Source: Sporocytophaga sp. (lineage in GTDB: Bacteria > Bacteroidota > Bacteroidia > Cytophagales > Cytophagaceae). From it: a stretch of 64,000 bases of DNA. The notes under the pieces are model-generated. The model was not told the DNA's origin. It ran no database searches and was given only the letters and a program-made list of their open reading frames with translations. Positions 1 through 64,000 of the stretch are shown piece by piece. The position numbers and the translations under genes are program-made. The stretch spans positions 62,001-126,000 of the forward strand of contig JANQAB010000008.1 in assembly GCA_024707265.1 (NCBI GenBank). Direction: 5' to 3'. How positions within the stretch are numbered: the stretch's first letter is position 1; every line of letters starts with the position of its first letter.

Positions 1-2354
1 AGTTGCATCTTACCCGCTTCAATTTTAGAAAGATCTAGTATGTCATTCAGAATGGTCAGAAGTGTTTCTGAAGACTTCTTGATGGTCTGAACATACTTTC
101 TCTGTTCTTCATTGAGATGAGAATCAAATAATAGGTCAATCACCCCGATGATTCCGTTCATCGGTGTCCTGATTTCATGACTCATGTTGGCGAGGAAACT
201 TTCTTTTACTTTCAGAGATCTCTCTGCAATTTCCTTAGCTTTAAGCAATTCTTCTGAAGCCTTTTTCAGATAAGTAATATCTCTGGCTACACCATCTACC
301 GCAATAGGCTTGCCTTCTTTGTTATAGATAAGCCTGATATTTGAAATGGATTGAATTACAGATCCATCTTTGAGTACCAGGTTGTTCTCATAGTTTCGGA
401 TCGTGCCGGTACGCAGCAATTGTTTTACAAGCGCTGTTTGTTTTTTAGGACTAACGTAAAACTCTGTTATATGTCTTCCAATGATCTGATCCTGGCTGTA
501 CCCGCTTAGCTCACATCCGGACGGACTTATCATATTGATCCTGCCATGCACGTCCGTTCTGTAATAAATGTCCTGGAAGGATTCAAATATATTACGGAAC
601 TTCTCTTCGCTCTCCTGTAGTGCTATTTCCCAATGTTTCTTTTCAGTAATATCATGTGAAATACCGGAAACCTCTTCTATTCGTCCATCCGGAAGGAAAA
701 TAGGATTCAGGAAAGTCTCTCTCCATGTTTCCCTTCCGTCAATGATGGTGCGGGCTTCAAAGTGTTGTTGTTTGCCTTCAAAAGCTTCTTTATATCTTGC
801 ATTGACGAAATCATGATAGATATCGTCTGAAAGCATTAATATTTTAGGCTTTTCAGAGGCCTGGTCCAATTCGGGGTAAGAACCAAATTTTCTCTTAATA
901 GCTTCAGCGTAGTTTCTGTTGAATGAGGTAAGGCCTCTTTGTCTGTTAACAGACCATATAAGGTGAGAGCTGCTTTCAAAAATTGAATTTAATCTGGCAG
1001 TTTGCTCAAGGATCTTTTCTTCGTTTCTCTTTCTTTCAATTGCAATGGCTATCTGCCCTGAAATAAAGTCCAGAAGGTCAAGATGCCTTCTCTTGAATTT
1101 ATTTCTGTCACTATGACTTTTTACTGCAATGACCCCAATGGTACGGTTTTCCAGGCGTAAAGGTACTCCCAGCCAGATTTTGGGTACCGGACCCATTAAT
1201 TCTACTTTACCCGAAGCTGCCAGTTCGTGAATGTCTTCTTCATATAGAAAAGTAGGTTTGTCATTAAATAGTGAAAATTCTGTTAAACCTTTTCCGACAA
1301 TCCTTTTTTGGGTAGTAATTCTATTCCCGAAATTTTCGTCAACATAGTAAGGAAAATTGAGGTAGTTTTTATCCTTGTCATAAAGCGCAACATGGAAGTT
1401 ATTAACAGCAATGATAGTCTTGAGCTCCTGGTGGATATTGTAAAGGAGAGATTCAAGGTTGTTGCTGCTTATAGTAAGGTTGGCAATTTTGTAATAAAGA
1501 GTAACTCCTCTTTCAGCCCTTATTCTTTCTGTATTGTCATGAAATATACCTCTGAATGCTATAGGCTTTTCCTTCTCATATCGAACGTTTACGCTACCAA
1601 TAACATGAATGGATTTACCAGCTTTGGTAGTAAAAACAGTCTCAATTTTGTCTCCTTTTTCTCCGCTTAATATTTTTTGTAAATGATCAAAGGTGGCTTG
1701 CTGGTAATCTTTATGAACAATATCCTTAAAATTAAGACTTGTGATTTCTTCGTCTACATAACCAAGGGTATTCTTCCATGCATTGTTTACAAAAATAATA
1801 TCACCTTCAAGAGAAAATACCTGAATAAGGTCATTGGCATTTTCAAAAAGATCGTGAAGTTGCTCATTACTTTCTTTTAATGCTTTAATTACCCTCTTTT
1901 TTTCTGTTACATCTTCTCCTACGAGAGTGGTTTCAGAAAGCTTTCCATCCGTGTTGTTTTGTATCAAAACCTGAAATCTGACTGTTCTGACCTGTCCGTC
2001 TTTGGCTATGATTTTTCTCTTGATATTATTAAAAAGCTGTCCATTCTCTATAAGGCTGAAAATCCCCCGGTCATCCTGGCCTTTACCTTTATGAACAATG
2101 CTGGTCCATTCCTTCCCTAAAAGGGCTTCTTTCGAAAAGCCCAGAAACTCGGCAAAAGTGTGGTTGCAATAGGCAATTTTCCCATCCTGGTTGATAGTCA
2201 GAGCAAATAGGGTAATTTTTTCCAGGGCATTACGAAAGTTCAGGTCAATTTCCGGTAGTTTTTTATCCGATTGCTTTTCAATTAAATTTATTTTATCCTG
2301 AAGCTTCAGGATCTCCGCAGCTAATTCTTCTCTCGATTTATTTTCTAATTCCAT
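1..2354 (-). CDS. Multi-PAS/GAF sensor histidine kinase (3' end missing)
   Basis: The reading frame is open from an ATG at 2354 to the window edge, giving 784 residues with no stop. My reading of the translation gives, in order: a short coiled N-terminus, two PAS domains (about residues 40-280), a GAF domain (about 285-430), two further PAS domains (about 445-690), then a HisKA dimerisation domain. The phospho-acceptor H-box reads [12 protein letters not shown] near plus positions 165-190, with the histidine codon at 177-179. The PAS segments end in DVTEKK- and DITEKK-like motifs, typical of PAS/PAC tails. The HATPase and any receiver domain lie outside the window. No transmembrane segment is visible, so it is probably a cytosolic redox, ligand or energy sensor of a two-component or hybrid phosphorelay. 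Nothing in the neighbourhood identifies the signal or partner. Confidence 0.9.
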
Positions 2355-2549
2355 GGATACTCAGAGGATGGATCGACTTAAACAAATATAATCAATTTGA
2401 GCTATAAAATCTTTTTTAGGCCAAAAAGCCGGTGTTTGTAATAGCTTGGTTTTTAGTGTATTTTAAGTGTATGCCTTAAAAATTATTTTTCAATTAATTT
2501 ATCTTACAATAATTCAGGCTACAATTTTTAATTTGCAAAAAAATAGGCA

Positions 2550-3644
2550 ATGGCCAGAATCATTTTTACGGTAACAAACGATCTTTCCTACGATCAAAGA
2601 ATGCAAAGGATTTCATCCACATTGGCTAAAGCCGGGCACTCTGTTCTTCTGGTAGGCAGGAAAAGAAAAAAATCTATAAAATTAAAACAACAACTGTTTG
2701 AGCAAAAGAGACTTGATTGTTTTTTTGAAAACGGAAAGCTTTTTTATCTGGAGTATAACTTTCGTCTTTTATTATTTCTTATGTCCCAAAAGGCGGATAT
2801 TATTTGTGCTATAGATCTCGATACAATTCTTCCCTGTTATCTTGTTGCCAAGATAAAAAGTAAGCCTTTGGTGTACGACGCCCATGAGTTATTCACAGAG
2901 GTAATTGAAGTGGTCAGAAGGCCTCTTGTAAGGTCTATGTGGCTGAAGCTTGAAAGTTATATTGTTCCGAGAGTAAAGTATTCATATACAGTGAGTGAGG
3001 GGGTGAAAAGGATTTTTGAAAAAAGGTATCCCGGGGTTGGTTTTTCTTTGATCAGAAATCTTCCTATGTACATGCCTGTTGATCCTGAAACATCAAAAGA
3101 AAAATACATAGTCTATGCAGGGGCAGTAAATGAAGGAAGAGGTATAGAACAAATGCTCGATGCAATGCCTGAAATCAATAGCAACCTTTATATCTGCGGA
3201 GATGGTGAAATGTTGGAAAGCATGAAGGCTAAGACAAAAGATATGAATCTGGATGGTAAAGTGAAGTTTTTGGGATATGTAGAGCCTGAAAAATTAAAGG
3301 AAATTATACGTGGAGCCTATGCAGGTGTATTGCTTTTAGAAAACAAGGGTGCTAGTTACTATTATTCCCTTGCCAATAAATTTTTCGATTACATGATGGC
3401 TGGGATACCGCAGGTAACTATAAATTTTCCCGAATACAAACATCTGAATGACGAGTATTCCTTCGCTTTGCTGGTTGATCTTAAACATGAAGAAATAGTA
3501 AAGGCTTTCAATAGATTACTTAACGAGCCTGAACTTTATAATCAAATGAAACAGAATGCTTTAAAAGCAAGAGAAGTTTTCAATTGGGAAAAAGAATCAG
3601 AAATACTGGTAGATTTTTATAAAAGGGTAGAAAGTGCAAAGTAA
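2550..3644 (+). CDS. Glycosyltransferase family 4 (GT-B fold)
   Basis: This 364-aa protein has the two-domain GT-B layout. The N-terminal half starts MARIIFTVTNDLSYDQRMQR and holds YDAHELFTEV, common in GT4 acceptor-binding domains. The C-terminal half contains GAVNEGRGIEQML and ICGDGEMLE, followed by a sugar-nucleotide site around YYYSLANKFFDYMMAGIP that carries the EX7E-like region in a relaxed form. No signal peptide is present, so it probably acts at the cytoplasmic face on lipid-linked or surface glycan intermediates. Its 3' end overlaps the GTG start of miaA by 11 bp, so the two are probably co-transcribed. Donor and acceptor cannot be assigned from sequence. Confidence 0.85.
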   Translation: MARIIFTVTNDLSYDQRMQRISSTLAKAGHSVLLVGRKRKKSIKLKQQLFEQKRLDCFFENGKLFYLEYNFRLLLFLMSQKADIICAIDLDTILPCYLVAKIKSKPLVYDAHELFTEVIEVVRRPLVRSMWLKLESYIVPRVKYSYTVSEGVKRIFEKRYPGVGFSLIRNLPMYMPVDPETSKEKYIVYAGAVNEGRGIEQMLDAMPEINSNLYICGDGEMLESMKAKTKDMNLDGKVKFLGYVEPEKLKEIIRGAYAGVLLLENKGASYYYSLANKFFDYMMAGIPQVTINFPEYKHLNDEYSFALLVDLKHEEIVKAFNRLLNEPELYNQMKQNALKAREVFNWEKESEILVDFYKRVESAK

Positions 3645-4551
3645 ATATCTGATCGTGATTGCAGGACCTACCGCAGTCGGTAAAACTGATCTTTGTGTCG
3701 AACTGGCAAAGTATTTTAACGTTCCGGTAATATCAGCTGATTCAAGACAATTCTTCAAAGAATTGAGCATTGGAACAGCTAAACCCGTTACTGCTGAAAT
3801 GCAAGGTGTTGTTCATTATTTTATTGATAGTCATTCTATTGCAGAGCCATTTAATGCTGGTGCATACTCTGAGGAAGCTTTAAAATTAATAGAGCATCTG
3901 TTTATTGAAAAGGATTATTTGATTCTTACAGGTGGTTCAGGATTATATCTCAAGGCAGTTTGTGAGGGGTTTGACGAAATGCCTGAGATAGAAGAGGGGA
4001 CGAGGAATCAGCTGGTTTCAGAATATGCAGATAAAGGACTTTTACCTTTGCTGGAAGAATTAAAGATGTCTGATCCTGTCTATTATGAGCAGGTCGACAA
4101 AGCCAATCACCAAAGAATACTTAGGGCTCTTGAAGTGATCAGAAGTACAGGTATTCCGTTTTCTTTTTACAGAAAAAATGAAAAAGCATCCAGAAATTTT
4201 AATACTATAAAAATTGGACTGGAGCGGCCAAGAGAAGAATTATATGAAAGAATTAATAGCCGGATGGATCTGATGTTGGAAGCCGGACTGGAAGCGGAGG
4301 TGAAGGCTTTAATACCATATAAAAACATGAATGCATTGCAAACAGTAGGGTATAAAGAGGTTTTTGATTTTTTTGATGGAATTTATGACCGTGAAGAAAT
4401 GATTCGTTTATTGAAGCGAAATTCCAGAAGGTATGCAAAGCGTCAGTTAACTTGGTTTAAAAAGGATAAAGAATATCGCTGGTTTAATCCGGTACAGAAA
4501 GTTGAGATTATTGATTTTATTAAAGCTGAAAGCGGAAGGCAGAAAGCTTAA
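3634..4551 (+). CDS. miaA: tRNA dimethylallyltransferase
   Basis: MiaA transfers a dimethylallyl group to N6 of A37 in tRNAs that read UNN codons, the first step to i6A, ms2i6A and io6A. The 305-aa length fits the family. Residues 11-18 form the P-loop (GPTAVGKT). DSRQFF and GTAKP follow as substrate-contact motifs, and TVGYKEV lies in the C-terminal domain. The start is GTG at 3634, inside the end of the upstream glycosyltransferase, in a different frame. The window also encodes miaE (55447), which hydroxylates the MiaA product, and mtaB (63198), a methylthiotransferase acting on t6A rather than i6A. Confidence 0.96.
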   Translation: MQSKYLIVIAGPTAVGKTDLCVELAKYFNVPVISADSRQFFKELSIGTAKPVTAEMQGVVHYFIDSHSIAEPFNAGAYSEEALKLIEHLFIEKDYLILTGGSGLYLKAVCEGFDEMPEIEEGTRNQLVSEYADKGLLPLLEELKMSDPVYYEQVDKANHQRILRALEVIRSTGIPFSFYRKNEKASRNFNTIKIGLERPREELYERINSRMDLMLEAGLEAEVKALIPYKNMNALQTVGYKEVFDFFDGIYDREEMIRLLKRNSRRYAKRQLTWFKKDKEYRWFNPVQKVEIIDFIKAESGRQKA

Positions 4552-4748
4552 AGTTATTAAGGATGAATAAGAAACTTTCTCTAAAAAATATCCTGTAGAG
4601 CCGCCATGCATTGTGTCTTTACTATCCCTGCAGTACGGGCACTTTTATTTGCCGGACACTATAAACGAAAAACATTATTGTCATAATATTTCCCATCGAC
4701 GTTCTTTATAACAGTTTTGGGGCCAGGCATTGCTTCTCTGCGCATAAC

Positions 4749-4775
4749 AAAAAAGCCCCTATTCGGGGCTTTTTT
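4749..4775. terminator. Bidirectional rho-independent terminator between miaA and pfkA
   Basis: A perfect stem of A6-GCCCC paired with GGGGC-T6 around a 5-nt loop lies directly after the convergent 3' ends. It has T runs in both directions, so it can serve pfkA on the minus strand and miaA on the plus strand. The sequence between 4552 and 4748 shows no convincing gene. Confidence 0.85.
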
Positions 4776-4776
4776 A

Positions 4777-5781
4777 TTATAAAATTTCTCCTTCAATGTT
4801 GTGGTATTTTCTACCATTCAATATCTCAACGATACGGATAAGCTCTTTGTTAATTGGCTTTCTTTTGGTAATAGTATCTTTGAATGGAGTATAACACAAT
4901 GTTCTGTTGATTACACCAGCCATCACATTGGTTTTGCCTTTTATTAATCCTTCAACAGCGCCAAGTCCTAATCTGCTTGCAAGCACTCTGTCTGCAGCTG
5001 TCGGAGCCCCACCTCTTTGTACGTGACCTAGAGTAGTTACTTTTGCATCAAGTTCAGGAAGTTCTTTTTTTACTTTATCCGCGATATTCTGAGCTCTTCC
5101 TACTTCATGCCCTTCTGCAACTATAATAATATGAGAAGATTTAGACTGGCTTGTTCCGTGTTTTAGCTTCTGGATTACTTCTTTTATGGAGTTTTTACTT
5201 TCAGGCATTACAGACATTTCCGCTCCACCTGCAATAGCAGATCTAACCGCAATATAGCCGGTATCACGACCCATTACTTCAATGAAGAATATTCTTTCGT
5301 GAGCATCTGCAGTATCTCTGATTCTGTCTATCGCTGAAAGAGCAGTATTTACTGCAGTATCATAACCGATAGTGAAATCCGTACCATAAAGGTCATTATC
5401 TATTGTTCCGGGAGCCCCAACGCAAGGTATCTGGAATTCATTGTAAAAAATTTCCGCACCGGTAAATGTTCCGTTTCCTCCAATTCCCACTAATCCGTCG
5501 ATACCAAATTTTTTAATATTCTCGTAGGCTTTCTTTCTTCCCTCCGCAGTTCTGAATTCTTCACTTCTGGCTGATTTTAAGATAGTTCCACCTCTCTGAA
5601 TGATGTTACTTACCGATCTGTCATCCATTTCGATAAGGTTACCGTGGATCATTCCGTCATAACCTTTCAAAATTCCATATACTTCTAAACCAAAGTAATG
5701 CGCTGATCTAACTACAGCTCTTATACAAGCGTTCATACCTGGTGCATCACCACCGGAAGTGAAAACCGCAATTCTCTTCAT
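4777..5781 (-). CDS. pfkA: ATP-dependent 6-phosphofructokinase
   Basis: PfkA phosphorylates fructose 6-phosphate to fructose 1,6-bisphosphate in glycolysis. The 334-aa length is slightly above the usual 320 of bacterial enzymes. The nucleotide-binding motif SGGDAPGMN is at residues 9-17, and the catalytic motif PGTIDND at 124-130 includes the proton-acceptor Asp. The MGRDTGYIA motif binds substrate, and GGAEMSVMPE follows. The phosphate-loop motif reads GGNGT at 101-105, whereas most family members have GGDGS/T there. In the E. coli enzyme that Asp helps to position Mg-ATP, so Asn here is noteworthy. It is a single gene with a long AT-rich upstream region and a terminator directly downstream. 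Confidence 0.95.
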   Translation of the reverse strand: MKRIAVFTSGGDAPGMNACIRAVVRSAHYFGLEVYGILKGYDGMIHGNLIEMDDRSVSNIIQRGGTILKSARSEEFRTAEGRKKAYENIKKFGIDGLVGIGGNGTFTGAEIFYNEFQIPCVGAPGTIDNDLYGTDFTIGYDTAVNTALSAIDRIRDTADAHERIFFIEVMGRDTGYIAVRSAIAGGAEMSVMPESKNSIKEVIQKLKHGTSQSKSSHIIIVAEGHEVGRAQNIADKVKKELPELDAKVTTLGHVQRGGAPTAADRVLASRLGLGAVEGLIKGKTNVMAGVINRTLCYTPFKDTITKRKPINKELIRIVEILNGRKYHNIEGEIL

Positions 5782-6469
5782 ACTTTATAACCTATATTTT
5801 CTGGGTCAATTTTAAGAAAAATTTTTATGTTTTTAAAATCCTTGTAATATAACAATCGATAAATCTGAAATTTCATACCAATTATATATACTCAAGGTCA
5901 ATTTTTTAAGCCTTAACGAATGTGTCTAAATAAAATTGAAAAATCAAACTATTCTTAAAAAATAAGATAAGTATATAATTTTATGGTTTTGTCTCCCCAT
6001 TTACTCTTCATTTTATAAAAAAGATCTCCAATAGTCATGATTTATGGAATTTTAATTGAATATTTTCTTTTTTTTTTAAGTTCGAGGATTATTAAAAATA
6101 TTCAAAAAACACTTCGAAATAAGTTAAATAGTTGGTAAGTAATAATATAATGTTTTTTTGATTATTGCTTTGGCGGAATATAGGATTATATTATTTAAAA
6201 TTTTTAAATAGGTTTTTTAACGATAATGAGAAAAGGCGATTAGTGACTAAATCGTCAATAACCTTTGAGTAAAATGTAAAATATATATTATCTTTCGGGG
6301 ATTAAATAATATGATTTTTTGTTAAAATAAGATTCAACGGAGTCTTTGTTAGATTATACAATATATCCTTCAAATAGTCCGTCACACAAAAGCTTAGGTG
6401 AAAAATTAAGCTCTATTCTGAATCTGAAAACTTGAATCAAAGACAAAGAAAAGTAAATAAGTATTGAAT
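5782..6469. other. Long AT-rich intergenic region between divergent genes
   Basis: This stretch of nearly 700 bases separates the divergent pfkA and SDR epimerase genes. It is very AT-rich and has no open frame with coding character on either strand. It should hold two divergent promoters, but I find no exact TAnnTTTG element at a convincing distance from either start. No repeat or hairpin of note was seen. Confidence 0.6.
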
Positions 6470-7531
6470 ATGAATATAGCCATAATTACGGGTTCTGCCG
6501 GATTAATAGGAAGCGAAGCGGTTGGTTTTTTTAGTGATAAATTCGATCTGATAGTAGGAATAGATAATGATATGAGGCAGTATTTTTTTGGCAAAAATGC
6601 TTCTACCACTTGGAACAGACAAAGGCTGGAAACTACTTATCAAAATTATACTCACCACGCTCTTGATATCAGGAATCAGGAAGAATTAGATAAGCTTTTT
6701 GCTCAGTATGGAAAAGATATAAAACTGGTTTTGCATACAGCAGCGCAACCAAGCCACGACTGGGCTGCAAAAGAGCCGTTTACTGATTTCTCGGTAAATG
6801 CTAATGGTACTCTGAATATGTTAGAGATGACCAGAAAATATTGTGCAGACGCAGTTTTTATTTTCACCTCTACTAATAAAGTGTATGGAGACACTCCAAA
6901 TTTTCTGCCTCTCGTAGAATTGGAAAATAGATGGGAAATAAGCGAAGAACATCCGTATTTCAAAAATGGAATAGATGAGCATATGACTATTGACCAGTCA
7001 ACACATTCTATTTTTGGAGTTTCAAAAGTAGCTGCTGATATACTGGTTCAGGAGTATGGCAGATATTTTGGAATGAAAACAGGTGTTTTCAGAGGTGGCT
7101 GCCTTACTGGGCCTAACCACTCTGGTACACAGCTACATGGTTTTCTTTCCTATCTGATGAAATGTGCAATTACGGGGGAGCATTATACAATCTTTGGATA
7201 CAAAGGAAAACAAGTCAGAGATAACATACACAGTTTTGATCTGATTAATATGTTCTGGCATTTTTATCAGAATCCTCGTCAGGGAGAAGTATATAACGCA
7301 GGAGGAGGAAGATTTGCCAACTGTTCAATGAAAGAAGCGATTGTGATTTGTGAAGAAATTACAGGAAAGAAAATGAATTATTCCTATTCAGAAAATTCAC
7401 GTGTAGGCGATCATATCTGGTATATTAGCGATTTGTCAAAATTTAAAAATCACTATCCGGACTGGAATTATAAATATGATTTGACAAATACGCTGGAAGA
7501 AATTTTCAATGGCTTAAAAAGCAGGATATAA
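6470..7531 (+). CDS. NAD-dependent epimerase/dehydratase of the CDP-paratose 2-epimerase-like group
   Basis: An extended short-chain dehydrogenase of 353 residues from the ATG at 6470; a TTG two codons upstream is possible but less likely. The Rossmann motif [10 protein letters not shown] lies at the N-terminus, and [12 protein letters not shown] follows as the SDR catalytic strand. In place of the usual YxxxK, the active site reads HSIFGVSK, so the catalytic Tyr position is Phe while the Lys is kept. My recollection is that homologues of this WcaG-like group share the Phe. [13 protein letters not shown] lines the sugar pocket. It probably acts on a nucleotide-linked sugar for surface polysaccharide. 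It stands at the left edge of the glycan island and its stop codon almost touches the corrected stop of the convergent GT4. Confidence 0.8.
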
Positions 7532-8705
7532 TCATTGGTAATAGCGGATTATGTGATCCGCTATTACTTGATACGCTGTTATTTCCATTTTATACAACTG
7601 GTCAGCAAGTATTATTGACTCTTTTTTTCTTACTTTCTACCTCTTCCGGTGAAATATTCTCAGTAAAGTTGATCAATTGATTTTTTAAATCTTTATCAAT
7701 ATCAATAAGCCAGGATGCTTTCTGGAGCATAAACCAGGTGTCTGCTTCCTCGTTTCCATAAAATAATACAGTGCCCCCGGTACATATTGAGCTAATTGCT
7801 TTAGAAGGAACAGCAGTATGATTAAACTCAGGGAGCAAACTTACCAGATGGATGTCTATATAATGTAGCTGACTTCTTGGAACATTTTTAAGCATTGTTA
7901 TACCAGCTTTTCCTTTCGCATACTCTTGTACTTCAGAAGCTTTTGGGCCGTATACCGCTAAAATTAAATGGTGTGTATCCGGATTGAAGCTATCAATAAA
8001 TGCTTTCAGAAATTCTTTGGAATGGGGAGCTCCCAGATTGCCACAATAACCAAAATAAATTTTTCCATCTTCTTTTTTCCATTCGGGAATTTGTATGTCT
8101 TTTTCATAATCTGTAAAGACGCCACATGGCAATACTGTAACAAGAGGGGAGCTTTTATAATTTGTCAGGATATATTCCGCTTGTTTTGGGCCCAATGAAA
8201 CAAGTAATTCAGGTTTATTATTGTAAGTGATGTATCTGATAATTTTATAAAGCAAAGAATCATTTTTCATTTTCTTGTTCGCTACAAAAGCCTCTGGAAA
8301 TAAATCCATTGACCAGAATATCCACTTTATGCGAAATAACCCGAAAAAAATGGATGCCCAAAAAGGCAATAAAGGTGGGCTGGTCATGCAAATGACAGGT
8401 CCTTTTTTTACAAAAAGGGTTTTAATTATCAAAAATAAACCATCAAGAAAACCGGCAAGAGATTTCAAAGCTTCATTTTTACCTTTGTATAAAGTTGGAA
8501 TTGAAACGATTTTTCCAATGGGAGATCTCACCGCTCCTCCGCCGTCATCACTTCGCAGTACATGGATTATTTGTACCTGTATGTTGTATTGATCAATCAG
8601 GTATTTAGCGAGGTCCCAGGCAGATTCACCTGTTATGCCAGGATTGGGAGGATAGTGTCTGTTTACAATTGTTACCCACTTCTCTTTTCTTCGATTATCA
8701 GACAT
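7532..8705 (-). CDS. Glycosyltransferase family 4, frameshifted near the C-terminus
   Basis: The gene starts at ATG 8705. The N-terminal domain holds NRHYPPNPGITGESAWDLAK, characteristic of WbuB-like GT4 enzymes that begin glycan assembly on nucleotide sugars. The C-terminal domain contains GYCGNLGAPHS and HYIDIHLVSLLPEF. As sequenced, the frame stops at 7602. Removing one base from the seven-T run at 7622-7628 (A7 on the coding strand) extends it by about 24 residues to a stop at 7532, for about 390 residues. The extension reads like protein, so the shift is probably an artefact. It is convergent with the SDR epimerase, and lies back to back with the legionaminate operon, separated by a 344-bp region. 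Confidence 0.8.
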
Positions 8706-9049
8706 AATTAATTAAATATACTTTTGTAAATTACCATGAGTCTCTGAACGCAAAGGTAATACATTTCCTTAAAAGTAATTTGAGTGATGAAAATCCTTGA
8801 ATTTGTTCTTGGTTTTCCGGAGTCATTTTTATCAGAGCAAAAGAATTGGATTCTGTGGGGAATGAAGAATGAATTAAAATTCGGATAGAAGAGCGAATTT
8901 TATTCAAAATTTGTAAGTTTACTTTCTTACAAAGGGAGAACTTGCGAGCATTGAATTCCTTTGCTGAGGTTTGAAACAATTCAAATTGGGAAGATAGTTC
9001 ACCTTATAAATCTAATTAAACATTTTTAAGTCAATAGTTTAAAGATAAA
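8706..9049. other. Divergent promoter region upstream of the legionaminate operon
   Basis: This gap separates the GT4 gene on the minus strand from legB on the plus strand. It must contain both promoters, but no exact TAnnTTTG is found near either start. A short inverted repeat, TTTGTAAG with an 8-nt loop and CTTACAAA, lies at 8910-8933 and could be an operator or a chance hairpin. No coding potential was recognised. Confidence 0.5.
8910..8933. repeat. 8-bp inverted repeat in the island's divergent promoter region
   Basis: Two perfect 8-base arms (TTTGTAAG and CTTACAAA) flank an 8-nt spacer. It lies roughly midway between the two divergent start codons, the position expected for a regulator site. 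There is no supporting regulator gene, so function is a guess. Confidence 0.35.
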
Positions 9050-10048
9050 ATGGAGTTAAAAAATAAGAAAGTCCTGATTACGGGAGCGGACGGGTTTATC
9101 GGAAGTCATCTGGTTGAAAGGTTATTGGAAGAAGGTTGCAAGGTCAGGGCATTTGTATATTATAACTCCTTTAACTCCTGGGGATGGCTTGATTCATTTC
9201 CTAAAGAAAAACTCTCACAACTTGAAATAGTTGCTGGAGATATAAGAGATCCGCATGGAGTAAAAAATGCAATGAAAGATATCGAAGTCGTTTTTCACCT
9301 TGCAGCGCTTATCGCTATCCCTTACAGTTACCATTCTCCGGATACTTATATCGATACCAATGTGAAAGGCACTTTGAATATAGTTCAGGCTGCGAAAGAG
9401 CTTGGTGTTGAGAGGGTATTGGTTACCTCAACATCGGAGGTGTACGGAACTGCCCTTTATGTTCCTATAGATGAGAAACATGCTCGCCAGGGACAATCTC
9501 CTTATTCTGCAACCAAAATTGGTGCAGATTACATAGCGGATTCATTTTACAGAAGCTTTGGTGTGCCTGTAACTATTGTGCGTCCATTTAATACTTATGG
9601 TCCCAGGCAGTCGGCACGGGCTGTAATTCCTACAATTATCACCCAATTGCTTGCAGGTAAAAATGAGATCAAACTTGGTTCTCTGCATCCGACAAGGGAT
9701 TTATTATTTGTTAAGGATACGGCAAAAGGATTTATTGAAATTGCAAAGTCTGATGCAGCCATTGGCGAAGAGGTGAACATAGCAATGCAGGAAGAGATTT
9801 CTGTTGGAGATTTAGCACAAAAGCTGATAAACCAGATTAATGGGAACGCAAAGATTATTACGGACGAGCAGCGATTCAGACCTGAAAAAAGCGAGGTAGA
9901 ACGCTTATTCGGTAGCAACAGGAAAATTAAAGAGCTTACAAGCTGGAAGCCTGACTATACGTTAGATTCAGGATTAGCAGAAACTATTAAGTGGTTTTCT
10001 GAAGCATCTAATCTGGCCAGATATAAGACTGATATCTACAATATTTAA
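9050..10048 (+). CDS. legB: Nucleotide-sugar 4,6-dehydratase, legionaminate pathway
   Basis: LegB-type enzymes use bound NAD to convert a nucleotide-linked GlcNAc to its 4-keto-6-deoxy form, the first committed step to legionaminic acid. The 332-aa extended SDR has the GADGFIGSH Rossmann motif near the N-terminus, a TSTSEVYG catalytic strand that includes the Glu typical of dehydratases, and an intact YSATK active site. Downstream lie an aminotransferase, acetyltransferase, NeuB-, NeuC- and NeuA-like genes in pathway order. That order is what distinguishes this from a generic epimerase. It is the first gene of the operon, with 49 bp to legC. Confidence 0.88.
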   Translation: MELKNKKVLITGADGFIGSHLVERLLEEGCKVRAFVYYNSFNSWGWLDSFPKEKLSQLEIVAGDIRDPHGVKNAMKDIEVVFHLAALIAIPYSYHSPDTYIDTNVKGTLNIVQAAKELGVERVLVTSTSEVYGTALYVPIDEKHARQGQSPYSATKIGADYIADSFYRSFGVPVTIVRPFNTYGPRQSARAVIPTIITQLLAGKNEIKLGSLHPTRDLLFVKDTAKGFIEIAKSDAAIGEEVNIAMQEEISVGDLAQKLINQINGNAKIITDEQRFRPEKSEVERLFGSNRKIKELTSWKPDYTLDSGLAETIKWFSEASNLARYKTDIYNI

Positions 10049-10097
10049 TTTTAAAGCAAGTAAATTGAAATAAGCTTCTCAGAAGCAATTCTAAAAA

Positions 10098-11238
10098 ATG
10101 ATTCCTCTTTCAGTACCCAATATTTCAGGAAATGAATGGACATACATCAAGGAATGCCTTGATACTAACTGGGTTTCTTCCGTTGGAAGTTATGTAACTA
10201 AATTTGAGAAAACGCTTGCTGAATATACCGGTGCAAAGTACGCTATAGCGACTTCCAACGGTACAGCAGCGCTTCATATCAGCCTTCAGCTGGCAGGTGT
10301 AGAAAAGAGGGGACCTGGTTGTTATTCCCAATATTACTTTTGTCGCTACTGCTAATGCAGTGAAGTATACCGGGGCCGACCCGGTGATGATTGATATAGA
10401 CACCAACACCTGGCAAATGGATCTTGGCTTGCTCGAGGAATTTCTTCAAACTCATACGGAGATACGGGAAGGGTTTAGTTTCCATAAAAAATTAAACAGA
10501 AGGATAAGTGCCATTGTACCGGTTCACGTTCTTGGTAACATGTGTGACATGGATCAGTTCATCCGAATAGCTCAGAAGTACAGGTTGACTATTGTCGAAG
10601 ATTCTACTGAAGCATTAGGAAGCAAATTGCGAGGTAAGCATGCAGGTACCTTTGGTTTATTTGGAACCAGCAGTTTTAATGGAAATAAAATTATTTCTAC
10701 CGGAGGAGGTGGAATGATTCTCACCAATGATGAGAAGCTGGCAGCAAAGGCAAAACACCTTACCACTCAGGCAAAAGCTGATCCTAACGAATATTATCAT
10801 GATGAAACCGGTTATAACTATAGGCTTGTAAATATCCTGGCAGCAATGGGAGTTGCCCAGATGGAGCAATTAGATGCTTTCATCAAAAGGAAAAAGGTGG
10901 TAGCTCAGATGTATAAAAATGAGTTATCTTTTATTGAAGGATTCAAGACTCAGGAGGTGATTGAAGGAGTGGAGCCCAATCATTGGTTGTTTACAGCGAA
11001 AGTTCCGGAGAAGGAGGGGCTTATTGCTCATCTGAAATCTAAAGGTGTGGAAGCAAGATCATTTTGGGTACCAATGAATCGCTTGCCCATGATGACAAAG
11101 GACCTTTATTTTACTCATAATGATATTTCACAGGATGTATATCAGGCTTGTGTGAGCCTTCCTTGCTCAACATCCATTAAGGATGATGAGGTGAATCAGG
11201 TTATTCAATTTGTTAAAGACTTTTATTCGGGATTATAA
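10098..11238 (+). CDS. legC: LegC-family PLP aminotransferase, frameshifted as sequenced
   Basis: LegC transfers an amino group to C4 of the 4-keto sugar made by LegB. The protein is a DegT/DnrJ/EryC1 (fold type I) aminotransferase with AIATSNGTAALH near the N-terminus, VEDSTEALGS, and the PLP lysine in SFNGNK followed by STGGGG. As written, the first frame stops at 10355 after 85 residues, and the rest is open from 10360. Skipping one base near 10308 restores a continuous 379-aa protein reading VEKGDLVVIPN across the junction. The extra base is not in a long A/T run, so this case is less clearly an artefact than the others. Legs B, C, H, I, G, E-like and F follow each other closely on one strand. 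Confidence 0.85.
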
Positions 11239-11241
11239 AAC

Positions 11242-11873
11242 TTGAAAAAACTTATACTCATAGGCGGCGGAGGTCATTGCAAATCTTGTATCGAGGTGAT
11301 TGAATCATGCGGAAGCTATGAGATAAAAGGTATTCTTGAAAAGGATTTGACTAAAGGCGAAACTATCTTAGGATATCCGATTTTAGGAGGAGATGAGCTT
11401 ATTCGGAGTTGGCACAACATGGATATGAATTTTTAATTACAATTGGTCAGTTCAAATCTCCGGCATTAAGAATTAAACTTTATAATTCGATAAAACAAGC
11501 TGGTGGGAAATTAGCCACTGTTATAGCTGCATCAGCTATTGTCTCAAAGTATGCTAGTATAGGAGAAGGTACAATTGTAATGCATGGTTGTATTATAAAT
11601 GCCTCTTCAGAGATCGGGCATAATGCGATTCTCAATACACGGGCAATAGTTGAACATGATGTAAAGATTGGTAACCATTGTCATATATCCACTAATGCAG
11701 TATTGAACGGAGGGGTTAAGGTGGGTGACAACTGTTTTATTGCAAGTTCAGTCGTGACATTCCATGGTGTTTCAATTGCATCGAATATAGTGGTCGGCGG
11801 CCATTCTACTGTAGTGAAGGATCTGCTTGAAGAAGGCGTTTACATAGGAAGTCCTGCAGTTTTTCATAAATGA
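11242..11873 (+). CDS. legH: PglD/NeuD-like sugar O/N-acetyltransferase, frameshifted as sequenced
   Basis: This enzyme is expected to N-acetylate the 4-amino sugar from LegC using acetyl-CoA. It starts at a TTG 3 bp after legC. The N-terminal PglD-like domain contains LILIGGGGHCKS. The C-terminal part is a left-handed beta-helix made of hexapeptide repeats (ASIGEG, SEIGHN, VKIGNH, VKVGDN), with the catalytic His in the EHD segment. The first frame ends at 11436 and the remainder is open through 11873. A missing base near 11405-11409, probably in a G run, reconciles them into about 210 residues reading DELIRELAQHGYEF. Together with legC this puts two shifts in adjacent genes. Confidence 0.8.
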
Positions 11874-11894
11874 GCATTACATTTATTTTATTAA

Positions 11895-12914
11895 ATGAAA
11901 CCATCAATTTTAATCATTGCCGAAGCAGGAGTTAATCACAACGGAAGCATTGATATAGCGAAAAAACTTATTGATAAAGCTTTTGAAGCTGGTGCTGATA
12001 TTATAAAATTCCAGACATTTAAGGCTTCGACAATTACAAGTAAAAAATCAGAGAAAGCCGAATATCAGAAGAAAATGACAGGTGCGGATGAGGGGCAATA
12101 TGAAATGCTAAAGAGACTTGAATTGAATGAAACGCACCATCATATTTTAAAAGAATATTGCGAAACCAAACCAATCGAATTTCTTTCTACCCCTTTTGAT
12201 TTGCAAAGTATTGACTTGTTAAAGGGTCTTGGAATTAATATCGGTAAAATCCCTTCTGGTGAATTAACCAATTTACCTTACTTAAGGAAGATGGCTCAAA
12301 GCTTTGAGAACATCATCCTTTCCACTGGAATGGCAAATCTGGAAGAAGTTAAAATCGCTGTAAATGTCCTTTTGAGCAGTGGGCTTAAAAAGGAGCATCT
12401 TACCGTTTTGCATTGCACTACAGAATATCCTACACCAATGAAAGATGTTAATTTAAATGCAATGTTAACAATCCGGAAAGAGCTAAATGTTGCTGTTGGG
12501 TATTCTGATCATACCAATGGTATTGAAATTCCTATAGCTGCAACGGTACTGGGGGCGACCATAATAGAAAAACATTTTACACTTGACCGGAATATGGAAG
12601 GCCCGGATCATCAGTCTTCTCTTGAACCGGAGGAATTGAAAGCAATGGTCGCTGCTATAAGAAACATTGAAATAGCACTTGGAGATGGAATTAAAACACC
12701 TTCGGAATCTGAAAAAAAGAACATCGGGATTGCCAGAAAAAGTATACACATTTTGAATAATCTTCCTGCAGGTCATATACTTGAAGAAGGAGATTTAATT
12801 ATGAAAAGACCAGGAGATGGCATCAGTCCGATGGAGATGGATCAAGTGATTGGAAAAAAATTACTGAAGCCGTTGAATGAGGATGATAAATTAAATTGGA
12901 AGGATATCGGATGA
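11895..12914 (+). CDS. legI: N,N'-diacetyllegionaminate synthase (NeuB family)
   Basis: NeuB-family synthases condense a 6-carbon amino sugar with phosphoenolpyruvate to give a nine-carbon nonulosonic acid. The 339-aa protein has the TIM-barrel signature AEAGVNHNGS near the N-terminus, KFQTFKA, and the substrate segments HCTTEYPTP, GYSDHT and EKHFTLDR. A C-terminal SAF (antifreeze-like) domain begins around ARKSIHILNNLPAG. The gene is complete. Its TGA stop overlaps the ATG of the next gene by 4 bp (ATGA), so the two are translationally coupled. The choice of legionaminate over sialate or pseudaminate rests on the neighbouring LegB, LegC and PtmE-like genes. Confidence 0.92.
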   Translation: MKPSILIIAEAGVNHNGSIDIAKKLIDKAFEAGADIIKFQTFKASTITSKKSEKAEYQKKMTGADEGQYEMLKRLELNETHHHILKEYCETKPIEFLSTPFDLQSIDLLKGLGINIGKIPSGELTNLPYLRKMAQSFENIILSTGMANLEEVKIAVNVLLSSGLKKEHLTVLHCTTEYPTPMKDVNLNAMLTIRKELNVAVGYSDHTNGIEIPIAATVLGATIIEKHFTLDRNMEGPDHQSSLEPEELKAMVAAIRNIEIALGDGIKTPSESEKKNIGIARKSIHILNNLPAGHILEEGDLIMKRPGDGISPMEMDQVIGKKLLKPLNEDDKLNWKDIG

Positions 12915-14014
12915 AAATAGCAGTACTTACCAGTTCCAGAGCCGATTATGGCATCTATTATCCTTTGTTGAAATTATTAAAGGAGGATGTTTTCTTTGAT
13001 CTTGAAATTATAGCTTTTGGAACGCATTTGTCGGTGGCACATGGATATACCCTTAGCTGTATAGAAAAAGACGGATTCGGGGTAAAGCATCAGATCTCTA
13101 CTGTTCCTGGAGGTGACAGCCCTTCTGATATTGCGTTTTCAATTGGTGACACGATCGAAAAGTTTTCCAAACTATGGAATGAGAATAAATATGATCTCGT
13201 ATTTGCATTGGGAGACCGCTATGAAATGTTTGCAGCTGTTAGTGCTACAACTCCCTTTAATATCAGGGTAGCTCACATTTCGGGAGGAGAAACAACACTT
13301 GGTGCTATTGATAATGTTTATAGACATTCTATTACATTAATGTCAGCCTATCATTTTGTTTCTACAGATATATATAAGAAAAGAGTTATAGAAATTACAG
13401 GTTCAGAAGAACATGTGTACAATGTAGGAGCTTTGAGCATAGACAATCTGAGAAATATGAAACTCCTTTCTTCTCAAGAGTTTTATCAGAAGTTCAATAT
13501 AGATCTGTCCAAACCATCAATTCTTATAACCTTCCATCCGGAAACAGTTTCTTATGAGAAGAATGAAATCTATATCAATGAGGTTATAAAGGCCCTGGAA
13601 AAATGTAGTGAGTATCAATTGGTTATTACTATGCCCAATACTGATACTATGGGCAATATGATCCGGGCAAGGTTAAAGGATTTTATTGCGCATTCAGAAA
13701 ATGCGATAGAGGTCGAATCTTTTGGAGCATTGGGTTATTTATCCTGCATGAAGTATTGTGCATTTATGCTGGGAAATACATCCAGCGGATTTGTTGAGGC
13801 TTCATTTTTTCCAAAATACGTGATCAATCTTGGAGACAGACAAAAGGGAAGACTTGTAACTCCTAATATTATAAACGTACCCATACAACACGAAGAAATA
13901 GAGAAGGCTATAAAGAAAGTAGAAACTTTGAAGCCTCTTAACAATCTGAATGTCTATGGAACCGGTAATGCTTCCGGGCAAATAGTGAATATCCTTAAAC
14001 AGGTTACAAAATAA
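12911..14014 (+). CDS. legG: Hydrolysing UDP/GDP-sugar 2-epimerase (NeuC/LegG family)
   Basis: The enzyme removes the nucleotide and inverts C2, giving the free 6-deoxy mannose-type diacetamido sugar used by LegI. From the ATG at 12911 it is 367 residues. MKIAVLTSSRADYGIY is the characteristic NeuC start, followed by ALGDRYEM, AHISGGETT, and a C-terminal region with FHPET and GNTSSGFVE that binds the nucleotide. A TTG five codons upstream gives a longer frame, but the ATG overlaps the legI stop in the ATGA arrangement and matches the family start. It is complete with no frameshift. Confidence 0.9.
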   Translation: MKIAVLTSSRADYGIYYPLLKLLKEDVFFDLEIIAFGTHLSVAHGYTLSCIEKDGFGVKHQISTVPGGDSPSDIAFSIGDTIEKFSKLWNENKYDLVFALGDRYEMFAAVSATTPFNIRVAHISGGETTLGAIDNVYRHSITLMSAYHFVSTDIYKKRVIEITGSEEHVYNVGALSIDNLRNMKLLSSQEFYQKFNIDLSKPSILITFHPETVSYEKNEIYINEVIKALEKCSEYQLVITMPNTDTMGNMIRARLKDFIAHSENAIEVESFGALGYLSCMKYCAFMLGNTSSGFVEASFFPKYVINLGDRQKGRLVTPNIINVPIQHEEIEKAIKKVETLKPLNNLNVYGTGNASGQIVNILKQVTK

Positions 14015-14023
14015 GTCGCTGTA

Positions 14024-15073
14024 ATGTCTTATAAACTTGAATTTGAAAAATATGTGATCTCCGAAAGCTGCACGCTTATGCAGGCATTGGAGAAGCTTAA
14101 TACGAACGATAAGCTAACATTAATTGTATTAAATAATAACAGTGAAGTTGTAGGTACAATTACTGATGGCGATATACGCAGAGGTATCTTAAAGGGCGTA
14201 TCACTTGAATCCCCCATATCAACCTTCATGCACAGTAACTTTATTTTCCTTAAAAATGGTCAGCCGGATTTAACACTGATCGATTCTGTAAGGAAAAACA
14301 ATATAAGGCTCTTGCCTGTGCTGAACGATGAAAGGAAGCTTGTTAAACTTTTTGATCTTACAAGACAGAAGTCATTGCTTCCTTTAGAGGCAGTTTTAAT
14401 GGCGGGAGGTAAAGGCGAAAGGTTGAGGCCATTGACAGAAAAAACACCAAAGCCTTTGTTGAAGCTGGGCAATAAAGCCATTATCGAATATAATATCAAC
14501 AACCTGAGTAAATTCGGAATAGAGAATGTATATATCTCTGTTAAATATCTTGCTGATCAGATCGTTGACTATCTGGGAGATGGAGAAAAGTATGGATTGA
14601 ATATCCAATACATAAGAGAAGATGAGCCGCTTGGAACATTAGGAGCAGTAACTCTTGTAGATAATTATGAATCTGATACCGTGCTGGTAATGAATTCTGA
14701 TTTGTTTACTAACCTTAACCTAGAGGAGTTTTACAATCATTATATGGAAGAAGGAGCCGACATGGCAATTGCGACTTTTCCTTATGTAGTTTCAGTACCT
14801 TATGGAGTACTCAATATAGAAAATTCTTCTGTCACTTCAGTTGCTGAAAAGCCAACTTATACCTACCACGCCAGTGCCGGTATGTATTTGATTAAAAAGG
14901 AGTATTTTAATCTAATTCCAAAAAATACTTTCTACAATGCTACAGATCTAATGGACCTTCTGTTCTCTATGCAGAAGAAGATTACTTATTTTCCTATTGT
15001 TGGATACTGGATAGACATTGGAAAGCCTGATGATTACAAGAAGGCTCAGGAATATGTAAAATATCTGGAATAA
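14024..15073 (+). CDS. CBS-domain sugar-1-phosphate nucleotidyltransferase (PtmE-like)
   Basis: Residues 1-120 form a tandem CBS pair (GTITDGDIRRGIL is a clear CBS motif). From about residue 125 a nucleotidyltransferase domain begins with LMAGGKGERLRPLTEKTPK, the signature of sugar-1-phosphate nucleotidyltransferases. In Campylobacter jejuni, PtmE of this architecture makes GDP-glucosamine for the legionaminate route. By analogy this enzyme may supply the nucleotide sugar for LegB, making the pathway GDP- rather than UDP-based. That assignment is inferred from architecture and context. Companion PtmF and PtmA genes are not visible here. The stop is immediately followed by the ATG of legF. Confidence 0.85.
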   Translation: MSYKLEFEKYVISESCTLMQALEKLNTNDKLTLIVLNNNSEVVGTITDGDIRRGILKGVSLESPISTFMHSNFIFLKNGQPDLTLIDSVRKNNIRLLPVLNDERKLVKLFDLTRQKSLLPLEAVLMAGGKGERLRPLTEKTPKPLLKLGNKAIIEYNINNLSKFGIENVYISVKYLADQIVDYLGDGEKYGLNIQYIREDEPLGTLGAVTLVDNYESDTVLVMNSDLFTNLNLEEFYNHYMEEGADMAIATFPYVVSVPYGVLNIENSSVTSVAEKPTYTYHASAGMYLIKKEYFNLIPKNTFYNATDLMDLLFSMQKKITYFPIVGYWIDIGKPDDYKKAQEYVKYLE

Positions 15074-15766
15074 ATGAAAACCATGTTTCTAATTCCTGCC
15101 AGGGGCGGTTCCAAAGGTATTCCCGGCAAAAATATTAAAAACTTTAACGGTAAGCCTCTCATTTATTACAGCATAGATCTTGCAAGAGCGTTTGCTGATG
15201 ATAAAGATATATGTGTTTCTACAGACAGTCAGGATATTGTTTCGGCGGTTCGGGAGTATGGCTTGGAACCTCCATTTACCAGACCTGCAGAGTTTGCGAC
15301 AGACACAGCTTCCGGATACGATGTAATTAAACACACCATTCAGTTTTATGAAGAAAAAGGTGTTCAGTATGACAGAGTTGTTTTACTGCAACCTACTTCT
15401 CCTTTAAGAACTATAAAACATCTTAGAGAAAGCCTGGAACTATATAGTGATGATGTGGATATGGTTGTGAGTGTACAGGAGATGTATAATCCCATATACC
15501 TTTGTTACAATGAAGACGAAAACGGGTTTCTTAAAAAGGCAGCAGAAAATAAGTATACGAGGAGGCAGGATATGCCCAAAGTATATAAATACAATGGTGC
15601 GATTTATATCATGAAAGTGGAGTCTCTGAAAAAAACATCTCTCGCAGAATTTACTAAAATAAGGAAGTATGTAATGGATGATACGGATTCTGTTGATATC
15701 GATACGCCTTTGGATTGGGAGATCGCAGAACTGATTTATAATAAAAAAATAAAGGATAATAAATAA
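15074..15766 (+). CDS. legF: CMP-nonulosonate (legionaminate) cytidylyltransferase
   Basis: This NeuA-family enzyme activates the nonulosonic acid with CTP to give the CMP-sugar donor. The 230-aa protein begins with FLIPARGGSKGIPGKN, the CTP-binding signature. It continues with STDSQDI, LLQPTSPLR and DDTDSVDIDTPLDWE, the metal and substrate motifs of the family. It is the last enzyme of the pathway and directly abuts the PtmE-like gene (TAAATG). A flippase follows after 31 bp, in keeping with export of the finished glycan. Confidence 0.9.
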   Translation: MKTMFLIPARGGSKGIPGKNIKNFNGKPLIYYSIDLARAFADDKDICVSTDSQDIVSAVREYGLEPPFTRPAEFATDTASGYDVIKHTIQFYEEKGVQYDRVVLLQPTSPLRTIKHLRESLELYSDDVDMVVSVQEMYNPIYLCYNEDENGFLKKAAENKYTRRQDMPKVYKYNGAIYIMKVESLKKTSLAEFTKIRKYVMDDTDSVDIDTPLDWEIAELIYNKKIKDNK

Positions 15767-15797
15767 TACTAATCTCAATAGAGATTATTCAGCTTCA

Positions 15798-17288
15798 ATG
15801 AGTACAATTAAAAAACAGTCCTTATACAGTGCTATCTTTTCATACCTTGGGGTTGTAATAGGATTTATCAGTCAGGGATTGCTAATTCCAAATTTGCTGA
15901 CCAAAGATCAAAACGGACTTTTGGGATTACTTTTATCTTTTATGTATATATTCGTGCAGTTAGCCAGTCTTGGTTTTAACTACGCAGGTAACAGGTTCTT
16001 CCCGAGTTTTAGTGAAAGAAAGGGATATGGAGGCTTTATTTTTACTGGTCTTAGCATATCTATTTTAGGTTTTCTGTTGGCATCAGGCATCTTAGTGTTA
16101 TTAAAACCTTTATTCTTATCTTCATCCACAGAAAGATCAACTATATTAGACCATTATTTTTATCTGCTTCTTCCTATTTCTTTTGGTACTATATTGTTTA
16201 ATTTTTTTGATAGCTATTCAAGGAATTTATTCGAAACCGTATCCGGAACCTTTCTGAATCAATTCGTACAAAGATTGATAATTTTGATAGGACTACTGCT
16301 TATAGCAGTGATTGGAATAAGTTTTGATGTCTTCATCTGGATTTGGACTTCAGCATTTATAATACCCACAATATGGATGATTATTAAATCCGTACAATTA
16401 AGTGGGTTTTCTCTTAAACCTGATTTCTCCGTTTTTACTCCTAAGTTCAGGAAGGAATTTATCAATTACAGCCTTTTAACAATACTTACAGGGTTTTCAT
16501 CTATGATTATTATGTACATAGATAAGATTATGCTTGCTTACTATGGAGGGCTAGAAGACACCGGTGTCTATAACACTGCATCTTTTTTCGGAAGTATTAT
16601 GGGAATGTCTTTGATTGCCATGAGCAGAGCTGCTGTCCCTGTTATTGTAAATGCATTTAAAAATAATGACCTGCACACAATACAAACGATCTATCGAAAA
16701 AGTTGTGTCATGCAGGTGATAATCGGTTGTCTTATATTTGGAGGGATTCTTATAAATCTGGATTCCTTTTTTGAGCTGATTCCCCAAGGGTATGAGGAGG
16801 GGAAATGGGTAATCATAATTCTTGGTCTGGGTAAACTTTTTGACCTGGCCACAGGCTTAAATGGAAGTGTATTAGCTTTGTCAAAATATTACAGATATGA
16901 CTCAGTCATCATGATCAGCCTTATTTTCCTGACCATAATTTCTAATATGCTTCTAATCCCGGAGTACAAACTGATAGGAGCAGCCATGGCGGCAGCTATT
17001 TCTACATTTTACTATAATTCAATAAAGTATTGGCTGGTATTGAAAAAGTTGAAAATGCAGCCTTTTGATATTAACTTTCTTAAAGTGATCATCGTGTCAT
17101 CAATTATCATTGCAGCCGCTTATCACATACCTTTAATAGGTGGAAATGTTTTTAATAACCTTTTGGATATGGCAATCAGATCTAGTATTTTCTCTATTGT
17201 CTTTATTGCAGTAATATATAAAATGAGGGTGTCACCAGAGATGAATGATATAATTAACCGGGTATTAAAATTACTGATAAAGTCATGA
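15798..17288 (+). CDS. Wzx-like oligosaccharide flippase / polysaccharide biosynthesis membrane protein
   Basis: This 496-aa protein is very hydrophobic, with about 12-14 predicted membrane segments along its length and short charged loops. The N-terminal half opens with KKQSLYSAIFSYLGVVIGF, typical of the MVF/MATE-like polysaccharide transporter (PST) family. Members move undecaprenyl-linked oligosaccharides across the inner membrane. It follows legF and overlaps the ATG of the next gene by 4 bp, so it belongs to the same transcript as the nonulosonate genes. No polymerase (Wzy) is recognisable in the window. Confidence 0.85.
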   Translation: MSTIKKQSLYSAIFSYLGVVIGFISQGLLIPNLLTKDQNGLLGLLLSFMYIFVQLASLGFNYAGNRFFPSFSERKGYGGFIFTGLSISILGFLLASGILVLLKPLFLSSSTERSTILDHYFYLLLPISFGTILFNFFDSYSRNLFETVSGTFLNQFVQRLIILIGLLLIAVIGISFDVFIWIWTSAFIIPTIWMIIKSVQLSGFSLKPDFSVFTPKFRKEFINYSLLTILTGFSSMIIMYIDKIMLAYYGGLEDTGVYNTASFFGSIMGMSLIAMSRAAVPVIVNAFKNNDLHTIQTIYRKSCVMQVIIGCLIFGGILINLDSFFELIPQGYEEGKWVIIILGLGKLFDLATGLNGSVLALSKYYRYDSVIMISLIFLTIISNMLLIPEYKLIGAAMAAAISTFYYNSIKYWLVLKKLKMQPFDINFLKVIIVSSIIIAAAYHIPLIGGNVFNNLLDMAIRSSIFSIVFIAVIYKMRVSPEMNDIINRVLKLLIKS

Positions 17289-18169
17289 GTGCAATTACAT
17301 CAGTGAGCAAATATTTAAGTGATTTTTTAACCAAAGGAGTTCAGACCTGTGTCTCCTTAGTGCGAGTCTTGCTTATGTCAAGACCTGTCACTCATTTGCC
17401 ACCTCCTCAAAATAAAATTTGCAGTATTTTAGGAAACGGTCCTTCTCTGAGTACATCTCTCGAACAGCATCTGAATATTATAAAAGAGACGGACCTAGTA
17501 TGTGTTAATACCTTTGCGACATATGACTATTTTGAGCAGTTAAAACCTGAGAATTATGTAATAATTGATCCTTTGTTTTTTTCTGAGGAGGGTAGTAAAA
17601 ATGATGTAATAATTTCAACTTTTAAATCATTAAAGGACAAAACCACCTGGAATTTAAATTTATTCGTTCCTTTAAAAGTTAAAAAATCAGCCATACTGCA
17701 AGAGCTGCTGGCTCGGAAACCAAATATTAAAGTAGTGTATTTTAACTATACAATATTTGAAGGTTTTGATTTTATAAAACATTTCTTTTTTTCAAAAGGG
17801 TTAGCAATGCCTCAGTGTGAAAATGTATTGGTAGCTACTTTGTATTTGATGATTAACAGAAATTATGAATACATATATTTATATGGAGCGGATCACTCCT
17901 GGCATGAACATATTAGTATCAGAGAGGATAACATCCTTACAATAAAAGTCCTGCATTTTTATAACCCGGATGCAGCTAAGGAAAAAGAGATGCTTTTATA
18001 CAATGAAGACAAAAAGAGAACAACAATGACCAACCAGTTTTTGTCTATTTCGAAAGCATTCAGAGGGCATGAAATACTAAAAGTATATGCAGATTTCAAA
18101 AAGGTTAAAGTTTTCAATGCAAGCGCCAAAAGTTATGTGGATGCATTTGAAAGAATTAAGTTCAATTAA
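17285..18169 (+). CDS. Putative nonulosonate (legionaminyl/sialyl) transferase with GNGPSL motif
   Basis: I do not recognise a named orthologue. The 294-aa protein has a nucleotide-binding signature, ICSILGNGPSLS, at about residues 45-57, then CVNTFATYDYF. The same GxGPSL motif occurs in GT42 sialyltransferases of the Cst-II type and in the DUF115/Maf proteins that transfer legionaminic or pseudaminic acid. LYGADHSWHEH lies in the middle, which could supply the catalytic His region, and a C-terminal VKVFNAS segment resembles the end of the DUF115 core. It overlaps the flippase by 4 bp and sits just after the CMP-legionaminate genes. The transferase role is inferred from motif plus context. 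Confidence 0.6.
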   Translation: MSAITSVSKYLSDFLTKGVQTCVSLVRVLLMSRPVTHLPPPQNKICSILGNGPSLSTSLEQHLNIIKETDLVCVNTFATYDYFEQLKPENYVIIDPLFFSEEGSKNDVIISTFKSLKDKTTWNLNLFVPLKVKKSAILQELLARKPNIKVVYFNYTIFEGFDFIKHFFFSKGLAMPQCENVLVATLYLMINRNYEYIYLYGADHSWHEHISIREDNILTIKVLHFYNPDAAKEKEMLLYNEDKKRTTMTNQFLSISKAFRGHEILKVYADFKKVKVFNASAKSYVDAFERIKFN

Positions 18170-18179
18170 TTATTAAGAC

Positions 18180-18986
18180 ATGTTCGCGTTAAAATATCTC
18201 TTTAAGAGTGTATACAGAATGTTGAAATCAGCCTATGGGCGTCATTTACTTTTATTAATGGCCAAATACGGGAATGTTTCCAGATATTCTCCAAGGAACA
18301 TATCATTTCTAAACTATAGATTCCAGGTTCCTGATTGTTGGTCATTCCTATTTCAGTTTCAGGAAATTTATGTGGAGCAATATTATAAGTTTGAAACAAA
18401 GGAAAAGAATCCAGTAATTTTTGATTGTGGAGCCAATATTGGTACTAGTTGCCTTTATTTTAGTACTCTTTACCCGACCTCTAAAATTGTAGCATTTGAG
18501 GCTGATCCGAATATTGCTTCTATTTTAAAAAACAACCTTGCTAACAATAATATCAAAAATGTAGATATCATAAATAAGGCTGTGTGGATAGACAATAAGG
18601 GAATTGAATTTTCGATAGAGGGAGCTGATGGGGCCTCCATCTTTGGTAGTGGGGAAAAGGTAAAAATTGAATCTGTAAGACTACGTGATCTTTTGTTGCA
18701 AACTTCTAAGATCGACATGTTAAAAATGGACATTGAAGGAGCGGAGTCTGCTGTGTTAAAGGATTGTGCTGATGCATTGACAAATGTCGAGAATATTTTT
18801 ATAGAATATCATTCATTTCCCGGACAGCAACAGGAGTTGAATGAAATATTAGGAATCCTTTCGAAGAATAATTTTCGGTATTATATAGATTCAGCTCAGG
18901 GCCGACAGTCTCCTTTGGTAAACCATTTCTACAGAGACAATAAAATAATGGATCTGCAGCTTAATATATTCGCTTATAAAAACTAA
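18180..18986 (+). CDS. FkbM-family SAM-dependent methyltransferase
   Basis: The 268-aa protein carries the methyltransferase motif I as FDCGANIGTS near residue 80, followed by AFEADP (motif II acid) and DMLKMDIEGAE, the FkbM signature. FkbM enzymes O-methylate sugars or polyketides. In glycan islands they commonly cap or decorate sugars, so methylation of the legionaminate-containing glycan is a reasonable guess. The gene begins 10 bp after the putative transferase. Confidence 0.85.
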   Translation: MFALKYLFKSVYRMLKSAYGRHLLLLMAKYGNVSRYSPRNISFLNYRFQVPDCWSFLFQFQEIYVEQYYKFETKEKNPVIFDCGANIGTSCLYFSTLYPTSKIVAFEADPNIASILKNNLANNNIKNVDIINKAVWIDNKGIEFSIEGADGASIFGSGEKVKIESVRLRDLLLQTSKIDMLKMDIEGAESAVLKDCADALTNVENIFIEYHSFPGQQQELNEILGILSKNNFRYYIDSAQGRQSPLVNHFYRDNKIMDLQLNIFAYKN

Positions 18987-19043
18987 TTACAACTTTAAAG
19001 TGTAATCAGTGGTTTCAAATATCCTGAAGTCAGGGACTGTAAT

Positions 19044-20313
19044 ATGAAAGTTTTAATTCTAAGCACATTTGATACTTTTGGAGGGGCAGGAATTGCGGCC
19101 TTACGTCTTCATAAAGCTTTATTAAAAAGTGGTCTGAAGTCTGAAATGCTTGTTCAGGAAAAGAAAGCCAATAACCAAAATGTTTATAGCATTGCAAACT
19201 CCTGGGTTCAGAAGAAACTTGCATTGTTCCGATTTGCAGTAGACAGGTTACAATTTTCTTTTTATGAAAAAGATAAATCTGCCCGTTTTATTTTTTTCTC
19301 AAGCTGAATTAGGTGTTGATCTCAGTAATAATCCTCTTGTAAAGGAAGCAGATGTTATTCATCTTCATTGGATTAATTTTGGATTCCTCTCTTTAAACTC
19401 AATTCAAAAGCTGATAGCAACCGGTAAACCAATAATAATAACTCTTCACGATATGTGGACATTCACCGGTGGTTGCCATTACAGTAAAGATTGTACCAAC
19501 TATCTCAGAGCATGTGGCAATTGCCTTCCGTATTTAAAGCATCCTCATGAAACAGATTTGTCGAGAAAAGGGTGGAATAAGAAAGCGGAGGTTTTCGGTC
19601 ACAAAAATCTTACAATTGTTCCTTGCAGTGAATGGCTTGCTTCAAAAGCGAGACAAAGCAGTTTGCTGAAAAATAAAAAAGTAGTATCTGTTCCCAATCC
19701 GATAGATGTATCAGTCTTTAAACCGGAAGATAAAACTGTTGCCAGAAAGTTCTTTAACCTGAACCCTGATAAAAAATATATACTTTTTGCAGCAATGAAA
19801 GTAAGCGATGAAAGAAAGGGATTTGCTTTCTTCAAAAGTGGGCTGGAGTTATTGGCAAAACAACATTCAAATGATCTTCAGGATACAGAATTGCTAATTT
19901 TTGGTCTTTATGATGATCAGGATTTTGCAGGTATACCTTTTAAAATAAATAGCCTGGGAAGATTGTCAGATATTTCAACTATTGTTAAAGCATATTCTGC
20001 CGCATCTGTATTCGTTATCCCTTCTTTGGAGGATAATTTACCCAATACAGTAATGGAAGCATTGGCATGTGGGACACCTGTGGTTGGCTTTAATACAGGG
20101 GGAATTCCAGAAATGATAGAGCACCGTAAAACGGGTTATGTAGCAGATTATAAATCATCGGAAGACTTAGCGGCAGGTATTTATTGGACCATATTTCAGG
20201 CCCCCTATGAAACATTGGTTGCACAATCAAGGCAAAAGGCTGTTACTGATTATTCAGAAGTGTCTGTAGTAGAAAAATATTTTCGTTTATATCAGGAAGC
20301 AAAGGGAAACTAA
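19044..20313 (+). CDS. Glycosyltransferase family 4, frameshifted as sequenced
   Basis: The first frame runs from ATG 19044 and opens with LILSTFDTFGGAGIAALRLH, a strong GT4 start, but stops at 19307. The rest is open from 19264 to 20313 in another frame. Removing one T from the seven-T run at 19291-19297 joins them into a 422-aa enzyme reading ARFIFSQAELG across the junction. The later part holds TLHDMWTFTGGCHYS, PSLEDNLPNTVMEALACG (the EX7E region) and GFNTGGIPEM. It is the last gene of the island and is followed at once by a strong terminator. Confidence 0.85.
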
Positions 20314-20319
20314 CTTTAA

Positions 20320-20364
20320 TTAAAATGAATAAGGCACTTAAATCAAGTGCCTTATTCATTTTAA
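20320..20364. terminator. Strong bidirectional terminator closing the glycan island
   Basis: A perfect 20-bp inverted repeat with a 5-nt loop (stem core AATAAGGCACTT) lies between convergent genes. It is long and AT-rich at the base, so it can end transcription from both sides. Confidence 0.85.
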
Positions 20365-20365
20365 A

Positions 20366-22786
20366 TTATTCTTTCCTTTTTATTGAAGAGGAGAGCTGGA
20401 CTCCAAGTAATCCAACTATCGATAATACTAAAATCCAGGATCCTATTCTTGAAATCTTTGAACCTGTAATATAAGAAGTAGGTTCAAATTTAAATGAAAC
20501 GGTGTGTTCTCCTGCAGGAATATTCAAAGCACGGAGAATGTAATTTACTCTGATATGCTCTACAGGTTTGTCATCAATATAAGCATTCCAGCCTGGTTGA
20601 TAGTAAACATCTGAGAAAACAACCAATTGATCCTTCTTTGATTTTGATTCAAATGTAAGATGGTTAGGATGGTAATCTTTAAGTACAATAGAAGCTGTGG
20701 TGTCGATTGAAAGATTTAAATCCTTTACATAGCTTTCAAATTTCTTATCTACAATAGCAGTTCTGGAAGGATCAAAATTATTTAATCCTTTAAGTTCTTC
20801 ATCAGGATTCGGAACAATCCTAACGCTATCGACAGCCCAGGCATTTCCTAAAGCGCCAGGATTTCTTTGTACCATTGGCTGGTTGCTTTGCTTGTCAGGT
20901 ACAATAAAGTATCTGGTATTAAGCATATTTAATACCGCCATATTGTTTTTGCTCAAATGTGCGTCAATAAGATCCTGGTATCTTCCCAGCTTTATCGCAC
21001 TATAACCTCCTACAGATTTGTGAAAATAAGAGGTGATTGCATCTGCAAAGGGATTGGTCGTTACATTGAAAACTCTGAAATATGGATCCTTGTCCTGACC
21101 AATCATATCATCAGCAGGGCTTGGGACAAATATAGTTTCTGCAAAATTTTGCTTGTTTTTAAAATCTTTTGAGTTCAGATATCTTTTATCTACAGTCCAA
21201 AGATCAACAAGGATAAGAACAGCCAATATAATATAAAATATATTCTCCTTTAATTTATCATTAATAACAGCCCAAATCATACCGGCAGCTGCTGTTATAA
21301 AAAACAATGATCTAAATGCATCCATTCTTAAAACAGAAGCACGGTCCTCTTTTAATGAATCAATCAACCACGTTGGAAGCTGAGCATCAGAAGCTCCGTT
21401 AAAGTCAAAGAACGCACCGCCTAAAATGGCAAAGAAAAGCGCCAGTCCACCGGTAATACCGAAAGCGATTTTAAGTCCTTTCATTATTTCTTCTTTTGAA
21501 AGCTCGCTATCCAATATTTTTTTCAATACAACAAAACCAAGCAGAGGGAAGGTTATTTCTGCAACTGATAGAATCATAGTAACACTTCTGAATTTATTAT
21601 AAAGTGGTACATAGTCGAAGAACAGGTCTGTAAGCAATTCAAAATTTTTCCCCCAAGAAAGCATAATGGATAGTATAGTCACAGGGATGATCCACCATTT
21701 CAATGGTCCCTTTATAAGAACCAATCCCAATACAAATAAGAAGCAGATGATGGCACCAAAATATATTGGTCCTGAAGTAAATGGCTGGTCACCCCAGTAC
21801 ATTGGCATACTTTCAATGTATTCCTTCGCCTGACTTTTAGCGATTCCATTATTAACCATGGTTTTGAAAGTCTCGGATCCGGTGCTTAACTGTTCGTTTG
21901 AACTGCCCCCATAGAATGATGGAATGAGTATGGTCATGGTTTCTGTTATACCATTGCTCCAGCTTAGCGCATATTCCTTATCTAGTCCGGTTCCTTGGTC
22001 TTTTTTAGCCAATAAATCAGAACCACCTCTGGGGGTTGCTTTCGAATACTCAGACATTGTCCATAGTCTGGCAACATTAGGTGCAATACTTATGATAGTA
22101 CAGAAGAAGAGTACAACAGAGCCAATTAAAAATCTTTTGAGATTATTTCCTTTCAAAGCATAGATAAACTCAGCGATGATTATGAAAATTACCATGATCA
22201 ACAGATAATAGGTAATCTGTACGTGGCCATAATATATCTGGAGTGATAAAGATGCAATTGTTAATGCTGCTCCGGTGATCATATTTTTGCGGTATGTTAA
22301 TACAATACCCGCAATAACAGGGGCCATCAGCATCATGTCATAAACTTTATTAATATGCCCGGCTTCTATACTTATTAAATTGTAACTGGAGAAAGTATAA
22401 GCCAGCGCACCTGCAAAGCAAAGCCATACATTTAATCCGAATACATGCAAAAGAATGTAGAAACCTGTGAATCCGAACAGACAAAGAAGTACCGGGTTAG
22501 GTATAAAACTGTTCAAAAAGGTATTGACATAGTTAAGCACATTGGCTCCTGCTCCTCTCCAAACCGGCATTCCACTGAAGGTGCTGTTTGACCATAAAAT
22601 TTCCTCATTGGAGCTTTTGGCAAAATCGGAAGATTCCTTTATAGCTCCAAGTGTTTGAATCATATCATTTTGAGCCAGGCTTTTACCATTCAGGTAAGGG
22701 GAAAAATAAACCAAGGTGATGATTAAAAATATGACGAATGCTATAAGGTGCGGTAAAACCTTTATTTTAAAGTTGTTTATATTCAT
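20366..22786 (-). CDS. YfhO-family large membrane protein
   Basis: This 806-aa protein has an N-terminal membrane domain with many hydrophobic helices, similar to the GT-C fold, and a C-terminal extracytoplasmic domain that ends with one more membrane segment and SSSIKRKE. The C-terminal part holds VFSDVYYQPGWNAYIDDKPV and LNIPAGEHTVSFKFEP, typical of YfhO proteins. Firmicute YfhO homologues act on lipoteichoic-acid glycosylation; the role in Bacteroidota is unknown but a lipid-linked sugar transferase is plausible. An exact TAnnTTTG promoter element lies upstream (22822-22829). Confidence 0.85.
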   Translation of the reverse strand: MNINNFKIKVLPHLIAFVIFLIITLVYFSPYLNGKSLAQNDMIQTLGAIKESSDFAKSSNEEILWSNSTFSGMPVWRGAGANVLNYVNTFLNSFIPNPVLLCLFGFTGFYILLHVFGLNVWLCFAGALAYTFSSYNLISIEAGHINKVYDMMLMAPVIAGIVLTYRKNMITGAALTIASLSLQIYYGHVQITYYLLIMVIFIIIAEFIYALKGNNLKRFLIGSVVLFFCTIISIAPNVARLWTMSEYSKATPRGGSDLLAKKDQGTGLDKEYALSWSNGITETMTILIPSFYGGSSNEQLSTGSETFKTMVNNGIAKSQAKEYIESMPMYWGDQPFTSGPIYFGAIICFLFVLGLVLIKGPLKWWIIPVTILSIMLSWGKNFELLTDLFFDYVPLYNKFRSVTMILSVAEITFPLLGFVVLKKILDSELSKEEIMKGLKIAFGITGGLALFFAILGGAFFDFNGASDAQLPTWLIDSLKEDRASVLRMDAFRSLFFITAAAGMIWAVINDKLKENIFYIILAVLILVDLWTVDKRYLNSKDFKNKQNFAETIFVPSPADDMIGQDKDPYFRVFNVTTNPFADAITSYFHKSVGGYSAIKLGRYQDLIDAHLSKNNMAVLNMLNTRYFIVPDKQSNQPMVQRNPGALGNAWAVDSVRIVPNPDEELKGLNNFDPSRTAIVDKKFESYVKDLNLSIDTTASIVLKDYHPNHLTFESKSKKDQLVVFSDVYYQPGWNAYIDDKPVEHIRVNYILRALNIPAGEHTVSFKFEPTSYITGSKISRIGSWILVLSIVGLLGVQLSSSIKRKE

Positions 22787-22821
22787 GTGGCTTCTATTGA
22801 AAAATTATTTTTAAACCACTG

Positions 22822-22829
22822 CAAATATA
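22822..22829 (-). promoter_or_regulatory. Bacteroidota -7 promoter element (TAnnTTTG) for yfhO
   Basis: The minus strand reads TATATTTG here, about 36 bp upstream of the ATG at 22786. It matches the Bacteroidota primary sigma factor consensus exactly. Confidence 0.6.
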
Positions 22830-22971
22830 TATTAATTCTCCTATTCCTTCCATATTATCCCAATTTAGCATCTGCCAAAATTATATTATGTATTTAAAAA
22901 GAAGAATGAGTCGATAGAAATTTATAAGGTGTAAGCAGGGGGCTAAGGGAGCGGGGAAGCTATAAGTCAAA

Positions 22972-23286
22972 TTACCTTTTAGTGATGATTTTAGATTTAA
23001 TAGGAGTTATTTTTTTGCGATTTCTCGATGAGTCTTTGCGGGTAACATTCAATTCATCTAGTTCTGAAGAAGGAGAAGAGATTTTAGGAGAAAAAAATAT
23101 AGAAAAAACAAAAATTGAAATTAAAGATACGGCTATGGTAAGGTTATTAAATCGATTTAATTTCAAATAAACAGGCTTTTTATGGAGGGTATCATAAATT
23201 TTATCCCAAGCATATGGATCCGGAGAGGTTTCCATCTCCTCCAGCTTATTTTTAATCAGCTCATATTTTGGATCTAGCTTTTCCAT
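22972..23286 (-). CDS. Small single-pass membrane protein, unknown
   Basis: I do not recognise this 104-aa protein. Its N-terminal 45 residues are soluble and charged (MEKLDPKYELIKNKLEEMET), then a single hydrophobic helix spans about 47-66 (TIAVSLISIFVFSIFF), and a Lys/Arg/Ser-rich tail follows. The layout, with SPDPYAWDKIYDTLHKKP before the membrane helix, resembles the N-termini of Bacteroidota anti-sigma-like or PorT-associated outer-envelope proteins, which are usually far longer. It may be a truncated relic. A seven-T run lies within its 3' part, but neither removing nor adding a T extends the frame. Confidence 0.5.
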   Translation of the reverse strand: MEKLDPKYELIKNKLEEMETSPDPYAWDKIYDTLHKKPVYLKLNRFNNLTIAVSLISIFVFSIFFSPKISSPSSELDELNVTRKDSSRNRKKITPIKSKIITKR

Positions 23287-23516
23287 TCCCTATTTAGGGT
23301 AAATCTTTTAAAAGTAAATTTTATTTTTAAAAAAGTGAACAATCAAAAAAGATGTCAGGTTCTCTTTAATTAAAACTCCTTATTACTAGATACTTTTTTT
23401 GCGAAAAAGGTTGTATAGGAAGAATAAAGTTTTACCTAAAAATGAAAAAGTAGCTACAATTCAATTAATCAACTGAAAATTACTTCTTAAATTCTGACAG
23501 AATTCAAGGTATTTCT

Positions 23517-23524
23517 TAATTTTG
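23517..23524 (+). promoter_or_regulatory. Bacteroidota -7 promoter element for ffh
   Basis: TAATTTTG, an exact TAnnTTTG match, lies 22 bp upstream of the ffh ATG, with a TTCTG-like -33 region about 20 bp further up. Confidence 0.6.
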
Positions 23525-23545
23525 TGGTTTCATTACTGATAAAAT

Positions 23546-24872
23546 ATGTTCGAAAGTTTAAGTTCAAAAATTGATAAAGCCTTAAAAACGCTTAAGGGGC
23601 AGGGCAAAATAACTGAAATTAACGTAGCTTCTACGGTTAAGGAAATCAGAAAGGCGCTTATCGATGCCGACGTAAATTATAAGGTTGCAAAATCTGTAAC
23701 AGATAGTATCAGAGAAAAAGCATTAGGCCGAGAGGTTCTTATCGCTGTTTCTCCAGGGCAGCTTCTCGTTAAAATTGTCAGTGAGGAGCTTACCGAACTG
23801 ATGGGAGGGACCAAAGAGGATATCAACACGAAAGGGGATCCGGCTGTCATTCTAATTGCTGGTTTACAAGGATCAGGTAAAACAACTTTCTCTGCTAAAC
23901 TTGCCAGCTATTTAAAAAAACAGAATAAGAATGTATTACTGGCTGCTTGTGATATTTATAGACCAGCGGCTATTGACCAGCTTAAAGTTCTTGGAGAGCA
24001 GGTAGGTGTGGAGGTTTATTCAGAACCTGAAAATAAAAATGCAGTTCAGATTGCTAAAAATGCAATTGAACATGGTAAAAAGAATAATAAAAAAATTGTA
24101 ATCGTCGATACTGCGGGTCGTCTTGCAATAGATGAGCAAATGATGAAGGAAATTGAGGAGGTAAAAGCCTCTGTTAATCCTTCTGAAACTCTTTTTGTTG
24201 TCGATTCAATGACTGGTCAGGATGCTGTGAATACTGCTAAAACCTTCAATGAACGGTTGAATTTTGACGGTGTTGTTCTTACCAAATTAGACGGCGATAC
24301 CAGAGGTGGTGCTGCTTTATCAATCAGGGCAGTTGTGGACAAGCCAATAAAATTCATCAGTACAGGTGAGAAAATGGAGGCATTAGACCTTTTCTATCCT
24401 GACCGTATGGCTCAAAGAATCCTGGGAATGGGAGACGTGATTTCACTTGTTGAAAGAGCCCAGCAGGTTTTTGATGAAGAAGAAGCAAAAAAGCTGAATC
24501 AGAAAATAAGAAAAAAATCAGTTTAGCTTTGATGACTTTTTAGCCCAGATCCAGCAGATTAAGAAGATGGGTAGTATTAAGGATCTGGTCGGGATGATTC
24601 CTGGTATGAATAAAATGATGAAGGATATAGATATTGATGATAATGCATTTAAACCTATTGAAGCTATCATTAGAGCTATGACCCTGGAGGAAAGAGAGAA
24701 TCCGGATATTATCAATGGAAGCAGAAGAAAGAGGATTGCAGATGGTAGCGGAACAACTATTCAGCAGGTTAATAATCTTATCAAGCAATTCTCTGATATG
24801 AGAAAGCTTATGAAGAATATGAATAAGATGGGGAAAAAGGGAATGCCTAATATGAATGCATTAGGAAGATAA
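23546..24872 (+). CDS. ffh: Signal recognition particle protein, frameshifted as sequenced
   Basis: Ffh binds 4.5S RNA and signal sequences and, with FtsY, targets nascent membrane proteins to the translocon. The N and G domains are intact in the first frame: LQGSGKTTFSAKL is the P-loop, DTAGR is G3 and LTKLDGD is G4. This frame ends at 24526 after EEEAKKLNQKIRKK. The methionine-rich M domain (MGSIKDLVGMIPGMNKMM) continues in another frame to 24872. Deleting one A from the A7 run at 24511-24517 yields a 441-aa protein reading KNQFSFDDFLAQ across the join. As ffh is essential, a sequencing error is the likely cause. Confidence 0.93.
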
Positions 24873-24890
24873 TAGAACGGTAAATTTATA

Positions 24891-24934
24891 AAAATAGAAA
24901 GGGACTCTCAATAATCAGAGTCCCTTTCTATTTT
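24891..24934. terminator. Bidirectional terminator after ffh
   Basis: A perfect 18-bp stem with an 8-nt loop (core AAAGGGACTCT) separates convergent genes, with A and T tracts at either end of the stem. Confidence 0.85.
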
Positions 24935-24957
24935 ATAAAAAAGCCTTAAAGTTAAAA

Positions 24958-25977
24958 CTATTGTTCAAGTGCTTGAACTTTTGCCATCCTGTTTCTTAAG
25001 ATTCTGGTATACTTTAATGCCAGTTTAACATTATAATCTTCATAAGCCTTTTGGGCCCATTTCATTGCTGAATCAAGGTCACCGTTTATTTCATGAATAA
25101 TTGCATAATTATAAGCTGCTCTTCCCGCAATTTTTGGGTCAGAATTTGAACTTTCACTTTTCCAGACCTCTGCTGCGCCTTCCCAATTACCGGCTCTGGC
25201 TTTTCTCGTAGCAATTTTTAAAGCATTGTTACCCCTGATATAATAATCTCTTGAAACTCGGGTCCAAAATGGAAGGAGCCTGTCTGCATAAATGGTACCG
25301 GATTCTCTACCCAAACGTGTTACTATTTCTTTCCTGTTTACTAATGCTTTTACGGCTTCCATCGGATTTACTCCCTGGCTATGAGAGACAAAGCTTCGAT
25401 CAAGATGACATTCATCCATGATAACCATTGAGCCTTGTGGATCATAAATTCGCCACCCTGTTTTTACAAGAGTATTTAATGTCGCCTTATGGACAATTCC
25501 TGGTACATTTCCCAATGGAGTAGAAATTGTTGTATTGGCTACGTTCACAGCCAGTTTTGTATCCGTGTCAAAAAATTCAAGTGATAAAATTGCATCAACT
25601 TGATAGGCTTGACAAAGCTGAGATACAGTTTGAAGAGGCAGTGAATTTGGAAAAACTCCGGCCCCCAGAGTTTTAAGATCATTTTTATCGATGAAAACCA
25701 GATTGAATCGATCTCCTGCTAGCTCATTTTGAAGAGCTGTGATGCTTGCATCGGCCCCTTCTTTGTCCATATTTACCCCTTCAAGAGTCAACAACTTTTC
25801 TAAATCATCCAAAGGTTTGGTCTTATCAGCGGGCAACGTTCTGTTTATTACTCCAAGCTTTTTGATAGAAGGGTGTACCCTAACAACAGAGGGCTCAAGT
25901 ACATTCATTGTAATAATGCCCTTTTTGCTACAGGCTGAAGTTAAGGCCAGTGCAAAAAGTAGGTAAATGGTTCTCAT
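24958..25977 (-). CDS. DUF6340-family lipoprotein
   Basis: This 339-aa protein starts with a hydrophobic signal ending in a lipobox-like TSAC, so it is probably lipid-anchored. The opening region KKLGVINRTLPADKTKP and the YQVDAILSLEFFDTD segment match the DUF6340 group of Bacteroidota. The C-terminal third (KAGNWEGAAEVWK, AAYNYAIIHEINGDLDSAMKWAQKAYE) resembles TPR-like helical repeats. The function of the family is unknown. It is monocistronic and convergent with ffh. Confidence 0.7.
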   Translation of the reverse strand: MRTIYLLFALALTSACSKKGIITMNVLEPSVVRVHPSIKKLGVINRTLPADKTKPLDDLEKLLTLEGVNMDKEGADASITALQNELAGDRFNLVFIDKNDLKTLGAGVFPNSLPLQTVSQLCQAYQVDAILSLEFFDTDTKLAVNVANTTISTPLGNVPGIVHKATLNTLVKTGWRIYDPQGSMVIMDECHLDRSFVSHSQGVNPMEAVKALVNRKEIVTRLGRESGTIYADRLLPFWTRVSRDYYIRGNNALKIATRKARAGNWEGAAEVWKSESSNSDPKIAGRAAYNYAIIHEINGDLDSAMKWAQKAYEDYNVKLALKYTRILRNRMAKVQALEQ

Positions 25978-26097
25978 TGATAAGCAAAGGTTTAAAGGAA
26001 AGGTATTGGTAAATCTACATTTAGTTGACTAAAAAGTAAATACGACGGATTGAAGAATAGGTTAGCTGGTAATCTTAAAAAGCGATGGTGTAAAATA

Positions 26098-26126
26098 AAA
26101 CAGGCTGCTTTAGGGGCAGCCTGTTT
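26098..26126 (-). terminator. Rho-independent terminator after pdhB
   Basis: On the minus strand the stem ACAGGCTGC pairs with GCAGCCTGT around a short loop and is followed by TTTTATTTT. It lies 23 bp after the pdhB stop codon. Confidence 0.8.
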
Positions 26127-26148
26127 ATTATATATGACAGAAAAGCAC

Positions 26149-27126
26149 CTATCTGTATAACACAGACTTTACAGCTTCTACAGTTCTCTTAACGTTAGGA
26201 AGAATTACTTCAATTAGAGTTGGTGCATATGGAAGAGGAAGATCTCTGTTGGTAACCCTTCCAATTGGAGCATCGAGGTAGTCAAATGCATATCTTTGTA
26301 CGTGATAAGCAATTTCAGATGAAATACTCGCAAGTGGCCATGCTTCTTCAACTATAACTAATCTGTTCGTTTTTTTAACAGATTCTACAACTGTTTTATA
26401 ATCAATTGGTCTTACAGTTCTTAAGTCTATAACTTCAGCAGAAATACCCTCTTTAGCCAGTTCCTGGGCAGCATTAAGTGCAACTTTCATAAACTTACCA
26501 AATGAAACGATAGTAACATCAGTTCCTTCTCTTTTTATATCAGCTGTACCAATTGGAGTAAGATATTCACCTTCCGGAACCTCACCTTTATCTCCGTACA
26601 TCAATTCAGATTCCATGAAAATAACCGGATCATTATCTCTGATAGAAGCTTTTAATAGTCCTTTTGCATCTGCGGGAGTAAAAGGAACTACTACTTTAAG
26701 TCCCGGGCAGTTTGCATACCAGTTTTCAAAGTTCTGACTATGTTGAGAGCTAAGCATACCTGCATTTCCTGTTGGTCCTCTGAAAACCATAGGAGCGGAA
26801 TATTGCCCGCCTGACATTGACATTAGTTTTGCTGCACTATTGATAATCTGGTCAATAGCGACAAGAGAAAAGTTGAATGTCATAAATTCCACGATTGGTC
26901 TCAAACCGTTCATGGCAGCTCCTACACCGATACCAGCAAAACCAAGCTCTGCTATAGGAGTGTCAATAACTCTTTTGGGGCCAAACTCGTCAAGCATTCC
27001 CTGACTCACTTTATATGCACCATTGTATTCAGCCACTTCTTCACCCATAAGAAACACTTTATCATCTCTTCTCATTTCTTCAGACATGGCTTCTCTTAAG
27101 GCTTCTCTAAATTGAATCTCTCTCAT
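26149..27126 (-). CDS. pdhB: Pyruvate dehydrogenase E1 component subunit beta
   Basis: The beta subunit of the E1 decarboxylase supports thiamine-diphosphate-dependent conversion of pyruvate for the PDH complex. The 325-aa length is normal. Motifs include the N-terminal [50 protein letters not shown] with the TPP-activating Glu, [20 protein letters not shown], and a C-terminal [15 protein letters not shown] transketolase segment. No alpha or E2 gene is adjacent, so the complex is encoded in separate loci. A branched-chain 2-oxoacid E1 beta cannot be fully excluded. Confidence 0.9.
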
Positions 27127-27146
27127 AGTTACTAAAATGTTTGCAA

Positions 27147-27154
27147 CAAAAATA
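27147..27154 (-). promoter_or_regulatory. Bacteroidota -7 promoter element for pdhB
   Basis: TATTTTTG on the minus strand is an exact TAnnTTTG match about 20 bp upstream of the ATG at 27126. Confidence 0.6.
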
Positions 27155-27307
27155 AAAATTTAAGGATTTAAAACCCAATAAAATAACAAAAAGGTTATAA
27201 ACATTTGGAGATACTTTTTGAGAATTTTTACAAGATATAGGGATTCAGAGATGATGAAAAGGTGGTTACTTTATAAGTATTTGTAAATAAGAGAGGTGTG
27301 GGTTTGC

Positions 27308-27340
27308 AAAAAAAAGGCCACCATTTCTGGCGGCCCTTTT
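27308..27340 (-). terminator. Rho-independent terminator after the OmpA/TPR lipoprotein
   Basis: On the minus strand GGCCGCC pairs with GGTGGCC (one G-U pair) around a 6-nt loop and is followed by eight T. It starts 18 bp after the stop codon. Confidence 0.8.
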
Positions 27341-27358
27341 CAGTTTTCCACTTTATGC

Positions 27359-29173
27359 TTATTTAATAGCATTCTTAAAGTTTTCTGAGTTTTGATACTC
27401 AAGGAATTCTACATCGTTAAGTGCTTTTTCAGTTAGTTTGCTATCTAATTGAACTGCTCTCTTAAGATTCTTAGTAAGATTTCCTTCATCTTTCAATCTT
27501 GCAGCTGTAACCGCACTTAGGTAATACCCCCATGCATTTTTATCGTTACCTGCAGTAACAGCTTCAAAGCCATTTTTTGCTGCTTCGAAGTTTCTGCTCA
27601 AAAGATTCGCTAAAGCCAAGTTGTATAGAACTTCATTGGTTTCGTTTGCTTTTGAAAGGCTTTGGATAGCATCGTTGTATTTTGCTTGTTTAATTTCCAA
27701 CGTTCCTTTTACAGCATTAATACCTTTCTTAAGTTCAGTAGAAGCTTGTAATGCGTCAGCTTTTTGAATTTCAGCAGTCGCCTGATCTTTCAATCCTTTT
27801 ATTAGGTAAGCCACAGCAAGGTTTGTACGAGCCTCAGCATTGTCTTTAATTTTTAAAGAAAGCTCAAGTTGGTTGATTGCTTTGTCTGCATTAGCAATTC
27901 TGGTTCCATTGTCAATAGCTTTTGCTGCCATTTCAAGATATACAGCTCCAAGGTTGTTGTGGGCATCCCATGTATCTTGTTTTTTAATTAAAGCTGTATA
28001 GACTGCTTCTTTCTCAGTTAATATAGGAGTAAGAGTTGCTGCATAGGCTAACTCGTTGTAGTTAAGAGTATCTGCATTTAAACCTTTTTCAGAGATTTCT
28101 TTAGCCAAAAGAGAAATCTGAAGATCAGTTTTCTTTGGTTTTACAGTTAAGATCTCAGTTTTAGCAGTTCTTAATTCTGGATAGACTTTTGTGATCAGTT
28201 TTTTGAAAGATTTCAGTTTTTCAAGTTCTTTTTCTTTATCAAGGAAAGAGCTTGAACCATTGATTATTCCTAAAACTTCAGATTTCTCTTCAGCAGAAAG
28301 AGCAGTTGTAGAATCTAATCTTGCTTTTAAAGGTTCCCAATCCTGGAATACACTCTTAGTTACAAAGTTGATAGAATCAATTACGTTTTTCTGGTTGAAA
28401 TACTTCATTCTGTCTTTGTAGTATTTCTCAATAACCTTAGCTCTTTCTTCAGCCAGTTTTGAGTTTTTAGCCTCTGTACCTTCAGGTGAGTGGTATCCGA
28501 TAATTGTTACAGTTCTTGTCGCATTTTTCTTTGCTAAGAATGCATCAAGGTTTTTAGCTTCAGAACCTTTGGTTTCCTTGTTTGTTAGTTTCGCGCTTCC
28601 TTGCTCAAAATAGAAACCTACATTAACAGGTATTAACTCTTCTTTATTGTTATACCCATGCTCAGCATAAGCTGAATAATAGATATCTTTTACAAGTCTG
28701 GAGGTTGTGATCAAACCTTTTGCAACTGGCATTTCTGCAGAGCTTTTTGATTTGCTTTTGGTAATATTTGATGCAGTTCCAACTACAACAAGATCACCAT
28801 TCCCGATTTCTGGTTTATAACCAAACGAAAAAGCTTTGCTTACTTTTGGTTGTTCTGTTTTTGCGTTCGGGAAATCAGTAGATTTAAATTCTACATCTGC
28901 AAGGTTAATTTTTTGATCTCCGTATTTGTAAGCAGTATTTAAGGTGTAAATTTTGTTCTTCTTAAGCATCTTAAGAGGAAGGGAGGCTGAAAGGTCAAAT
29001 TTAACACTGTCACCATGTACCTCCAAAGGAGAAGGGGTCACAGTCAATTGTTGGTCTTTTGCCATTTTTACCATTTGCTTCAGGGCACAGCCATCTAAAA
29101 GCAAAACACCAGTCAAAAGCAATGCAACAGGAGCTTTTTTAGTCAAGGTCATATTAAAAGTGTTTAATTTCAT
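27359..29173 (-). CDS. OmpA-like/TPR lipoprotein
   Basis: The 604-aa protein begins with a lipoprotein signal (PVALLLTGVLLLDGC) with the lipobox Cys near residue 29. A beta-rich N-terminal region follows. Residues about 185-260 carry an OmpA-like segment (YFEQGSAKLTNKE, TVTIIGYHSPEG, LAEERAKVIEKYYKD) that normally binds peptidoglycan. The C-terminal third contains several TPR-like helix pairs (AHNNLGAVYLEMA, AEARTNLAVAYLIKG). It is probably outer-membrane anchored and tethered to the cell wall. A TATTTTCG element lies just upstream, a near match to the -7 consensus. Confidence 0.75.
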   Translation of the reverse strand: MKLNTFNMTLTKKAPVALLLTGVLLLDGCALKQMVKMAKDQQLTVTPSPLEVHGDSVKFDLSASLPLKMLKKNKIYTLNTAYKYGDQKINLADVEFKSTDFPNAKTEQPKVSKAFSFGYKPEIGNGDLVVVGTASNITKSKSKSSAEMPVAKGLITTSRLVKDIYYSAYAEHGYNNKEELIPVNVGFYFEQGSAKLTNKETKGSEAKNLDAFLAKKNATRTVTIIGYHSPEGTEAKNSKLAEERAKVIEKYYKDRMKYFNQKNVIDSINFVTKSVFQDWEPLKARLDSTTALSAEEKSEVLGIINGSSSFLDKEKELEKLKSFKKLITKVYPELRTAKTEILTVKPKKTDLQISLLAKEISEKGLNADTLNYNELAYAATLTPILTEKEAVYTALIKKQDTWDAHNNLGAVYLEMAAKAIDNGTRIANADKAINQLELSLKIKDNAEARTNLAVAYLIKGLKDQATAEIQKADALQASTELKKGINAVKGTLEIKQAKYNDAIQSLSKANETNEVLYNLALANLLSRNFEAAKNGFEAVTAGNDKNAWGYYLSAVTAARLKDEGNLTKNLKRAVQLDSKLTEKALNDVEFLEYQNSENFKNAIK

Positions 29174-29261
29174 CGTTGCGAAAATATCGTTATAATTTAA
29201 TTAATACAACATCTTCTTTAGGAAATTTTTCTACTTATTCCAAGTTTTCAAATATTTTTAT

Positions 29262-29269
29262 TATATTTG
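29262..29269 (+). promoter_or_regulatory. Bacteroidota -7 promoter element for the PspC-like gene
   Basis: TATATTTG is an exact TAnnTTTG match, 24 bp upstream of the ATG at 29294. Confidence 0.6.
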
Positions 29270-29293
29270 GAATAGGTCAATAAAGATCACTAT

Positions 29294-29512
29294 ATGATTA
29301 AAATTCTGGCATTCTTTGAGAAACAGGCTTTTGGCGTGTGTTCTACTATTGGAGAAAAATTGGGAATCGCTTCTTCCGCCGTAAGAATGTTTTTCGTATA
29401 CGCCTCTTTCCTAACTTTTGGTTCGCCCTTAGTAATTTATCTTTTTCTGGCTTTCCTGGTAAACATTCACAAATATCTAAGAAGGAAAAGAAGCACAATC
29501 TGGGATTTCTAG
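29294..29512 (+). CDS. PspC-domain small membrane protein
   Basis: The 72-aa protein is essentially one PspC domain. FGVCSTIGEKLGIASSAVRMFFVYASFL matches the family pattern of GVCxGIxxxLGI..xxVRxxF in two pieces, and a second hydrophobic segment is followed by a basic tail (KYLRRKRS). PspC proteins in enterobacteria sense envelope stress with PspB and PspA. No psp partners are present here, so this is an orphan. Its stop overlaps the 3' end of the convergent GT2 gene by 4 bp. Confidence 0.75.
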   Translation: MIKILAFFEKQAFGVCSTIGEKLGIASSAVRMFFVYASFLTFGSPLVIYLFLAFLVNIHKYLRRKRSTIWDF

Positions 29513-30528
29513 AAATTCAATTTTCCGAATTTTTTTTTCCGGAGTAAAAAAAACTGCATTATAACAGACTTTTTTAAAACTGTTGTGTCTTCTGACAAAT
29601 ACTGGTAGCCAGCTTTTTTTAATCGCACCCTCTTAACATATAATTTTTTGTACTGGCCATAAACGCTGAAATGAGCTTTGATGACAGCATTAAAATGCTT
29701 GTAGGAATCAGAAAATAATAGTTTAAATGCTGCAACGCCGTCTAATAGCATTCGAATGAATATCGTTCTGAAAAAATGCTTATCCGAATGATTTTTAATT
29801 AATAAGGCTAGATTATTTCTGAAATTTAAGTAGGTCTTTTGCGGATTTGTCGCTGAAAGGGTGCCTCCACCTATGTGGAATACTTCTGACTTTCCGCAAT
29901 ACATTATCTTATAGCCCAGTCTTTTTAATCTCCAGCAAAGGTCAATTTCTTCCATGTGTGCAAAAAAATCTTCATCAAAGCCTCCCGATTTATGAAAAAG
30001 TTCTGCTTTTATGAACATGCATGCACCAGTTGCCCAGAAAATTTCCCTGCTATCATTATACTGGCCTTTGTCTTTTTCTAATTTTTCAAATATACGTCCT
30101 CTGCAAAATGGATAACCCAGGTAATCTATAAATCCTCCTGCAGCCCCGGCATATTCAAAATATTCGGGTTCTATAAACGATTTTATTTTTGGTTGGCAGG
30201 CTGCAACTAAAGGATCTGAATCCATAAGGCTTATTATGGGACTTATCCATCCTGAGGTTACCTGTACATCTGAATTTAATAAGACATAATATTCAGCCTC
30301 AATTTGACTCAAGGCTGAATTATACCCTTTACAAAAACCTTCGTTTTTTGGTAATTGAATAATTTTTACTTCCGGATGATTTTCTTCAACGTATTGGATA
30401 CTTTTGTCAAAAGAATTATTGTCAGCTACATATACAGTGGCTTCCGGACTATATTTTATAACGTCAGGTAAAAACTTCTTTAAAAATGTTAAGCCATTCC
30501 AGTTAAGGATGACTACTGCTACTTTCAT
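29509..30528 (-). CDS. Glycosyltransferase family 2
   Basis: The 339-aa protein has the GT-A fold signature VVILNWNGLTFLKKFLP, followed by VADNNSFD. YYVLLNSDVQVT carries the DxD-like metal site (NSDV). ATGACMFIKAELF and GFDEDFFAHMEEIDLCWRLKRLGYK form the ED-region typical of rhamnosyl/galactofuranosyl-type GT2 enzymes. It starts 1 bp after the ybaB stop, so the two are probably co-transcribed. Substrate is not predictable. Confidence 0.87.
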   Translation of the reverse strand: MKVAVVILNWNGLTFLKKFLPDVIKYSPEATVYVADNNSFDKSIQYVEENHPEVKIIQLPKNEGFCKGYNSALSQIEAEYYVLLNSDVQVTSGWISPIISLMDSDPLVAACQPKIKSFIEPEYFEYAGAAGGFIDYLGYPFCRGRIFEKLEKDKGQYNDSREIFWATGACMFIKAELFHKSGGFDEDFFAHMEEIDLCWRLKRLGYKIMYCGKSEVFHIGGGTLSATNPQKTYLNFRNNLALLIKNHSDKHFFRTIFIRMLLDGVAAFKLLFSDSYKHFNAVIKAHFSVYGQYKKLYVKRVRLKKAGYQYLSEDTTVLKKSVIMQFFLLRKKKFGKLNF

Positions 30529-30529
30529 G

Positions 30530-30862
30530 TTAAATTATATTTCCTAAATCTAAACCAGGTATGTTTGGTAATAAACCTTCCGTTGATTTCTTAAGACTTT
30601 CTTTGATTTTTTCTTCAATTTCTTCCATCCCTTTATTAACAGCTGCTACTACCAGGTCCTGCATCATTTCTTTGTCATTACCCTTAAGCATTTCCGGATC
30701 AATTTCCAGCTTTACTATTTTGCGGTGACCATTGATAGTTGCTTTAACCATACCTGCTCCGGCTTCGGAAGTAATGGTGATGTTAACTAAATTATCTTTA
30801 GCTTCTTTTACTCTTGCCTGGACTTCTTTTATTTTTCCAAGCATGTTCATCATATCAAACAT
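30530..30862 (-). CDS. YbaB/EbfC-family nucleoid-associated protein
   Basis: YbaB proteins are small dimeric DNA-binding proteins that coat the nucleoid. The 110-aa length fits. MFDMMNMLGKIKEVQARVKEAK is the N-terminal helix, GAGMVKATINGHRKIVKLEID the central beta hairpin, and the C-terminal helix ends in GLLPNIPGLDLGNII. In many bacteria ybaB sits beside recR and dnaX; here it follows a T9SS cargo gene with its own promoter element at 30882-30889. Confidence 0.9.
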   Translation of the reverse strand: MFDMMNMLGKIKEVQARVKEAKDNLVNITITSEAGAGMVKATINGHRKIVKLEIDPEMLKGNDKEMMQDLVVAAVNKGMEEIEEKIKESLKKSTEGLLPNIPGLDLGNII

Positions 30863-30881
30863 GGCTATATCAATTTTTTTT

Positions 30882-30889
30882 CAAATCTA
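30882..30889 (-). promoter_or_regulatory. Bacteroidota -7 promoter element for ybaB
   Basis: TAGATTTG on the minus strand is an exact TAnnTTTG match, 20 bp upstream of the ybaB ATG. It lies just after the corrected stop of the upstream gene. Confidence 0.6.
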
Positions 30890-30894
30890 AGATT

Positions 30895-32788
30895 TTATCT
30901 TAATAATGTTACTGTTCCTTTATATACCTTTTTCTCTCCCTCGATTATCTTTTGCTTTTATCAGATAAGCATAACTGTCTTGTTTAGCTACATCTCCTTT
31001 ATAAAGGCCATCCCAACCACTATTAATATCAGTACTGTGAAATACTATTTCTCCCCACCTGTTAAAGACAGTCATTTCAAATTCAGTAAAAAATTTGCCC
31101 TTTGGAATAAATATGTCATTAATACCGTCTTTATCTGGCGTAAATGCTGTCGGTGTGAAGATCTGTATTTCGTATTTTACAGTTTTACTGTTTGACTGTG
31201 AAAAGGGGAGGATTTCAGTTCCCGCCGGGATTGCTTTAATATAATAGGTAAACCCTATTGAATTGTGAGGATCAATTTCCGTGTCTGTATAAGAAAGGCT
31301 ATTGCCAGCGTCTATTTCTTTGATAATATTTCCTGACAGGTCTGATTTTACAATTGTATATTTTGATATGCCCGAAACAAAACCTGAATAAGGTGTCCAG
31401 TGGAGTATGTTTTCGCTCTCGGACTCTTCTATAGTGAGTACAACCGGACAGGTCTGATTACTCAGTGGTGATTTATTTCCGCAAGAGTCCGAAAATTCGG
31501 TTTGAAAACAGGCTGGGTTGTGTAAATCGAATATTGGTAAATGGTACGGAGGTTGTTTGACCTCTGCAATTTTTTCAAGCGTACCGCCATTGGTGTTTTT
31601 TAATATACTCATCTGGGGTATGGAGGTGATAGATGAGCTCCATATTAACTTCACTTGGTTGTTTTCAAAAGTTGAATTAAGATTATCAATAGCAGGAGGA
31701 AGATTTGTTGAAATTCCTTTAATACAAATGATACCGGATTCTGAAATTTTCCCTGTGGAAAGATGTGTAACTAATTTATAACAATCTTCTTTACCGCATT
31801 TGATATCTGTATCATTAAAAGATACCGTACCGTTTCCTGTAATAGTGACAAGCGACTGATTGTTTTTCAGAATTTCGTAACTCAGAAAGTTTGGGCCACT
31901 GTATTGACTCCAGGTTAAGTTATTTACATTGTTGGAAGCCGCTACTGCGAAAGTATTGGAACAGATGGTCTCGGAAGAAGTAGTATTGTTGCAGTCATCA
32001 AATGCTGTAATACGATAGCAATAGACGTCGTTGGTGGTATTCAGCTCTCCATACACGATTCCCGCCACTGACCCATCAACAGTATCTATCGGAGTAAATG
32101 CGCCAGAATAATTAACATCTCTCTCTATTTTATACCTATCAAAAGATGGGGCTAGTGAAATAGCGATATTGGTGCTTCCGCTAGTAGAGCTTATTTCTGT
32201 AACCGTCACCTTATTTAAATTGGGTTGAGGCAAAGCCATATACGGCGTAACACTTTTTACATCTGAAGTTCCGCATAGGGTAGGCCTGAATCTGCCGGTT
32301 AATTTAATCGCAGTTGGTCCTGCTAATGTTACAATAAGCTCTTGCCCTGAATTAACGGAAACAGGACCGGTGCCATAATCAAGTAAATATTCATGATAAT
32401 AAGTATCTGTAATGCGGATTTTAACCTGATTACTGATGCATTTGAAAACTTCAAAAGAAGGAGGAAGTTTGTCCATCACCACCAAAGTCTTTTGAGCAGT
32501 GTAACTATTAATAATTTGATCTATAACGTAAGAACCTGATTTTTTGTAAGTGTAAGTTTTGCAGGCAACATAATTGTCATATGTAATAGCATTTGGAATA
32601 GTGCCGCAAGTATCAAGATTGGAGCCGTGAAAATTGTAATAAGTATTCGGTTTATTGTCGTCACTAATAGTTAATATATCGCCAACGCAAACAGTGTCGG
32701 CAGATAAATCAAATTTTTCCTGCCCTATACTATAAAAGCAGTGAAAAAGTAAGACGAACCCTAAAAAATACTTTACAATTTTAATCAC
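30895..32788 (-). CDS. T9SS cargo protein with gliding-motility-type C-terminal domain, frameshifted
   Basis: A secreted 630-aa protein. A signal peptide (YFLGFVLLFHCFYSIGQ) is followed by several beta-sandwich, fibronectin-like repeats rich in aromatic and Asn residues (SYTDTEID, SFNDTDIKCGKEDCYKL). The C-terminal domain FTPTAFTPDKDGINDIF and FNRWGEIVFH is the CHU_C/TIGR04131 type-B sorting domain exported by the type IX system. As sequenced it ends at 30920 with ...GREKGI. Removing one base from the five-T run at 30929-30933 restores the usual tail REKVYKGTVTLLR with a stop at 30895. It starts 9 bp after hisS. Confidence 0.83.
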
Positions 32789-32797
32789 CAGGCTTTG

Positions 32798-34180
32798 TTA
32801 TTTTAGTTTTGCGATAATCTCATCAATAGTCAAAGACTCCTGTTCCCCGCTCACCATGTTTTTAACTGCAACTTTCCCGGCCTTAATCTCTTCATCACCT
32901 ATGATCCCAACGTAAGTCACCTGTTTTTTATTGGCATAGTCTAACTGCTTCTTGATTTTTGCCACTTCGGGATAGATTTCACTATTGATACCCGCAGCTC
33001 TTAATTTTGTAAGCAAAGGAAGACCGAATTGTTGTCCTTTTTCGTCAAAATAACAAAGGAGAATTTTTGTTGAATTTAAATGCTCTTCCGGAAAGAGATT
33101 TAATTCTTCCATTACATCGTAAATCCTGTCAACCCCAAAGGAAATACCTACACCAGAAACTCCAGGAAGTCCGAATACACCAGTAAGATTATCGTAACGA
33201 CCTCCACCACTGATACTGCCAATTTGAACTCCGATTGCTTTAACCTCGAATATCGCTCCTGTATAGTAGCTCAACCCCCGGGCAAGAGTAAGGTCAAATT
33301 CAAGACTTGAGTTTGTCAGACCCAACAAGTCTACTTTTTCAAGTACTGCATTTATTTCTTCAATTCCTTTTAAACCTGTAGCGGAACTTGCCAGGATCTC
33401 CTTCATTGCTCCCAGTTTTTCTTTACTGCCACCTTGCAAATGAAGAATAGGTAAAAGCAATTCTATACTTTTTTCATCAAAGTCTTTGTCCCTCAATTCT
33501 TTCAGAACACCTTCAATACCGATTTTGTCAAGCTTGTCAATTGCAACACAAAAGTCTGTTTCACAGCCTGGTTTACCAATAATTTCAGTTATCCCGGACA
33601 AAATCTTTCGATTATTGATTTTCAGAGCAAAGTTTTCAATTTTAAGGTTTTTAAAAACTTCATGAACCATCAATACGATTTCAGCCTCGCATAATAATGA
33701 ATCTGTTCCGATAATATCGGCATCACACTGGTAGAATTCACGATACCTGCCTTTGGCTGGTCTATCACCACGCCAAACAGGCTGGATCTGATATCTTTTA
33801 AATGGAAAGGCAATTTCATGCCTGTTCATAACAACATACCTTGCAAATGGAACAGTGAGGTCATATCTCAAAGCTTTTTCGGTAAGCAATTCTGAATTAC
33901 TATTTCTTTCCAGGCTAGTTTCAAATTCAGCTTTGATTTCCTCTTTGTTTTTTGCTTCGTAAAGCCTAGAATTCAATATTTTGAAAATAAGCTGATCTCC
34001 CTCATCTCCATATTTTCCTGTTAGAACAGAGATGTTTTCCATTGAAGGAGTTTCAAGAGGAAGAAATCCAAAACGGGTAAAAACTTCTTTAATAGTAGAA
34101 AATATATAATTTCTTTTGGCCATTTTTTCCGGGCCAAAATCTCTTGTACCTTTTGGAATTGAGGGTTTTTGAGTACTCAT
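32798..34180 (-). CDS. hisS: Histidyl-tRNA synthetase
   Basis: HisRS charges tRNA-His. I chose the ATG at 34180 (STQKPSIPKGTRDFGP) over a longer upstream frame, because KGTRD is the conserved start region and an exact promoter element lies just upstream. Class II motifs are all visible: LRYDLTVPFARYV, motif 2 as YQIQPVWRGDRPAKGRYREF, the histidine A motif LARGLSYYTGAIFEV, and motif 3 SISGGGRYDNL. The C-terminal anticodon-binding domain is complete. The length of about 460 residues matches the longer bacterial form. Confidence 0.95.
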   Translation of the reverse strand: MSTQKPSIPKGTRDFGPEKMAKRNYIFSTIKEVFTRFGFLPLETPSMENISVLTGKYGDEGDQLIFKILNSRLYEAKNKEEIKAEFETSLERNSNSELLTEKALRYDLTVPFARYVVMNRHEIAFPFKRYQIQPVWRGDRPAKGRYREFYQCDADIIGTDSLLCEAEIVLMVHEVFKNLKIENFALKINNRKILSGITEIIGKPGCETDFCVAIDKLDKIGIEGVLKELRDKDFDEKSIELLLPILHLQGGSKEKLGAMKEILASSATGLKGIEEINAVLEKVDLLGLTNSSLEFDLTLARGLSYYTGAIFEVKAIGVQIGSISGGGRYDNLTGVFGLPGVSGVGISFGVDRIYDVMEELNLFPEEHLNSTKILLCYFDEKGQQFGLPLLTKLRAAGINSEIYPEVAKIKKQLDYANKKQVTYVGIIGDEEIKAGKVAVKNMVSGEQESLTIDEIIAKLK

Positions 34181-34196
34181 AATTAGAATTTGCCGG

Positions 34197-34204
34197 CAAA
34201 AATA
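34197..34204 (-). promoter_or_regulatory. Bacteroidota -7 promoter element for hisS
   Basis: TATTTTTG on the minus strand exactly matches TAnnTTTG, 16 bp upstream of the chosen hisS ATG. It lies inside the longer alternative frame, which supports the shorter start. Confidence 0.6.
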
Positions 34205-34264
34205 CAAAAAGCGGCTAACAAATGACCTTTTTTGACCGTAAATAAAGGTCCAATTTGAGTAAAA

Positions 34265-34756
34265 ATGAGTGTTATGAAAATTATCAAAAGTTTAGATTAC
34301 ATTTTAAAGAAAAGAGAAAATTATAAAATGTTATTGATTCCCATGCTATTTCTGATTTTTGAATGTAGTGTGGCATTAATTCTGAATTGGACATTGTTTG
34401 GGGAACGATATAAAGTCAGTGAAAAGACATTTTTAACAGAAGCATCTGTATCAGTACATAATCCATTGATTGTAATAAAGCCAATTCACTCTGACAGAGT
34501 CACAAATCCATTCGGAATAGAGGAGGCAAGAGGGTTTATCAGTTTTCATAGTCCCAAAGCTGTAATAAAGGCTGTAGTTTATATTTTAAGTTTACTTTGT
34601 TCTTTCCTGGGAATATTTATAGCTGTGTTGTGGATAAAAAGATTTTATGGTCAGAATTCCATCAATATCCGATGGGAGTTATGGCCCGCTGCTTGTATAA
34701 TGGCTCATATCACATTTTACCTGATTGCCACTGGAAATTTTAATAATATCTTTTAA
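34265..34756 (+). CDS. Integral membrane protein of unknown function
   Basis: I do not recognise this 163-aa protein. Three hydrophobic stretches stand out: about residues 22-45 (MLLIPMLFLIFECSVALIL), 104-124 (YILSLLCSFLGIFIAVLW) and 142-156. Between the first and second lies a polar extracytoplasmic-looking loop (VTNPFGIEEARGFISFH). An upstream in-frame ATG at 34265 and one at 34274 are both possible starts. It lies between hisS and the tiny 47-aa gene and has no recognisable promoter element. Base composition is like its neighbours. Confidence 0.55.
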   Translation: MSVMKIIKSLDYILKKRENYKMLLIPMLFLIFECSVALILNWTLFGERYKVSEKTFLTEASVSVHNPLIVIKPIHSDRVTNPFGIEEARGFISFHSPKAVIKAVVYILSLLCSFLGIFIAVLWIKRFYGQNSINIRWELWPAACIMAHITFYLIATGNFNNIF

Positions 34757-34785
34757 AAAAGTTTTTCCTTTATAAGAAAAAAATA

Positions 34786-34793
34786 TATCTTTG
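34786..34793 (+). promoter_or_regulatory. Bacteroidota -7 promoter element for the 47-aa protein gene
   Basis: TATCTTTG is an exact TAnnTTTG match, 27 bp upstream of the ATG at 34820, with a T-rich -33 region (GTTTTTCC) about 19 bp further up. It is the best-looking promoter in the window. Confidence 0.65.
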
Positions 34794-34819
34794 CGGACTC
34801 AATTCTAATTTTAAGAACA

Positions 34820-34964
34820 ATGGCAGTCACTAGATTAAAAAGAAAAGAAAAAAAAGAATAAAACTGTTTCTAAAGCGAGAACTACAAGCATTAAAAGACT
34901 TACTACAGTTCCTGTGATCAAGAAAATAGATCTAGAAGAGTTGAAAAAACAAGCTGGTGCATAA
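34820..34964 (+). CDS. Conserved tiny basic protein, frameshifted as sequenced
   Basis: This gene is too short for usual gene finders. It opens with ATG GCA GTC, giving MAVTRLKRKEKK, and as written stops after 13 codons. Removing one A from the A8 run at 34848-34855 gives a 47-aa basic protein that continues NKTVSKARTTSIKRLTTVPV and ends KKIDLEELKKQAGA. I recall very similar ~50-aa proteins beginning MAVTRLKRK in many Bacteroidota, all of unknown function. The high Lys/Arg content would suit RNA or ribosome binding. A strong promoter precedes it and a terminator follows 24 bp later, so it is a free-standing, probably well expressed gene. Confidence 0.7.
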
Positions 34965-34987
34965 TTAAGCATTCATAAAGTTATTAT

Positions 34988-35018
34988 AAAAAAAGGTGAA
35001 TTTAGGTTCACCTTTTTT
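34988..35018. terminator. Bidirectional terminator after the 47-aa gene
   Basis: The stem A6-GGTGAA pairs with TTCACC-T6 around a 6-nt loop. It serves the tiny gene on the plus strand and the phosphodiesterase on the minus strand, which stops at 35022. Confidence 0.85.
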
Positions 35019-35021
35019 ATT

Positions 35022-35519
35022 TTATCCTCTTTTACCTAATTCAATCGCTTTTACATTTTCCAGTTTATTATTATTGAGGTCAAATTTCATAATTGTTTTT
35101 ATTTTATGAAATCCTTGATTTCCTGCTGCTCCAGGGTTTATTGAAATCAATTTTAGGTCAGGATCTGAAATTACTCTTAAAATATGGGAATGTCCACATA
35201 TAAAAAGATCTGGTTTTTCTTCTTTTAATTGGTCCTTTATTCCTTTGGCATAGTGTCCAGGATATCCTCCAATGTGAGTTATGAAGATTCTAAATCCTTC
35301 TTCTTCAAATATTAAATCTTTTGGAAATTCCAGACGGATATCTTTATCATCAATGTTTCCATAAACTCCTCTTAATGGTTTAAATCGGGCTAATTCCTCA
35401 GCGACTTCAGCTGGTCCGAAGTCTCCTGCATGCCATATTTCATCTACATCCTTAAAATGATTAAGCACTTTAGGATCCAGAAATCCGTGAGTGTCAGAAA
35501 TTAAACCTATTCTTTTCAA
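35022..35519 (-). CDS. YfcE/MJ0936-type metallophosphodiesterase
   Basis: The 165-aa protein carries the calcineurin-like metal motifs in order: GLISDTHG at the N-terminus (DxH), WHAGDFG (GDx), a GNIDD (GNxD/H) and FICGHSHI (GHxH) near residue 115, then NPGA. That set defines small bacterial phosphodiesterases such as YfcE. The substrate in vivo is unknown for most members. It stands alone between the terminator at 34988 and an inverted repeat region that separates it from pyrE. Confidence 0.87.
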   Translation of the reverse strand: MKRIGLISDTHGFLDPKVLNHFKDVDEIWHAGDFGPAEVAEELARFKPLRGVYGNIDDKDIRLEFPKDLIFEEEGFRIFITHIGGYPGHYAKGIKDQLKEEKPDLFICGHSHILRVISDPDLKLISINPGAAGNQGFHKIKTIMKFDLNNNKLENVKAIELGKRG

Positions 35520-35547
35520 GTGTTAAGACAATTTAAAGCTAAAATTT

Positions 35548-35600
35548 TAAAGCCTTTCAAAGTTTAGATTTAATAAAAAAAACAAAGTTGAAAGGCTTTA
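35548..35600. repeat. 13-bp inverted repeat between pyrE and the phosphodiesterase gene
   Basis: TAAAGCCTTTCAA and its exact reverse complement TTGAAAGGCTTTA flank a 27-nt AT-rich spacer that contains an A8 run. It lies just after the pyrE stop and about 30 bp before the next start. It is not followed by a T tract on either side, so it is not a textbook terminator; an mRNA stabiliser, operator or attenuator-like structure is possible. Confidence 0.5.
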
Positions 35601-35621
35601 TAGCAAAATATAATTAGAAGC

Positions 35622-36248
35622 TTAAACCTCCCATTTTTCCGGGGCCGTCCTCCAAGAGCTTAATGTGTCCAGGTCGCTTTCTTTAATATAACCAAGCTTA
35701 ATCGCTTCTTTAAGCAAGGTATTATAATCTGTGAGTGATTTTAATATAACTCCTTTTTCTTTGAAGTTTTTTTCTGCAAGATCAAATCCGTAAGTAAAGA
35801 TAGAAACCATTCCAAGTACCTCAATGCCACCGTCTCTCAATGCTTCAACCGCTTTTAATGAACTACCACCTGTGGATATAAGGTCCTCAACAACAACAAC
35901 TTTTTGTCCCGGATGCACTTTTCCTTCAATAAGATTTTCCATTCCATGATCTTTTGGCTTGGGTCTTACGTAAAGGAACGGCAAGTTCATCTTGTCAGCG
36001 ATTAGAGTACCTTGGGGGATACCTGCAGTTGCCACACCGGCAATAGCTTCTGCCTGAGGAAAATAATCTTTTACAAGAGAAACAAGTTCTTCTTTAATGA
36101 TGTTTCTAACATCAGGAAATGAAAGAGAAAATCTGTTGTCGCAGTAAATTGGTGAGTTCCAGCCTGATGCCCATTTGAAAGGGGTTTCAGGACGAAGTTT
36201 TATCGCACCGATCTTAAGAAGGGATTCAGCTACTTTTTCTGAAGACAT
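35622..36248 (-). CDS. pyrE: Orotate phosphoribosyltransferase
   Basis: PyrE joins orotate with PRPP to give orotidine 5'-phosphate in pyrimidine synthesis. I use the ATG at 36248 (MSSEKVAESLLKIGA), because an exact promoter element lies 17 bp upstream and a longer frame to 36299 would run across it. The PRPP-binding motif VVVVEDLISTGGSS is intact, and FKWASGWNSPIYCDNR and YVRPKPKDHG contact orotate and PRPP. The length of about 208 residues is normal. Confidence 0.95.
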   Translation of the reverse strand: MSSEKVAESLLKIGAIKLRPETPFKWASGWNSPIYCDNRFSLSFPDVRNIIKEELVSLVKDYFPQAEAIAGVATAGIPQGTLIADKMNLPFLYVRPKPKDHGMENLIEGKVHPGQKVVVVEDLISTGGSSLKAVEALRDGGIEVLGMVSIFTYGFDLAEKNFKEKGVILKSLTDYNTLLKEAIKLGYIKESDLDTLSSWRTAPEKWEV

Positions 36249-36265
36249 ATAAATTAATTTGAAGA

Positions 36266-36273
36266 CAAATTTA
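36266..36273 (-). promoter_or_regulatory. Bacteroidota -7 promoter element for pyrE
   Basis: TAAATTTG on the minus strand matches TAnnTTTG exactly and decides the pyrE start in favour of 36248. Confidence 0.6.
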
Positions 36274-36358
36274 GAATAATATTTAATAGCATGATACAAT
36301 TCTATTTGTTACTTTGCATGATATATAATCAAATTTACCATCCCAATTACCAATTTAA

Positions 36359-37036
36359 ATGAAGCTTTTTTTTTGAATGACAAGCCTGTATGGATAGTGC
36401 AGCTTGGCGAGCAATTGGACGGCAGTAATTATGATGCTGTGCTCGATGGCAAAAATGAGATTATTTCCAAAAACCTCGTGGGAAATGTCATAATTATGGG
36501 AGCTTCGCCTTCTCATATTGACCGCTTGCTTAAGTTGCTGGAGGTGAAAAAAATTAAAGAAACTTAAAGAGATAACCTTTGCTGTTCCTGATAAGAAATT
36601 TGCGGTTGAATTTGTAAAGGATCAGTTTAAGATTGTCAAAGCAGCAGGTGGAATTGTTGTGAAAGAGGATAAAATTCTCATGATTTTCCGACTAAAAAAA
36701 TGGGATTTGCCAAAAGGAAAGTTAAGAAAGAAAGAGGATTCGGAGAAAGGTGCTAAAAGAGAGGTCGAGGAGGAGTGCAATATCAAGGTTGAGGTTAAAG
36801 AAAAAATTTGTAAAACCTGGCATACGTATGTACGCAAAGGAAGAAGAATTTTAAAGAAAACAACCTGGTATCTTATGGAAAATGTAAATGACTCCATGAT
36901 GCGACCTCAGATTGAGGAATATATTGAAGATGTCCGGTGGATGGATAAAAGGGACGTCAAAAAAGCTTCAAAAAACTCCTATAGATCTATAGAAGAGGTT
37001 CTTGATAATTTTTATAAAGAAAAAACTATTTTGTAG
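36359..37036 (+). CDS. Nudix hydrolase with N-terminal extension, two frameshifts as sequenced
   Basis: The intended protein has about 225 residues. It starts MKLFF..NDKPVWIVQL, with an unfamiliar N-terminal domain of about 90 residues containing VIIMGASPSHIDRLLKLLEVKK. The Nudix domain begins at KAAGGIVVKEDKILMIFRL, with the box PKGKLRKKEDSEKGAKREVEEEC. Two indels break it: the nine-T run at 36366-36374 (one T short relative to the ATG at 36359) and the A7 run at 36547-36553 (one A too many). Correcting the second reads VKKLKKLKEITFAVPDKK. Substrate is unknown. Its 3' end overlaps the convergent coaD by 11 bp. Confidence 0.78.
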
Positions 37037-37493
37037 GATAATTTAATTCATAAGGTAGAAAATGATCTGCCTTTGCTCCATATCTATGCAGGTCTCTTAT
37101 AATTGACGAGCTAAGTGCTGCCAGTTCAGGCGAGGTCATCAGAAATATAGTCTCCATTTCATTCCAAAGGAATTTATTTGCCTGAGCTATGCCACTCTCA
37201 TATTCAAAATCAGTGGTATTTCTTAATCCTCTGATTATAAACTTTGCATCTCTTCTCTTTGCAAAATCAGCAGTAAATCCTTCATAAGATTCAACGCTTA
37301 CTTGTGGAAAGTCTTTAAATACACCTTTAATTTTTTCCTCCATGAATTCCAATGGAAAGTACCTGCTTTTATTGGAGTTTTTTCCAATTCCTATAATTAC
37401 TTTATCGAACAAACTGATACTGCGCATTACAATATCCAAATGTCCTTTGGTAAATGGATCAAATGATCCGGGAAAAAGTGCTATCCTTTCCAT
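37026..37493 (-). CDS. coaD: Phosphopantetheine adenylyltransferase
   Basis: CoaD adenylates 4'-phosphopantetheine in coenzyme A synthesis. The 155-aa protein has the nucleotidyltransferase signature GSFDPFTKGHLDI (TxGH), then GIGKNSNKSRYF, IIRGLRNTTDFEYE, and the C-terminal SSSIIRDL that corresponds to the ISSTxVR motif. Length and all motifs are standard. It follows a DUF3822 gene by 9 bp, an arrangement I recall as recurrent in Bacteroidota. Confidence 0.95.
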   Translation of the reverse strand: MERIALFPGSFDPFTKGHLDIVMRSISLFDKVIIGIGKNSNKSRYFPLEFMEEKIKGVFKDFPQVSVESYEGFTADFAKRRDAKFIIRGLRNTTDFEYESGIAQANKFLWNEMETIFLMTSPELAALSSSIIRDLHRYGAKADHFLPYELNYPTK

Positions 37494-37502
37494 TCGTTAG
37501 TG

Positions 37503-38393
37503 CTATTCACAAAGGTGCATGGTATATAGATCAAAGAACTTATGGTCGAAAACTTCATCAAAGTTATAACCAAAATGAAGGCTGGAAGGCTTATCTCCGA
37601 ACGAAATGTTTTTGATATATTTATAAAGCTTTTTATATAAAATTGAATCAGGAGTGATTTCTCCGAATATAGTCACTGGTACCAATTCCGGGTTTATCTG
37701 AAGCTGGTCCATCACAAACATGGTGAAGTATACGAAATCTTCCGGACTTATATAATTAAAGGAATTACAATACTCTAAATTTTTACTTCGCTTTACCAGG
37801 ATGGTCATGTACTGATTTTCGACATTGATCACTACCGATAAATCCTGTTTATTGGTTCCGGTAAGTAAAACGCCTTCAATCAGTGGGCTTGTATGATGTA
37901 CAACCTTTACCTTCTTGGAAGGGTATCTTAAGTTAAACCATTCGATTATTTTTTTATCTGCGGAAAAGATATTTACAGCATCCAGCCTGTTCTGACGATA
38001 ATAATATACTTCATCATTGTTGTCATCAGAAAAATGACAATTGATATGCAGGTAGTCTTTCAGATATTGTTTCTCAAATAAGGAGAAAGGAATTAAAGAG
38101 AAGCATGTATTTTTTATAGCTAGTCTCACATCCTTCCAAAACCCGGCTTGCAGTAAAGCGTGGTCTTCATAAAGAAGACTCAATTGCCCGAGCAACTGAT
38201 CTGGTGTGCGTATATTCAGCAGCTGATAATCTTCAAGCAACAGGCATCTGTTTTTTACAGAATCTGTAATACAAATTCGGAAGAGATCTTTACTTACCTG
38301 AAGTGAAAGAGTATACCTTGCAATCAAGTCCACATTGAACTGATCGTCTTTTATTTTTTTATTTAACTTGTACTGCGCTGTTAGTTCTTCCAT
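37503..38393 (-). CDS. DUF3822-family protein
   Basis: The 296-aa protein matches the Bacteroidota-specific DUF3822 in context and general layout: no signal peptide, mixed alpha/beta, and a conserved tail (SSLHFGYNFDEVFDHKFFDLY). The fold may be actin/FtsA-like (ASKHA), which is my inference from family lore and not visible as motifs here. It is first in a two-gene unit with coaD. A function in CoA or cell-envelope metabolism has not been shown. Confidence 0.7.
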   Translation of the reverse strand: MEELTAQYKLNKKIKDDQFNVDLIARYTLSLQVSKDLFRICITDSVKNRCLLLEDYQLLNIRTPDQLLGQLSLLYEDHALLQAGFWKDVRLAIKNTCFSLIPFSLFEKQYLKDYLHINCHFSDDNNDEVYYYRQNRLDAVNIFSADKKIIEWFNLRYPSKKVKVVHHTSPLIEGVLLTGTNKQDLSVVINVENQYMTILVKRSKNLEYCNSFNYISPEDFVYFTMFVMDQLQINPELVPVTIFGEITPDSILYKKLYKYIKNISFGDKPSSLHFGYNFDEVFDHKFFDLYTMHLCE

Positions 38394-38531
38394 CTTAACA
38401 AAATATTCACATTGCCTGGGGAATAATGTGGATAAATGGTTAATAATTTATTTCTCTTTAAAATTAACCAAATTTTCACTGTTGAAAATATTTTTTCCAC
38501 AAAAATGTTAAAATGTGGAAAAACTATTTTT
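38394..38531. promoter_or_regulatory. AT-rich spacer with three DnaA-box-like 9-mers
   Basis: This short AT-rich spacer between two minus-strand genes holds one perfect DnaA-box 9-mer (TGTGGATAA at 38427-38435, the complement of TTATCCACA) and two one-mismatch variants in opposite orientation (TTTTCCACA at 38493-38501 and TGTGGAAAA at 38514-38522). The last two also form an inverted repeat. It could be a minor origin-like or DnaA-regulated promoter region for DUF3822-coaD. With only three boxes the evidence is thin. Confidence 0.4.
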
Positions 38532-39044
38532 TTAATTGATCCCTTTCTGAAGAATATATCCCTTTAGATTTAACAGTTCTGTACTGGTTTTACCAAGGCG
38601 AAAAATATTATGGAACAAAGTGGCATCTTTTTTTTGAATGTCTTCAAGGTTCCAGAATTTAACTTCTTCAATAATCTGGCTGTCTGATTCCATTTCAGGG
38701 TCTTTCCCTATTTTTAATTTTCCTCCTGTTTCTTCTATTGCAAAGAAGAGCTCAACTTCGTGAAATGGAGGATGAAGGTATTCATGAGTGAAAAGGAAAT
38801 TTTTGCTCCTGACTATAAGTCCGGTTTCTTCATAAATCTCACGTATCAGAGATTCTTCGGCTGATTCTCCGAAATTTATTCCACCTCCCGGAGGAGCATA
38901 AAAGAACTTATTTTTACCTATGGTAAGGTGTTTAATCAGTAGTACCTCGGAGGTGTTCCTGAATAATAATCCACGTACTTTTACCCTTGTTTTATTTCCA
39001 TAGATATCAATGATATCCTTTTGAAGTTCTTGAATATCTTCCAT
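38532..39044 (-). CDS. Nudix hydrolase (tandem copy 2)
   Basis: A 170-aa single-domain Nudix protein. The Nudix box reads GGGINFGESAEESLIREIYEETGL, matching Gx5Ex7REUxEExGU, split here as PPGGGINFGESAEESLIREI and YEETGL. It is a close paralogue of the gene directly upstream (39049-39549), sharing HLTIGKNKFFYAPPGGG, LIREI/F.EETGL, DPEME and a C-terminal LLNLKGY tail. The two are separated by 4 bp, so they are co-transcribed and arose by tandem duplication. Substrate is unknown. Confidence 0.87.
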   Translation of the reverse strand: MEDIQELQKDIIDIYGNKTRVKVRGLLFRNTSEVLLIKHLTIGKNKFFYAPPGGGINFGESAEESLIREIYEETGLIVRSKNFLFTHEYLHPPFHEVELFFAIEETGGKLKIGKDPEMESDSQIIEEVKFWNLEDIQKKDATLFHNIFRLGKTSTELLNLKGYILQKGIN

Positions 39045-39048
39045 ACCC

Positions 39049-39549
39049 TTAATTATTCCCTCTATTAAGAAAATATCCTTTAAGGTTTAATAGTTCAGAC
39101 TTGGTACTGGCCAGACGAAAAATGTTGTGGAATAAACCGGCATCCTTTTTTTGAATCTCTGAAAGGCTCCAGAATTTAACTTCTTTAATAATCTGATGCT
39201 CCAGTCCCATCTCTGGATCTTTTCCTAATGAAAGGGTTCCTCCAATTTCTTCAACTTCAAAGAAAAGTTCTATCGCATGCAAGGGAGGTTCCAAGTATTC
39301 ATGAGTAAGGAGAAATGACTTGATTCTTATAATTAGCCCCGTCTCTTCAGAAAATTCACGGATCAGAGACTCTTCCGCCGATTCACCAAAATTTACCCCA
39401 CCACCAGGAGGAGCATAGAAGAATTCATTTTTACCGATAGTCAAGTGCTTGACTAATAGTATTTCGGAGTTTCTGAACAATAATCCGCAAACCCTGACCC
39501 TGATTTTATTTCCGTAAGTATTGATTATTTCCTTGTGATGCTCTTCCAT
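39049..39549 (-). CDS. Nudix hydrolase (tandem copy 1)
   Basis: A 166-aa paralogue of the next gene downstream. The Nudix box is PPGGGVNFGESAEESLIREF followed by SEETGL. Both copies keep every catalytic Glu of the box, so neither looks inactive. The N-terminal region IRVRVCGLLFRNSEILLVKH is shared with the sister copy. Its ATG lies within about 5 bp of the start region of the divergent helicase gene, so promoters for both must overlap the neighbouring coding sequence. Confidence 0.87.
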   Translation of the reverse strand: MEEHHKEIINTYGNKIRVRVCGLLFRNSEILLVKHLTIGKNEFFYAPPGGGVNFGESAEESLIREFSEETGLIIRIKSFLLTHEYLEPPLHAIELFFEVEEIGGTLSLGKDPEMGLEHQIIKEVKFWSLSEIQKKDAGLFHNIFRLASTKSELLNLKGYFLNRGNN

Positions 39550-39553
39550 ATTA

Positions 39554-40981
39554 TTGCAATTTATCGGAAATTTGTGTCCTGTGCGACCTTCTGCTTTAAT
39601 TTCCTCTAACTTCCCTTTTGAACCTACCTACGGTCAGCAAGCTGTATTCAAAATGCTGGACGATTTCCTCTTTTCAAGGCAAATGAAAAAGCCTGTTTTT
39701 CTTTTAAAGGGGTATGCAGGAACAGGTAAAACAACATTGGTCAGTGCCCTTGTAAAAGCTCTGGAAAGTCTGGAGATGCCCGTTGTACTTATGGCCCCTA
39801 CAGGAAGGGCAGCTAAGGTTATGAGCAACTATTCAGGCCGAAAAGCTTTTACCATTCATAAACAAATCTATGTAAGGGAGGAGGATTCTGCTAGCGGAAA
39901 CCTTCAGTTCAGAAGAAAAAAGAACCTTTTTGCCAACACATTATTCATTGTTGATGAGGCTTCCATGATTTCAGACGATGGAGATTTCGGAGAAAGAAAG
40001 TTACTCACAGATCTAGTTGAATTTGTCTTCGAGAGAAAGTCTAATCGATTAATGCTTATCGGTGATAATGCTCAGCTTCCTCCAATAAAAAGGGAAATAA
40101 GTCAGGCACTGGAGGGAGATTATCTGCAGATCAATTTCGGTGTTGACCTTGTAGAATACGAACTCAATGAAGTGGTAAGGCAGGAACAAGCTTCAGGGAT
40201 TTTATTCAACGCGACTTCTCTTCGTACTAACCTGTCTAAAGAAAACTTCGATATCCGCTTTACAACGAAAGGATATAAGGATTTTTATAAAATGACTGGT
40301 GAAAAGCTGGAAGAGGGTTTGAGATATGCTTATGACAAGTACGGAGAAGAAAATACGGTTATTATTTGCAGGTCTAATAAATCTGCGACACAATACAATA
40401 ATTATGTTCGCAGAGCCATACGCTTCTGCGAAAGTGAAATTGAAGCAGGAGATCTATTAATGGTTGTCAGAAACAACTATACAGTCCTGGAAGAAGGTAC
40501 TACCCCTGGCTTTATTGCTAACGGTGATTTTGCAGAGATCAGGAAAATCAGAAGTATTACAGAAGCTCATGGTTTTCGCTTTGCAAAAGTTGAACTTCAG
40601 CTAATTGATTATCCAGATCTTCCTGCTTTCGAAACGTTCATTTTCCTGGATACTCTTCATAGCTTTACACCTTCGATATCACAAGAGGAGAACAAAAAGC
40701 TATATGACTCCGTGCTTCAGGATTATCTTGACATAAAGACTAAAAAGGACAGGGTTGATGCCATCAGGAAAGATCCATACCTTAATGCCCTTCAGGTAAA
40801 ATTTGCTTATGCTTTAACTTGTCATAAATCCCAAGGTGGGCAGTGGAAAGCTGTTTTTGTTGATCAAGGGTATCTCACGGAAGAACAAGTCAATAAAGAA
40901 TTTGCAAGATGGTTATATACAGCAGTTACCAGAGCATCAGAGGAATTGTTTCTAGTGAACTTTAACGGTAAATTTTTCTGA
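39554..40981 (+). CDS. RecD-like/UvrD_C_2 ATP-dependent DNA helicase
   Basis: The 475-aa protein has a Walker A motif GYAGTGKTT at about residues 53-61, a Walker B region TLFIVDEASMIS, a LIGDNAQLPPI motif III, and a C-terminal UvrD_C_2 segment ALTCHKSQGGQWKAVFVD. This is a superfamily 1B helicase of the RecD2/small AAA helicase type widespread in Bacteroidota. The frame is open from a TTG at 39554, but a TTG at 39572 or GTG at 39581 are equally possible starts, because the conserved region begins at NFPFEPTYGQQ. Confidence 0.87.
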   Translation: MQFIGNLCPVRPSALISSNFPFEPTYGQQAVFKMLDDFLFSRQMKKPVFLLKGYAGTGKTTLVSALVKALESLEMPVVLMAPTGRAAKVMSNYSGRKAFTIHKQIYVREEDSASGNLQFRRKKNLFANTLFIVDEASMISDDGDFGERKLLTDLVEFVFERKSNRLMLIGDNAQLPPIKREISQALEGDYLQINFGVDLVEYELNEVVRQEQASGILFNATSLRTNLSKENFDIRFTTKGYKDFYKMTGEKLEEGLRYAYDKYGEENTVIICRSNKSATQYNNYVRRAIRFCESEIEAGDLLMVVRNNYTVLEEGTTPGFIANGDFAEIRKIRSITEAHGFRFAKVELQLIDYPDLPAFETFIFLDTLHSFTPSISQEENKKLYDSVLQDYLDIKTKKDRVDAIRKDPYLNALQVKFAYALTCHKSQGGQWKAVFVDQGYLTEEQVNKEFARWLYTAVTRASEELFLVNFNGKFF

Positions 40982-41031
40982 TAAATGGCAGGAAAATTGT
41001 TAGTTTTAAAAGAAAAAAATTAGAATACGAT

Positions 41032-41430
41032 ATGAAGCCTTTGGTAATATATAGCCTTACTTTTTTTCTAGCATTAGTTTTAAACATTGAGACGAAAGCT
41101 CAGACTGCTAACGGTGCAGTCCTGGAATTTGCAGAAAAGTCTTATGAATTCGGAGATATTGTTCAGGGTGATTCTGTAAAACACGTTTTTAAATTTACCA
41201 ATACAGGCAATGCTCCACTTATGTTAAGGGAAGTATTGACAACATGTGGGTGCACAGTTCCTAAATTTTCAAAAGAACCGGTGATGCCTGGTAAAGAAGG
41301 CGAAATTCTTGTGAAATTTAATTCAGAAGGAAAAGAGGGCCGGTTAACCAAAGTGATTACTATCCTAAGTAATGCAACGAATAATCCTGCAAGAGTTAAT
41401 ATAGTGGTTAATATCCAGCCTAAGAAATAA
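41032..41430 (+). CDS. Secreted DUF1573-domain protein
   Basis: The 132-aa protein has a signal peptide ending ALVLNIETKAQ and then one DUF1573 immunoglobulin-like domain, with the family hallmarks YEFGDIVQGDSVKHVFKFTNTG and TTCGCTVPKFSKEPVMPG. The two Cys in TTCGC and the PG turn are intact. Such proteins are periplasmic or surface exposed; their function is not established. It is the only gene between the helicase and the convergent DUF423 gene, whose stop lies 10 bp away. Confidence 0.85.
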   Translation: MKPLVIYSLTFFLALVLNIETKAQTANGAVLEFAEKSYEFGDIVQGDSVKHVFKFTNTGNAPLMLREVLTTCGCTVPKFSKEPVMPGKEGEILVKFNSEGKEGRLTKVITILSNATNNPARVNIVVNIQPKK

Positions 41431-41440
41431 CTTTATTTTA

Positions 41441-41818
41441 TCAGAAGTTTTTCAAAATACTGATCAAAACAAAGATCCATCCTGCAATAAGGAATAACCC
41501 TCCGATGGGAGTCACAGCTCCCCATTTGGATACATTTGTAAGGCAAAGCACATACAAGGATCCACTGAAGATGATTATACCTGTTGTAAAGCAGTATCCT
41601 GAGTAATTAAGAGTTTTGATATCTCCTTTAATAAGGAGCAAAAGCCCGATGAATAACAGAGCAAAAGTGTGGTAAAACTGATATTTTACAGCTGTTTCAA
41701 ATACGTCTGCTCTTCCGATTTTAATAAGGTAATCTTTCAGCTTATGAGCTCCGAAAGCTCCGATCATTACAGATAAGGCTCCTGAAATGGAACCTATTGT
41801 TAGGAATAATTTATGCAT
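41441..41818 (-). CDS. DUF423-family membrane protein
   Basis: The 125-aa protein has four hydrophobic helices and the DUF423 opening GALSVMIGAFGAHKLKDYL. The family (YwdK/YgdD) is widespread, small and of unknown function. It starts 12 bp after the yggS stop on the same strand, so it is probably the second gene of that operon. Confidence 0.87.
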   Translation of the reverse strand: MHKLFLTIGSISGALSVMIGAFGAHKLKDYLIKIGRADVFETAVKYQFYHTFALLFIGLLLLIKGDIKTLNYSGYCFTTGIIIFSGSLYVLCLTNVSKWGAVTPIGGLFLIAGWIFVLISILKNF

Positions 41819-41830
41819 GATATTTTTAAT

Positions 41831-42505
41831 TTATAAGTAATTTCTTGATCCGAATATAGCATTTCCAACCCTCACCATAGTACTTCCCGACTCACAAGCT
41901 AATTTATAATCAGAACTCATACCAATAGACAATTCTTCCATTTTTATCTGATCACTCTGAAAAGATGATTTAATCTGATTAAAGAGTTTTTGTATATGCT
42001 GAAACTCTTTTTTTATTTGACTTTCATTATCAGTGTTACTTGCCATACCCATTAACCCTGAAATTCGAATATTCTTCAGAGTTTTAAGTTCCTCAGATTG
42101 TATGGTAATGAAAAGTTCTTCTTCAGAAAAGCCAAACTTTGTTTCTTCCTGAGCTATGTGGATCTGTAAGAGACAGTTGATAATCCGGTCATTTTTTTTA
42201 GCCTCTTTATCTATTTCTTTTAATAATTTGAAAGAATCTACCGAATGGATCAGATGAATGAATGGAGCAATGTATTTGATTTTATTGCTTTGCAGGTGAC
42301 CAATCAAATGCCAGCGAATATTTTTAGGAAGAACTTCATATTTTGACACTAGTTCCTGAACTTTATTTTCTCCAAAATCTGTTTGTCCTGAGTTGTAGGC
42401 TTCTAAAATGGTTTCTGAAGGGTAAGTTTTGGAAACTGCAATTAATCCGGTTTTATACGGATCTAAAAAAGATCGGATTTTCTGAAGATTTTGTGAAATA
42501 CTCAT
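41831..42505 (-). CDS. yggS: YggS-family pyridoxal-phosphate homeostasis protein
   Basis: YggS/PROSC binds PLP and keeps free PLP and amino/keto acid pools balanced. I choose the ATG at 42505 (SISQNLQKIRSF). Motifs are GLIAVSKTYPSE with the PLP lysine, DFGENKVQELVSKYE, WHLIGHLQSNKIKYI and SIGMSSDYKLACESGSTMVR. The length of about 224 residues is typical of bacterial members. A longer frame begins at 42532, but its extra residues do not match the family start. Confidence 0.93.
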   Translation of the reverse strand: MSISQNLQKIRSFLDPYKTGLIAVSKTYPSETILEAYNSGQTDFGENKVQELVSKYEVLPKNIRWHLIGHLQSNKIKYIAPFIHLIHSVDSFKLLKEIDKEAKKNDRIINCLLQIHIAQEETKFGFSEEELFITIQSEELKTLKNIRISGLMGMASNTDNESQIKKEFQHIQKLFNQIKSSFQSDQIKMEELSIGMSSDYKLACESGSTMVRVGNAIFGSRNYL

Positions 42506-42652
42506 TTGGGTCATTGGGCTCGTAAAAACCACGTAATTTTACTAAAAAATAGATAAAAGTTTAAATTCTTCAATTTATCTTAGCATTATTATTGCAAAGG
42601 GGTTGGAGAGATATTTAGTTTAAGTTAAAAGTCTTTTAAAAAAACTGGCAGG

Positions 42653-44206
42653 ATGGCGTTATTTGGAGCTATATTAAATAAAGGGATTAAGCTAGGCAAA
42701 AAGATTGAGAGTGAGCAGCGTTCTGCATTTGAAATGCAAAAAAAAGAGCTGAAAAAGCTTTTGAAGAAAGCCGCGGAAACACAGTTTGGTGAACATTATC
42801 ATTTTCAAAGAATACTTCAAAGTTTTAACAACGGGGGAGAAAGTTTTTATTCTGAATATAAAAGGAATGTGCCCGTCTGGAATTATAATCAGCTTTTTAA
42901 TAAGTGGTGGCATAAGAGCAAAGCAGGTGGACGCGATGTCACCTGGCCGGGAATAGTCCGATATTTTGCGTTAAGTTCCGGTACTTCAGAAGCTTCTACC
43001 AAGCATATTCCTTTAACAAAGGATATGATCAAATCCAATAAGCGAACTGGAATTCAACAAATCCTTACACTTTCTGCATATGACCTTCCAAGTGAGACTT
43101 TTGAAAAGGAAATTTTGATGCTTGGAGGAAGCACGGAGTTGCTCAAAGCAGGGTCATACTACGAAGGAGATTTGAGTGGAATTCAGGCGAGTAAAATCCC
43201 TTTGTGGTTTCACCTTTTTTATAAACCAGGAAGAAAGATTGCCAAAAACAGAGATTGGGATAAAAAGCTTAACGAAATTACTGTGAATGCCAAAAACTGG
43301 GATATCGGATTTGTTGTCGGGGTACCAGCCTGGATTCAGATAATGATGGAGCGGATTATCGAATATCACAAGGTCAGGAATATTCATGAGGTTTGGCCTA
43401 ATCTCAAAATATTTGTGCATGGTGGGGTTTCTTTTGAACCATACAAAAAGGGATTTGAAAAACTACTGGGGAAACCTTTGATCTATATGGAGACTTACCT
43501 GGCATCCGAAGGTTTTATAGCATTCCAGTCTAAACCCAATAGCAAATCCATGAAGCTTGTTTTGGATAATGGTTTGTTTTTCGAGTTTGTCCCTTTTAAT
43601 GAAAAAAATTTTAATCAGGATGGAGACTTAGTGGACAATCCTGAAACTCTGATGATACATCAGATAGAAGAGGGAGTGGATTATGCGCTGTTGTTGAGCA
43701 CAAATGCAGGTACCTGGAGATACCTGATCGGTGATGTAATCAGATTTGTATCTAAAGCTGAATCAGAAATAATTATTACAGGTAGAACAAAGCATTTTTT
43801 AAGTCTGTGTGGTGAGCATCTTTCTGTTGAAAATATGAACAAAGCTATCCATCAGGTTTCAGAGGAGTTCAATATTGAAATCAGAGAATTTACAGTTTCA
43901 GGTATTGAGCATGACTCTCTTTTTGCTCATCAATGGTTTATAGGTACTGACCAACAAGTGGACAAGGAAAAACTTAAACTTCGGCTTGATGAATATCTGA
44001 AACAATTGAATGATGATTACAGGGTAGAAAGAGGGCATGCACTGAAAGATATCTTTGTAAATGTAATTCCTTCAGCGGTTTTTTATAGATGGTTTAAAAG
44101 TAAAGGAAAAGAAGGAGGACAGAATAAATTTCCAAGGGTAATGAAAAAGGCATTGTTTGATGAATGGTCACAATTTGTGAAGCAGGAAACTGAAAACCTT
44201 CATTAA
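42653..44206 (+). CDS. GH3-family acyl-amido synthetase
   Basis: GH3 enzymes adenylate a carboxylic acid and join it to an amino acid; plant members conjugate auxin or jasmonate. The 517-aa bacterial protein keeps the ATP-binding signature RYFALSSGTSE, a YMETYLASEGFIAFQ acyl-adenylate region, and YLIGDVIRFVSK with the conserved Asp, then TGRTKHFLSLCGEHLS. Bacterial GH3 substrates are unknown. Its last base overlaps the first base of the LysE-type transporter gene, indicating coupled expression of synthesis and export. Confidence 0.88.
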   Translation: MALFGAILNKGIKLGKKIESEQRSAFEMQKKELKKLLKKAAETQFGEHYHFQRILQSFNNGGESFYSEYKRNVPVWNYNQLFNKWWHKSKAGGRDVTWPGIVRYFALSSGTSEASTKHIPLTKDMIKSNKRTGIQQILTLSAYDLPSETFEKEILMLGGSTELLKAGSYYEGDLSGIQASKIPLWFHLFYKPGRKIAKNRDWDKKLNEITVNAKNWDIGFVVGVPAWIQIMMERIIEYHKVRNIHEVWPNLKIFVHGGVSFEPYKKGFEKLLGKPLIYMETYLASEGFIAFQSKPNSKSMKLVLDNGLFFEFVPFNEKNFNQDGDLVDNPETLMIHQIEEGVDYALLLSTNAGTWRYLIGDVIRFVSKAESEIIITGRTKHFLSLCGEHLSVENMNKAIHQVSEEFNIEIREFTVSGIEHDSLFAHQWFIGTDQQVDKEKLKLRLDEYLKQLNDDYRVERGHALKDIFVNVIPSAVFYRWFKSKGKEGGQNKFPRVMKKALFDEWSQFVKQETENLH

Positions 44207-44838
44207 TGGCTGAAATTATTGCAAGTGCTCTAGGGTTTGCCGCATTGCTTGCATTGCTTCCTGGTCCTGTATTCTTTGCCCTTATTCAGACAAGTATTCA
44301 GAAGACTTTTAAGTATGCAGTCTTTTTTGCTTTAGGAGTTGCATTGAGTGACGTTTTTTTTATTCTCGCATCTTACCTCGGAATTTCAAATTTTATAGAT
44401 AATGCATACTTTGAAAAGATTATAAAATCTGCAGGAGGTGCGGTGTTGTGTCTTTTTGGATTGTTCTATTTTTTTAAACCTGAAGATAAAAAAGTTGGCC
44501 TTGAACCTATTCAAAAGGAATATAAGAAAGGCAACTTTATAATGAAAGGCATAGCGCTAAATTTCTTAAACCCATCAACATTCTTTTACTGGCTTGCTCT
44601 TACCAGCGTTGTTAGCGTTAAGTATAGCGACAATCAGGTTGATGTATTTACTTTTTTTACTATTTTGATCCTTTCGATTTTTGGAATGGATGTATTGAAG
44701 TCTTACCTGGCTCACAGGATTAAAAAGGTATTTACGAATAATACAATTTTAATATTGAATAAGCTGTTGGGTGGAATATTGGTACTAATCGGAGTAAACT
44801 TTTTGGTCTCTGCCTTTATAGGGAATACGTTTATTTAG
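44206..44838 (+). CDS. LysE-family amino-acid/metabolite exporter
   Basis: The 210-aa protein has six hydrophobic segments and the family signature LLPGPVFFALIQTSIQK near the N-terminus, then GVALSDVFFILASYLG and a NFLNPSTFFYW motif in the middle. LysE/RhtB exporters release amino acids or small derivatives. The ATG begins on the last base of the GH3 stop (TAATG). No other transport gene is nearby, so the GH3 product is an attractive but untested substrate. Confidence 0.88.
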   Translation: MAEIIASALGFAALLALLPGPVFFALIQTSIQKTFKYAVFFALGVALSDVFFILASYLGISNFIDNAYFEKIIKSAGGAVLCLFGLFYFFKPEDKKVGLEPIQKEYKKGNFIMKGIALNFLNPSTFFYWLALTSVVSVKYSDNQVDVFTFFTILILSIFGMDVLKSYLAHRIKKVFTNNTILILNKLLGGILVLIGVNFLVSAFIGNTFI

Positions 44839-44849
44839 TTCTCTGGGGA

Positions 44850-45905
44850 TTAATCCTCTAAAGCATTAGAGATAAAAGTAGATTTTAAAAACAGCCATAT
44901 CAGATAAATTATCATTGCCCAGAATAAATATACCTGATAATAATCATGAGTGTTTTTAAATCTGTTTTCTTTGATAATGCCTTTTTCAAAGGAGTCAATA
45001 AGTTTAAAGGTTTGTTCCAGGGCTTTTCTGTTAGAAGCTCTGAAAAACTTTCCATCACTTATTTGAGCAATTTTCCTTAAAGTTGTTTCATCAAGATGTG
45101 AATCGACATATGCTTTTTGGCCCTTCGAATCTTTTCCCCAGGCGACCTTTCCTTCACGACCAATTGCAATGGAATATATTTTTATTCCGAATGCTTTTGC
45201 CAGTTTAGCCGCCATGAGCGGGTTCAGATTTCCAGCTGTATTTTCTCCGTCACTTATTACAATCATCACTTTCGATTTTGATTGTGATTCACGCAGCCGG
45301 TTTATTGCTACACCTATTGCATTGCCTATGGCTGATCCTCCACTTTCTATCATCCCCGAATTCAGTTCTGCAATGAAACTTTGTATCAACTGATGGTCTG
45401 TTGTTAATGGTGATAAAGAAAAGGCATCACCAGAAAAGACGACAAGACCTATTCTGTCTTCCTTTCTGGATTCGATAAAGCGTGAAGCTATATTTTTAGC
45501 TGCAGAGAGTCTATTAGGATAAAGGTCTTCTAATTCCATAGATTCCGAAATATCCAGGACTAGAATGATATCAATACCCTCTTTATAGACTTCTGCAGTT
45601 TCGTTAGCCTTTTGAGGTCTGGCCAGCGCTAAAAGCAATAGCCAGATACTAATGATTATAAAAAAGTAGGGAATAAATCTGAGTTTGCCCACAAACCAGG
45701 AGTAATTTATATCCCTTAAGGGAAAAGCAACATCCAGCTTCTGTCTGAAACGATAATAAAAGGCCCATCTAAGCAAGACCAAAAGGGGAATTACCGGAAT
45801 CAGATACAGAAAGTAAAGAGAGTCCCAATGGTAAGACTTTAAAGTTGAAGGAAGAAACCAACTCCAGGAAAACCAGTCTGATATATCTTTTAAAAAATCA
45901 AACAT
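44850..45905 (-). CDS. BatA-like von Willebrand factor A membrane protein
   Basis: The 351-aa protein starts with a hydrophobic helix (YFLYLIPVIPLLVLLRWAF), a second one follows, and then a VWA domain with an intact MIDAS motif DISESME (DxSxS), SGDAFSLSPLTTD and VISDGENTAGN. A C-terminal helix (VYLFWAMIIYLIWLFL) anchors it. BatA belongs to the Bacteroides aerotolerance (Bat) family linked to MoxR chaperones. It overlaps the upstream gene by 8 bp. Confidence 0.85.
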   Translation of the reverse strand: MFDFLKDISDWFSWSWFLPSTLKSYHWDSLYFLYLIPVIPLLVLLRWAFYYRFRQKLDVAFPLRDINYSWFVGKLRFIPYFFIIISIWLLLLALARPQKANETAEVYKEGIDIILVLDISESMELEDLYPNRLSAAKNIASRFIESRKEDRIGLVVFSGDAFSLSPLTTDHQLIQSFIAELNSGMIESGGSAIGNAIGVAINRLRESQSKSKVMIVISDGENTAGNLNPLMAAKLAKAFGIKIYSIAIGREGKVAWGKDSKGQKAYVDSHLDETTLRKIAQISDGKFFRASNRKALEQTFKLIDSFEKGIIKENRFKNTHDYYQVYLFWAMIIYLIWLFLKSTFISNALED

Positions 45906-46782
45906 TGCTCAATTTATTCTTTACTTCAAGAAATCTTTTATTGGTAAATTTTTTCAGGATAGCAAGAGATCTTGCAGGTGCGGCAGACACGAGACCTCCG
46001 TATATGGCCCGGTCAATATCCTGTAATCCTTGCTGTAAATCTTCCTGTTTATATAAGTCAATAATTTCTGTAGTGGTATAGGTATTAACAGGAATATTTT
46101 CAAGTCTGGTAAGATAAACCTTCCATAAATTTAAAGCCCTTTCTACAATATCCGGATCATTTTCCCTCTTAAATTCTTTTTCATGTTTTTCAAAGTTTCT
46201 CAGAAAAGTGAGATGTGCTTTTCTGATGACATAAAGTTTGTAACTTCTGACAATCGTCTTTCCAAACAACATATAGAACAAGAAGAGGAAGAAGAAGATG
46301 ATTGCAGCTACTCCAAGAATCAAAGGATAGTTAATCGTTTTCTTTACTCTGGTATACTGTGTGTCACTTAACAGCTTTTGTCCTGCAAGTGTCTTAATGT
46401 TTTGAATAATTGCAACAGAGTCGCTCTGACTATAAACTTTAAGACTATCACCATTGCGGATGTAAAAAACAGGAAGGCTTAGTTTTTGAATGCTGTCTGT
46501 TTTAAAGGTGTCAAAAATGTAAACGACACAATCTTTACTGATTCCGTTAACCGTTTTAGTCGGAAAATAATTTTTGCCAATCAGCTCAAACGGTTTATAA
46601 TTGTAATTGGAGTCTGGGAATAAAACCTGTTCATCAGCATTATAGGAAAGGCTTAAGGAGAAATTAAACGGAGCCCCTATTTGAACAGAGTCTTGCTGAA
46701 AAAATCCTTTAGGAAGTAAAGTCTGACTCTTTAAAAGAAATGGAAATATTATACTAAGAAGTAACGTCAAAAATCTTTTCAT
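45898..46782 (-). CDS. Membrane protein of a Bat-like operon (DUF4381-like position)
   Basis: The 294-aa protein has an N-terminal signal peptide (FLTLLLSIIFPFLLKSQ), an extracytoplasmic beta-rich region, one central transmembrane helix at about 151-172 (YPLILGVAAIIFFFLFLFYML), and a cytoplasmic helical domain with ALNLWKVYLTRLENIPVNTYTT. In typical Bacteroidota Bat operons a protein of this build lies between the DUF58 gene and batA, as here. I cannot confirm a named family from sequence alone. Confidence 0.65.
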   Translation of the reverse strand: MKRFLTLLLSIIFPFLLKSQTLLPKGFFQQDSVQIGAPFNFSLSLSYNADEQVLFPDSNYNYKPFELIGKNYFPTKTVNGISKDCVVYIFDTFKTDSIQKLSLPVFYIRNGDSLKVYSQSDSVAIIQNIKTLAGQKLLSDTQYTRVKKTINYPLILGVAAIIFFFLFLFYMLFGKTIVRSYKLYVIRKAHLTFLRNFEKHEKEFKRENDPDIVERALNLWKVYLTRLENIPVNTYTTTEIIDLYKQEDLQQGLQDIDRAIYGGLVSAAPARSLAILKKFTNKRFLEVKNKLSNV

Positions 46783-46784
46783 CT

Positions 46785-47657
46785 CTACCTTTTGCTTCGC
46801 ATCCTTCTTATTTTAAATAACTGAACTAGTTTGGTTAAATAATCTTCATTTGTATTTACCCAAATATAGTTAGCTCCGTTTCTTCTGCAAAATTGCTCTA
46901 GCTTGAGTTTATTTTCAGCGTAGCCTTTATTTATTTTTTCTCTGAATTTTGAGGAAGAAGAGTTGACCCAGATGGTCTTTTTGGTTTCTTTATCATAAAG
47001 TGGGATAATGCCGAGATTGGGAAACTTGATCTCTCTGGGATCGTTGAGATGAATAACAACGAGGTCATGCTTGTGTGCAAGAGCAGAAAGATTAGTATTG
47101 TAGCCTTCGTCTATAAAGTCTGAAATGAAAATTACCACGCTTTTTTTCTTTAGCATGGATAAGGTAAATTTTAAGGATTTCTGAAGGTCTGTTTTAATTG
47201 AAACCGGATTCAGGTTAAAAAGAGTGCCAATCATTTGATAGGCATGACGCATTCCCTTATCAGGTTTTATGTACGCTTCCTTCTGATCGCTGAAACATAT
47301 CAGTCCTACACTTCCGTTATCTTTAACTGCAGATAGTGAAAGTACCGCACATATTTCTCTCGCAATATCAATTTTTCTTGTATTTTTCCCTATTTCCTGA
47401 GAAGCACTTACATCAAGAATGAAGAATACGTTTTGTTCTTTTTCTTCCTTAAATGTCTTTACAAAAGTACCATGGCCTTTAGCCGAAACGTTCCAGTCAA
47501 TAGTCCTTACATCATCTCCGTATTGATAAGAGCGGACATCGTCAAATTCCAGGCCAGATCCTTTAAATACAGAATGAAAGTCACCATGCATGTGATTATT
47601 CACTGCTTTTCTGATCTGTATTTCGTATTTCCGTATTTTCTTAAGTAGTTCTTTCAT
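46785..47657 (-). CDS. DUF58-domain protein of the Bat-like operon
   Basis: The 290-aa protein holds the DUF58 signature FDDVRSYQYGDDVRTIDWNVSA and a degenerate VWA-like MIDAS (LDVSASQEIG), then SDFIDEGYNTN. DUF58 proteins couple to MoxR AAA ATPases, but no moxR gene is adjacent; the upstream neighbour is the divergent lipoprotein gene. It heads a three-gene transcript (DUF58, 294-aa membrane protein, BatA). Confidence 0.87.
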   Translation of the reverse strand: MKELLKKIRKYEIQIRKAVNNHMHGDFHSVFKGSGLEFDDVRSYQYGDDVRTIDWNVSAKGHGTFVKTFKEEKEQNVFFILDVSASQEIGKNTRKIDIAREICAVLSLSAVKDNGSVGLICFSDQKEAYIKPDKGMRHAYQMIGTLFNLNPVSIKTDLQKSLKFTLSMLKKKSVVIFISDFIDEGYNTNLSALAHKHDLVVIHLNDPREIKFPNLGIIPLYDKETKKTIWVNSSSSKFREKINKGYAENKLKLEQFCRRNGANYIWVNTNEDYLTKLVQLFKIRRMRSKR

Positions 47658-47720
47658 TGCTGAACTTAAACAAGGAAAAGAGACTTTTTAAAATTAGCAT
47701 TAAAATAAGTAATTTTCGCC

Positions 47721-48062
47721 GTGAAAAAGTTTTTTTTGGTTTTATTGTTGGCTGCTGCATCTTGCAAGGGGCCTGCTGAAGAAATTCCAGAGGATATCCT
47801 TCCAAAGGAAAAGATGGTTCAGATACTAATAAGAATTCATATTGCAGAAGCTACAGTAGGGATAAAAAATCTTCCTTCGGACTCAGCTTCAAAGCTTTAT
47901 AAGTCTTATCAGAATGAAATATTCAAAGAGCAAACTGTTGATGATTCGACTTATGCCAGGAGTTATTCTTTTTATGTGACAAGGCCTGAGCTTATGAATG
48001 AAATTTATGGTGCAGTAGTAGATAGTCTGAGTCTTAGGGAGACAAGAGGTAAACTGGATTAG
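47721..48062 (+). CDS. DUF4296-domain lipoprotein
   Basis: The 113-aa protein begins at a GTG (KKFFLVLLLAAASC), a short lipoprotein signal with lipobox AASC. The DUF4296 core ILPKEKMVQILIRIHIAEA and YKSYQNEIFKEQTVDDSTYARSYSFY follows. The family is Bacteroidota-specific and of unknown function. A TAATTTTC element lies just upstream, a near match to the -7 consensus. The convergent 87-aa gene ends 1 bp beyond its stop. Confidence 0.85.
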   Translation: MKKFFLVLLLAAASCKGPAEEIPEDILPKEKMVQILIRIHIAEATVGIKNLPSDSASKLYKSYQNEIFKEQTVDDSTYARSYSFYVTRPELMNEIYGAVVDSLSLRETRGKLD

Positions 48063-48063
48063 T

Positions 48064-48327
48064 TTACCTGTTTTTTTCTAGTTTCTGATTTTTCAGAGAA
48101 GTTTCAGAAGAATTATCTTCATTTTCGGAAATCCATATTGCTAGAAATACTACTAGAATAATCAGGACCAATCCGAGAAATTTTTTGTCTTTGTATAATG
48201 GTTTTACTGCTTTTTTATAGTCAGTCAGCTGATTATAACTTTTTATTAACTGGTCAAAGTTTTGATGGCTGGCAATTTTGTCGTCAGAGGGTCGGGGTTT
48301 ATTTTTGTTAATTTTAAATTTTCCCAT
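48064..48327 (-). CDS. Small single-pass membrane protein coupled to an ECF sigma factor
   Basis: I do not recognise a named family. The 87-aa protein has a charged N-terminal region of about 48 residues (KINKNKPRPSDDKIASHQNF), a single hydrophobic helix at about 51-67 (LGLVLIILVVFLAIWI) and a short polar tail. It starts 2 bp after the sigma factor stop, so the two are co-transcribed. Position and topology fit a minimal anti-sigma factor whose cytoplasmic N-terminus binds the sigma factor, but no zinc-anti-sigma motif (HxxxCxxC) is present. Confidence 0.55.
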   Translation of the reverse strand: MGKFKINKNKPRPSDDKIASHQNFDQLIKSYNQLTDYKKAVKPLYKDKKFLGLVLIILVVFLAIWISENEDNSSETSLKNQKLEKNR

Positions 48328-48329
48328 GA

Positions 48330-48896
48330 TCAGGCTTTAAATCTTTGATTAAGGATTTCCCTTAATTTATCTAATATTCTGTACGTTTTTACTTTTGCGT
48401 TATTTTCTGTCATTCCCAGAATGTATCCAACTTCTTTGAATGATTTTTGATCAAAGAACCTAAGTTCTATTATTTGCATTTCTTTCTCATCCAGATTTTC
48501 CAGGGCTTTGAGCATTCCATCTTCAATGTTTTCTGTTTTATCAAGGTGAAGCTCTTCTTTCAGTTCTAGAATTTCTGCCTCTTCAATATTAATGGAACGG
48601 ACGGATTTTGTTTTTCTGTAATACAAATTCACTTCGTTTGTGGCTACGCGGAAAAGGAATGCTGAAAAGGGGAGCCCTTTAAACTCGTACTTTTTAATAC
48701 TTATCAATGCCTGAAGAAATACATGGCTGGTAAGATCTGCAGTCAGGTCTTCATTATCCGTTCTTTTATATATATAAAGGAAAATCTTTCTATAATATTT
48801 ATTATATATATGAGAGAAATGTTTTGGATCAGACCTGGAGGCCTGTATCCATTCCATTTCCCTGGCTATTTCTTCTTTGGTCTGATGATTACTCAA
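48330..48896 (-). CDS. ECF-type RNA polymerase sigma factor
   Basis: The 188-aa protein has a sigma-2 region (FSHIYNKYYRKIFLYIYKRT, then LPFSAFLFRVATNEVNLYYRK) and a sigma-4 region (LDEKEMQIIELRFFDQKSFK, then EVGYILGMTENNAKVKTYR) with the helix-turn-helix. Group IV sigma factors direct transcription of envelope or stress genes. Its only partner is the small membrane protein directly downstream. Confidence 0.9.
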   Translation of the reverse strand: MSNHQTKEEIAREMEWIQASRSDPKHFSHIYNKYYRKIFLYIYKRTDNEDLTADLTSHVFLQALISIKKYEFKGLPFSAFLFRVATNEVNLYYRKTKSVRSINIEEAEILELKEELHLDKTENIEDGMLKALENLDEKEMQIIELRFFDQKSFKEVGYILGMTENNAKVKTYRILDKLREILNQRFKA

Positions 48897-48949
48897 AATA
48901 AAAAGTTTAAAACCATAATACGGAAACTTTAAAAAGATACAGAGAAACG

Positions 48950-50212
48950 TTATAATTTTTTTATTTCATTTAAAGCTCCCCGAGCTTTATTGTCTATCCC
49001 GTTTTTGTAATAGTAGTCTTTATAGGTTAGAGCCTTTTCGAAGTAAAAAACGGCCTGTTCTTTATTGTTTTGATATCTATATATATAACCTAATTGAAGG
49101 GCGGAATTAGGAGCAAAATATAACTTTTTGTCTCCGGATAGATCAATAGTTTTTTTATAGAATTTTATTGCATCTGTGATTTTACCTGTTTTATGATAAA
49201 GTCTTGCAAATCTGTAATAGTATTCAATTTCATCTTTTAGGGAATGAAAATCCTTAGGGGATAATTTCTCCAGGATATCTTCGGCGGTATTGAAAAATCC
49301 ACCATCAATGGCCAATCTGGCTTTCATAATATTTTTGTCAGAAAAATCTCTGTTTTCTGCAAAGTAAAGTGCATACTTATCTCCATCATAAATAGCATGG
49401 CCTTCTTTTATTATTTGTGGTAGTATTTGTATAGCTTTTTGGTCTTCATTATTTAGCCAGTAACATAGGAAGATTTTATAATAGGCTTCCTTTTTAAAAT
49501 TTTCTCCCCTGTAATCAGTGAGAAATCTTTTATAGAAGTAAAATGCTTTTGTGTAAAAACCTTTTTGGAGATAGATATCGCCAATCATCAGATGGAGATA
49601 GGCAAAGTTAAGATAGTTACTACCATAGTCAGTACTGCTTTCCAGAATACAAAGAGCCTCCTCTGAGTGGGCATTTTTCATGCAAACAGAAGCATATAAA
49701 AAGGTGTAAAGTAAATTGTCTTTATCATTGAGATATAAATCTTTTACAGCTTTCTCGGATCCAACTTCCTTTCCTAAAATAAAATTCATTACAGCAATGC
49801 GAAGTATTTTTGCTTCAGATGCAAAAGGAGTCTCAGATTCCGAAACTATTTTAAGCATTTCCAGACCTTCTTTTACACTTCCTTCCATACCCACAAGATT
49901 TACAATCCATGTGTATTTTTCAGGAATTGAGCCTATTAAGATTTTTAAAAGTCCGATGGATTTGTTGTTAGGGAGGAAGTCTGGATATTTGAGAGCGTTT
50001 TCAGCTAGGGTTTTATAGGCAAGTCTTAATTCCCACAAGGAACTGATTTCTTCTCCGAATTTAAGTTTTACAAAAGCCCTTTGGAGTTTTATTTCACCTA
50101 ATACAAATAAATAATATGGAGAATGAGGGGTTAGTCCAGACACCTTGATTTCTGCCGCTTCAGATTGTTGCTTATATCTTTCAAGAAGTGCCGGATTTTC
50201 TTCTACCAGCAT
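48950..50212 (-). CDS. TPR-repeat protein, probably secreted; true start unclear
   Basis: The first ATG is at 50212, giving 420 residues of TPR-like helical repeats (YLNFAYLHLMIGDIYLQKGF, RFARLYHKTGKITDAIKFYK, ALQLGYIYRYQNNKEQAVFY). The frame is clearly coding further upstream: it reads TEASKAKYQEVLKLKSV and, further back, a signal-peptide-like FFISLSPTLYAQ to about 50390. No ATG, GTG or TTG is present there before an in-frame stop, and the upstream part lies within the terminator at 50387-50438. A non-AUG start, or another base error, is therefore likely. Function is unknown. Confidence 0.75.
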   Translation of the reverse strand: MLVEENPALLERYKQQSEAAEIKVSGLTPHSPYYLFVLGEIKLQRAFVKLKFGEEISSLWELRLAYKTLAENALKYPDFLPNNKSIGLLKILIGSIPEKYTWIVNLVGMEGSVKEGLEMLKIVSESETPFASEAKILRIAVMNFILGKEVGSEKAVKDLYLNDKDNLLYTFLYASVCMKNAHSEEALCILESSTDYGSNYLNFAYLHLMIGDIYLQKGFYTKAFYFYKRFLTDYRGENFKKEAYYKIFLCYWLNNEDQKAIQILPQIIKEGHAIYDGDKYALYFAENRDFSDKNIMKARLAIDGGFFNTAEDILEKLSPKDFHSLKDEIEYYYRFARLYHKTGKITDAIKFYKKTIDLSGDKKLYFAPNSALQLGYIYRYQNNKEQAVFYFEKALTYKDYYYKNGIDNKARGALNEIKKL

Positions 50213-50386
50213 CTTAATTGTTTCGGCAAGGTGTTCTACATAAATATTTATTCCATTTGCAGTTTGATCCTGTAGTGCAGGGGCGAAGCCTGTTACGGAT
50301 TTTAGTTTAAGTACTTCCTGATATTTAGCTTTGCTGGCTTCAGTAAAGGAAAATTGTGCGTAAAGAGTGGGGGATAAAGAAATGAA

Positions 50387-50438
50387 AAAAATATAAAAAA
50401 AGGGCGTACTAAAATAGCAGCCCTTTTTTTATATTTTT
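50387..50438 (-). terminator. Terminator after the zinc-ribbon gene, overlapping the start of the TPR gene
   Basis: A perfect 19-bp stem (core TATAAAAAAAGGGC) with a 14-nt loop lies 27 bp after the zinc-ribbon stop on the minus strand and ends in a T run. It is the same style as the other terminators in the window, but its distal arm falls inside the apparent signal-peptide coding region of the downstream TPR gene. Confidence 0.75.
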
Positions 50439-50464
50439 GATTAGAAACTTCAATCCTCAAATTG

Positions 50465-51212
50465 TTATTTTTTTGCAGTTTCAAGCACAACAGTTTCAAC
50501 ATCTGCGAAAATACGGCCGCAATGTTCGCAAACTATAAGCTTTTTCTTATCTCTGATATCTACTTGTCTTTGTGGGGGTACAGTGTTGAAACATCCGCCG
50601 CAGGCATCTCTTTTAACAGAAACAACAGCCAGACCATTGTTTGCGTTAAGACGGATTTTATTGTAGGAATTGAGTAATCTTTCTTCTATTGATTTTGAAG
50701 CTTTTTCTCTTTCCTTTAAAAGTTTGGCTTCTTCGTCTTTGCTTTCTGAGCTTAAGGTTTCAAGCTCATCTTTTTTTTGCTTCAGATCTTTCTTTCTGTC
50801 ATCTAGAATTCTTTGGGTATTCTCGATGTCATCGTTTTTCTGATTGATCTTGTGCTGATATTCTTTAGTTCTTTTTTCACTAATCTGAATTTCAAGCTGT
50901 TGTAGCTCTACTTCTTTAGTGATAGCATCGTATTCTCTGTTGTTTCTTACATTTTTTCTGCTGATCTTCATATTTTTTGATATTTTTTTCAGCGTCCTTT
51001 ATTGCAAGCTTGTTTTTGGTGATTTCGTCGTTTAGGTTTTGGATATCACTTTGATACTTGCCAACCCTTGTCTCGTATCCTTCAAGCTCATCCTCAAGGT
51101 CTCTAACTTCTTCGGGTAAGTCTCCTCTTATTTTTTTTATTTCCTCGAGTTTAGAGTCGATGGTCTGAAGTTTTACCAGAGCTTCAAGTTTTTGTGCTAT
51201 CGTGGTTTCCAT
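50465..51212 (-). CDS. Coiled-coil C4-type zinc-ribbon protein, frameshifted as sequenced
   Basis: The intended 248-aa protein (COG1579 type) is a long antiparallel coiled coil followed by a C-terminal zinc ribbon CGGCF...CEHCG (four Cys near residues 203-229). The first frame (METTIAQKLEALVKLQTIDS) stops at 50916. The second, from 50971, carries the rest. Dropping one base from the six-T run at 50952-50957 joins them as QQKNVRNNREYDAITKEVE. Members probably bind nucleic acid or act in cell-envelope processes; function is unproven. It follows Nif3 by 5 bp, a pairing seen in many bacteria. Confidence 0.87.
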
Positions 51213-51217
51213 TTATT

Positions 51218-52315
51218 CTAAATATAACTTATGGGGTTTGTGTTAATTTTTGACAAAACGATTGCAATATTAGTAAAATTTTTGTTCAAAAGCTCGCAAA
51301 TTAGCTCTTTTGTAAAAACTTCACTTTCATAATGCCCAATATCTGCAATGATTATTTTTCCATCTGCGTCAAAATACTCATGATATTTGAAATCTGATGT
51401 GATAAATACATCGGCTTTTTGCTGTATTGCATTCTTTAGAAGAAAATTACCTGCGCCTCCGCAGGCCGCTACTTTTTTAATTTTTCCTGAAAGTAATCGG
51501 GTAAATTTGATTACTGACAGATTCATACGTTCTTTTAAAAACTTCAGAAATGCTTCCGGATCCATTGCTTCCTGCAGCTCTCCTATAACACCAGACCCTG
51601 TTTCTAAGTTCTCATTTTCCAATAATAATATGTCAAATGCCGGCTCTTCATAGGGATGAGATGCTCTCAGAGCCTGTACAACCTGCCTTTGAATATGGCC
51701 TGGAAATATGAGTTCAATTCTGGCTTCTGTTACAAACTCTTGCTGATTGGCTTTGCCAATATGAGGGGCGGCATTCTCATTCGCCATAAATGAACCTGTA
51801 CCCTCAAGCTGAAAGCTACAATTACTGTAATTCCCAATGTTACCGGCCCCAACTTTATATAGGGATGATAAGACATTTTCTTTGTGGGAAACAGGTACAA
51901 ACGATATCAGCTTTTTTAACAATCCGGTTTTGGGCGCAAGGATTTTTGGATTCAGGAGTGATAGTTTTTCTGCAATTTTAAAGTTCACACCATTTTTTAC
52001 ATTATCCAGATTGGTGTGAATGGCATACAGACAAATGTCATATTTAATGGCTTTGATAACCGTACGCTCCACATAATTGCTTCCGGTAAGTCTTTTCAGC
52101 CCTCTGAATATTATTGGATGATGAGCTATAATCAGATTGTATCCCAATGATTTGGCTTCCTCAATAACCTCTTCCGTTAGGTCAAGCGTAACTAAAACTC
52201 CAGAAAGGTCAGCTGATGCATTGCCTGTGAGGAGTCCTGAGTTGTCATAATCTTCCTGATAGGCCGGAGGGGCAAAAGATTCAAGAAAGGTTATAACGTC
52301 TTTAATTTTGGTCAT
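51218..52315 (-). CDS. Nif3-like dinuclear metal-centre protein
   Basis: The YqfO/Nif3 family is a metal-binding enzyme often annotated as GTP cyclohydrolase I type 2 homologue. From the ATG at 52315 the protein has about 365 residues. Metal ligands are visible in IIAHHPIIFRG and DIGHYESEVF. An inserted middle domain (VPVSHKENVLSSLYKVGAGN) is the PII-like segment found in the long form. A longer frame starts at a TTG (52372) but adds residues unlike the family. Physiological role is uncertain. Confidence 0.9.
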   Translation of the reverse strand: MTKIKDVITFLESFAPPAYQEDYDNSGLLTGNASADLSGVLVTLDLTEEVIEEAKSLGYNLIIAHHPIIFRGLKRLTGSNYVERTVIKAIKYDICLYAIHTNLDNVKNGVNFKIAEKLSLLNPKILAPKTGLLKKLISFVPVSHKENVLSSLYKVGAGNIGNYSNCSFQLEGTGSFMANENAAPHIGKANQQEFVTEARIELIFPGHIQRQVVQALRASHPYEEPAFDILLLENENLETGSGVIGELQEAMDPEAFLKFLKERMNLSVIKFTRLLSGKIKKVAACGGAGNFLLKNAIQQKADVFITSDFKYHEYFDADGKIIIADIGHYESEVFTKELICELLNKNFTNIAIVLSKINTNPISYI

Positions 52316-52382
52316 TTTAACACCTTTTAAAAAATAACATGCTATTTTACTAAATTGCAGCCTTGACAGCAATTAATTTGAG

Positions 52383-53444
52383 ATGTTTGTTTTGAAAATA
52401 TTACTTTGGCCATTTGCAGTTCTTTATGATGCTGTCACAAGAGTAAGAAATTACCTTTTCGACATCGGGAGAAAGCCATCATTTTCTTTTGAAACGTTTG
52501 TTGCAAATGTCGGGAATCTTACTGTTGGTGGGACAGGTAAAACTCCTCATGTAGAGTTGCTTATTAATGTTTTGGCAAATCATTACAAAATAGCCACTCT
52601 TAGCCGTGGATATGGCAGAAAGTCCAGAGGGTTTTTACTTGCAGATAAAAATTCTGATGCAGATTTATTAGGGGATGAACCCATGCAGTTTTACCATAAA
52701 TATGGAGATAAGGTTACTGTTGCTGTTGGTGAGGAAAGGGCTCATGCTATTCCCTGTATTTTGCATGAAGTAGAAGATACAAAAGTTATTTTACTGGATG
52801 ATGCTTACCAGCATCGATATGTCATTCCTGATATCAATATTCTTTTGTCTGATTATTCCCGACCATTTTACAAGGATCTGGTTTTACCGGCAGGCAGACT
52901 CAGAGAATCCAGAAAAGGTGCAGAGAGAGCGGATGCTGTAATAGTAACCAAATGTCCGGAGGAATTATCTGCAGAAGAGCAGCAAGTAATCAGCAATGAT
53001 GTCCGAAAATATGCCGGTCAAAAGAAGCCTGTCTATTTTACTACTATAAAGTATTTAAAACCTGTACCTGTTTTCAAAAAATCTGAGGATATCCCGAAGA
53101 AAATAGTTTTTTTTGCAGGTATAGCCAACCCATCGCAGGTAATTGAAAAAATCAGTAAAGATTATCAACTGCAGGAAAGTGTCAGATTTTCGGATCATCA
53201 CACTTATAAATTAAAAGATGTGGAGCATTTAATAGCAAAAGCCAGAGCCTTTGGTAATGATACCGGATTGCTCACCACTGAAAAGGATATGGTACGACTT
53301 TTGACTCCGGAATTTGCCGAAATGTTGAAAGCTATTCCTTTTTTTTATATCCCTATTGAAGTAAAATTTCTTGAGGGAAAACAAAAATTTGAAGAATGGA
53401 TTTTAAATTCTGTCCATTCTAAATACAGTTCTGATAAGATTTGA
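52383..53444 (+). CDS. lpxK: Tetraacyldisaccharide 4'-kinase
   Basis: LpxK phosphorylates the 4' position of the lipid A disaccharide at the inner membrane, so the cell makes lipopolysaccharide or a related lipid A. The 353-aa length is standard. An N-terminal hydrophobic stretch (FVLKILLWPFAVLYDAVTRVR) is followed by the P-loop VGNLTVGGTGKTPHVE, LSRGYGRKSRGF, DDAYQHRYV and LPAGRLRESRKGAERAD. It diverges from Nif3 and is followed 6 bp later by a porin gene. Confidence 0.95.
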   Translation: MFVLKILLWPFAVLYDAVTRVRNYLFDIGRKPSFSFETFVANVGNLTVGGTGKTPHVELLINVLANHYKIATLSRGYGRKSRGFLLADKNSDADLLGDEPMQFYHKYGDKVTVAVGEERAHAIPCILHEVEDTKVILLDDAYQHRYVIPDINILLSDYSRPFYKDLVLPAGRLRESRKGAERADAVIVTKCPEELSAEEQQVISNDVRKYAGQKKPVYFTTIKYLKPVPVFKKSEDIPKKIVFFAGIANPSQVIEKISKDYQLQESVRFSDHHTYKLKDVEHLIAKARAFGNDTGLLTTEKDMVRLLTPEFAEMLKAIPFFYIPIEVKFLEGKQKFEEWILNSVHSKYSSDKI

Positions 53445-53450
53445 TTAATA

Positions 53451-55346
53451 TTGAAAGTGACTCTTAGACTACTTTTTATTTTATCCTTAGGTTTATTCTT
53501 GTTTGTGCACCATATCAGTGCGCAGATTCTGGATGATTCTACAAAAAATATTTATGGACCTACTACTACCACCTTTATTCTGGAGGAAGATTTATATAAT
53601 ATAAAAGGCAAACCTCATAGTCTTGATACCTCTCTGACCAATGCACACCTATATGATTATTTATATGGTTCAAATCCATATCAGAATCTTGGTATGATTG
53701 GTACTCCTTTGAATCCAATCTATTATACTCCTCCCCAAACAATCGGAAAAAACCTGGGTATAACCATTTTTGATGCATATGCCTATGATCCGGGTGGGAT
53801 AAATTATTACGATACCAAATCACCTTTCAGCAAATTAAGATATGTGCAGGGGAGCAGAGGTCAGCAAATTCTTGAAGCTCATTTTGCCAGAAATGTTAAT
53901 CCTCGCTGGAATCTTGGAGTGGATTTCAGAAGAGTCGCCTCTTTGAAGCAGATCGGATCTACCATTGCGAGAGACCCTCAAGCCAGTGGATATGCAGCTG
54001 CGGTTTATACCAGGTATTATACCAAAAATCAAAGGTATCAACTCTTGTTTAATTATACCCACTTACACCAAAGTAATAATGATTTCGGCGGTATAAGAAA
54101 TAGCGATTCGGTTAAAATTGAAGGATTAAATAATTACAGAGGGCTTGATGGTCAGTTAAATAGTGGTGTAACAAGGGAAAGGCGAAATAACTTTCATTTA
54201 TATCATCAGTATGGAATTCTTAAGGATTCAGTGTTGCAGGTCTTTCATATTGCAGATTACCAGTATAGGGATAACAGGTATCAAGACCTTGCCATGGCTG
54301 GAGCCGACACATTGTTTTATAACAGTCTGAAAGTAAAGCCTAGAAATTCCCTGCAAATGACAGACAGGACTGATTTTGATCTTTTGGAAAATAAAATCGG
54401 GTTAAAGGGGCAAATCAAAAGATTAAATTATAAAGCTTATTTCAGAGCAAAGCAATTCACTTATGAACAAACTTCAGATACTCTTAGAAATAAATTAAAA
54501 TACGAAGAGAATTTTCTGGGAGGAGAACTGGCATACGTTTTTAAAGACACATCCGTCTTATCCTTCTCAGGTCAAAAGTATGCAGGGAGCAAAGATTTTT
54601 ACCTTAAGGCATATTATACCGGAAAGTTTTTGTCAGGAGGTTTTTATAGAACAAATTATTCTCCTACGCTGGTTCAATTAAATTATTTAGGTAATTTTTT
54701 AAATTGGAACTTTCCAGACAGTACAAAAGGACTTAACAATACTCTTACCGATAACTTCTGGCTGGATTTAAATTTGAAAGTCGGAAGGATATTGAGGATT
54801 AATCCTGGAATCAGACATACAGGCATAAGGGATTATATATACTTTAATGAAAGTTTTGTTCCTGCTCAGGAAAATAGCAAGATTAAATTATATATGGCAA
54901 GTCTGAATTTTTTCCTGCGGTTAGGTGCTTTTAATATTAACGAAAGATTTATTTATACAAAATATGACGGCGCTCCTGTCATGAATGTTCCGGAGTTTTA
55001 CAGTCATACCAGGGCTTATTTTCAGACAAGAGCCTTTCATAAGGCTGCTGTACTGCAGTTGGGATTTGATGCATTCTGGAGGTCCACTTATAATGCAAAT
55101 GGTTACATGCCTGTTATACAACAGTTTTATTTAAATAACACAATTCCTGTGAAGGATTATATGCTTGTAGACTTATTTCTTGATGTAAGAGTAAAAAGAG
55201 CCAATGTATTTGTGAAGATATCTAATTTGCTTCAAGGAGTAGGTTCCTCAACTTCACCATTTAGAAATACTTATTATACTACCCCTGGCTATCCAGGCCT
55301 GCCCAGGTCCTTTGATTTTGGTATTATGTGGATGTTTTTTGATTAA
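53451..55346 (+). CDS. Outer-membrane putative porin (Porin_10-like)
   Basis: The 631-aa protein starts at a TTG 6 bp after lpxK and has a signal peptide (LLFILSLGLFLFVHHISAQ). After an N-terminal plug-like region it alternates Tyr/Phe-rich beta strands (YTRYYTKNQRYQLLFNYTHL, NPRWNLGVDFRRVA) and ends with FDFGIMWMFFD, a C-terminal aromatic residue typical of outer-membrane barrels. Bacteroidota genomes commonly carry such 'putative porins' near LPS genes. Transport specificity is unknown. A terminator follows. Confidence 0.8.
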   Translation: MKVTLRLLFILSLGLFLFVHHISAQILDDSTKNIYGPTTTTFILEEDLYNIKGKPHSLDTSLTNAHLYDYLYGSNPYQNLGMIGTPLNPIYYTPPQTIGKNLGITIFDAYAYDPGGINYYDTKSPFSKLRYVQGSRGQQILEAHFARNVNPRWNLGVDFRRVASLKQIGSTIARDPQASGYAAAVYTRYYTKNQRYQLLFNYTHLHQSNNDFGGIRNSDSVKIEGLNNYRGLDGQLNSGVTRERRNNFHLYHQYGILKDSVLQVFHIADYQYRDNRYQDLAMAGADTLFYNSLKVKPRNSLQMTDRTDFDLLENKIGLKGQIKRLNYKAYFRAKQFTYEQTSDTLRNKLKYEENFLGGELAYVFKDTSVLSFSGQKYAGSKDFYLKAYYTGKFLSGGFYRTNYSPTLVQLNYLGNFLNWNFPDSTKGLNNTLTDNFWLDLNLKVGRILRINPGIRHTGIRDYIYFNESFVPAQENSKIKLYMASLNFFLRLGAFNINERFIYTKYDGAPVMNVPEFYSHTRAYFQTRAFHKAAVLQLGFDAFWRSTYNANGYMPVIQQFYLNNTIPVKDYMLVDLFLDVRVKRANVFVKISNLLQGVGSSTSPFRNTYYTTPGYPGLPRSFDFGIMWMFFD

Positions 55347-55373
55347 TGAATGGATGTTTGTATTGATAAATAT

Positions 55374-55402
55374 AAGGGCCGGAAGCATAACCGGCCTTTT
55401 TT
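55374..55402 (+). terminator. Rho-independent terminator after the porin gene
   Basis: GGCCGG pairs with CCGGCC around a 7-nt loop, followed by T6. It begins about 28 bp after the porin stop codon. Confidence 0.8.
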
Positions 55403-55420
55403 ACTTTTTATGAAGAGTCT

Positions 55421-55428
55421 TATCTTTG
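55421..55428 (+). promoter_or_regulatory. Bacteroidota -7 promoter element for miaE
   Basis: TATCTTTG is an exact TAnnTTTG match, 19 bp upstream of the miaE ATG and just after the porin terminator. Confidence 0.6.
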
Positions 55429-55446
55429 TGGTTTATTTTATGAATT

Positions 55447-56028
55447 ATGCTTGGTTTAAAGCTTCCTACAGATCCGCGCTGGGTTAATCTCGCGGAAAAA
55501 AGTATTGAAGAAATCTTGATAGATCATGCCTATTGTGAGCAAAAGGCAGCTTCTACCTGTATTTCACTGATTATTCAGTTTCCTGAGAAAGAAAAGTTGG
55601 TTGAAACGTTGATGCCGATTGTCACAGAAGAGTGGGGGCATTTTCGAATGGTCCTTAAGGAACTTAAAAAAAGGGGCTATTCACTTGGCGCAAAAAGAAT
55701 TGATAAGTATGTAGTGGAGTTAATGAAGCTTGAAAGAAAAGGAAACAAGCTGGAAAGACAACTCATGGATAAATTATTGATCAGCGCCTTGATAGAAGCC
55801 AGATCTTGCGAGCGATTCAGGCTTCTATCAGAAAGCATTTCAGATTTAGAACTGAGAGATTTTTATAGAGAGCTTATGATTTCTGAAGCAGGACATTACC
55901 GCACCTTCCTCGACCTGGCAAAAGAATATATGCCGGAAGATATTGTGAAGGTAAGATGGCAGGAAATGCTGGATGCAGAAGCAGAAATTATCAGCAATCT
56001 TGAGATCCGTGGAGACAGAATGCATTAG
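55447..56028 (+). CDS. miaE: tRNA-(ms2io6A) hydroxylase
   Basis: MiaE is a carboxylate-bridged di-iron monooxygenase that hydroxylates the isopentenyl group at A37. The 193-aa protein has a ferritin-like helical layout with iron ligands in IDHAYCEQKAAS, EEWGHFRMVL (ExxH), EARSCERFRLL and EAGHYRTFL (ExxH). All four Glu/His sets are present. It links functionally to miaA at 3634, though the genes are 51 kb apart. It has its own promoter element, and the convergent gene's terminator follows. Confidence 0.93.
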   Translation: MLGLKLPTDPRWVNLAEKSIEEILIDHAYCEQKAASTCISLIIQFPEKEKLVETLMPIVTEEWGHFRMVLKELKKRGYSLGAKRIDKYVVELMKLERKGNKLERQLMDKLLISALIEARSCERFRLLSESISDLELRDFYRELMISEAGHYRTFLDLAKEYMPEDIVKVRWQEMLDAEAEIISNLEIRGDRMH

Positions 56029-56058
56029 GTCTCTAAAGAGAATAGTGAAGGAATTTTA

Positions 56059-56090
56059 AAAGCAAAAAACGATCAGGTTTTTTGCTTTTT
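56059..56090. terminator. Bidirectional terminator between miaE and the AsnB-like gene
   Basis: AAAGCAAAAAAC pairs with GTTTTTTGCTTT around a 6-nt loop. It overlaps the last codons of the minus-strand gene and has T tracts in both directions. Confidence 0.65.
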
Positions 56091-57336
56091 CTTTTTAGCA
56101 GCAGGAAATAGAATGTTATTGAGAATCAGTCTGAAACCCGGAGAATTTGGGTGTAAATTCAGATCGGTAGGTTCTTCGCCCACAAAATGTTGGTAATCTT
56201 CCGGATCGTGACCACCATAAAACGTCCAGGTACCTTTTCCAAAAGTACCGTGAATATATCTGGCTTCGCTTATCGATTTGGTTTCTCCAAGGACCAATAC
56301 GTCAGTTTTTAGTAGTTTTTTCTTAAATGCTGTTGTTTGGCCCATAAAACCTTTGATGTTGGATTCATGAGACTGAGTAAGCATAGTCGGTACCGGATCC
56401 CACTTTGCAGAAAACTGGAATAAGTTGAAGTAATCATTGTTTTCTGCGAGATTTCTTTCCTGAGGGAGATTATCAATATTGGAGTATTCATACTCATAAG
56501 GATCCATACTGATGGTAAAATCTTTAAAGGCAAAAGTTTTTGAGAAATCAAGCTTCCTCTGGGCTGACGGATCCGCCTGATCACCGTCATACATAGATTC
56601 GCAAATATCAACCCCTTCAGCAGCCAGGGCGATATCATAGGTGTCAGTAGCAGAACACATGGCAAATAAAAAACCACCACCTGCACAGAAATCACGAATC
56701 CCTTTTACTACAGCCAGTTTTAGTTGGGAAACTTTATTGAACCCATGTTTTCTTGCAGATTCTTCATATTCTTGCTGTTGTTTGACATACCAAGGCTGAA
56801 ATTTATACATGGAATAAAATTTTCCATATTGTCCTGTAAAATCCTCGTGGTGGAGGTGGAGCCAGTCATATTTTGGTAGTTCTCCATTGAGAACTTCATC
56901 ATCAAAAACTACTGTGTAGGGAATTTCAGAATAAGTAAGTACCATGGTCACTGCATCGTCCCAGGGTAATTTTGTTTTGGGGCTGTATACAGCAATTTTA
57001 GGTGCTTTTTCAAGTTTAACAACATCCATGTTAACATCAGGGCTGCTGATTTCCTCAAGTATGGAAAGCTGTTGTGCATCAGAAATTACGTCATAACTTA
57101 CACCTCTTATAACAAGCTCATTTTGAAATTCCTGACTTTGCTTGAATAGGAAACTACCTCCTCTATAGTTTAACAGCCAGTTTACTTCTACTTCTTTGGT
57201 AAGAATCCAATAAGCAATACCGTAAGCTTTTAAGTGATTTTTCTGAGTATTATCCATTGGTACCAGGAGGTAGGATGCTCTTACCTCTGAAAGGATAAAT
57301 AGTAAAAAGAAAAAAAAACATCAGTCGTTTTAGCAT
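56073..57336 (-). CDS. Conserved secreted Bacteroidota protein often labelled 'asparagine synthetase B', frameshifted
   Basis: From ATG 57257 the open frame gives 394 residues. Upstream the frame continues to read as a signal peptide (LSEVRASYLLVP), and removing one base from the nine-A run at 57310-57318 connects it to an ATG at 57336, giving about 420 residues starting MLKRLMFFFLLFILS. The mature part holds WLLNYRGGSF, VRGISYDVI-like RGVSYDVI, DWLHLHHEDFTGQYGKF and ...SATDTYDIALAAEG. None of the asparagine synthetase or glutaminase catalytic motifs is visible, so the usual name is misleading. Function is unknown; it is probably periplasmic. Confidence 0.75.
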
Positions 57337-57701
57337 AAAGTATAAATCAGAAGTTGTCGAAACTGTTAACCCAAAGAAAAAAAAATGTACTTTTTTCTCT
57401 AAAAATAAAACGATTTTTCAGAGAATACGATATAAGAGTAAAATATTTTAAACGAATTAAACTCCACTTTTAAAAGAAATTGTTTCTGATTTATCAAAAG
57501 GGATATAAGGATTAAGCGAAAAGGTTCATTAATTTCTCGGGTAACGCAAACTTTTTTTTGGAATTTTTTGTCTAACAAAAAGTGATAAAAATATTAAGTT
57601 TTGTTGCTTGTAAAATTATTAAAATATGCGCATTTTTGTTTAGATTTGTATTTAATGGATAAGATTAGCTTATACAAATTCTTTTGATTATCAAGAACTG
57701 A
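57337..57701. other. AT-rich intergenic region with one promoter element
   Basis: It lies between the divergent AsnB-like gene and a T9SS cargo gene. One exact TAnnTTTG (57641-57648) serves the plus-strand gene. The rest is low-complexity AT sequence with several A and T runs and no coding potential. Confidence 0.6.
57641..57648 (+). promoter_or_regulatory. Bacteroidota -7 promoter element for the T9SS cargo gene
   Basis: TAGATTTG exactly matches TAnnTTTG, 53 bp upstream of the ATG at 57702, so the leader is longer than for most genes here. Confidence 0.55.
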
Positions 57702-58487
57702 ATGAAATTTATGAAAACCAAATTTTTGTTATTGTCGCTGATTCTCTTTGTTACCGGAGCAAAGGCTGGGATTTTAACAGTTTCAGGCGTTTATCAGGGA
57801 AAAAATCTCTATGTGCAGAATCCTTTCACAGGGAACATGAAGGATTTTTGTACTAATGACGTTTTTGTAAACGATGTAAAAGTCATGTCTAATATTCAGT
57901 CCAGTGCTTACGAAATTGACCTTTCAACTTTAAAGTTGAATGATCCGGTTACCGTAAAGATCACGCATAAAGATGATTGTAAGCCTAAAGTGCTTAATCC
58001 ACAAGTGATTAGAGCATCGAGTAGCTTTCAGTTCAGTTCATTCAATATTGACCCGGAAAACATTATGTGGGCTACCAAAGGAGAAAAGCCGAGAGGCAAA
58101 TTCTTTGTAGAGCATTTTGTCAATAACAGTTGGGTTACTGTAAAAGAAATATCTGGTAAAGAATCTGGAATGTTAAATAACTATGATATTAAATCTTCTC
58201 ATCATTCAAAGTTAAACAAGTATAGAATCAAATATCTTGAAAATGATGGACAAGTATTTTATTCTCAGGTGCTTGAGTTTAATTCTGATCTTGCTCCAAT
58301 CAATTGGTATCCAAAAAGAGTTACAGATAAGATTTATTTATCAAGAGAAACTGATTTCGAAGTTTTAGATGCGTATGGAAATGTAGTGAGAAAAGGTGCT
58401 GGTAAAGAAATAAACATGGCAGACTTATCTTCTGGAGTTTATTACCTGAATGTTGATAATACAACCAATAAGGTTTTGAAAAAGTAA
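57702..58487 (+). CDS. Secreted protein with type A T9SS sorting domain
   Basis: The 261-aa protein has a signal peptide ending LSLILFVTGAKAG. The N-terminal half is beta-rich. The C-terminal ~65 residues (NWYPKRVTDKIYLS, FEVLDAYGNVVRKG, MADLSSGVYYLNVDN ending KVLKK) match the type A Por-secretion sorting domain pattern. It is probably exported across the outer membrane by the type IX system and attached or released. The cargo domain is not recognised. A start three codons downstream (MKTKFLL) is also possible. Confidence 0.8.
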   Translation: MKFMKTKFLLLSLILFVTGAKAGILTVSGVYQGKNLYVQNPFTGNMKDFCTNDVFVNDVKVMSNIQSSAYEIDLSTLKLNDPVTVKITHKDDCKPKVLNPQVIRASSSFQFSSFNIDPENIMWATKGEKPRGKFFVEHFVNNSWVTVKEISGKESGMLNNYDIKSSHHSKLNKYRIKYLENDGQVFYSQVLEFNSDLAPINWYPKRVTDKIYLSRETDFEVLDAYGNVVRKGAGKEINMADLSSGVYYLNVDNTTNKVLKK

Positions 58488-58505
58488 TCTTATAGAAAGA
58501 GCAAT

Positions 58506-58543
58506 AAAAAAAGAGGCGGCCTATTCAGGTCGCCTCTTTTTTT
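58506..58543 (+). terminator. Rho-independent terminator after the T9SS cargo gene
   Basis: GAGGCGGCC pairs with GGTCGCCTC (one G-U pair) around a 6-nt loop, bordered by A7 and T7. It begins 18 bp after the stop codon. Confidence 0.85.
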
Positions 58544-58793
58544 ATGAAAAAAGTTACCATATTATTCTTCCTTAAGTTCTGAGAGATTAATTCTATAACT
58601 ATTCTATTTGAGCTGAGTGTCTTTATAAACTAAGTATTAGTTATTTTTTCTAGTATTTAAAATAGCCAAAAAGTGATGTTGAAGCTCAAGTGAAGAAAAT
58701 AAACCTAAGTAAGAGTAAATTATTGGCAGCGGGATGTGAAAAATATAAATTCTCTGAGGGGAATCAACTGAAAGTCTTAATGAGGTATTAAAC

Positions 58794-58831
58794 AAAAAAA
58801 CTCCGGAGTGGCTTGCTCCGGAGTTTTTTTT
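58794..58831. terminator. Terminator after glnN
   Basis: A perfect CTCCGGAG repeat pair around a 7-nt loop, flanked by A7 and T8, lies a few bases after the glnN stop on the minus strand. The 250 bp between it and 58543 holds nothing recognisable. Confidence 0.85.
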
Positions 58832-58836
58832 GATTA

Positions 58837-61027
58837 TTATCTTAAGAATAACATTTCTCTGTATTTAACCAATGGCCAATCTTCGTCATCAACCAAAAGT
58901 TCTAATTTGTCGACAGCATATCTGATTGTCTCAAAATGCCCTTTAACTTCGCTGCCATACATAATTGCTCTTTTTCTTGCTTCGTCAGTATGGTTGGCTT
59001 TCTTTCTAGCTTCAGTCATTTCCTCAACTTCAGTCTGGATAGTGCTGATATGCTTAGAGATTTCTTTGATAATATCAATTACTGGCTTAGACTCTTTCTC
59101 AAGACCCAAATCTTTTCAATCCTTTCACGTTCGTGATAAGTTTGTTTTGATAAGCGATAGCCGTAGGTATGATATGGTTTAGAGCAAGGTCTCCAATTAC
59201 GCGGCCTTCAATCTGAATTTTCTTGATGTAGTTCTCCAGCATGATTTCATGTCTTGCATGAACTTCACGCTCGTTCATTACATCATGTTTAGCAAATATT
59301 TTAACAGCTTTTTCTGTAGAGAAGAAATCAAGTGCTTCAGGAGTTGTTTTTACATTTGCCAATCCTCTTTTTTCTGCTTCTTTAACCCATTCATCAGAGT
59401 ATCCGTTTGCTTCAAATCTGATCTTTTTGGAAGCAACGATGTAATCTCTTAATACATTGATAATTGCAACTTCTTTCTTGGTTCCTTTTTTGATTTGCTT
59501 ATCAACATCTTCTTTGAATTTAGTAAGAGTCTCAGCTACGATAGTATTAAGTACAGTCATTGGAAGAGCACTGTTCTGGCTTGATCCAACCGCTCTGAAC
59601 TCAAATTTATTTCCTGTAAAGGCAAATGGAGATGTTCTGTTTCTGTCAGTATTGTCCAAAAGGATTTCTGGAATTTTGTTAATTCCAAGTTTCATATAAA
59701 CGTTATCACCTTTGTCAATCTTTATGTTTCCATTTTTCTCCAGTTCATCAAGCATTTCGCTTAATGTTTGTCCAACGAATACGGACATAATTGCCGGAGG
59801 TGCCTCGTTAGCACCTAATCTGTGGTCGTTACCTGCAGTAGCAATAGATGATCTTAATAGATCTGCATAATCATGAACTGCCTTTATTACGTTTACAAAG
59901 AAAGTAAGGAAGATCAGGTTCTCTTTAGGTTTGCTGGTTGGTCCAAGAAGGTTTTTCCCAGTATTGGTGCTTAGGGCCCAGTTGTTATGTTTTCCGCTAC
60001 CATTAATTCCAGAGAATGGCTTTTCGTGGAAAAGGACTTTCAGATTATGTCTTTCTGCTACTTTCTGCATCACATCCATTAAAAGCTGGTTGTGATCGCA
60101 AGCCAGGTTACATTCTTCGAAAGTAGGAGCAACCTCGAACTGGCTAGGAGCCACCTCGTTGTGACGGGTTCTTACAGGAAGACCAAGTTTTAATGCTTCA
60201 ATTTCAAAGTCAACCATGAAGTTATTTACTCTTGGAGGAATTGATCCAAAGTAATGATCTTCAAGTTGTTGGCCTCTTGCCGGTGAGTGGCCAAATACAG
60301 ATCTTCCAGCCATAATAAGGTCAGGACGAGCCATATATAAGGCTTTGTCAATAAGAAAGTATTCCTGCTCAGCGCCAAGGGTTGCAGTAACCTTAGTAAT
60401 ATCTTTATCAAAATAATCACATACATCAACTGCAGCTTTGTCAATTGCAGCAAGTGACTTTAAAAGCGGAGTTTTATAATCAAGAGCCTCACCTGTGTAA
60501 GAAACAAAGATTGTAGGGATACAAAGGGTGTTGGTTCCAGAAGAGTTTGCCATTAAGAAAGCGGGAGAAGAAGGATCCCAGGCGGTATATCCTCTGGCTT
60601 CAAAAGTATTTCTGATACCACCGTTTGGAAATGAAGATGCGTCAGGTTCTTGCTGAACAAGTGCGGATCCTTTAAATTTTTCAATGGCTCTACCATTTTC
60701 ATCAGCTTCAAAAAAAGCATCATGTTTTTCTGCAGTTGCGTCTGTTAAGGGTTGAAACCAGTGAGTATAGTGAGTAGCGCCTTTTTCGATAGCCCAGGCT
60801 TTCATTGAAGCTGCTACAGCATCTGCAGTAGAACTGTCAATTTTTTCGCCTTTTTCAATCGCTGTTATTACTTTTTTGAGAACAGCATTTGATAATGTTT
60901 GTCTCATAGCCTCAGTGCCATAAACATTCGTGCCGTAATAGTCAGAAACCTTAAATGAAGGTACTGTTACTTTCACAGTTTCCCTGTTTCCTACAGTTTC
61001 AAGCGCCTTAAATCTTAAATAAGCCAT
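58837..61027 (-). CDS. glnN: Type III glutamine synthetase, frameshifted as sequenced
   Basis: GlnN makes glutamine from glutamate, ammonia and ATP. Type III enzymes are large (about 730 residues) and are typical of Bacteroidota. The main frame from ATG 61027 covers residues 1-642 with MAYLRFKALETVGNRE, HYTHWFQPLTDATAEKHDAF, LGAEQEYFLIDK, and a GINGSGKHNNWALST nucleotide region. It stops at 59099 with ...GLKRFGS. Removing one base from the four-T run at 59113-59116 continues as GLKDLGLEKESKPV to 58837, the expected C-terminal helix bundle, giving 729 residues. No GlnB-type regulator is adjacent. Confidence 0.93.
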
Positions 61028-61344
61028 ATTAGGATTTTTGTATTTTGGTTTTGTGGGTAAAAATATGAAATTTTTATTATTTGGTCAGTTTTTACAGTTT
61101 TTTTTTGTCGTTTTGACCTAAAAACAGATTTTTTTTGAAAAAATTCCATCAAAAATAAATGAGTTTTTTGAAAAAACACATTTTTATAGAAGATTCCCTG
61201 TTGTAATTGCTTCTCCTTCAGGTTCCATTTTTTTAAAACCCAGAGTATTAGTTTTTTAATATTTTTTCTAATTCTCATAACAAATTTTATGATTGAATTA
61301 TTTTATCCCCAACTTTGTAATCTAATTTCAAATAAAATTTAACT
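61028..61344. other. AT-rich intergenic region between glnN and the sulfatase gene
   Basis: It should hold divergent promoters. A CAACTTTG element at about 61311-61318 is a one-mismatch match to TAnnTTTG upstream of the plus-strand GTG at 61345. Otherwise it is low-complexity A/T runs; a minus-strand open frame here has no coding character. Confidence 0.5.
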
Positions 61345-63184
61345 GTGAAAGCTAGAATCGAATATATTTTCAGATACCTGTTTTTCTGGGTTGCTTTTTT
61401 TCTTGTTGCGAAGGTTTTGTTTTTGACTTATCATTTTAAAACCTATTCCGATTTTGGATTGATTAATAGTCTGAAGGTGCTCTTTTATGGACTCAGACTG
61501 GATTTATCTATTACGGCTTATTTCTCTATCTTGCCTTTTCTTCTGATTGCTGTTTCTTCTTTTTTTCAAAATTTTAATCTTTTTAAAAAGATCATAAAAA
61601 TATATACGCTAGTCCTGGCTTCCATTGTAACATTACTCCATGTAATAGACCTTGAGCTTTTTTCATTCTGGGGCTACCGTCTTGATGCGACGCCATTGAA
61701 ATATATAAATACTCCGGGAGAAATGCTTGCATCAGCTGGTGCTTCTCCCGTGAGCCTTTTGTTAGGACTGCTTGCCTTATTAATTATTTGCTCGTTTTTT
61801 CTATTCTATTCACTATTTAAAAATATCAATACTACTAAGAAAAGTATTGGAGCTGTTCTCCTTGTGCTCCCTCTTACTGCTTCTTTGATCATACTTATCA
61901 GAGGAGGGCTTCAGCTTGCACCTATCAATCAGAGCGCTGTTTATTTTTCTACCAACAGTTTTCTAAATCAGGCGGCAGTAAATGTTCCTTGGAACCTTAC
62001 TCATTCGCTTCTGGAAAAAAACTATAGTACCAAGAATCCATTTGTGTTTTTAAGTAAAGAAGATAGTGAGGATATAGTCAATTCGTTGTATAATGATAAA
62101 GATGCCAATCCATCTATCAGGATATTAAAGGATGGGAAGAAAAAATATTATCCTTATCATATGGGAGAGCTTTACTGCTAAAGCATTGAATGATGTAGAG
62201 GGAAAACAGATTATTCCGCGATTTAAAGAGTTGATTAAAGAAGGAATTTACTTTGATAATATATATGCAAGCGGAGACAGAAGCGAAAAAGGGATTATTG
62301 CTTTGCTAAGTGGATATCCGGCACAGCCTACAGCATCCATCATTACATTCCCTGGAAAGACAACAAAACTTTCAACATTGCCATTGCAATTTAAGAAAGA
62401 TAAATATTTTACTTCCTTTTATTATGGGGGAGAAATGGAGTTTGCCAATATAAAGTCTTACCTCTACCATTGTGGTTTTGATAAGCTTACAGGCATAGAA
62501 GCATTTGAAAAGAAGGATCAAAACTCCAAATGGGGAGCACATGATGATGTAGTTTTAAAGAGAATGTTGTCGGATACTAAATCCCTCAAAGAGCCATTCT
62601 TTAATACATTATTTACATTGAGCAGTCATGAACCCTTTGAGATTCCTGAAAAACCTTTGCTATCACCAGACACAAGGGAAAGAATGTTTCTCAATTCTCT
62701 GCATTATACGGATGCAAGTATAGGCACATTTATAGATGAAGCAAAGAAGCAACCATGGTGGGATAATACACTAATCATTATCACTGCCGACCACGGGCAT
62801 GCTATGCCTGGAAATGATATAGCAACACATCAGCCTCAGGAATTTAAAATACCAATGCTCTGGTTAGGAGGTGCCCTTGCGAAAAAAGATACAATAATCA
62901 CTCAACTGGGATCGCAAACTGATCTTGCGAGCACGCTATTATCTCAGTTTGATAAATCTTCTGATGGATTCCGATTTAGCAGGGATTTGTTGTCTCCTTG
63001 TAAAAATCCTTTTGCATACTATGCCTTTAATAACGGATTTGGTTTAATGAACGATAGTTGCAAAGTGGTTTATGATAATGTGTCCAATCAGCCTGTGTAT
63101 AAAGAAGGATCTGTTGATAATCAATCTATTAATAAGGGGAGGGCTTATTTGCAGGTTTCTTTTCAGGATTATCTGAATAAATAA
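61345..63184 (+). CDS. LTA-synthase-like membrane sulfatase/phosphoglycerol transferase, frameshifted
   Basis: The intended 612-aa protein starts at a GTG. The first ~200 residues hold about five hydrophobic helices (YLFFWVAFFLVAKVLFLTYH onward). An extracytoplasmic alkaline-phosphatase-fold domain follows with KKNIILIIWESFTA (metal-binding Glu, nucleophile Thr), YASGDRSEKG and TADHGHAMPGND. The LtaS/MdoB family transfers phosphoglycerol or phosphoethanolamine to envelope glycans or lipids. As sequenced, the frame breaks in the six-A run at 62140-62145; removing one A joins the membrane and catalytic parts. The Gram-negative substrate is unknown. Confidence 0.87.
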
Positions 63185-63185
63185 G

Positions 63186-63193
63186 TAAATTTG
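63186..63193 (+). promoter_or_regulatory. Bacteroidota -7 promoter element for mtaB
   Basis: TAAATTTG exactly matches TAnnTTTG only 4 bp upstream of the ATG at 63198. If used, the mtaB transcript would be nearly leaderless. The upstream gene ends 2 bp before it. Confidence 0.5.
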
Positions 63194-63197
63194 CAGT

Positions 63198-64000
63198 ATG
63201 AAAAAAGTAGCTTTTTATACTCTTGGCTGCAAATTAAACTTTTCTGAAACTTCCACCATCGGAAGGCTTTTTGAAAAAAATGGTTTTCAAAAGGTTGAAT
63301 TTCAGGAAAAAGCAGATGTGTATGTCATAAATACATGTTCGGTAACCGAAAATGCGGATAAAAAATGCAAAAAGGTTGTAAAAGAAGCTCTTAAATATTC
63401 TCCAGATGCCTTTATTGCAGTAATAGGCTGTTATGCTCAATTAAAGCCTAAAGAAATTTCTGAAATACCGGGAGTTGATGCGGTTTTGGGAGCTGCGGAA
63501 AAATTCAGATTGATTGAATTGCTTGGCACTTTTGAGAAAAAAGAAAAAGGCGAGGTATTCGCTTCTGAAATAAAAGACGCAACTTCATTTAATCAGGCCT
63601 ATTCTTACGGAGATAGGACGAGAACCTTTCTTAAAGTACAGGATGGTTGCGATTATTCTTGTTCATTCTGTACTATTCCGCTCGCACGTGGTAATAGCAG
63701 AAGTGATACGATAGAAAATATAATTGCTGGAGCACGTGAAATAGCTGCTACAGAAGTCAAAGAGGTTGTGCTTACTGGCGTTAACATTGGTGATTACGGA
63801 ATTATTAATGGTGAAAAAGTCAATACATTTTTTGATTTAGTTAAAGAACTGGATAATGTTGATGGAATTGAAAGAATAAGGATATCCAGTATTGAACCTA
63901 ATTTGCTTACCAATGAAATCATAGACTTTGTATCTAAGTCAAATAGATTTGTACCTCATTTTCATATACCTCTTCAATCAGGAAGTAACAAAATGCTGAA
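63198..64000 (+). CDS. mtaB: tRNA N6-threonylcarbamoyladenosine methylthiotransferase (3' end missing)
   Basis: MtaB is a radical-SAM methylthiotransferase that makes ms2t6A37. About 267 residues are in the window. The N-terminal UPF0004 domain has the first cluster Cys in LGCKLNFSE, then NTCSVTEN and VIGCYAQLKP. The radical-SAM motif is DGCDYSCSFCTIPLARG (CxxxCxxC). SSIEPNLL and IPLQSGSNKML follow toward the window edge. NTCSVT and GCKLN-type spacing favour MtaB over MiaB or RimO. The C-terminal TRAM domain is outside the window. Confidence 0.9.
   Translation, partial: MKKVAFYTLGCKLNFSETSTIGRLFEKNGFQKVEFQEKADVYVINTCSVTENADKKCKKVVKEALKYSPDAFIAVIGCYAQLKPKEISEIPGVDAVLGAAEKFRLIELLGTFEKKEKGEVFASEIKDATSFNQAYSYGDRTRTFLKVQDGCDYSCSFCTIPLARGNSRSDTIENIIAGAREIAATEVKEVVLTGVNIGDYGIINGEKVNTFFDLVKELDNVDGIERIRISSIEPNLLTNEIIDFVSKSNRFVPHFHIPLQSGSNKML

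Follow-up and report, generated by a model that had tools for sequence, protein, structure and literature searches.

A putative transferase gene follows a legionaminate-type gene set

The window, by which we mean the whole 64,000-nucleotide stretch of Sporocytophaga sp. DNA that was analysed, carries the genes listed in Table 1. Judged by profile scores and domain content, the genes upstream of the candidate transferase are a legionaminate-type set. The original prediction had described a complete CMP-legionaminate pathway at this place; the gene set is indeed of that type, but LegC and NeuD are both frameshifted in the window. Because the essential gene for Ffh, the signal recognition particle protein, is also split here (ORFs of 326 and 101 aa), and is intact in two Sporocytophaga-like genomes, L025 and L044, as one 441-aa ORF at the matching place, the LegC and NeuD frameshifts are probably indel errors of the assembly. 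The reading frame of the candidate transferase, unlike those of LegC, NeuD and Ffh, is uninterrupted. An 806-aa membrane protein, encoded on the opposite strand, adjoins the cluster, and its family is present in nine of 36 homologous neighbourhoods. In two of the loci (L080 and L087), large proteins adjoining the transferase homologue are assigned to YfhO by Pfam; YfhO-type proteins are elsewhere tied to glycosyl transfer from lipid carriers. A role of the 806-aa protein with the nonulosonate glycan is possible.

Table 1. Genes at and around the candidate transferase locus (positions in the window)
Feature	Coordinates	Strand	Remarks
LegB NAD-dependent 4,6-dehydratase	9050..10048	+	TIGR04180, 510 bits (cut-off 475)
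LegC aminotransferase	10098..11238	+	Frameshift near 10303-10307 relative to a 379-aa relative; listed ORF only 10360-11238
NeuD/LegH-type acetyltransferase	11240..11873	+	Start approximate; frameshift near 11380-11409 relative to an intact relative; listed ORF only 11409-11873
NeuB/LegI nonulosonate synthase	11895..12914	+	TIGR03569, 484 bits (cut-off 400)
NeuC/LegG, hydrolysing UDP-sugar 2-epimerase type	12896..14014	+	TIGR03568, 397 bits (cut-off 236)
PtmE-like CBS plus nucleotidyltransferase	14024..15073	+	Domain content
CMP-nonulosonate synthetase, LegF type	15074..15766	+	CTP_transf_3
Wzx-type flippase (Polysacc_synt)	15798..17288	+	496 aa; stop overlaps transferase start by 4 bp
Candidate CMP-nonulosonate transferase (P0001)	17285..18169	+	294 aa, ATG start; basis: sequence, profile, context, model
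FkbM-family methyltransferase	18180..18986	+	Directly downstream of transferase
GT4-type glycosyltransferase	19264..20313	+	349 aa; about 422 aa in L025 and L044; in 4/36 homologous neighbourhoods
Membrane protein	20366..22786	-	806 aa
Ffh (split)	23546-24526 and 24567-24872		326 + 101 aa

The ORF of the candidate transferase, its GNGPSL motif and the 4-bp overlap with the flippase gene are all present as originally described, and the same overlap occurs in L025 and L044. In the translation of the ORF (here termed P0001), a moderately hydrophobic N-terminal helix is found, ILGNGPSL spans residues 48-55 (GNGPSL, residues 50-55), and N75, D95, G201-x-D203, H224-F-Y226, N278 and D286 are the other marked residues. 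Since orthologues of equal length are 91-92% identical to P0001, and since N51, G52, P53, N75, G201, N216, Y226, N278 and D286 are invariant across 44 aligned family members, we regard it as the product of a genuine gene and not of a chance ORF. The histidines of the ADHSWHEH sequence, to which the original prediction had drawn attention, are poorly kept (H204 in 20 and H207 in 30 of the 44 members). The best-kept histidine is H224 of the H-F-Y motif (42 of 44, with Asn in two members from legionaminate clusters), which appears to be the better catalytic candidate.

Homologues of P0001 travel with nonulosonate synthesis genes

A homologue of P0001 was found in 15 of 98 relatives, in 46 of 390 genomes of the order and in eight of 395 genomes of a phylum sample. 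A NeuB/PseI synthase is encoded in 49 of the 51 distinct Bacteroidota genomes with a homologue, within 12 kb of it in 40 and elsewhere in the genome (beyond 12 kb) in nine; in the two synthase-less genomes, one of which is only 69% complete, the contigs that bear the homologue are very short (3.6 and 4.2 kb). For FkbM methyltransferases, the cell-surface family chosen as control (82 genes in 33 of the 51 genomes), 16 genes have a synthase within 12 kb (Fisher p 1.7e-11 against 40 of 51), and in the order sample a synthase is present in 44 of 46 genomes with a homologue versus 213 of 344 without one (p 6e-7), both p-values being optimistic as related genomes are counted as independent. The pattern spans several families and extends past the order and the class; many synthase-carrying genomes are without a member of the P0001 family. 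Three loci from a single genus (L079, L080 and L084) have the transferase gene with no nearby nonulosonate genes, the synthase being elsewhere in these genomes.

The families that recur in 36 neighbourhoods are the synthase (32), an aminotransferase (29), a dehydratase (28), the CMP-synthetase (22) and Wzx (18), while the commonest other glycosyltransferase family that was identified is seen in only four; as the neighbourhoods were collected via the homologue, these counts cannot show that every nonulosonate cluster has a family member. They do bear on the proposal that the CMP-nonulosonate is the substrate of another enzyme, either the GT4-type protein encoded downstream or a transferase encoded elsewhere, and that P0001 does something else to the sugar or glycan, e.g. 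an MptE-like nucleotidyl- or pyrophosphotransfer. The known nonulosonate transferases of Tannerella forsythia are described as GT-B type (PMC6120980), the best Pfam match of P0001 is the sub-threshold MptE-like one and pyrophosphokinase structures score well against its model (see below), all of which would fit such a division of labour. However, the GT4 gene occurs in just those four neighbourhoods and no other identified glycosyltransferase is commoner, whereas the P0001 family is constant; the closest profile matches in the PDB, moreover, are CMP-sialic acid transferases. We consider this proposal unlikely.

Remote relatives were also seen in viral contigs (IMG/VR). In one of these, L091, a stretch of less than 6 kb (3229-8672) holds genes for NeuB, a CMP-synthetase (NeuA) and a transferase with GNGPSL, by gene content a virus-borne nonulosonate set. 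In five others (L095, L098, L099, L096 and L100) MptE-like or similar proteins are encoded near genes for CMP-sugar synthetases or NeuB-like proteins, as in L099, where 5338-5976 directly precedes 5989-6669. A further viral relative, L092, was marginal only and was dropped.

Remote homology to CMP-sialic acid transferases

In Pfam and NCBIfam profile searches P0001 exceeded no curated family cut-off, in keeping with the earlier statement that it has no clear named orthologue. Nor did any unrelated family match with confidence; such a match had been named in the original prediction as one that would speak against it. The best Pfam match was to MptE-like (PF01973; 17.5 bits, about half of the cut-off of 34.6) and the only clear NCBIfam match was to WaaZ (TIGR04437; 16.6 bits, cut-off 200). 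No match to PF06002 (GT42, CST-I) was obtained at E<=1, and the PHROGs matches were weak. Sub-threshold MptE-like matches were found for 12 of the 13 members of our first alignment (best E 3.5e-8) and WaaZ matches for four of the 13 (best E 5e-6). Two remote relatives, L023 from Bacteroidota (49.8 bits) and the viral L091 (47.9 bits), exceed the MptE-like cut-off; against PF06002 (cut-off 25) they come near, yet stay below, with 22.4 and 18.8 bits, respectively.

Neither P0001 by itself nor the 13 homologues collected first led to anything relevant among the PDB sequences. A profile of eight sequences, drawn from the family and its remote members, was then compared with the whole PDB; the top match was Cst-I of Campylobacter jejuni (2p2v, E 2.4e-8), followed by Cst-II (about 2e-7; the Cst-I and Cst-II entries range from 2e-8 to 6e-7) and, lower, by the Pasteurella multocida sialyltransferase (E 0.0017) and MptE (0.07). 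When the 44-sequence family alignment was compared, as a profile, with Cst-II (the 259 residues used agree fully with PDB 1ro7), the probability was 97%. The positions of Cst-II N9, in the GNGPS loop, and N31 are invariant in this alignment (45 of 45), as is, in the family, that of G152, and that of D154 nearly so. The position of Arg129 varies in the alignment made here, and that of His188, the general base of Cst-II (PMC4202792), is mostly Tyr, in a last part of the alignment that is insecure.

By remote homology the P0001 family is thus shown to be linked to GT42, MptE and Maf, as the distant likeness to GT42 and DUF115/Maf proteins put forward at the outset had implied. With Cst-I and Cst-II the family shares the GNGPSL loop, the asparagine at the N31 position, the G-x-D motif and, as we propose, CMP-nonulosonates as the donor class; it differs in being found with legionaminic or pseudaminic acid pathways, and P0001 carries an additional helix at its N-terminus as well as further residues ahead of the last strand. 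In the literature on PF01973, MptE-like and DUF115 proteins, as far as our incomplete coverage of it goes, no description of the family was found, and it is apparently unnamed, lying between GT42, Maf and WaaZ.

WaaZ, the Kdo III transferase of Escherichia coli, deserves separate mention. From its family name, we take it to transfer a CMP-activated ulosonic acid, and like P0001 it gives a sub-threshold MptE-like match. The 44-sequence alignment matches it over nearly its full length (hhalign probability 92%), with VN, D, SGxD, FYD and YNxS positions in common. Together with its standing as the sole clear NCBIfam match, this could mean that P0001 transfers a different CMP-activated ulosonic acid, e.g. 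Kdo, and that its place in a nonulosonate cluster is incidental. Yet WaaZ lacks the asparagine of the GNGPS loop and belongs to a lipopolysaccharide core context, in contrast to the nonulosonate cluster of P0001, which also scores below 10% of the curated WaaZ cut-off. A Kdo enzyme, moreover, would not be expected to follow nonulosonate synthases so tightly, those for legionaminic and pseudaminic acid alike. We regard this reading as very unlikely.

The predicted fold

An AlphaFold model of P0001 was built without templates from five aligned sequences, none of them from a Cst protein; its confidence is low (pLDDT 48, pTM 0.55). A first model, from three sequences (pLDDT 43), had given no usable structural match. 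The top Foldseek rows for the five-sequence model were CMP-sialic acid transferases, with low TM-scores and E-values no better than 2e-3. In structural alignments of this low-confidence model, Cst-I gave a Z-score of 9.5 (143 residues, 21% identity), the P. multocida sialyltransferase 9.4, Cst-II 9.0, MptE 8.3, the core of Maf (5mu5) 7.9 and human sialyltransferases about 6. The alignments to sialyltransferases, MptE and Maf span residues of about 30-289 of P0001 (36-289 for Cst-I and Cst-II). Thiamine pyrophosphokinases reached a Z-score of 10.2 on the same model, over fewer residues and with lower identity, and so stand level with Cst-I. The comparison with Cst-II and Maf that had been suggested as a check thus yields the expected resemblance, but with a tie from the thiamine pyrophosphokinases, and in a model too weak to decide on a CMP pocket; we take the model as support for a GT42/MptE-type fold, short of proof for a CMP pocket.

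The central domain of Maf was earlier described as Cst-II-like (PMC11339370). P0001 resembles Maf in the fold of this domain, as modelled, and presumably in the donor class, CMP-nonulosonates; the Z-score of its core against the Maf_flag10 domain and its sub-threshold PF01973 match could be taken to place it among the protein-O-nonulosonate transferases of the Maf type, with a protein as its direct acceptor. P0001 is, however, a single domain of 294 aa and lacks the N- and C-terminal domains that flank the core in Maf, a three-domain protein (PMC11339370). Searches of the window's genome found no flagellin and no second MptE-like protein (a search for Glyco_transf_52 was uninformative, giving no match in any control genome either), and the overlap with the flippase gene suggests a lipid-linked glycan. 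Direct transfer to protein is, in our view, improbable.

Legionaminic or pseudaminic acid

The loci of the family differ in the sugar pathway that they encode. Some, the window among them, are of the legionaminate type, with LegB, NeuC, PtmE and a NeuB that exceeds its cut-off; others are of the pseudaminate type, with PseB, PseF, PseG and PseI over and PseC close to the cut-off; L085-L087 form a third group, in which the synthase is divergent. In a maximum-likelihood tree, the deep part of which is left unsure by long branches, legionaminate- and pseudaminate-linked members are not separated, and the legionaminate label needs at least six changes. The pseudaminate-linked L063, 49% identical to P0001, nests beside the clade of the window. 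In L082 (genome G699) the order Wzx, transferase, FkbM and GT4 is as in the window, but the pathway is pseudaminic; from the gene content, we read this locus as one in which the sugar pathway was swapped and the adjoining transfer module conserved.

Because many members sit in pseudaminic acid clusters, 'legionaminic' cannot be read from the protein: the protein family points to nonulosonates in general, and it is the local pathway alone that specifies legionaminic acid. Of the original designation as a legionaminic-acid transferase, the link to nonulosonates holds across some fifty genomes, and the restriction to one sugar gives way to a family that serves nonulosonates generally, pseudaminic acid included. 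In T. forsythia, two transferases that are 81% identical serve pseudaminic or legionaminic acid in different strains (PMC6388019). We tentatively suggest, as an almost evenly balanced reading, that P0001 represents a separate Bacteroidota family of CMP-nonulosonate glycosyltransferases, which has distant relatives in viral contigs and whose several switches between legionaminate and pseudaminate partners reflect a donor choice that is lax, or readily changed, in an active site of a single design.

A proposed role for P0001

As its relatives adjoin or travel with nonulosonate genes, and as profile and rough fold point to sialic acid transferases, we think it probable that P0001 is a CMP-nonulosonate glycosyltransferase of the GT42/MptE type and belongs to none of the Cst, Maf and WaaZ groups. 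Its donor at this locus would most likely be CMP-legionaminic acid.

We infer donor, reaction, mechanism and acceptor as follows. CMP-legionaminate would be supplied by the genes just upstream. P0001 would act in the cytoplasm and, given its moderately hydrophobic N-terminal helix, is probably membrane-associated. The donor may bind the face formed by GNGPSL, N75 and the GxD motif of a GT42-like Rossmann-type domain, the GNGPS loop and N75 being placed as N9 and N31 are in Cst-II, and D95, G201-x-D203 and H224-F-Y226 would line the donor and acceptor site. A hydroxyl of the acceptor, activated by a conserved base (candidate H224), would attack C2, in a transfer predicted to be inverting and metal-independent, like that of Cst-II. 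The sugar would be added to a glycan growing on a lipid carrier, and Wzx would flip the product across the inner membrane. The acceptor may be a surface polysaccharide or a Bacteroidota-type O-glycan, with capsule, O-antigen and O-glycoprotein as options.

Other nonulosonate transferases provide points of comparison. The pseudaminyltransferase KpsS1 (GT118), which we take to be KpsC/S-like, also lies outside the classic sialyltransferase families. According to a title cited in PMC12887879, KpsS1 is retaining, unlike the predicted reaction of P0001, and no KpsC/S-type (PF05159) protein was found in the P0001 genome. The genes for GtfS and TFUB4_00887 of T. forsythia cluster with those for Wzx, CMP-pseudaminic or CMP-legionaminic acid synthesis and methyltransferases (PMC6388019; PMC6120980). 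The setting of P0001, also in Bacteroidota, is alike in all these respects; the two proteins differ from it in size (445 and 442 aa) and in being GT-B enzymes with a DXD motif. Both KpsS1 and the T. forsythia enzymes are set apart from P0001 by description, not by sequence. For the outer O-glycan of Bacteroidota, assembly on a lipid carrier followed by flipping has been proposed (PMC12871550).

As a type, the cluster in the window is nothing unusual: a further nonulosonate cluster that brings its presumed transferase along. The family to which that transferase belongs ties GT42, Maf and WaaZ enzymes together via intermediate sequences, and it offers a likely transferase for the nonulosonate clusters of Cytophagales, where none named was found. 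Only a small number of legionaminic and pseudaminic acid transferases are available, spread across families with no relation to one another, and these enzymes are the main gap in making or editing glycans with such sialic-acid-like sugars. A compact family with natural legionaminate- and pseudaminate-linked members at 40-50% identity would be well suited to the study of donor choice.
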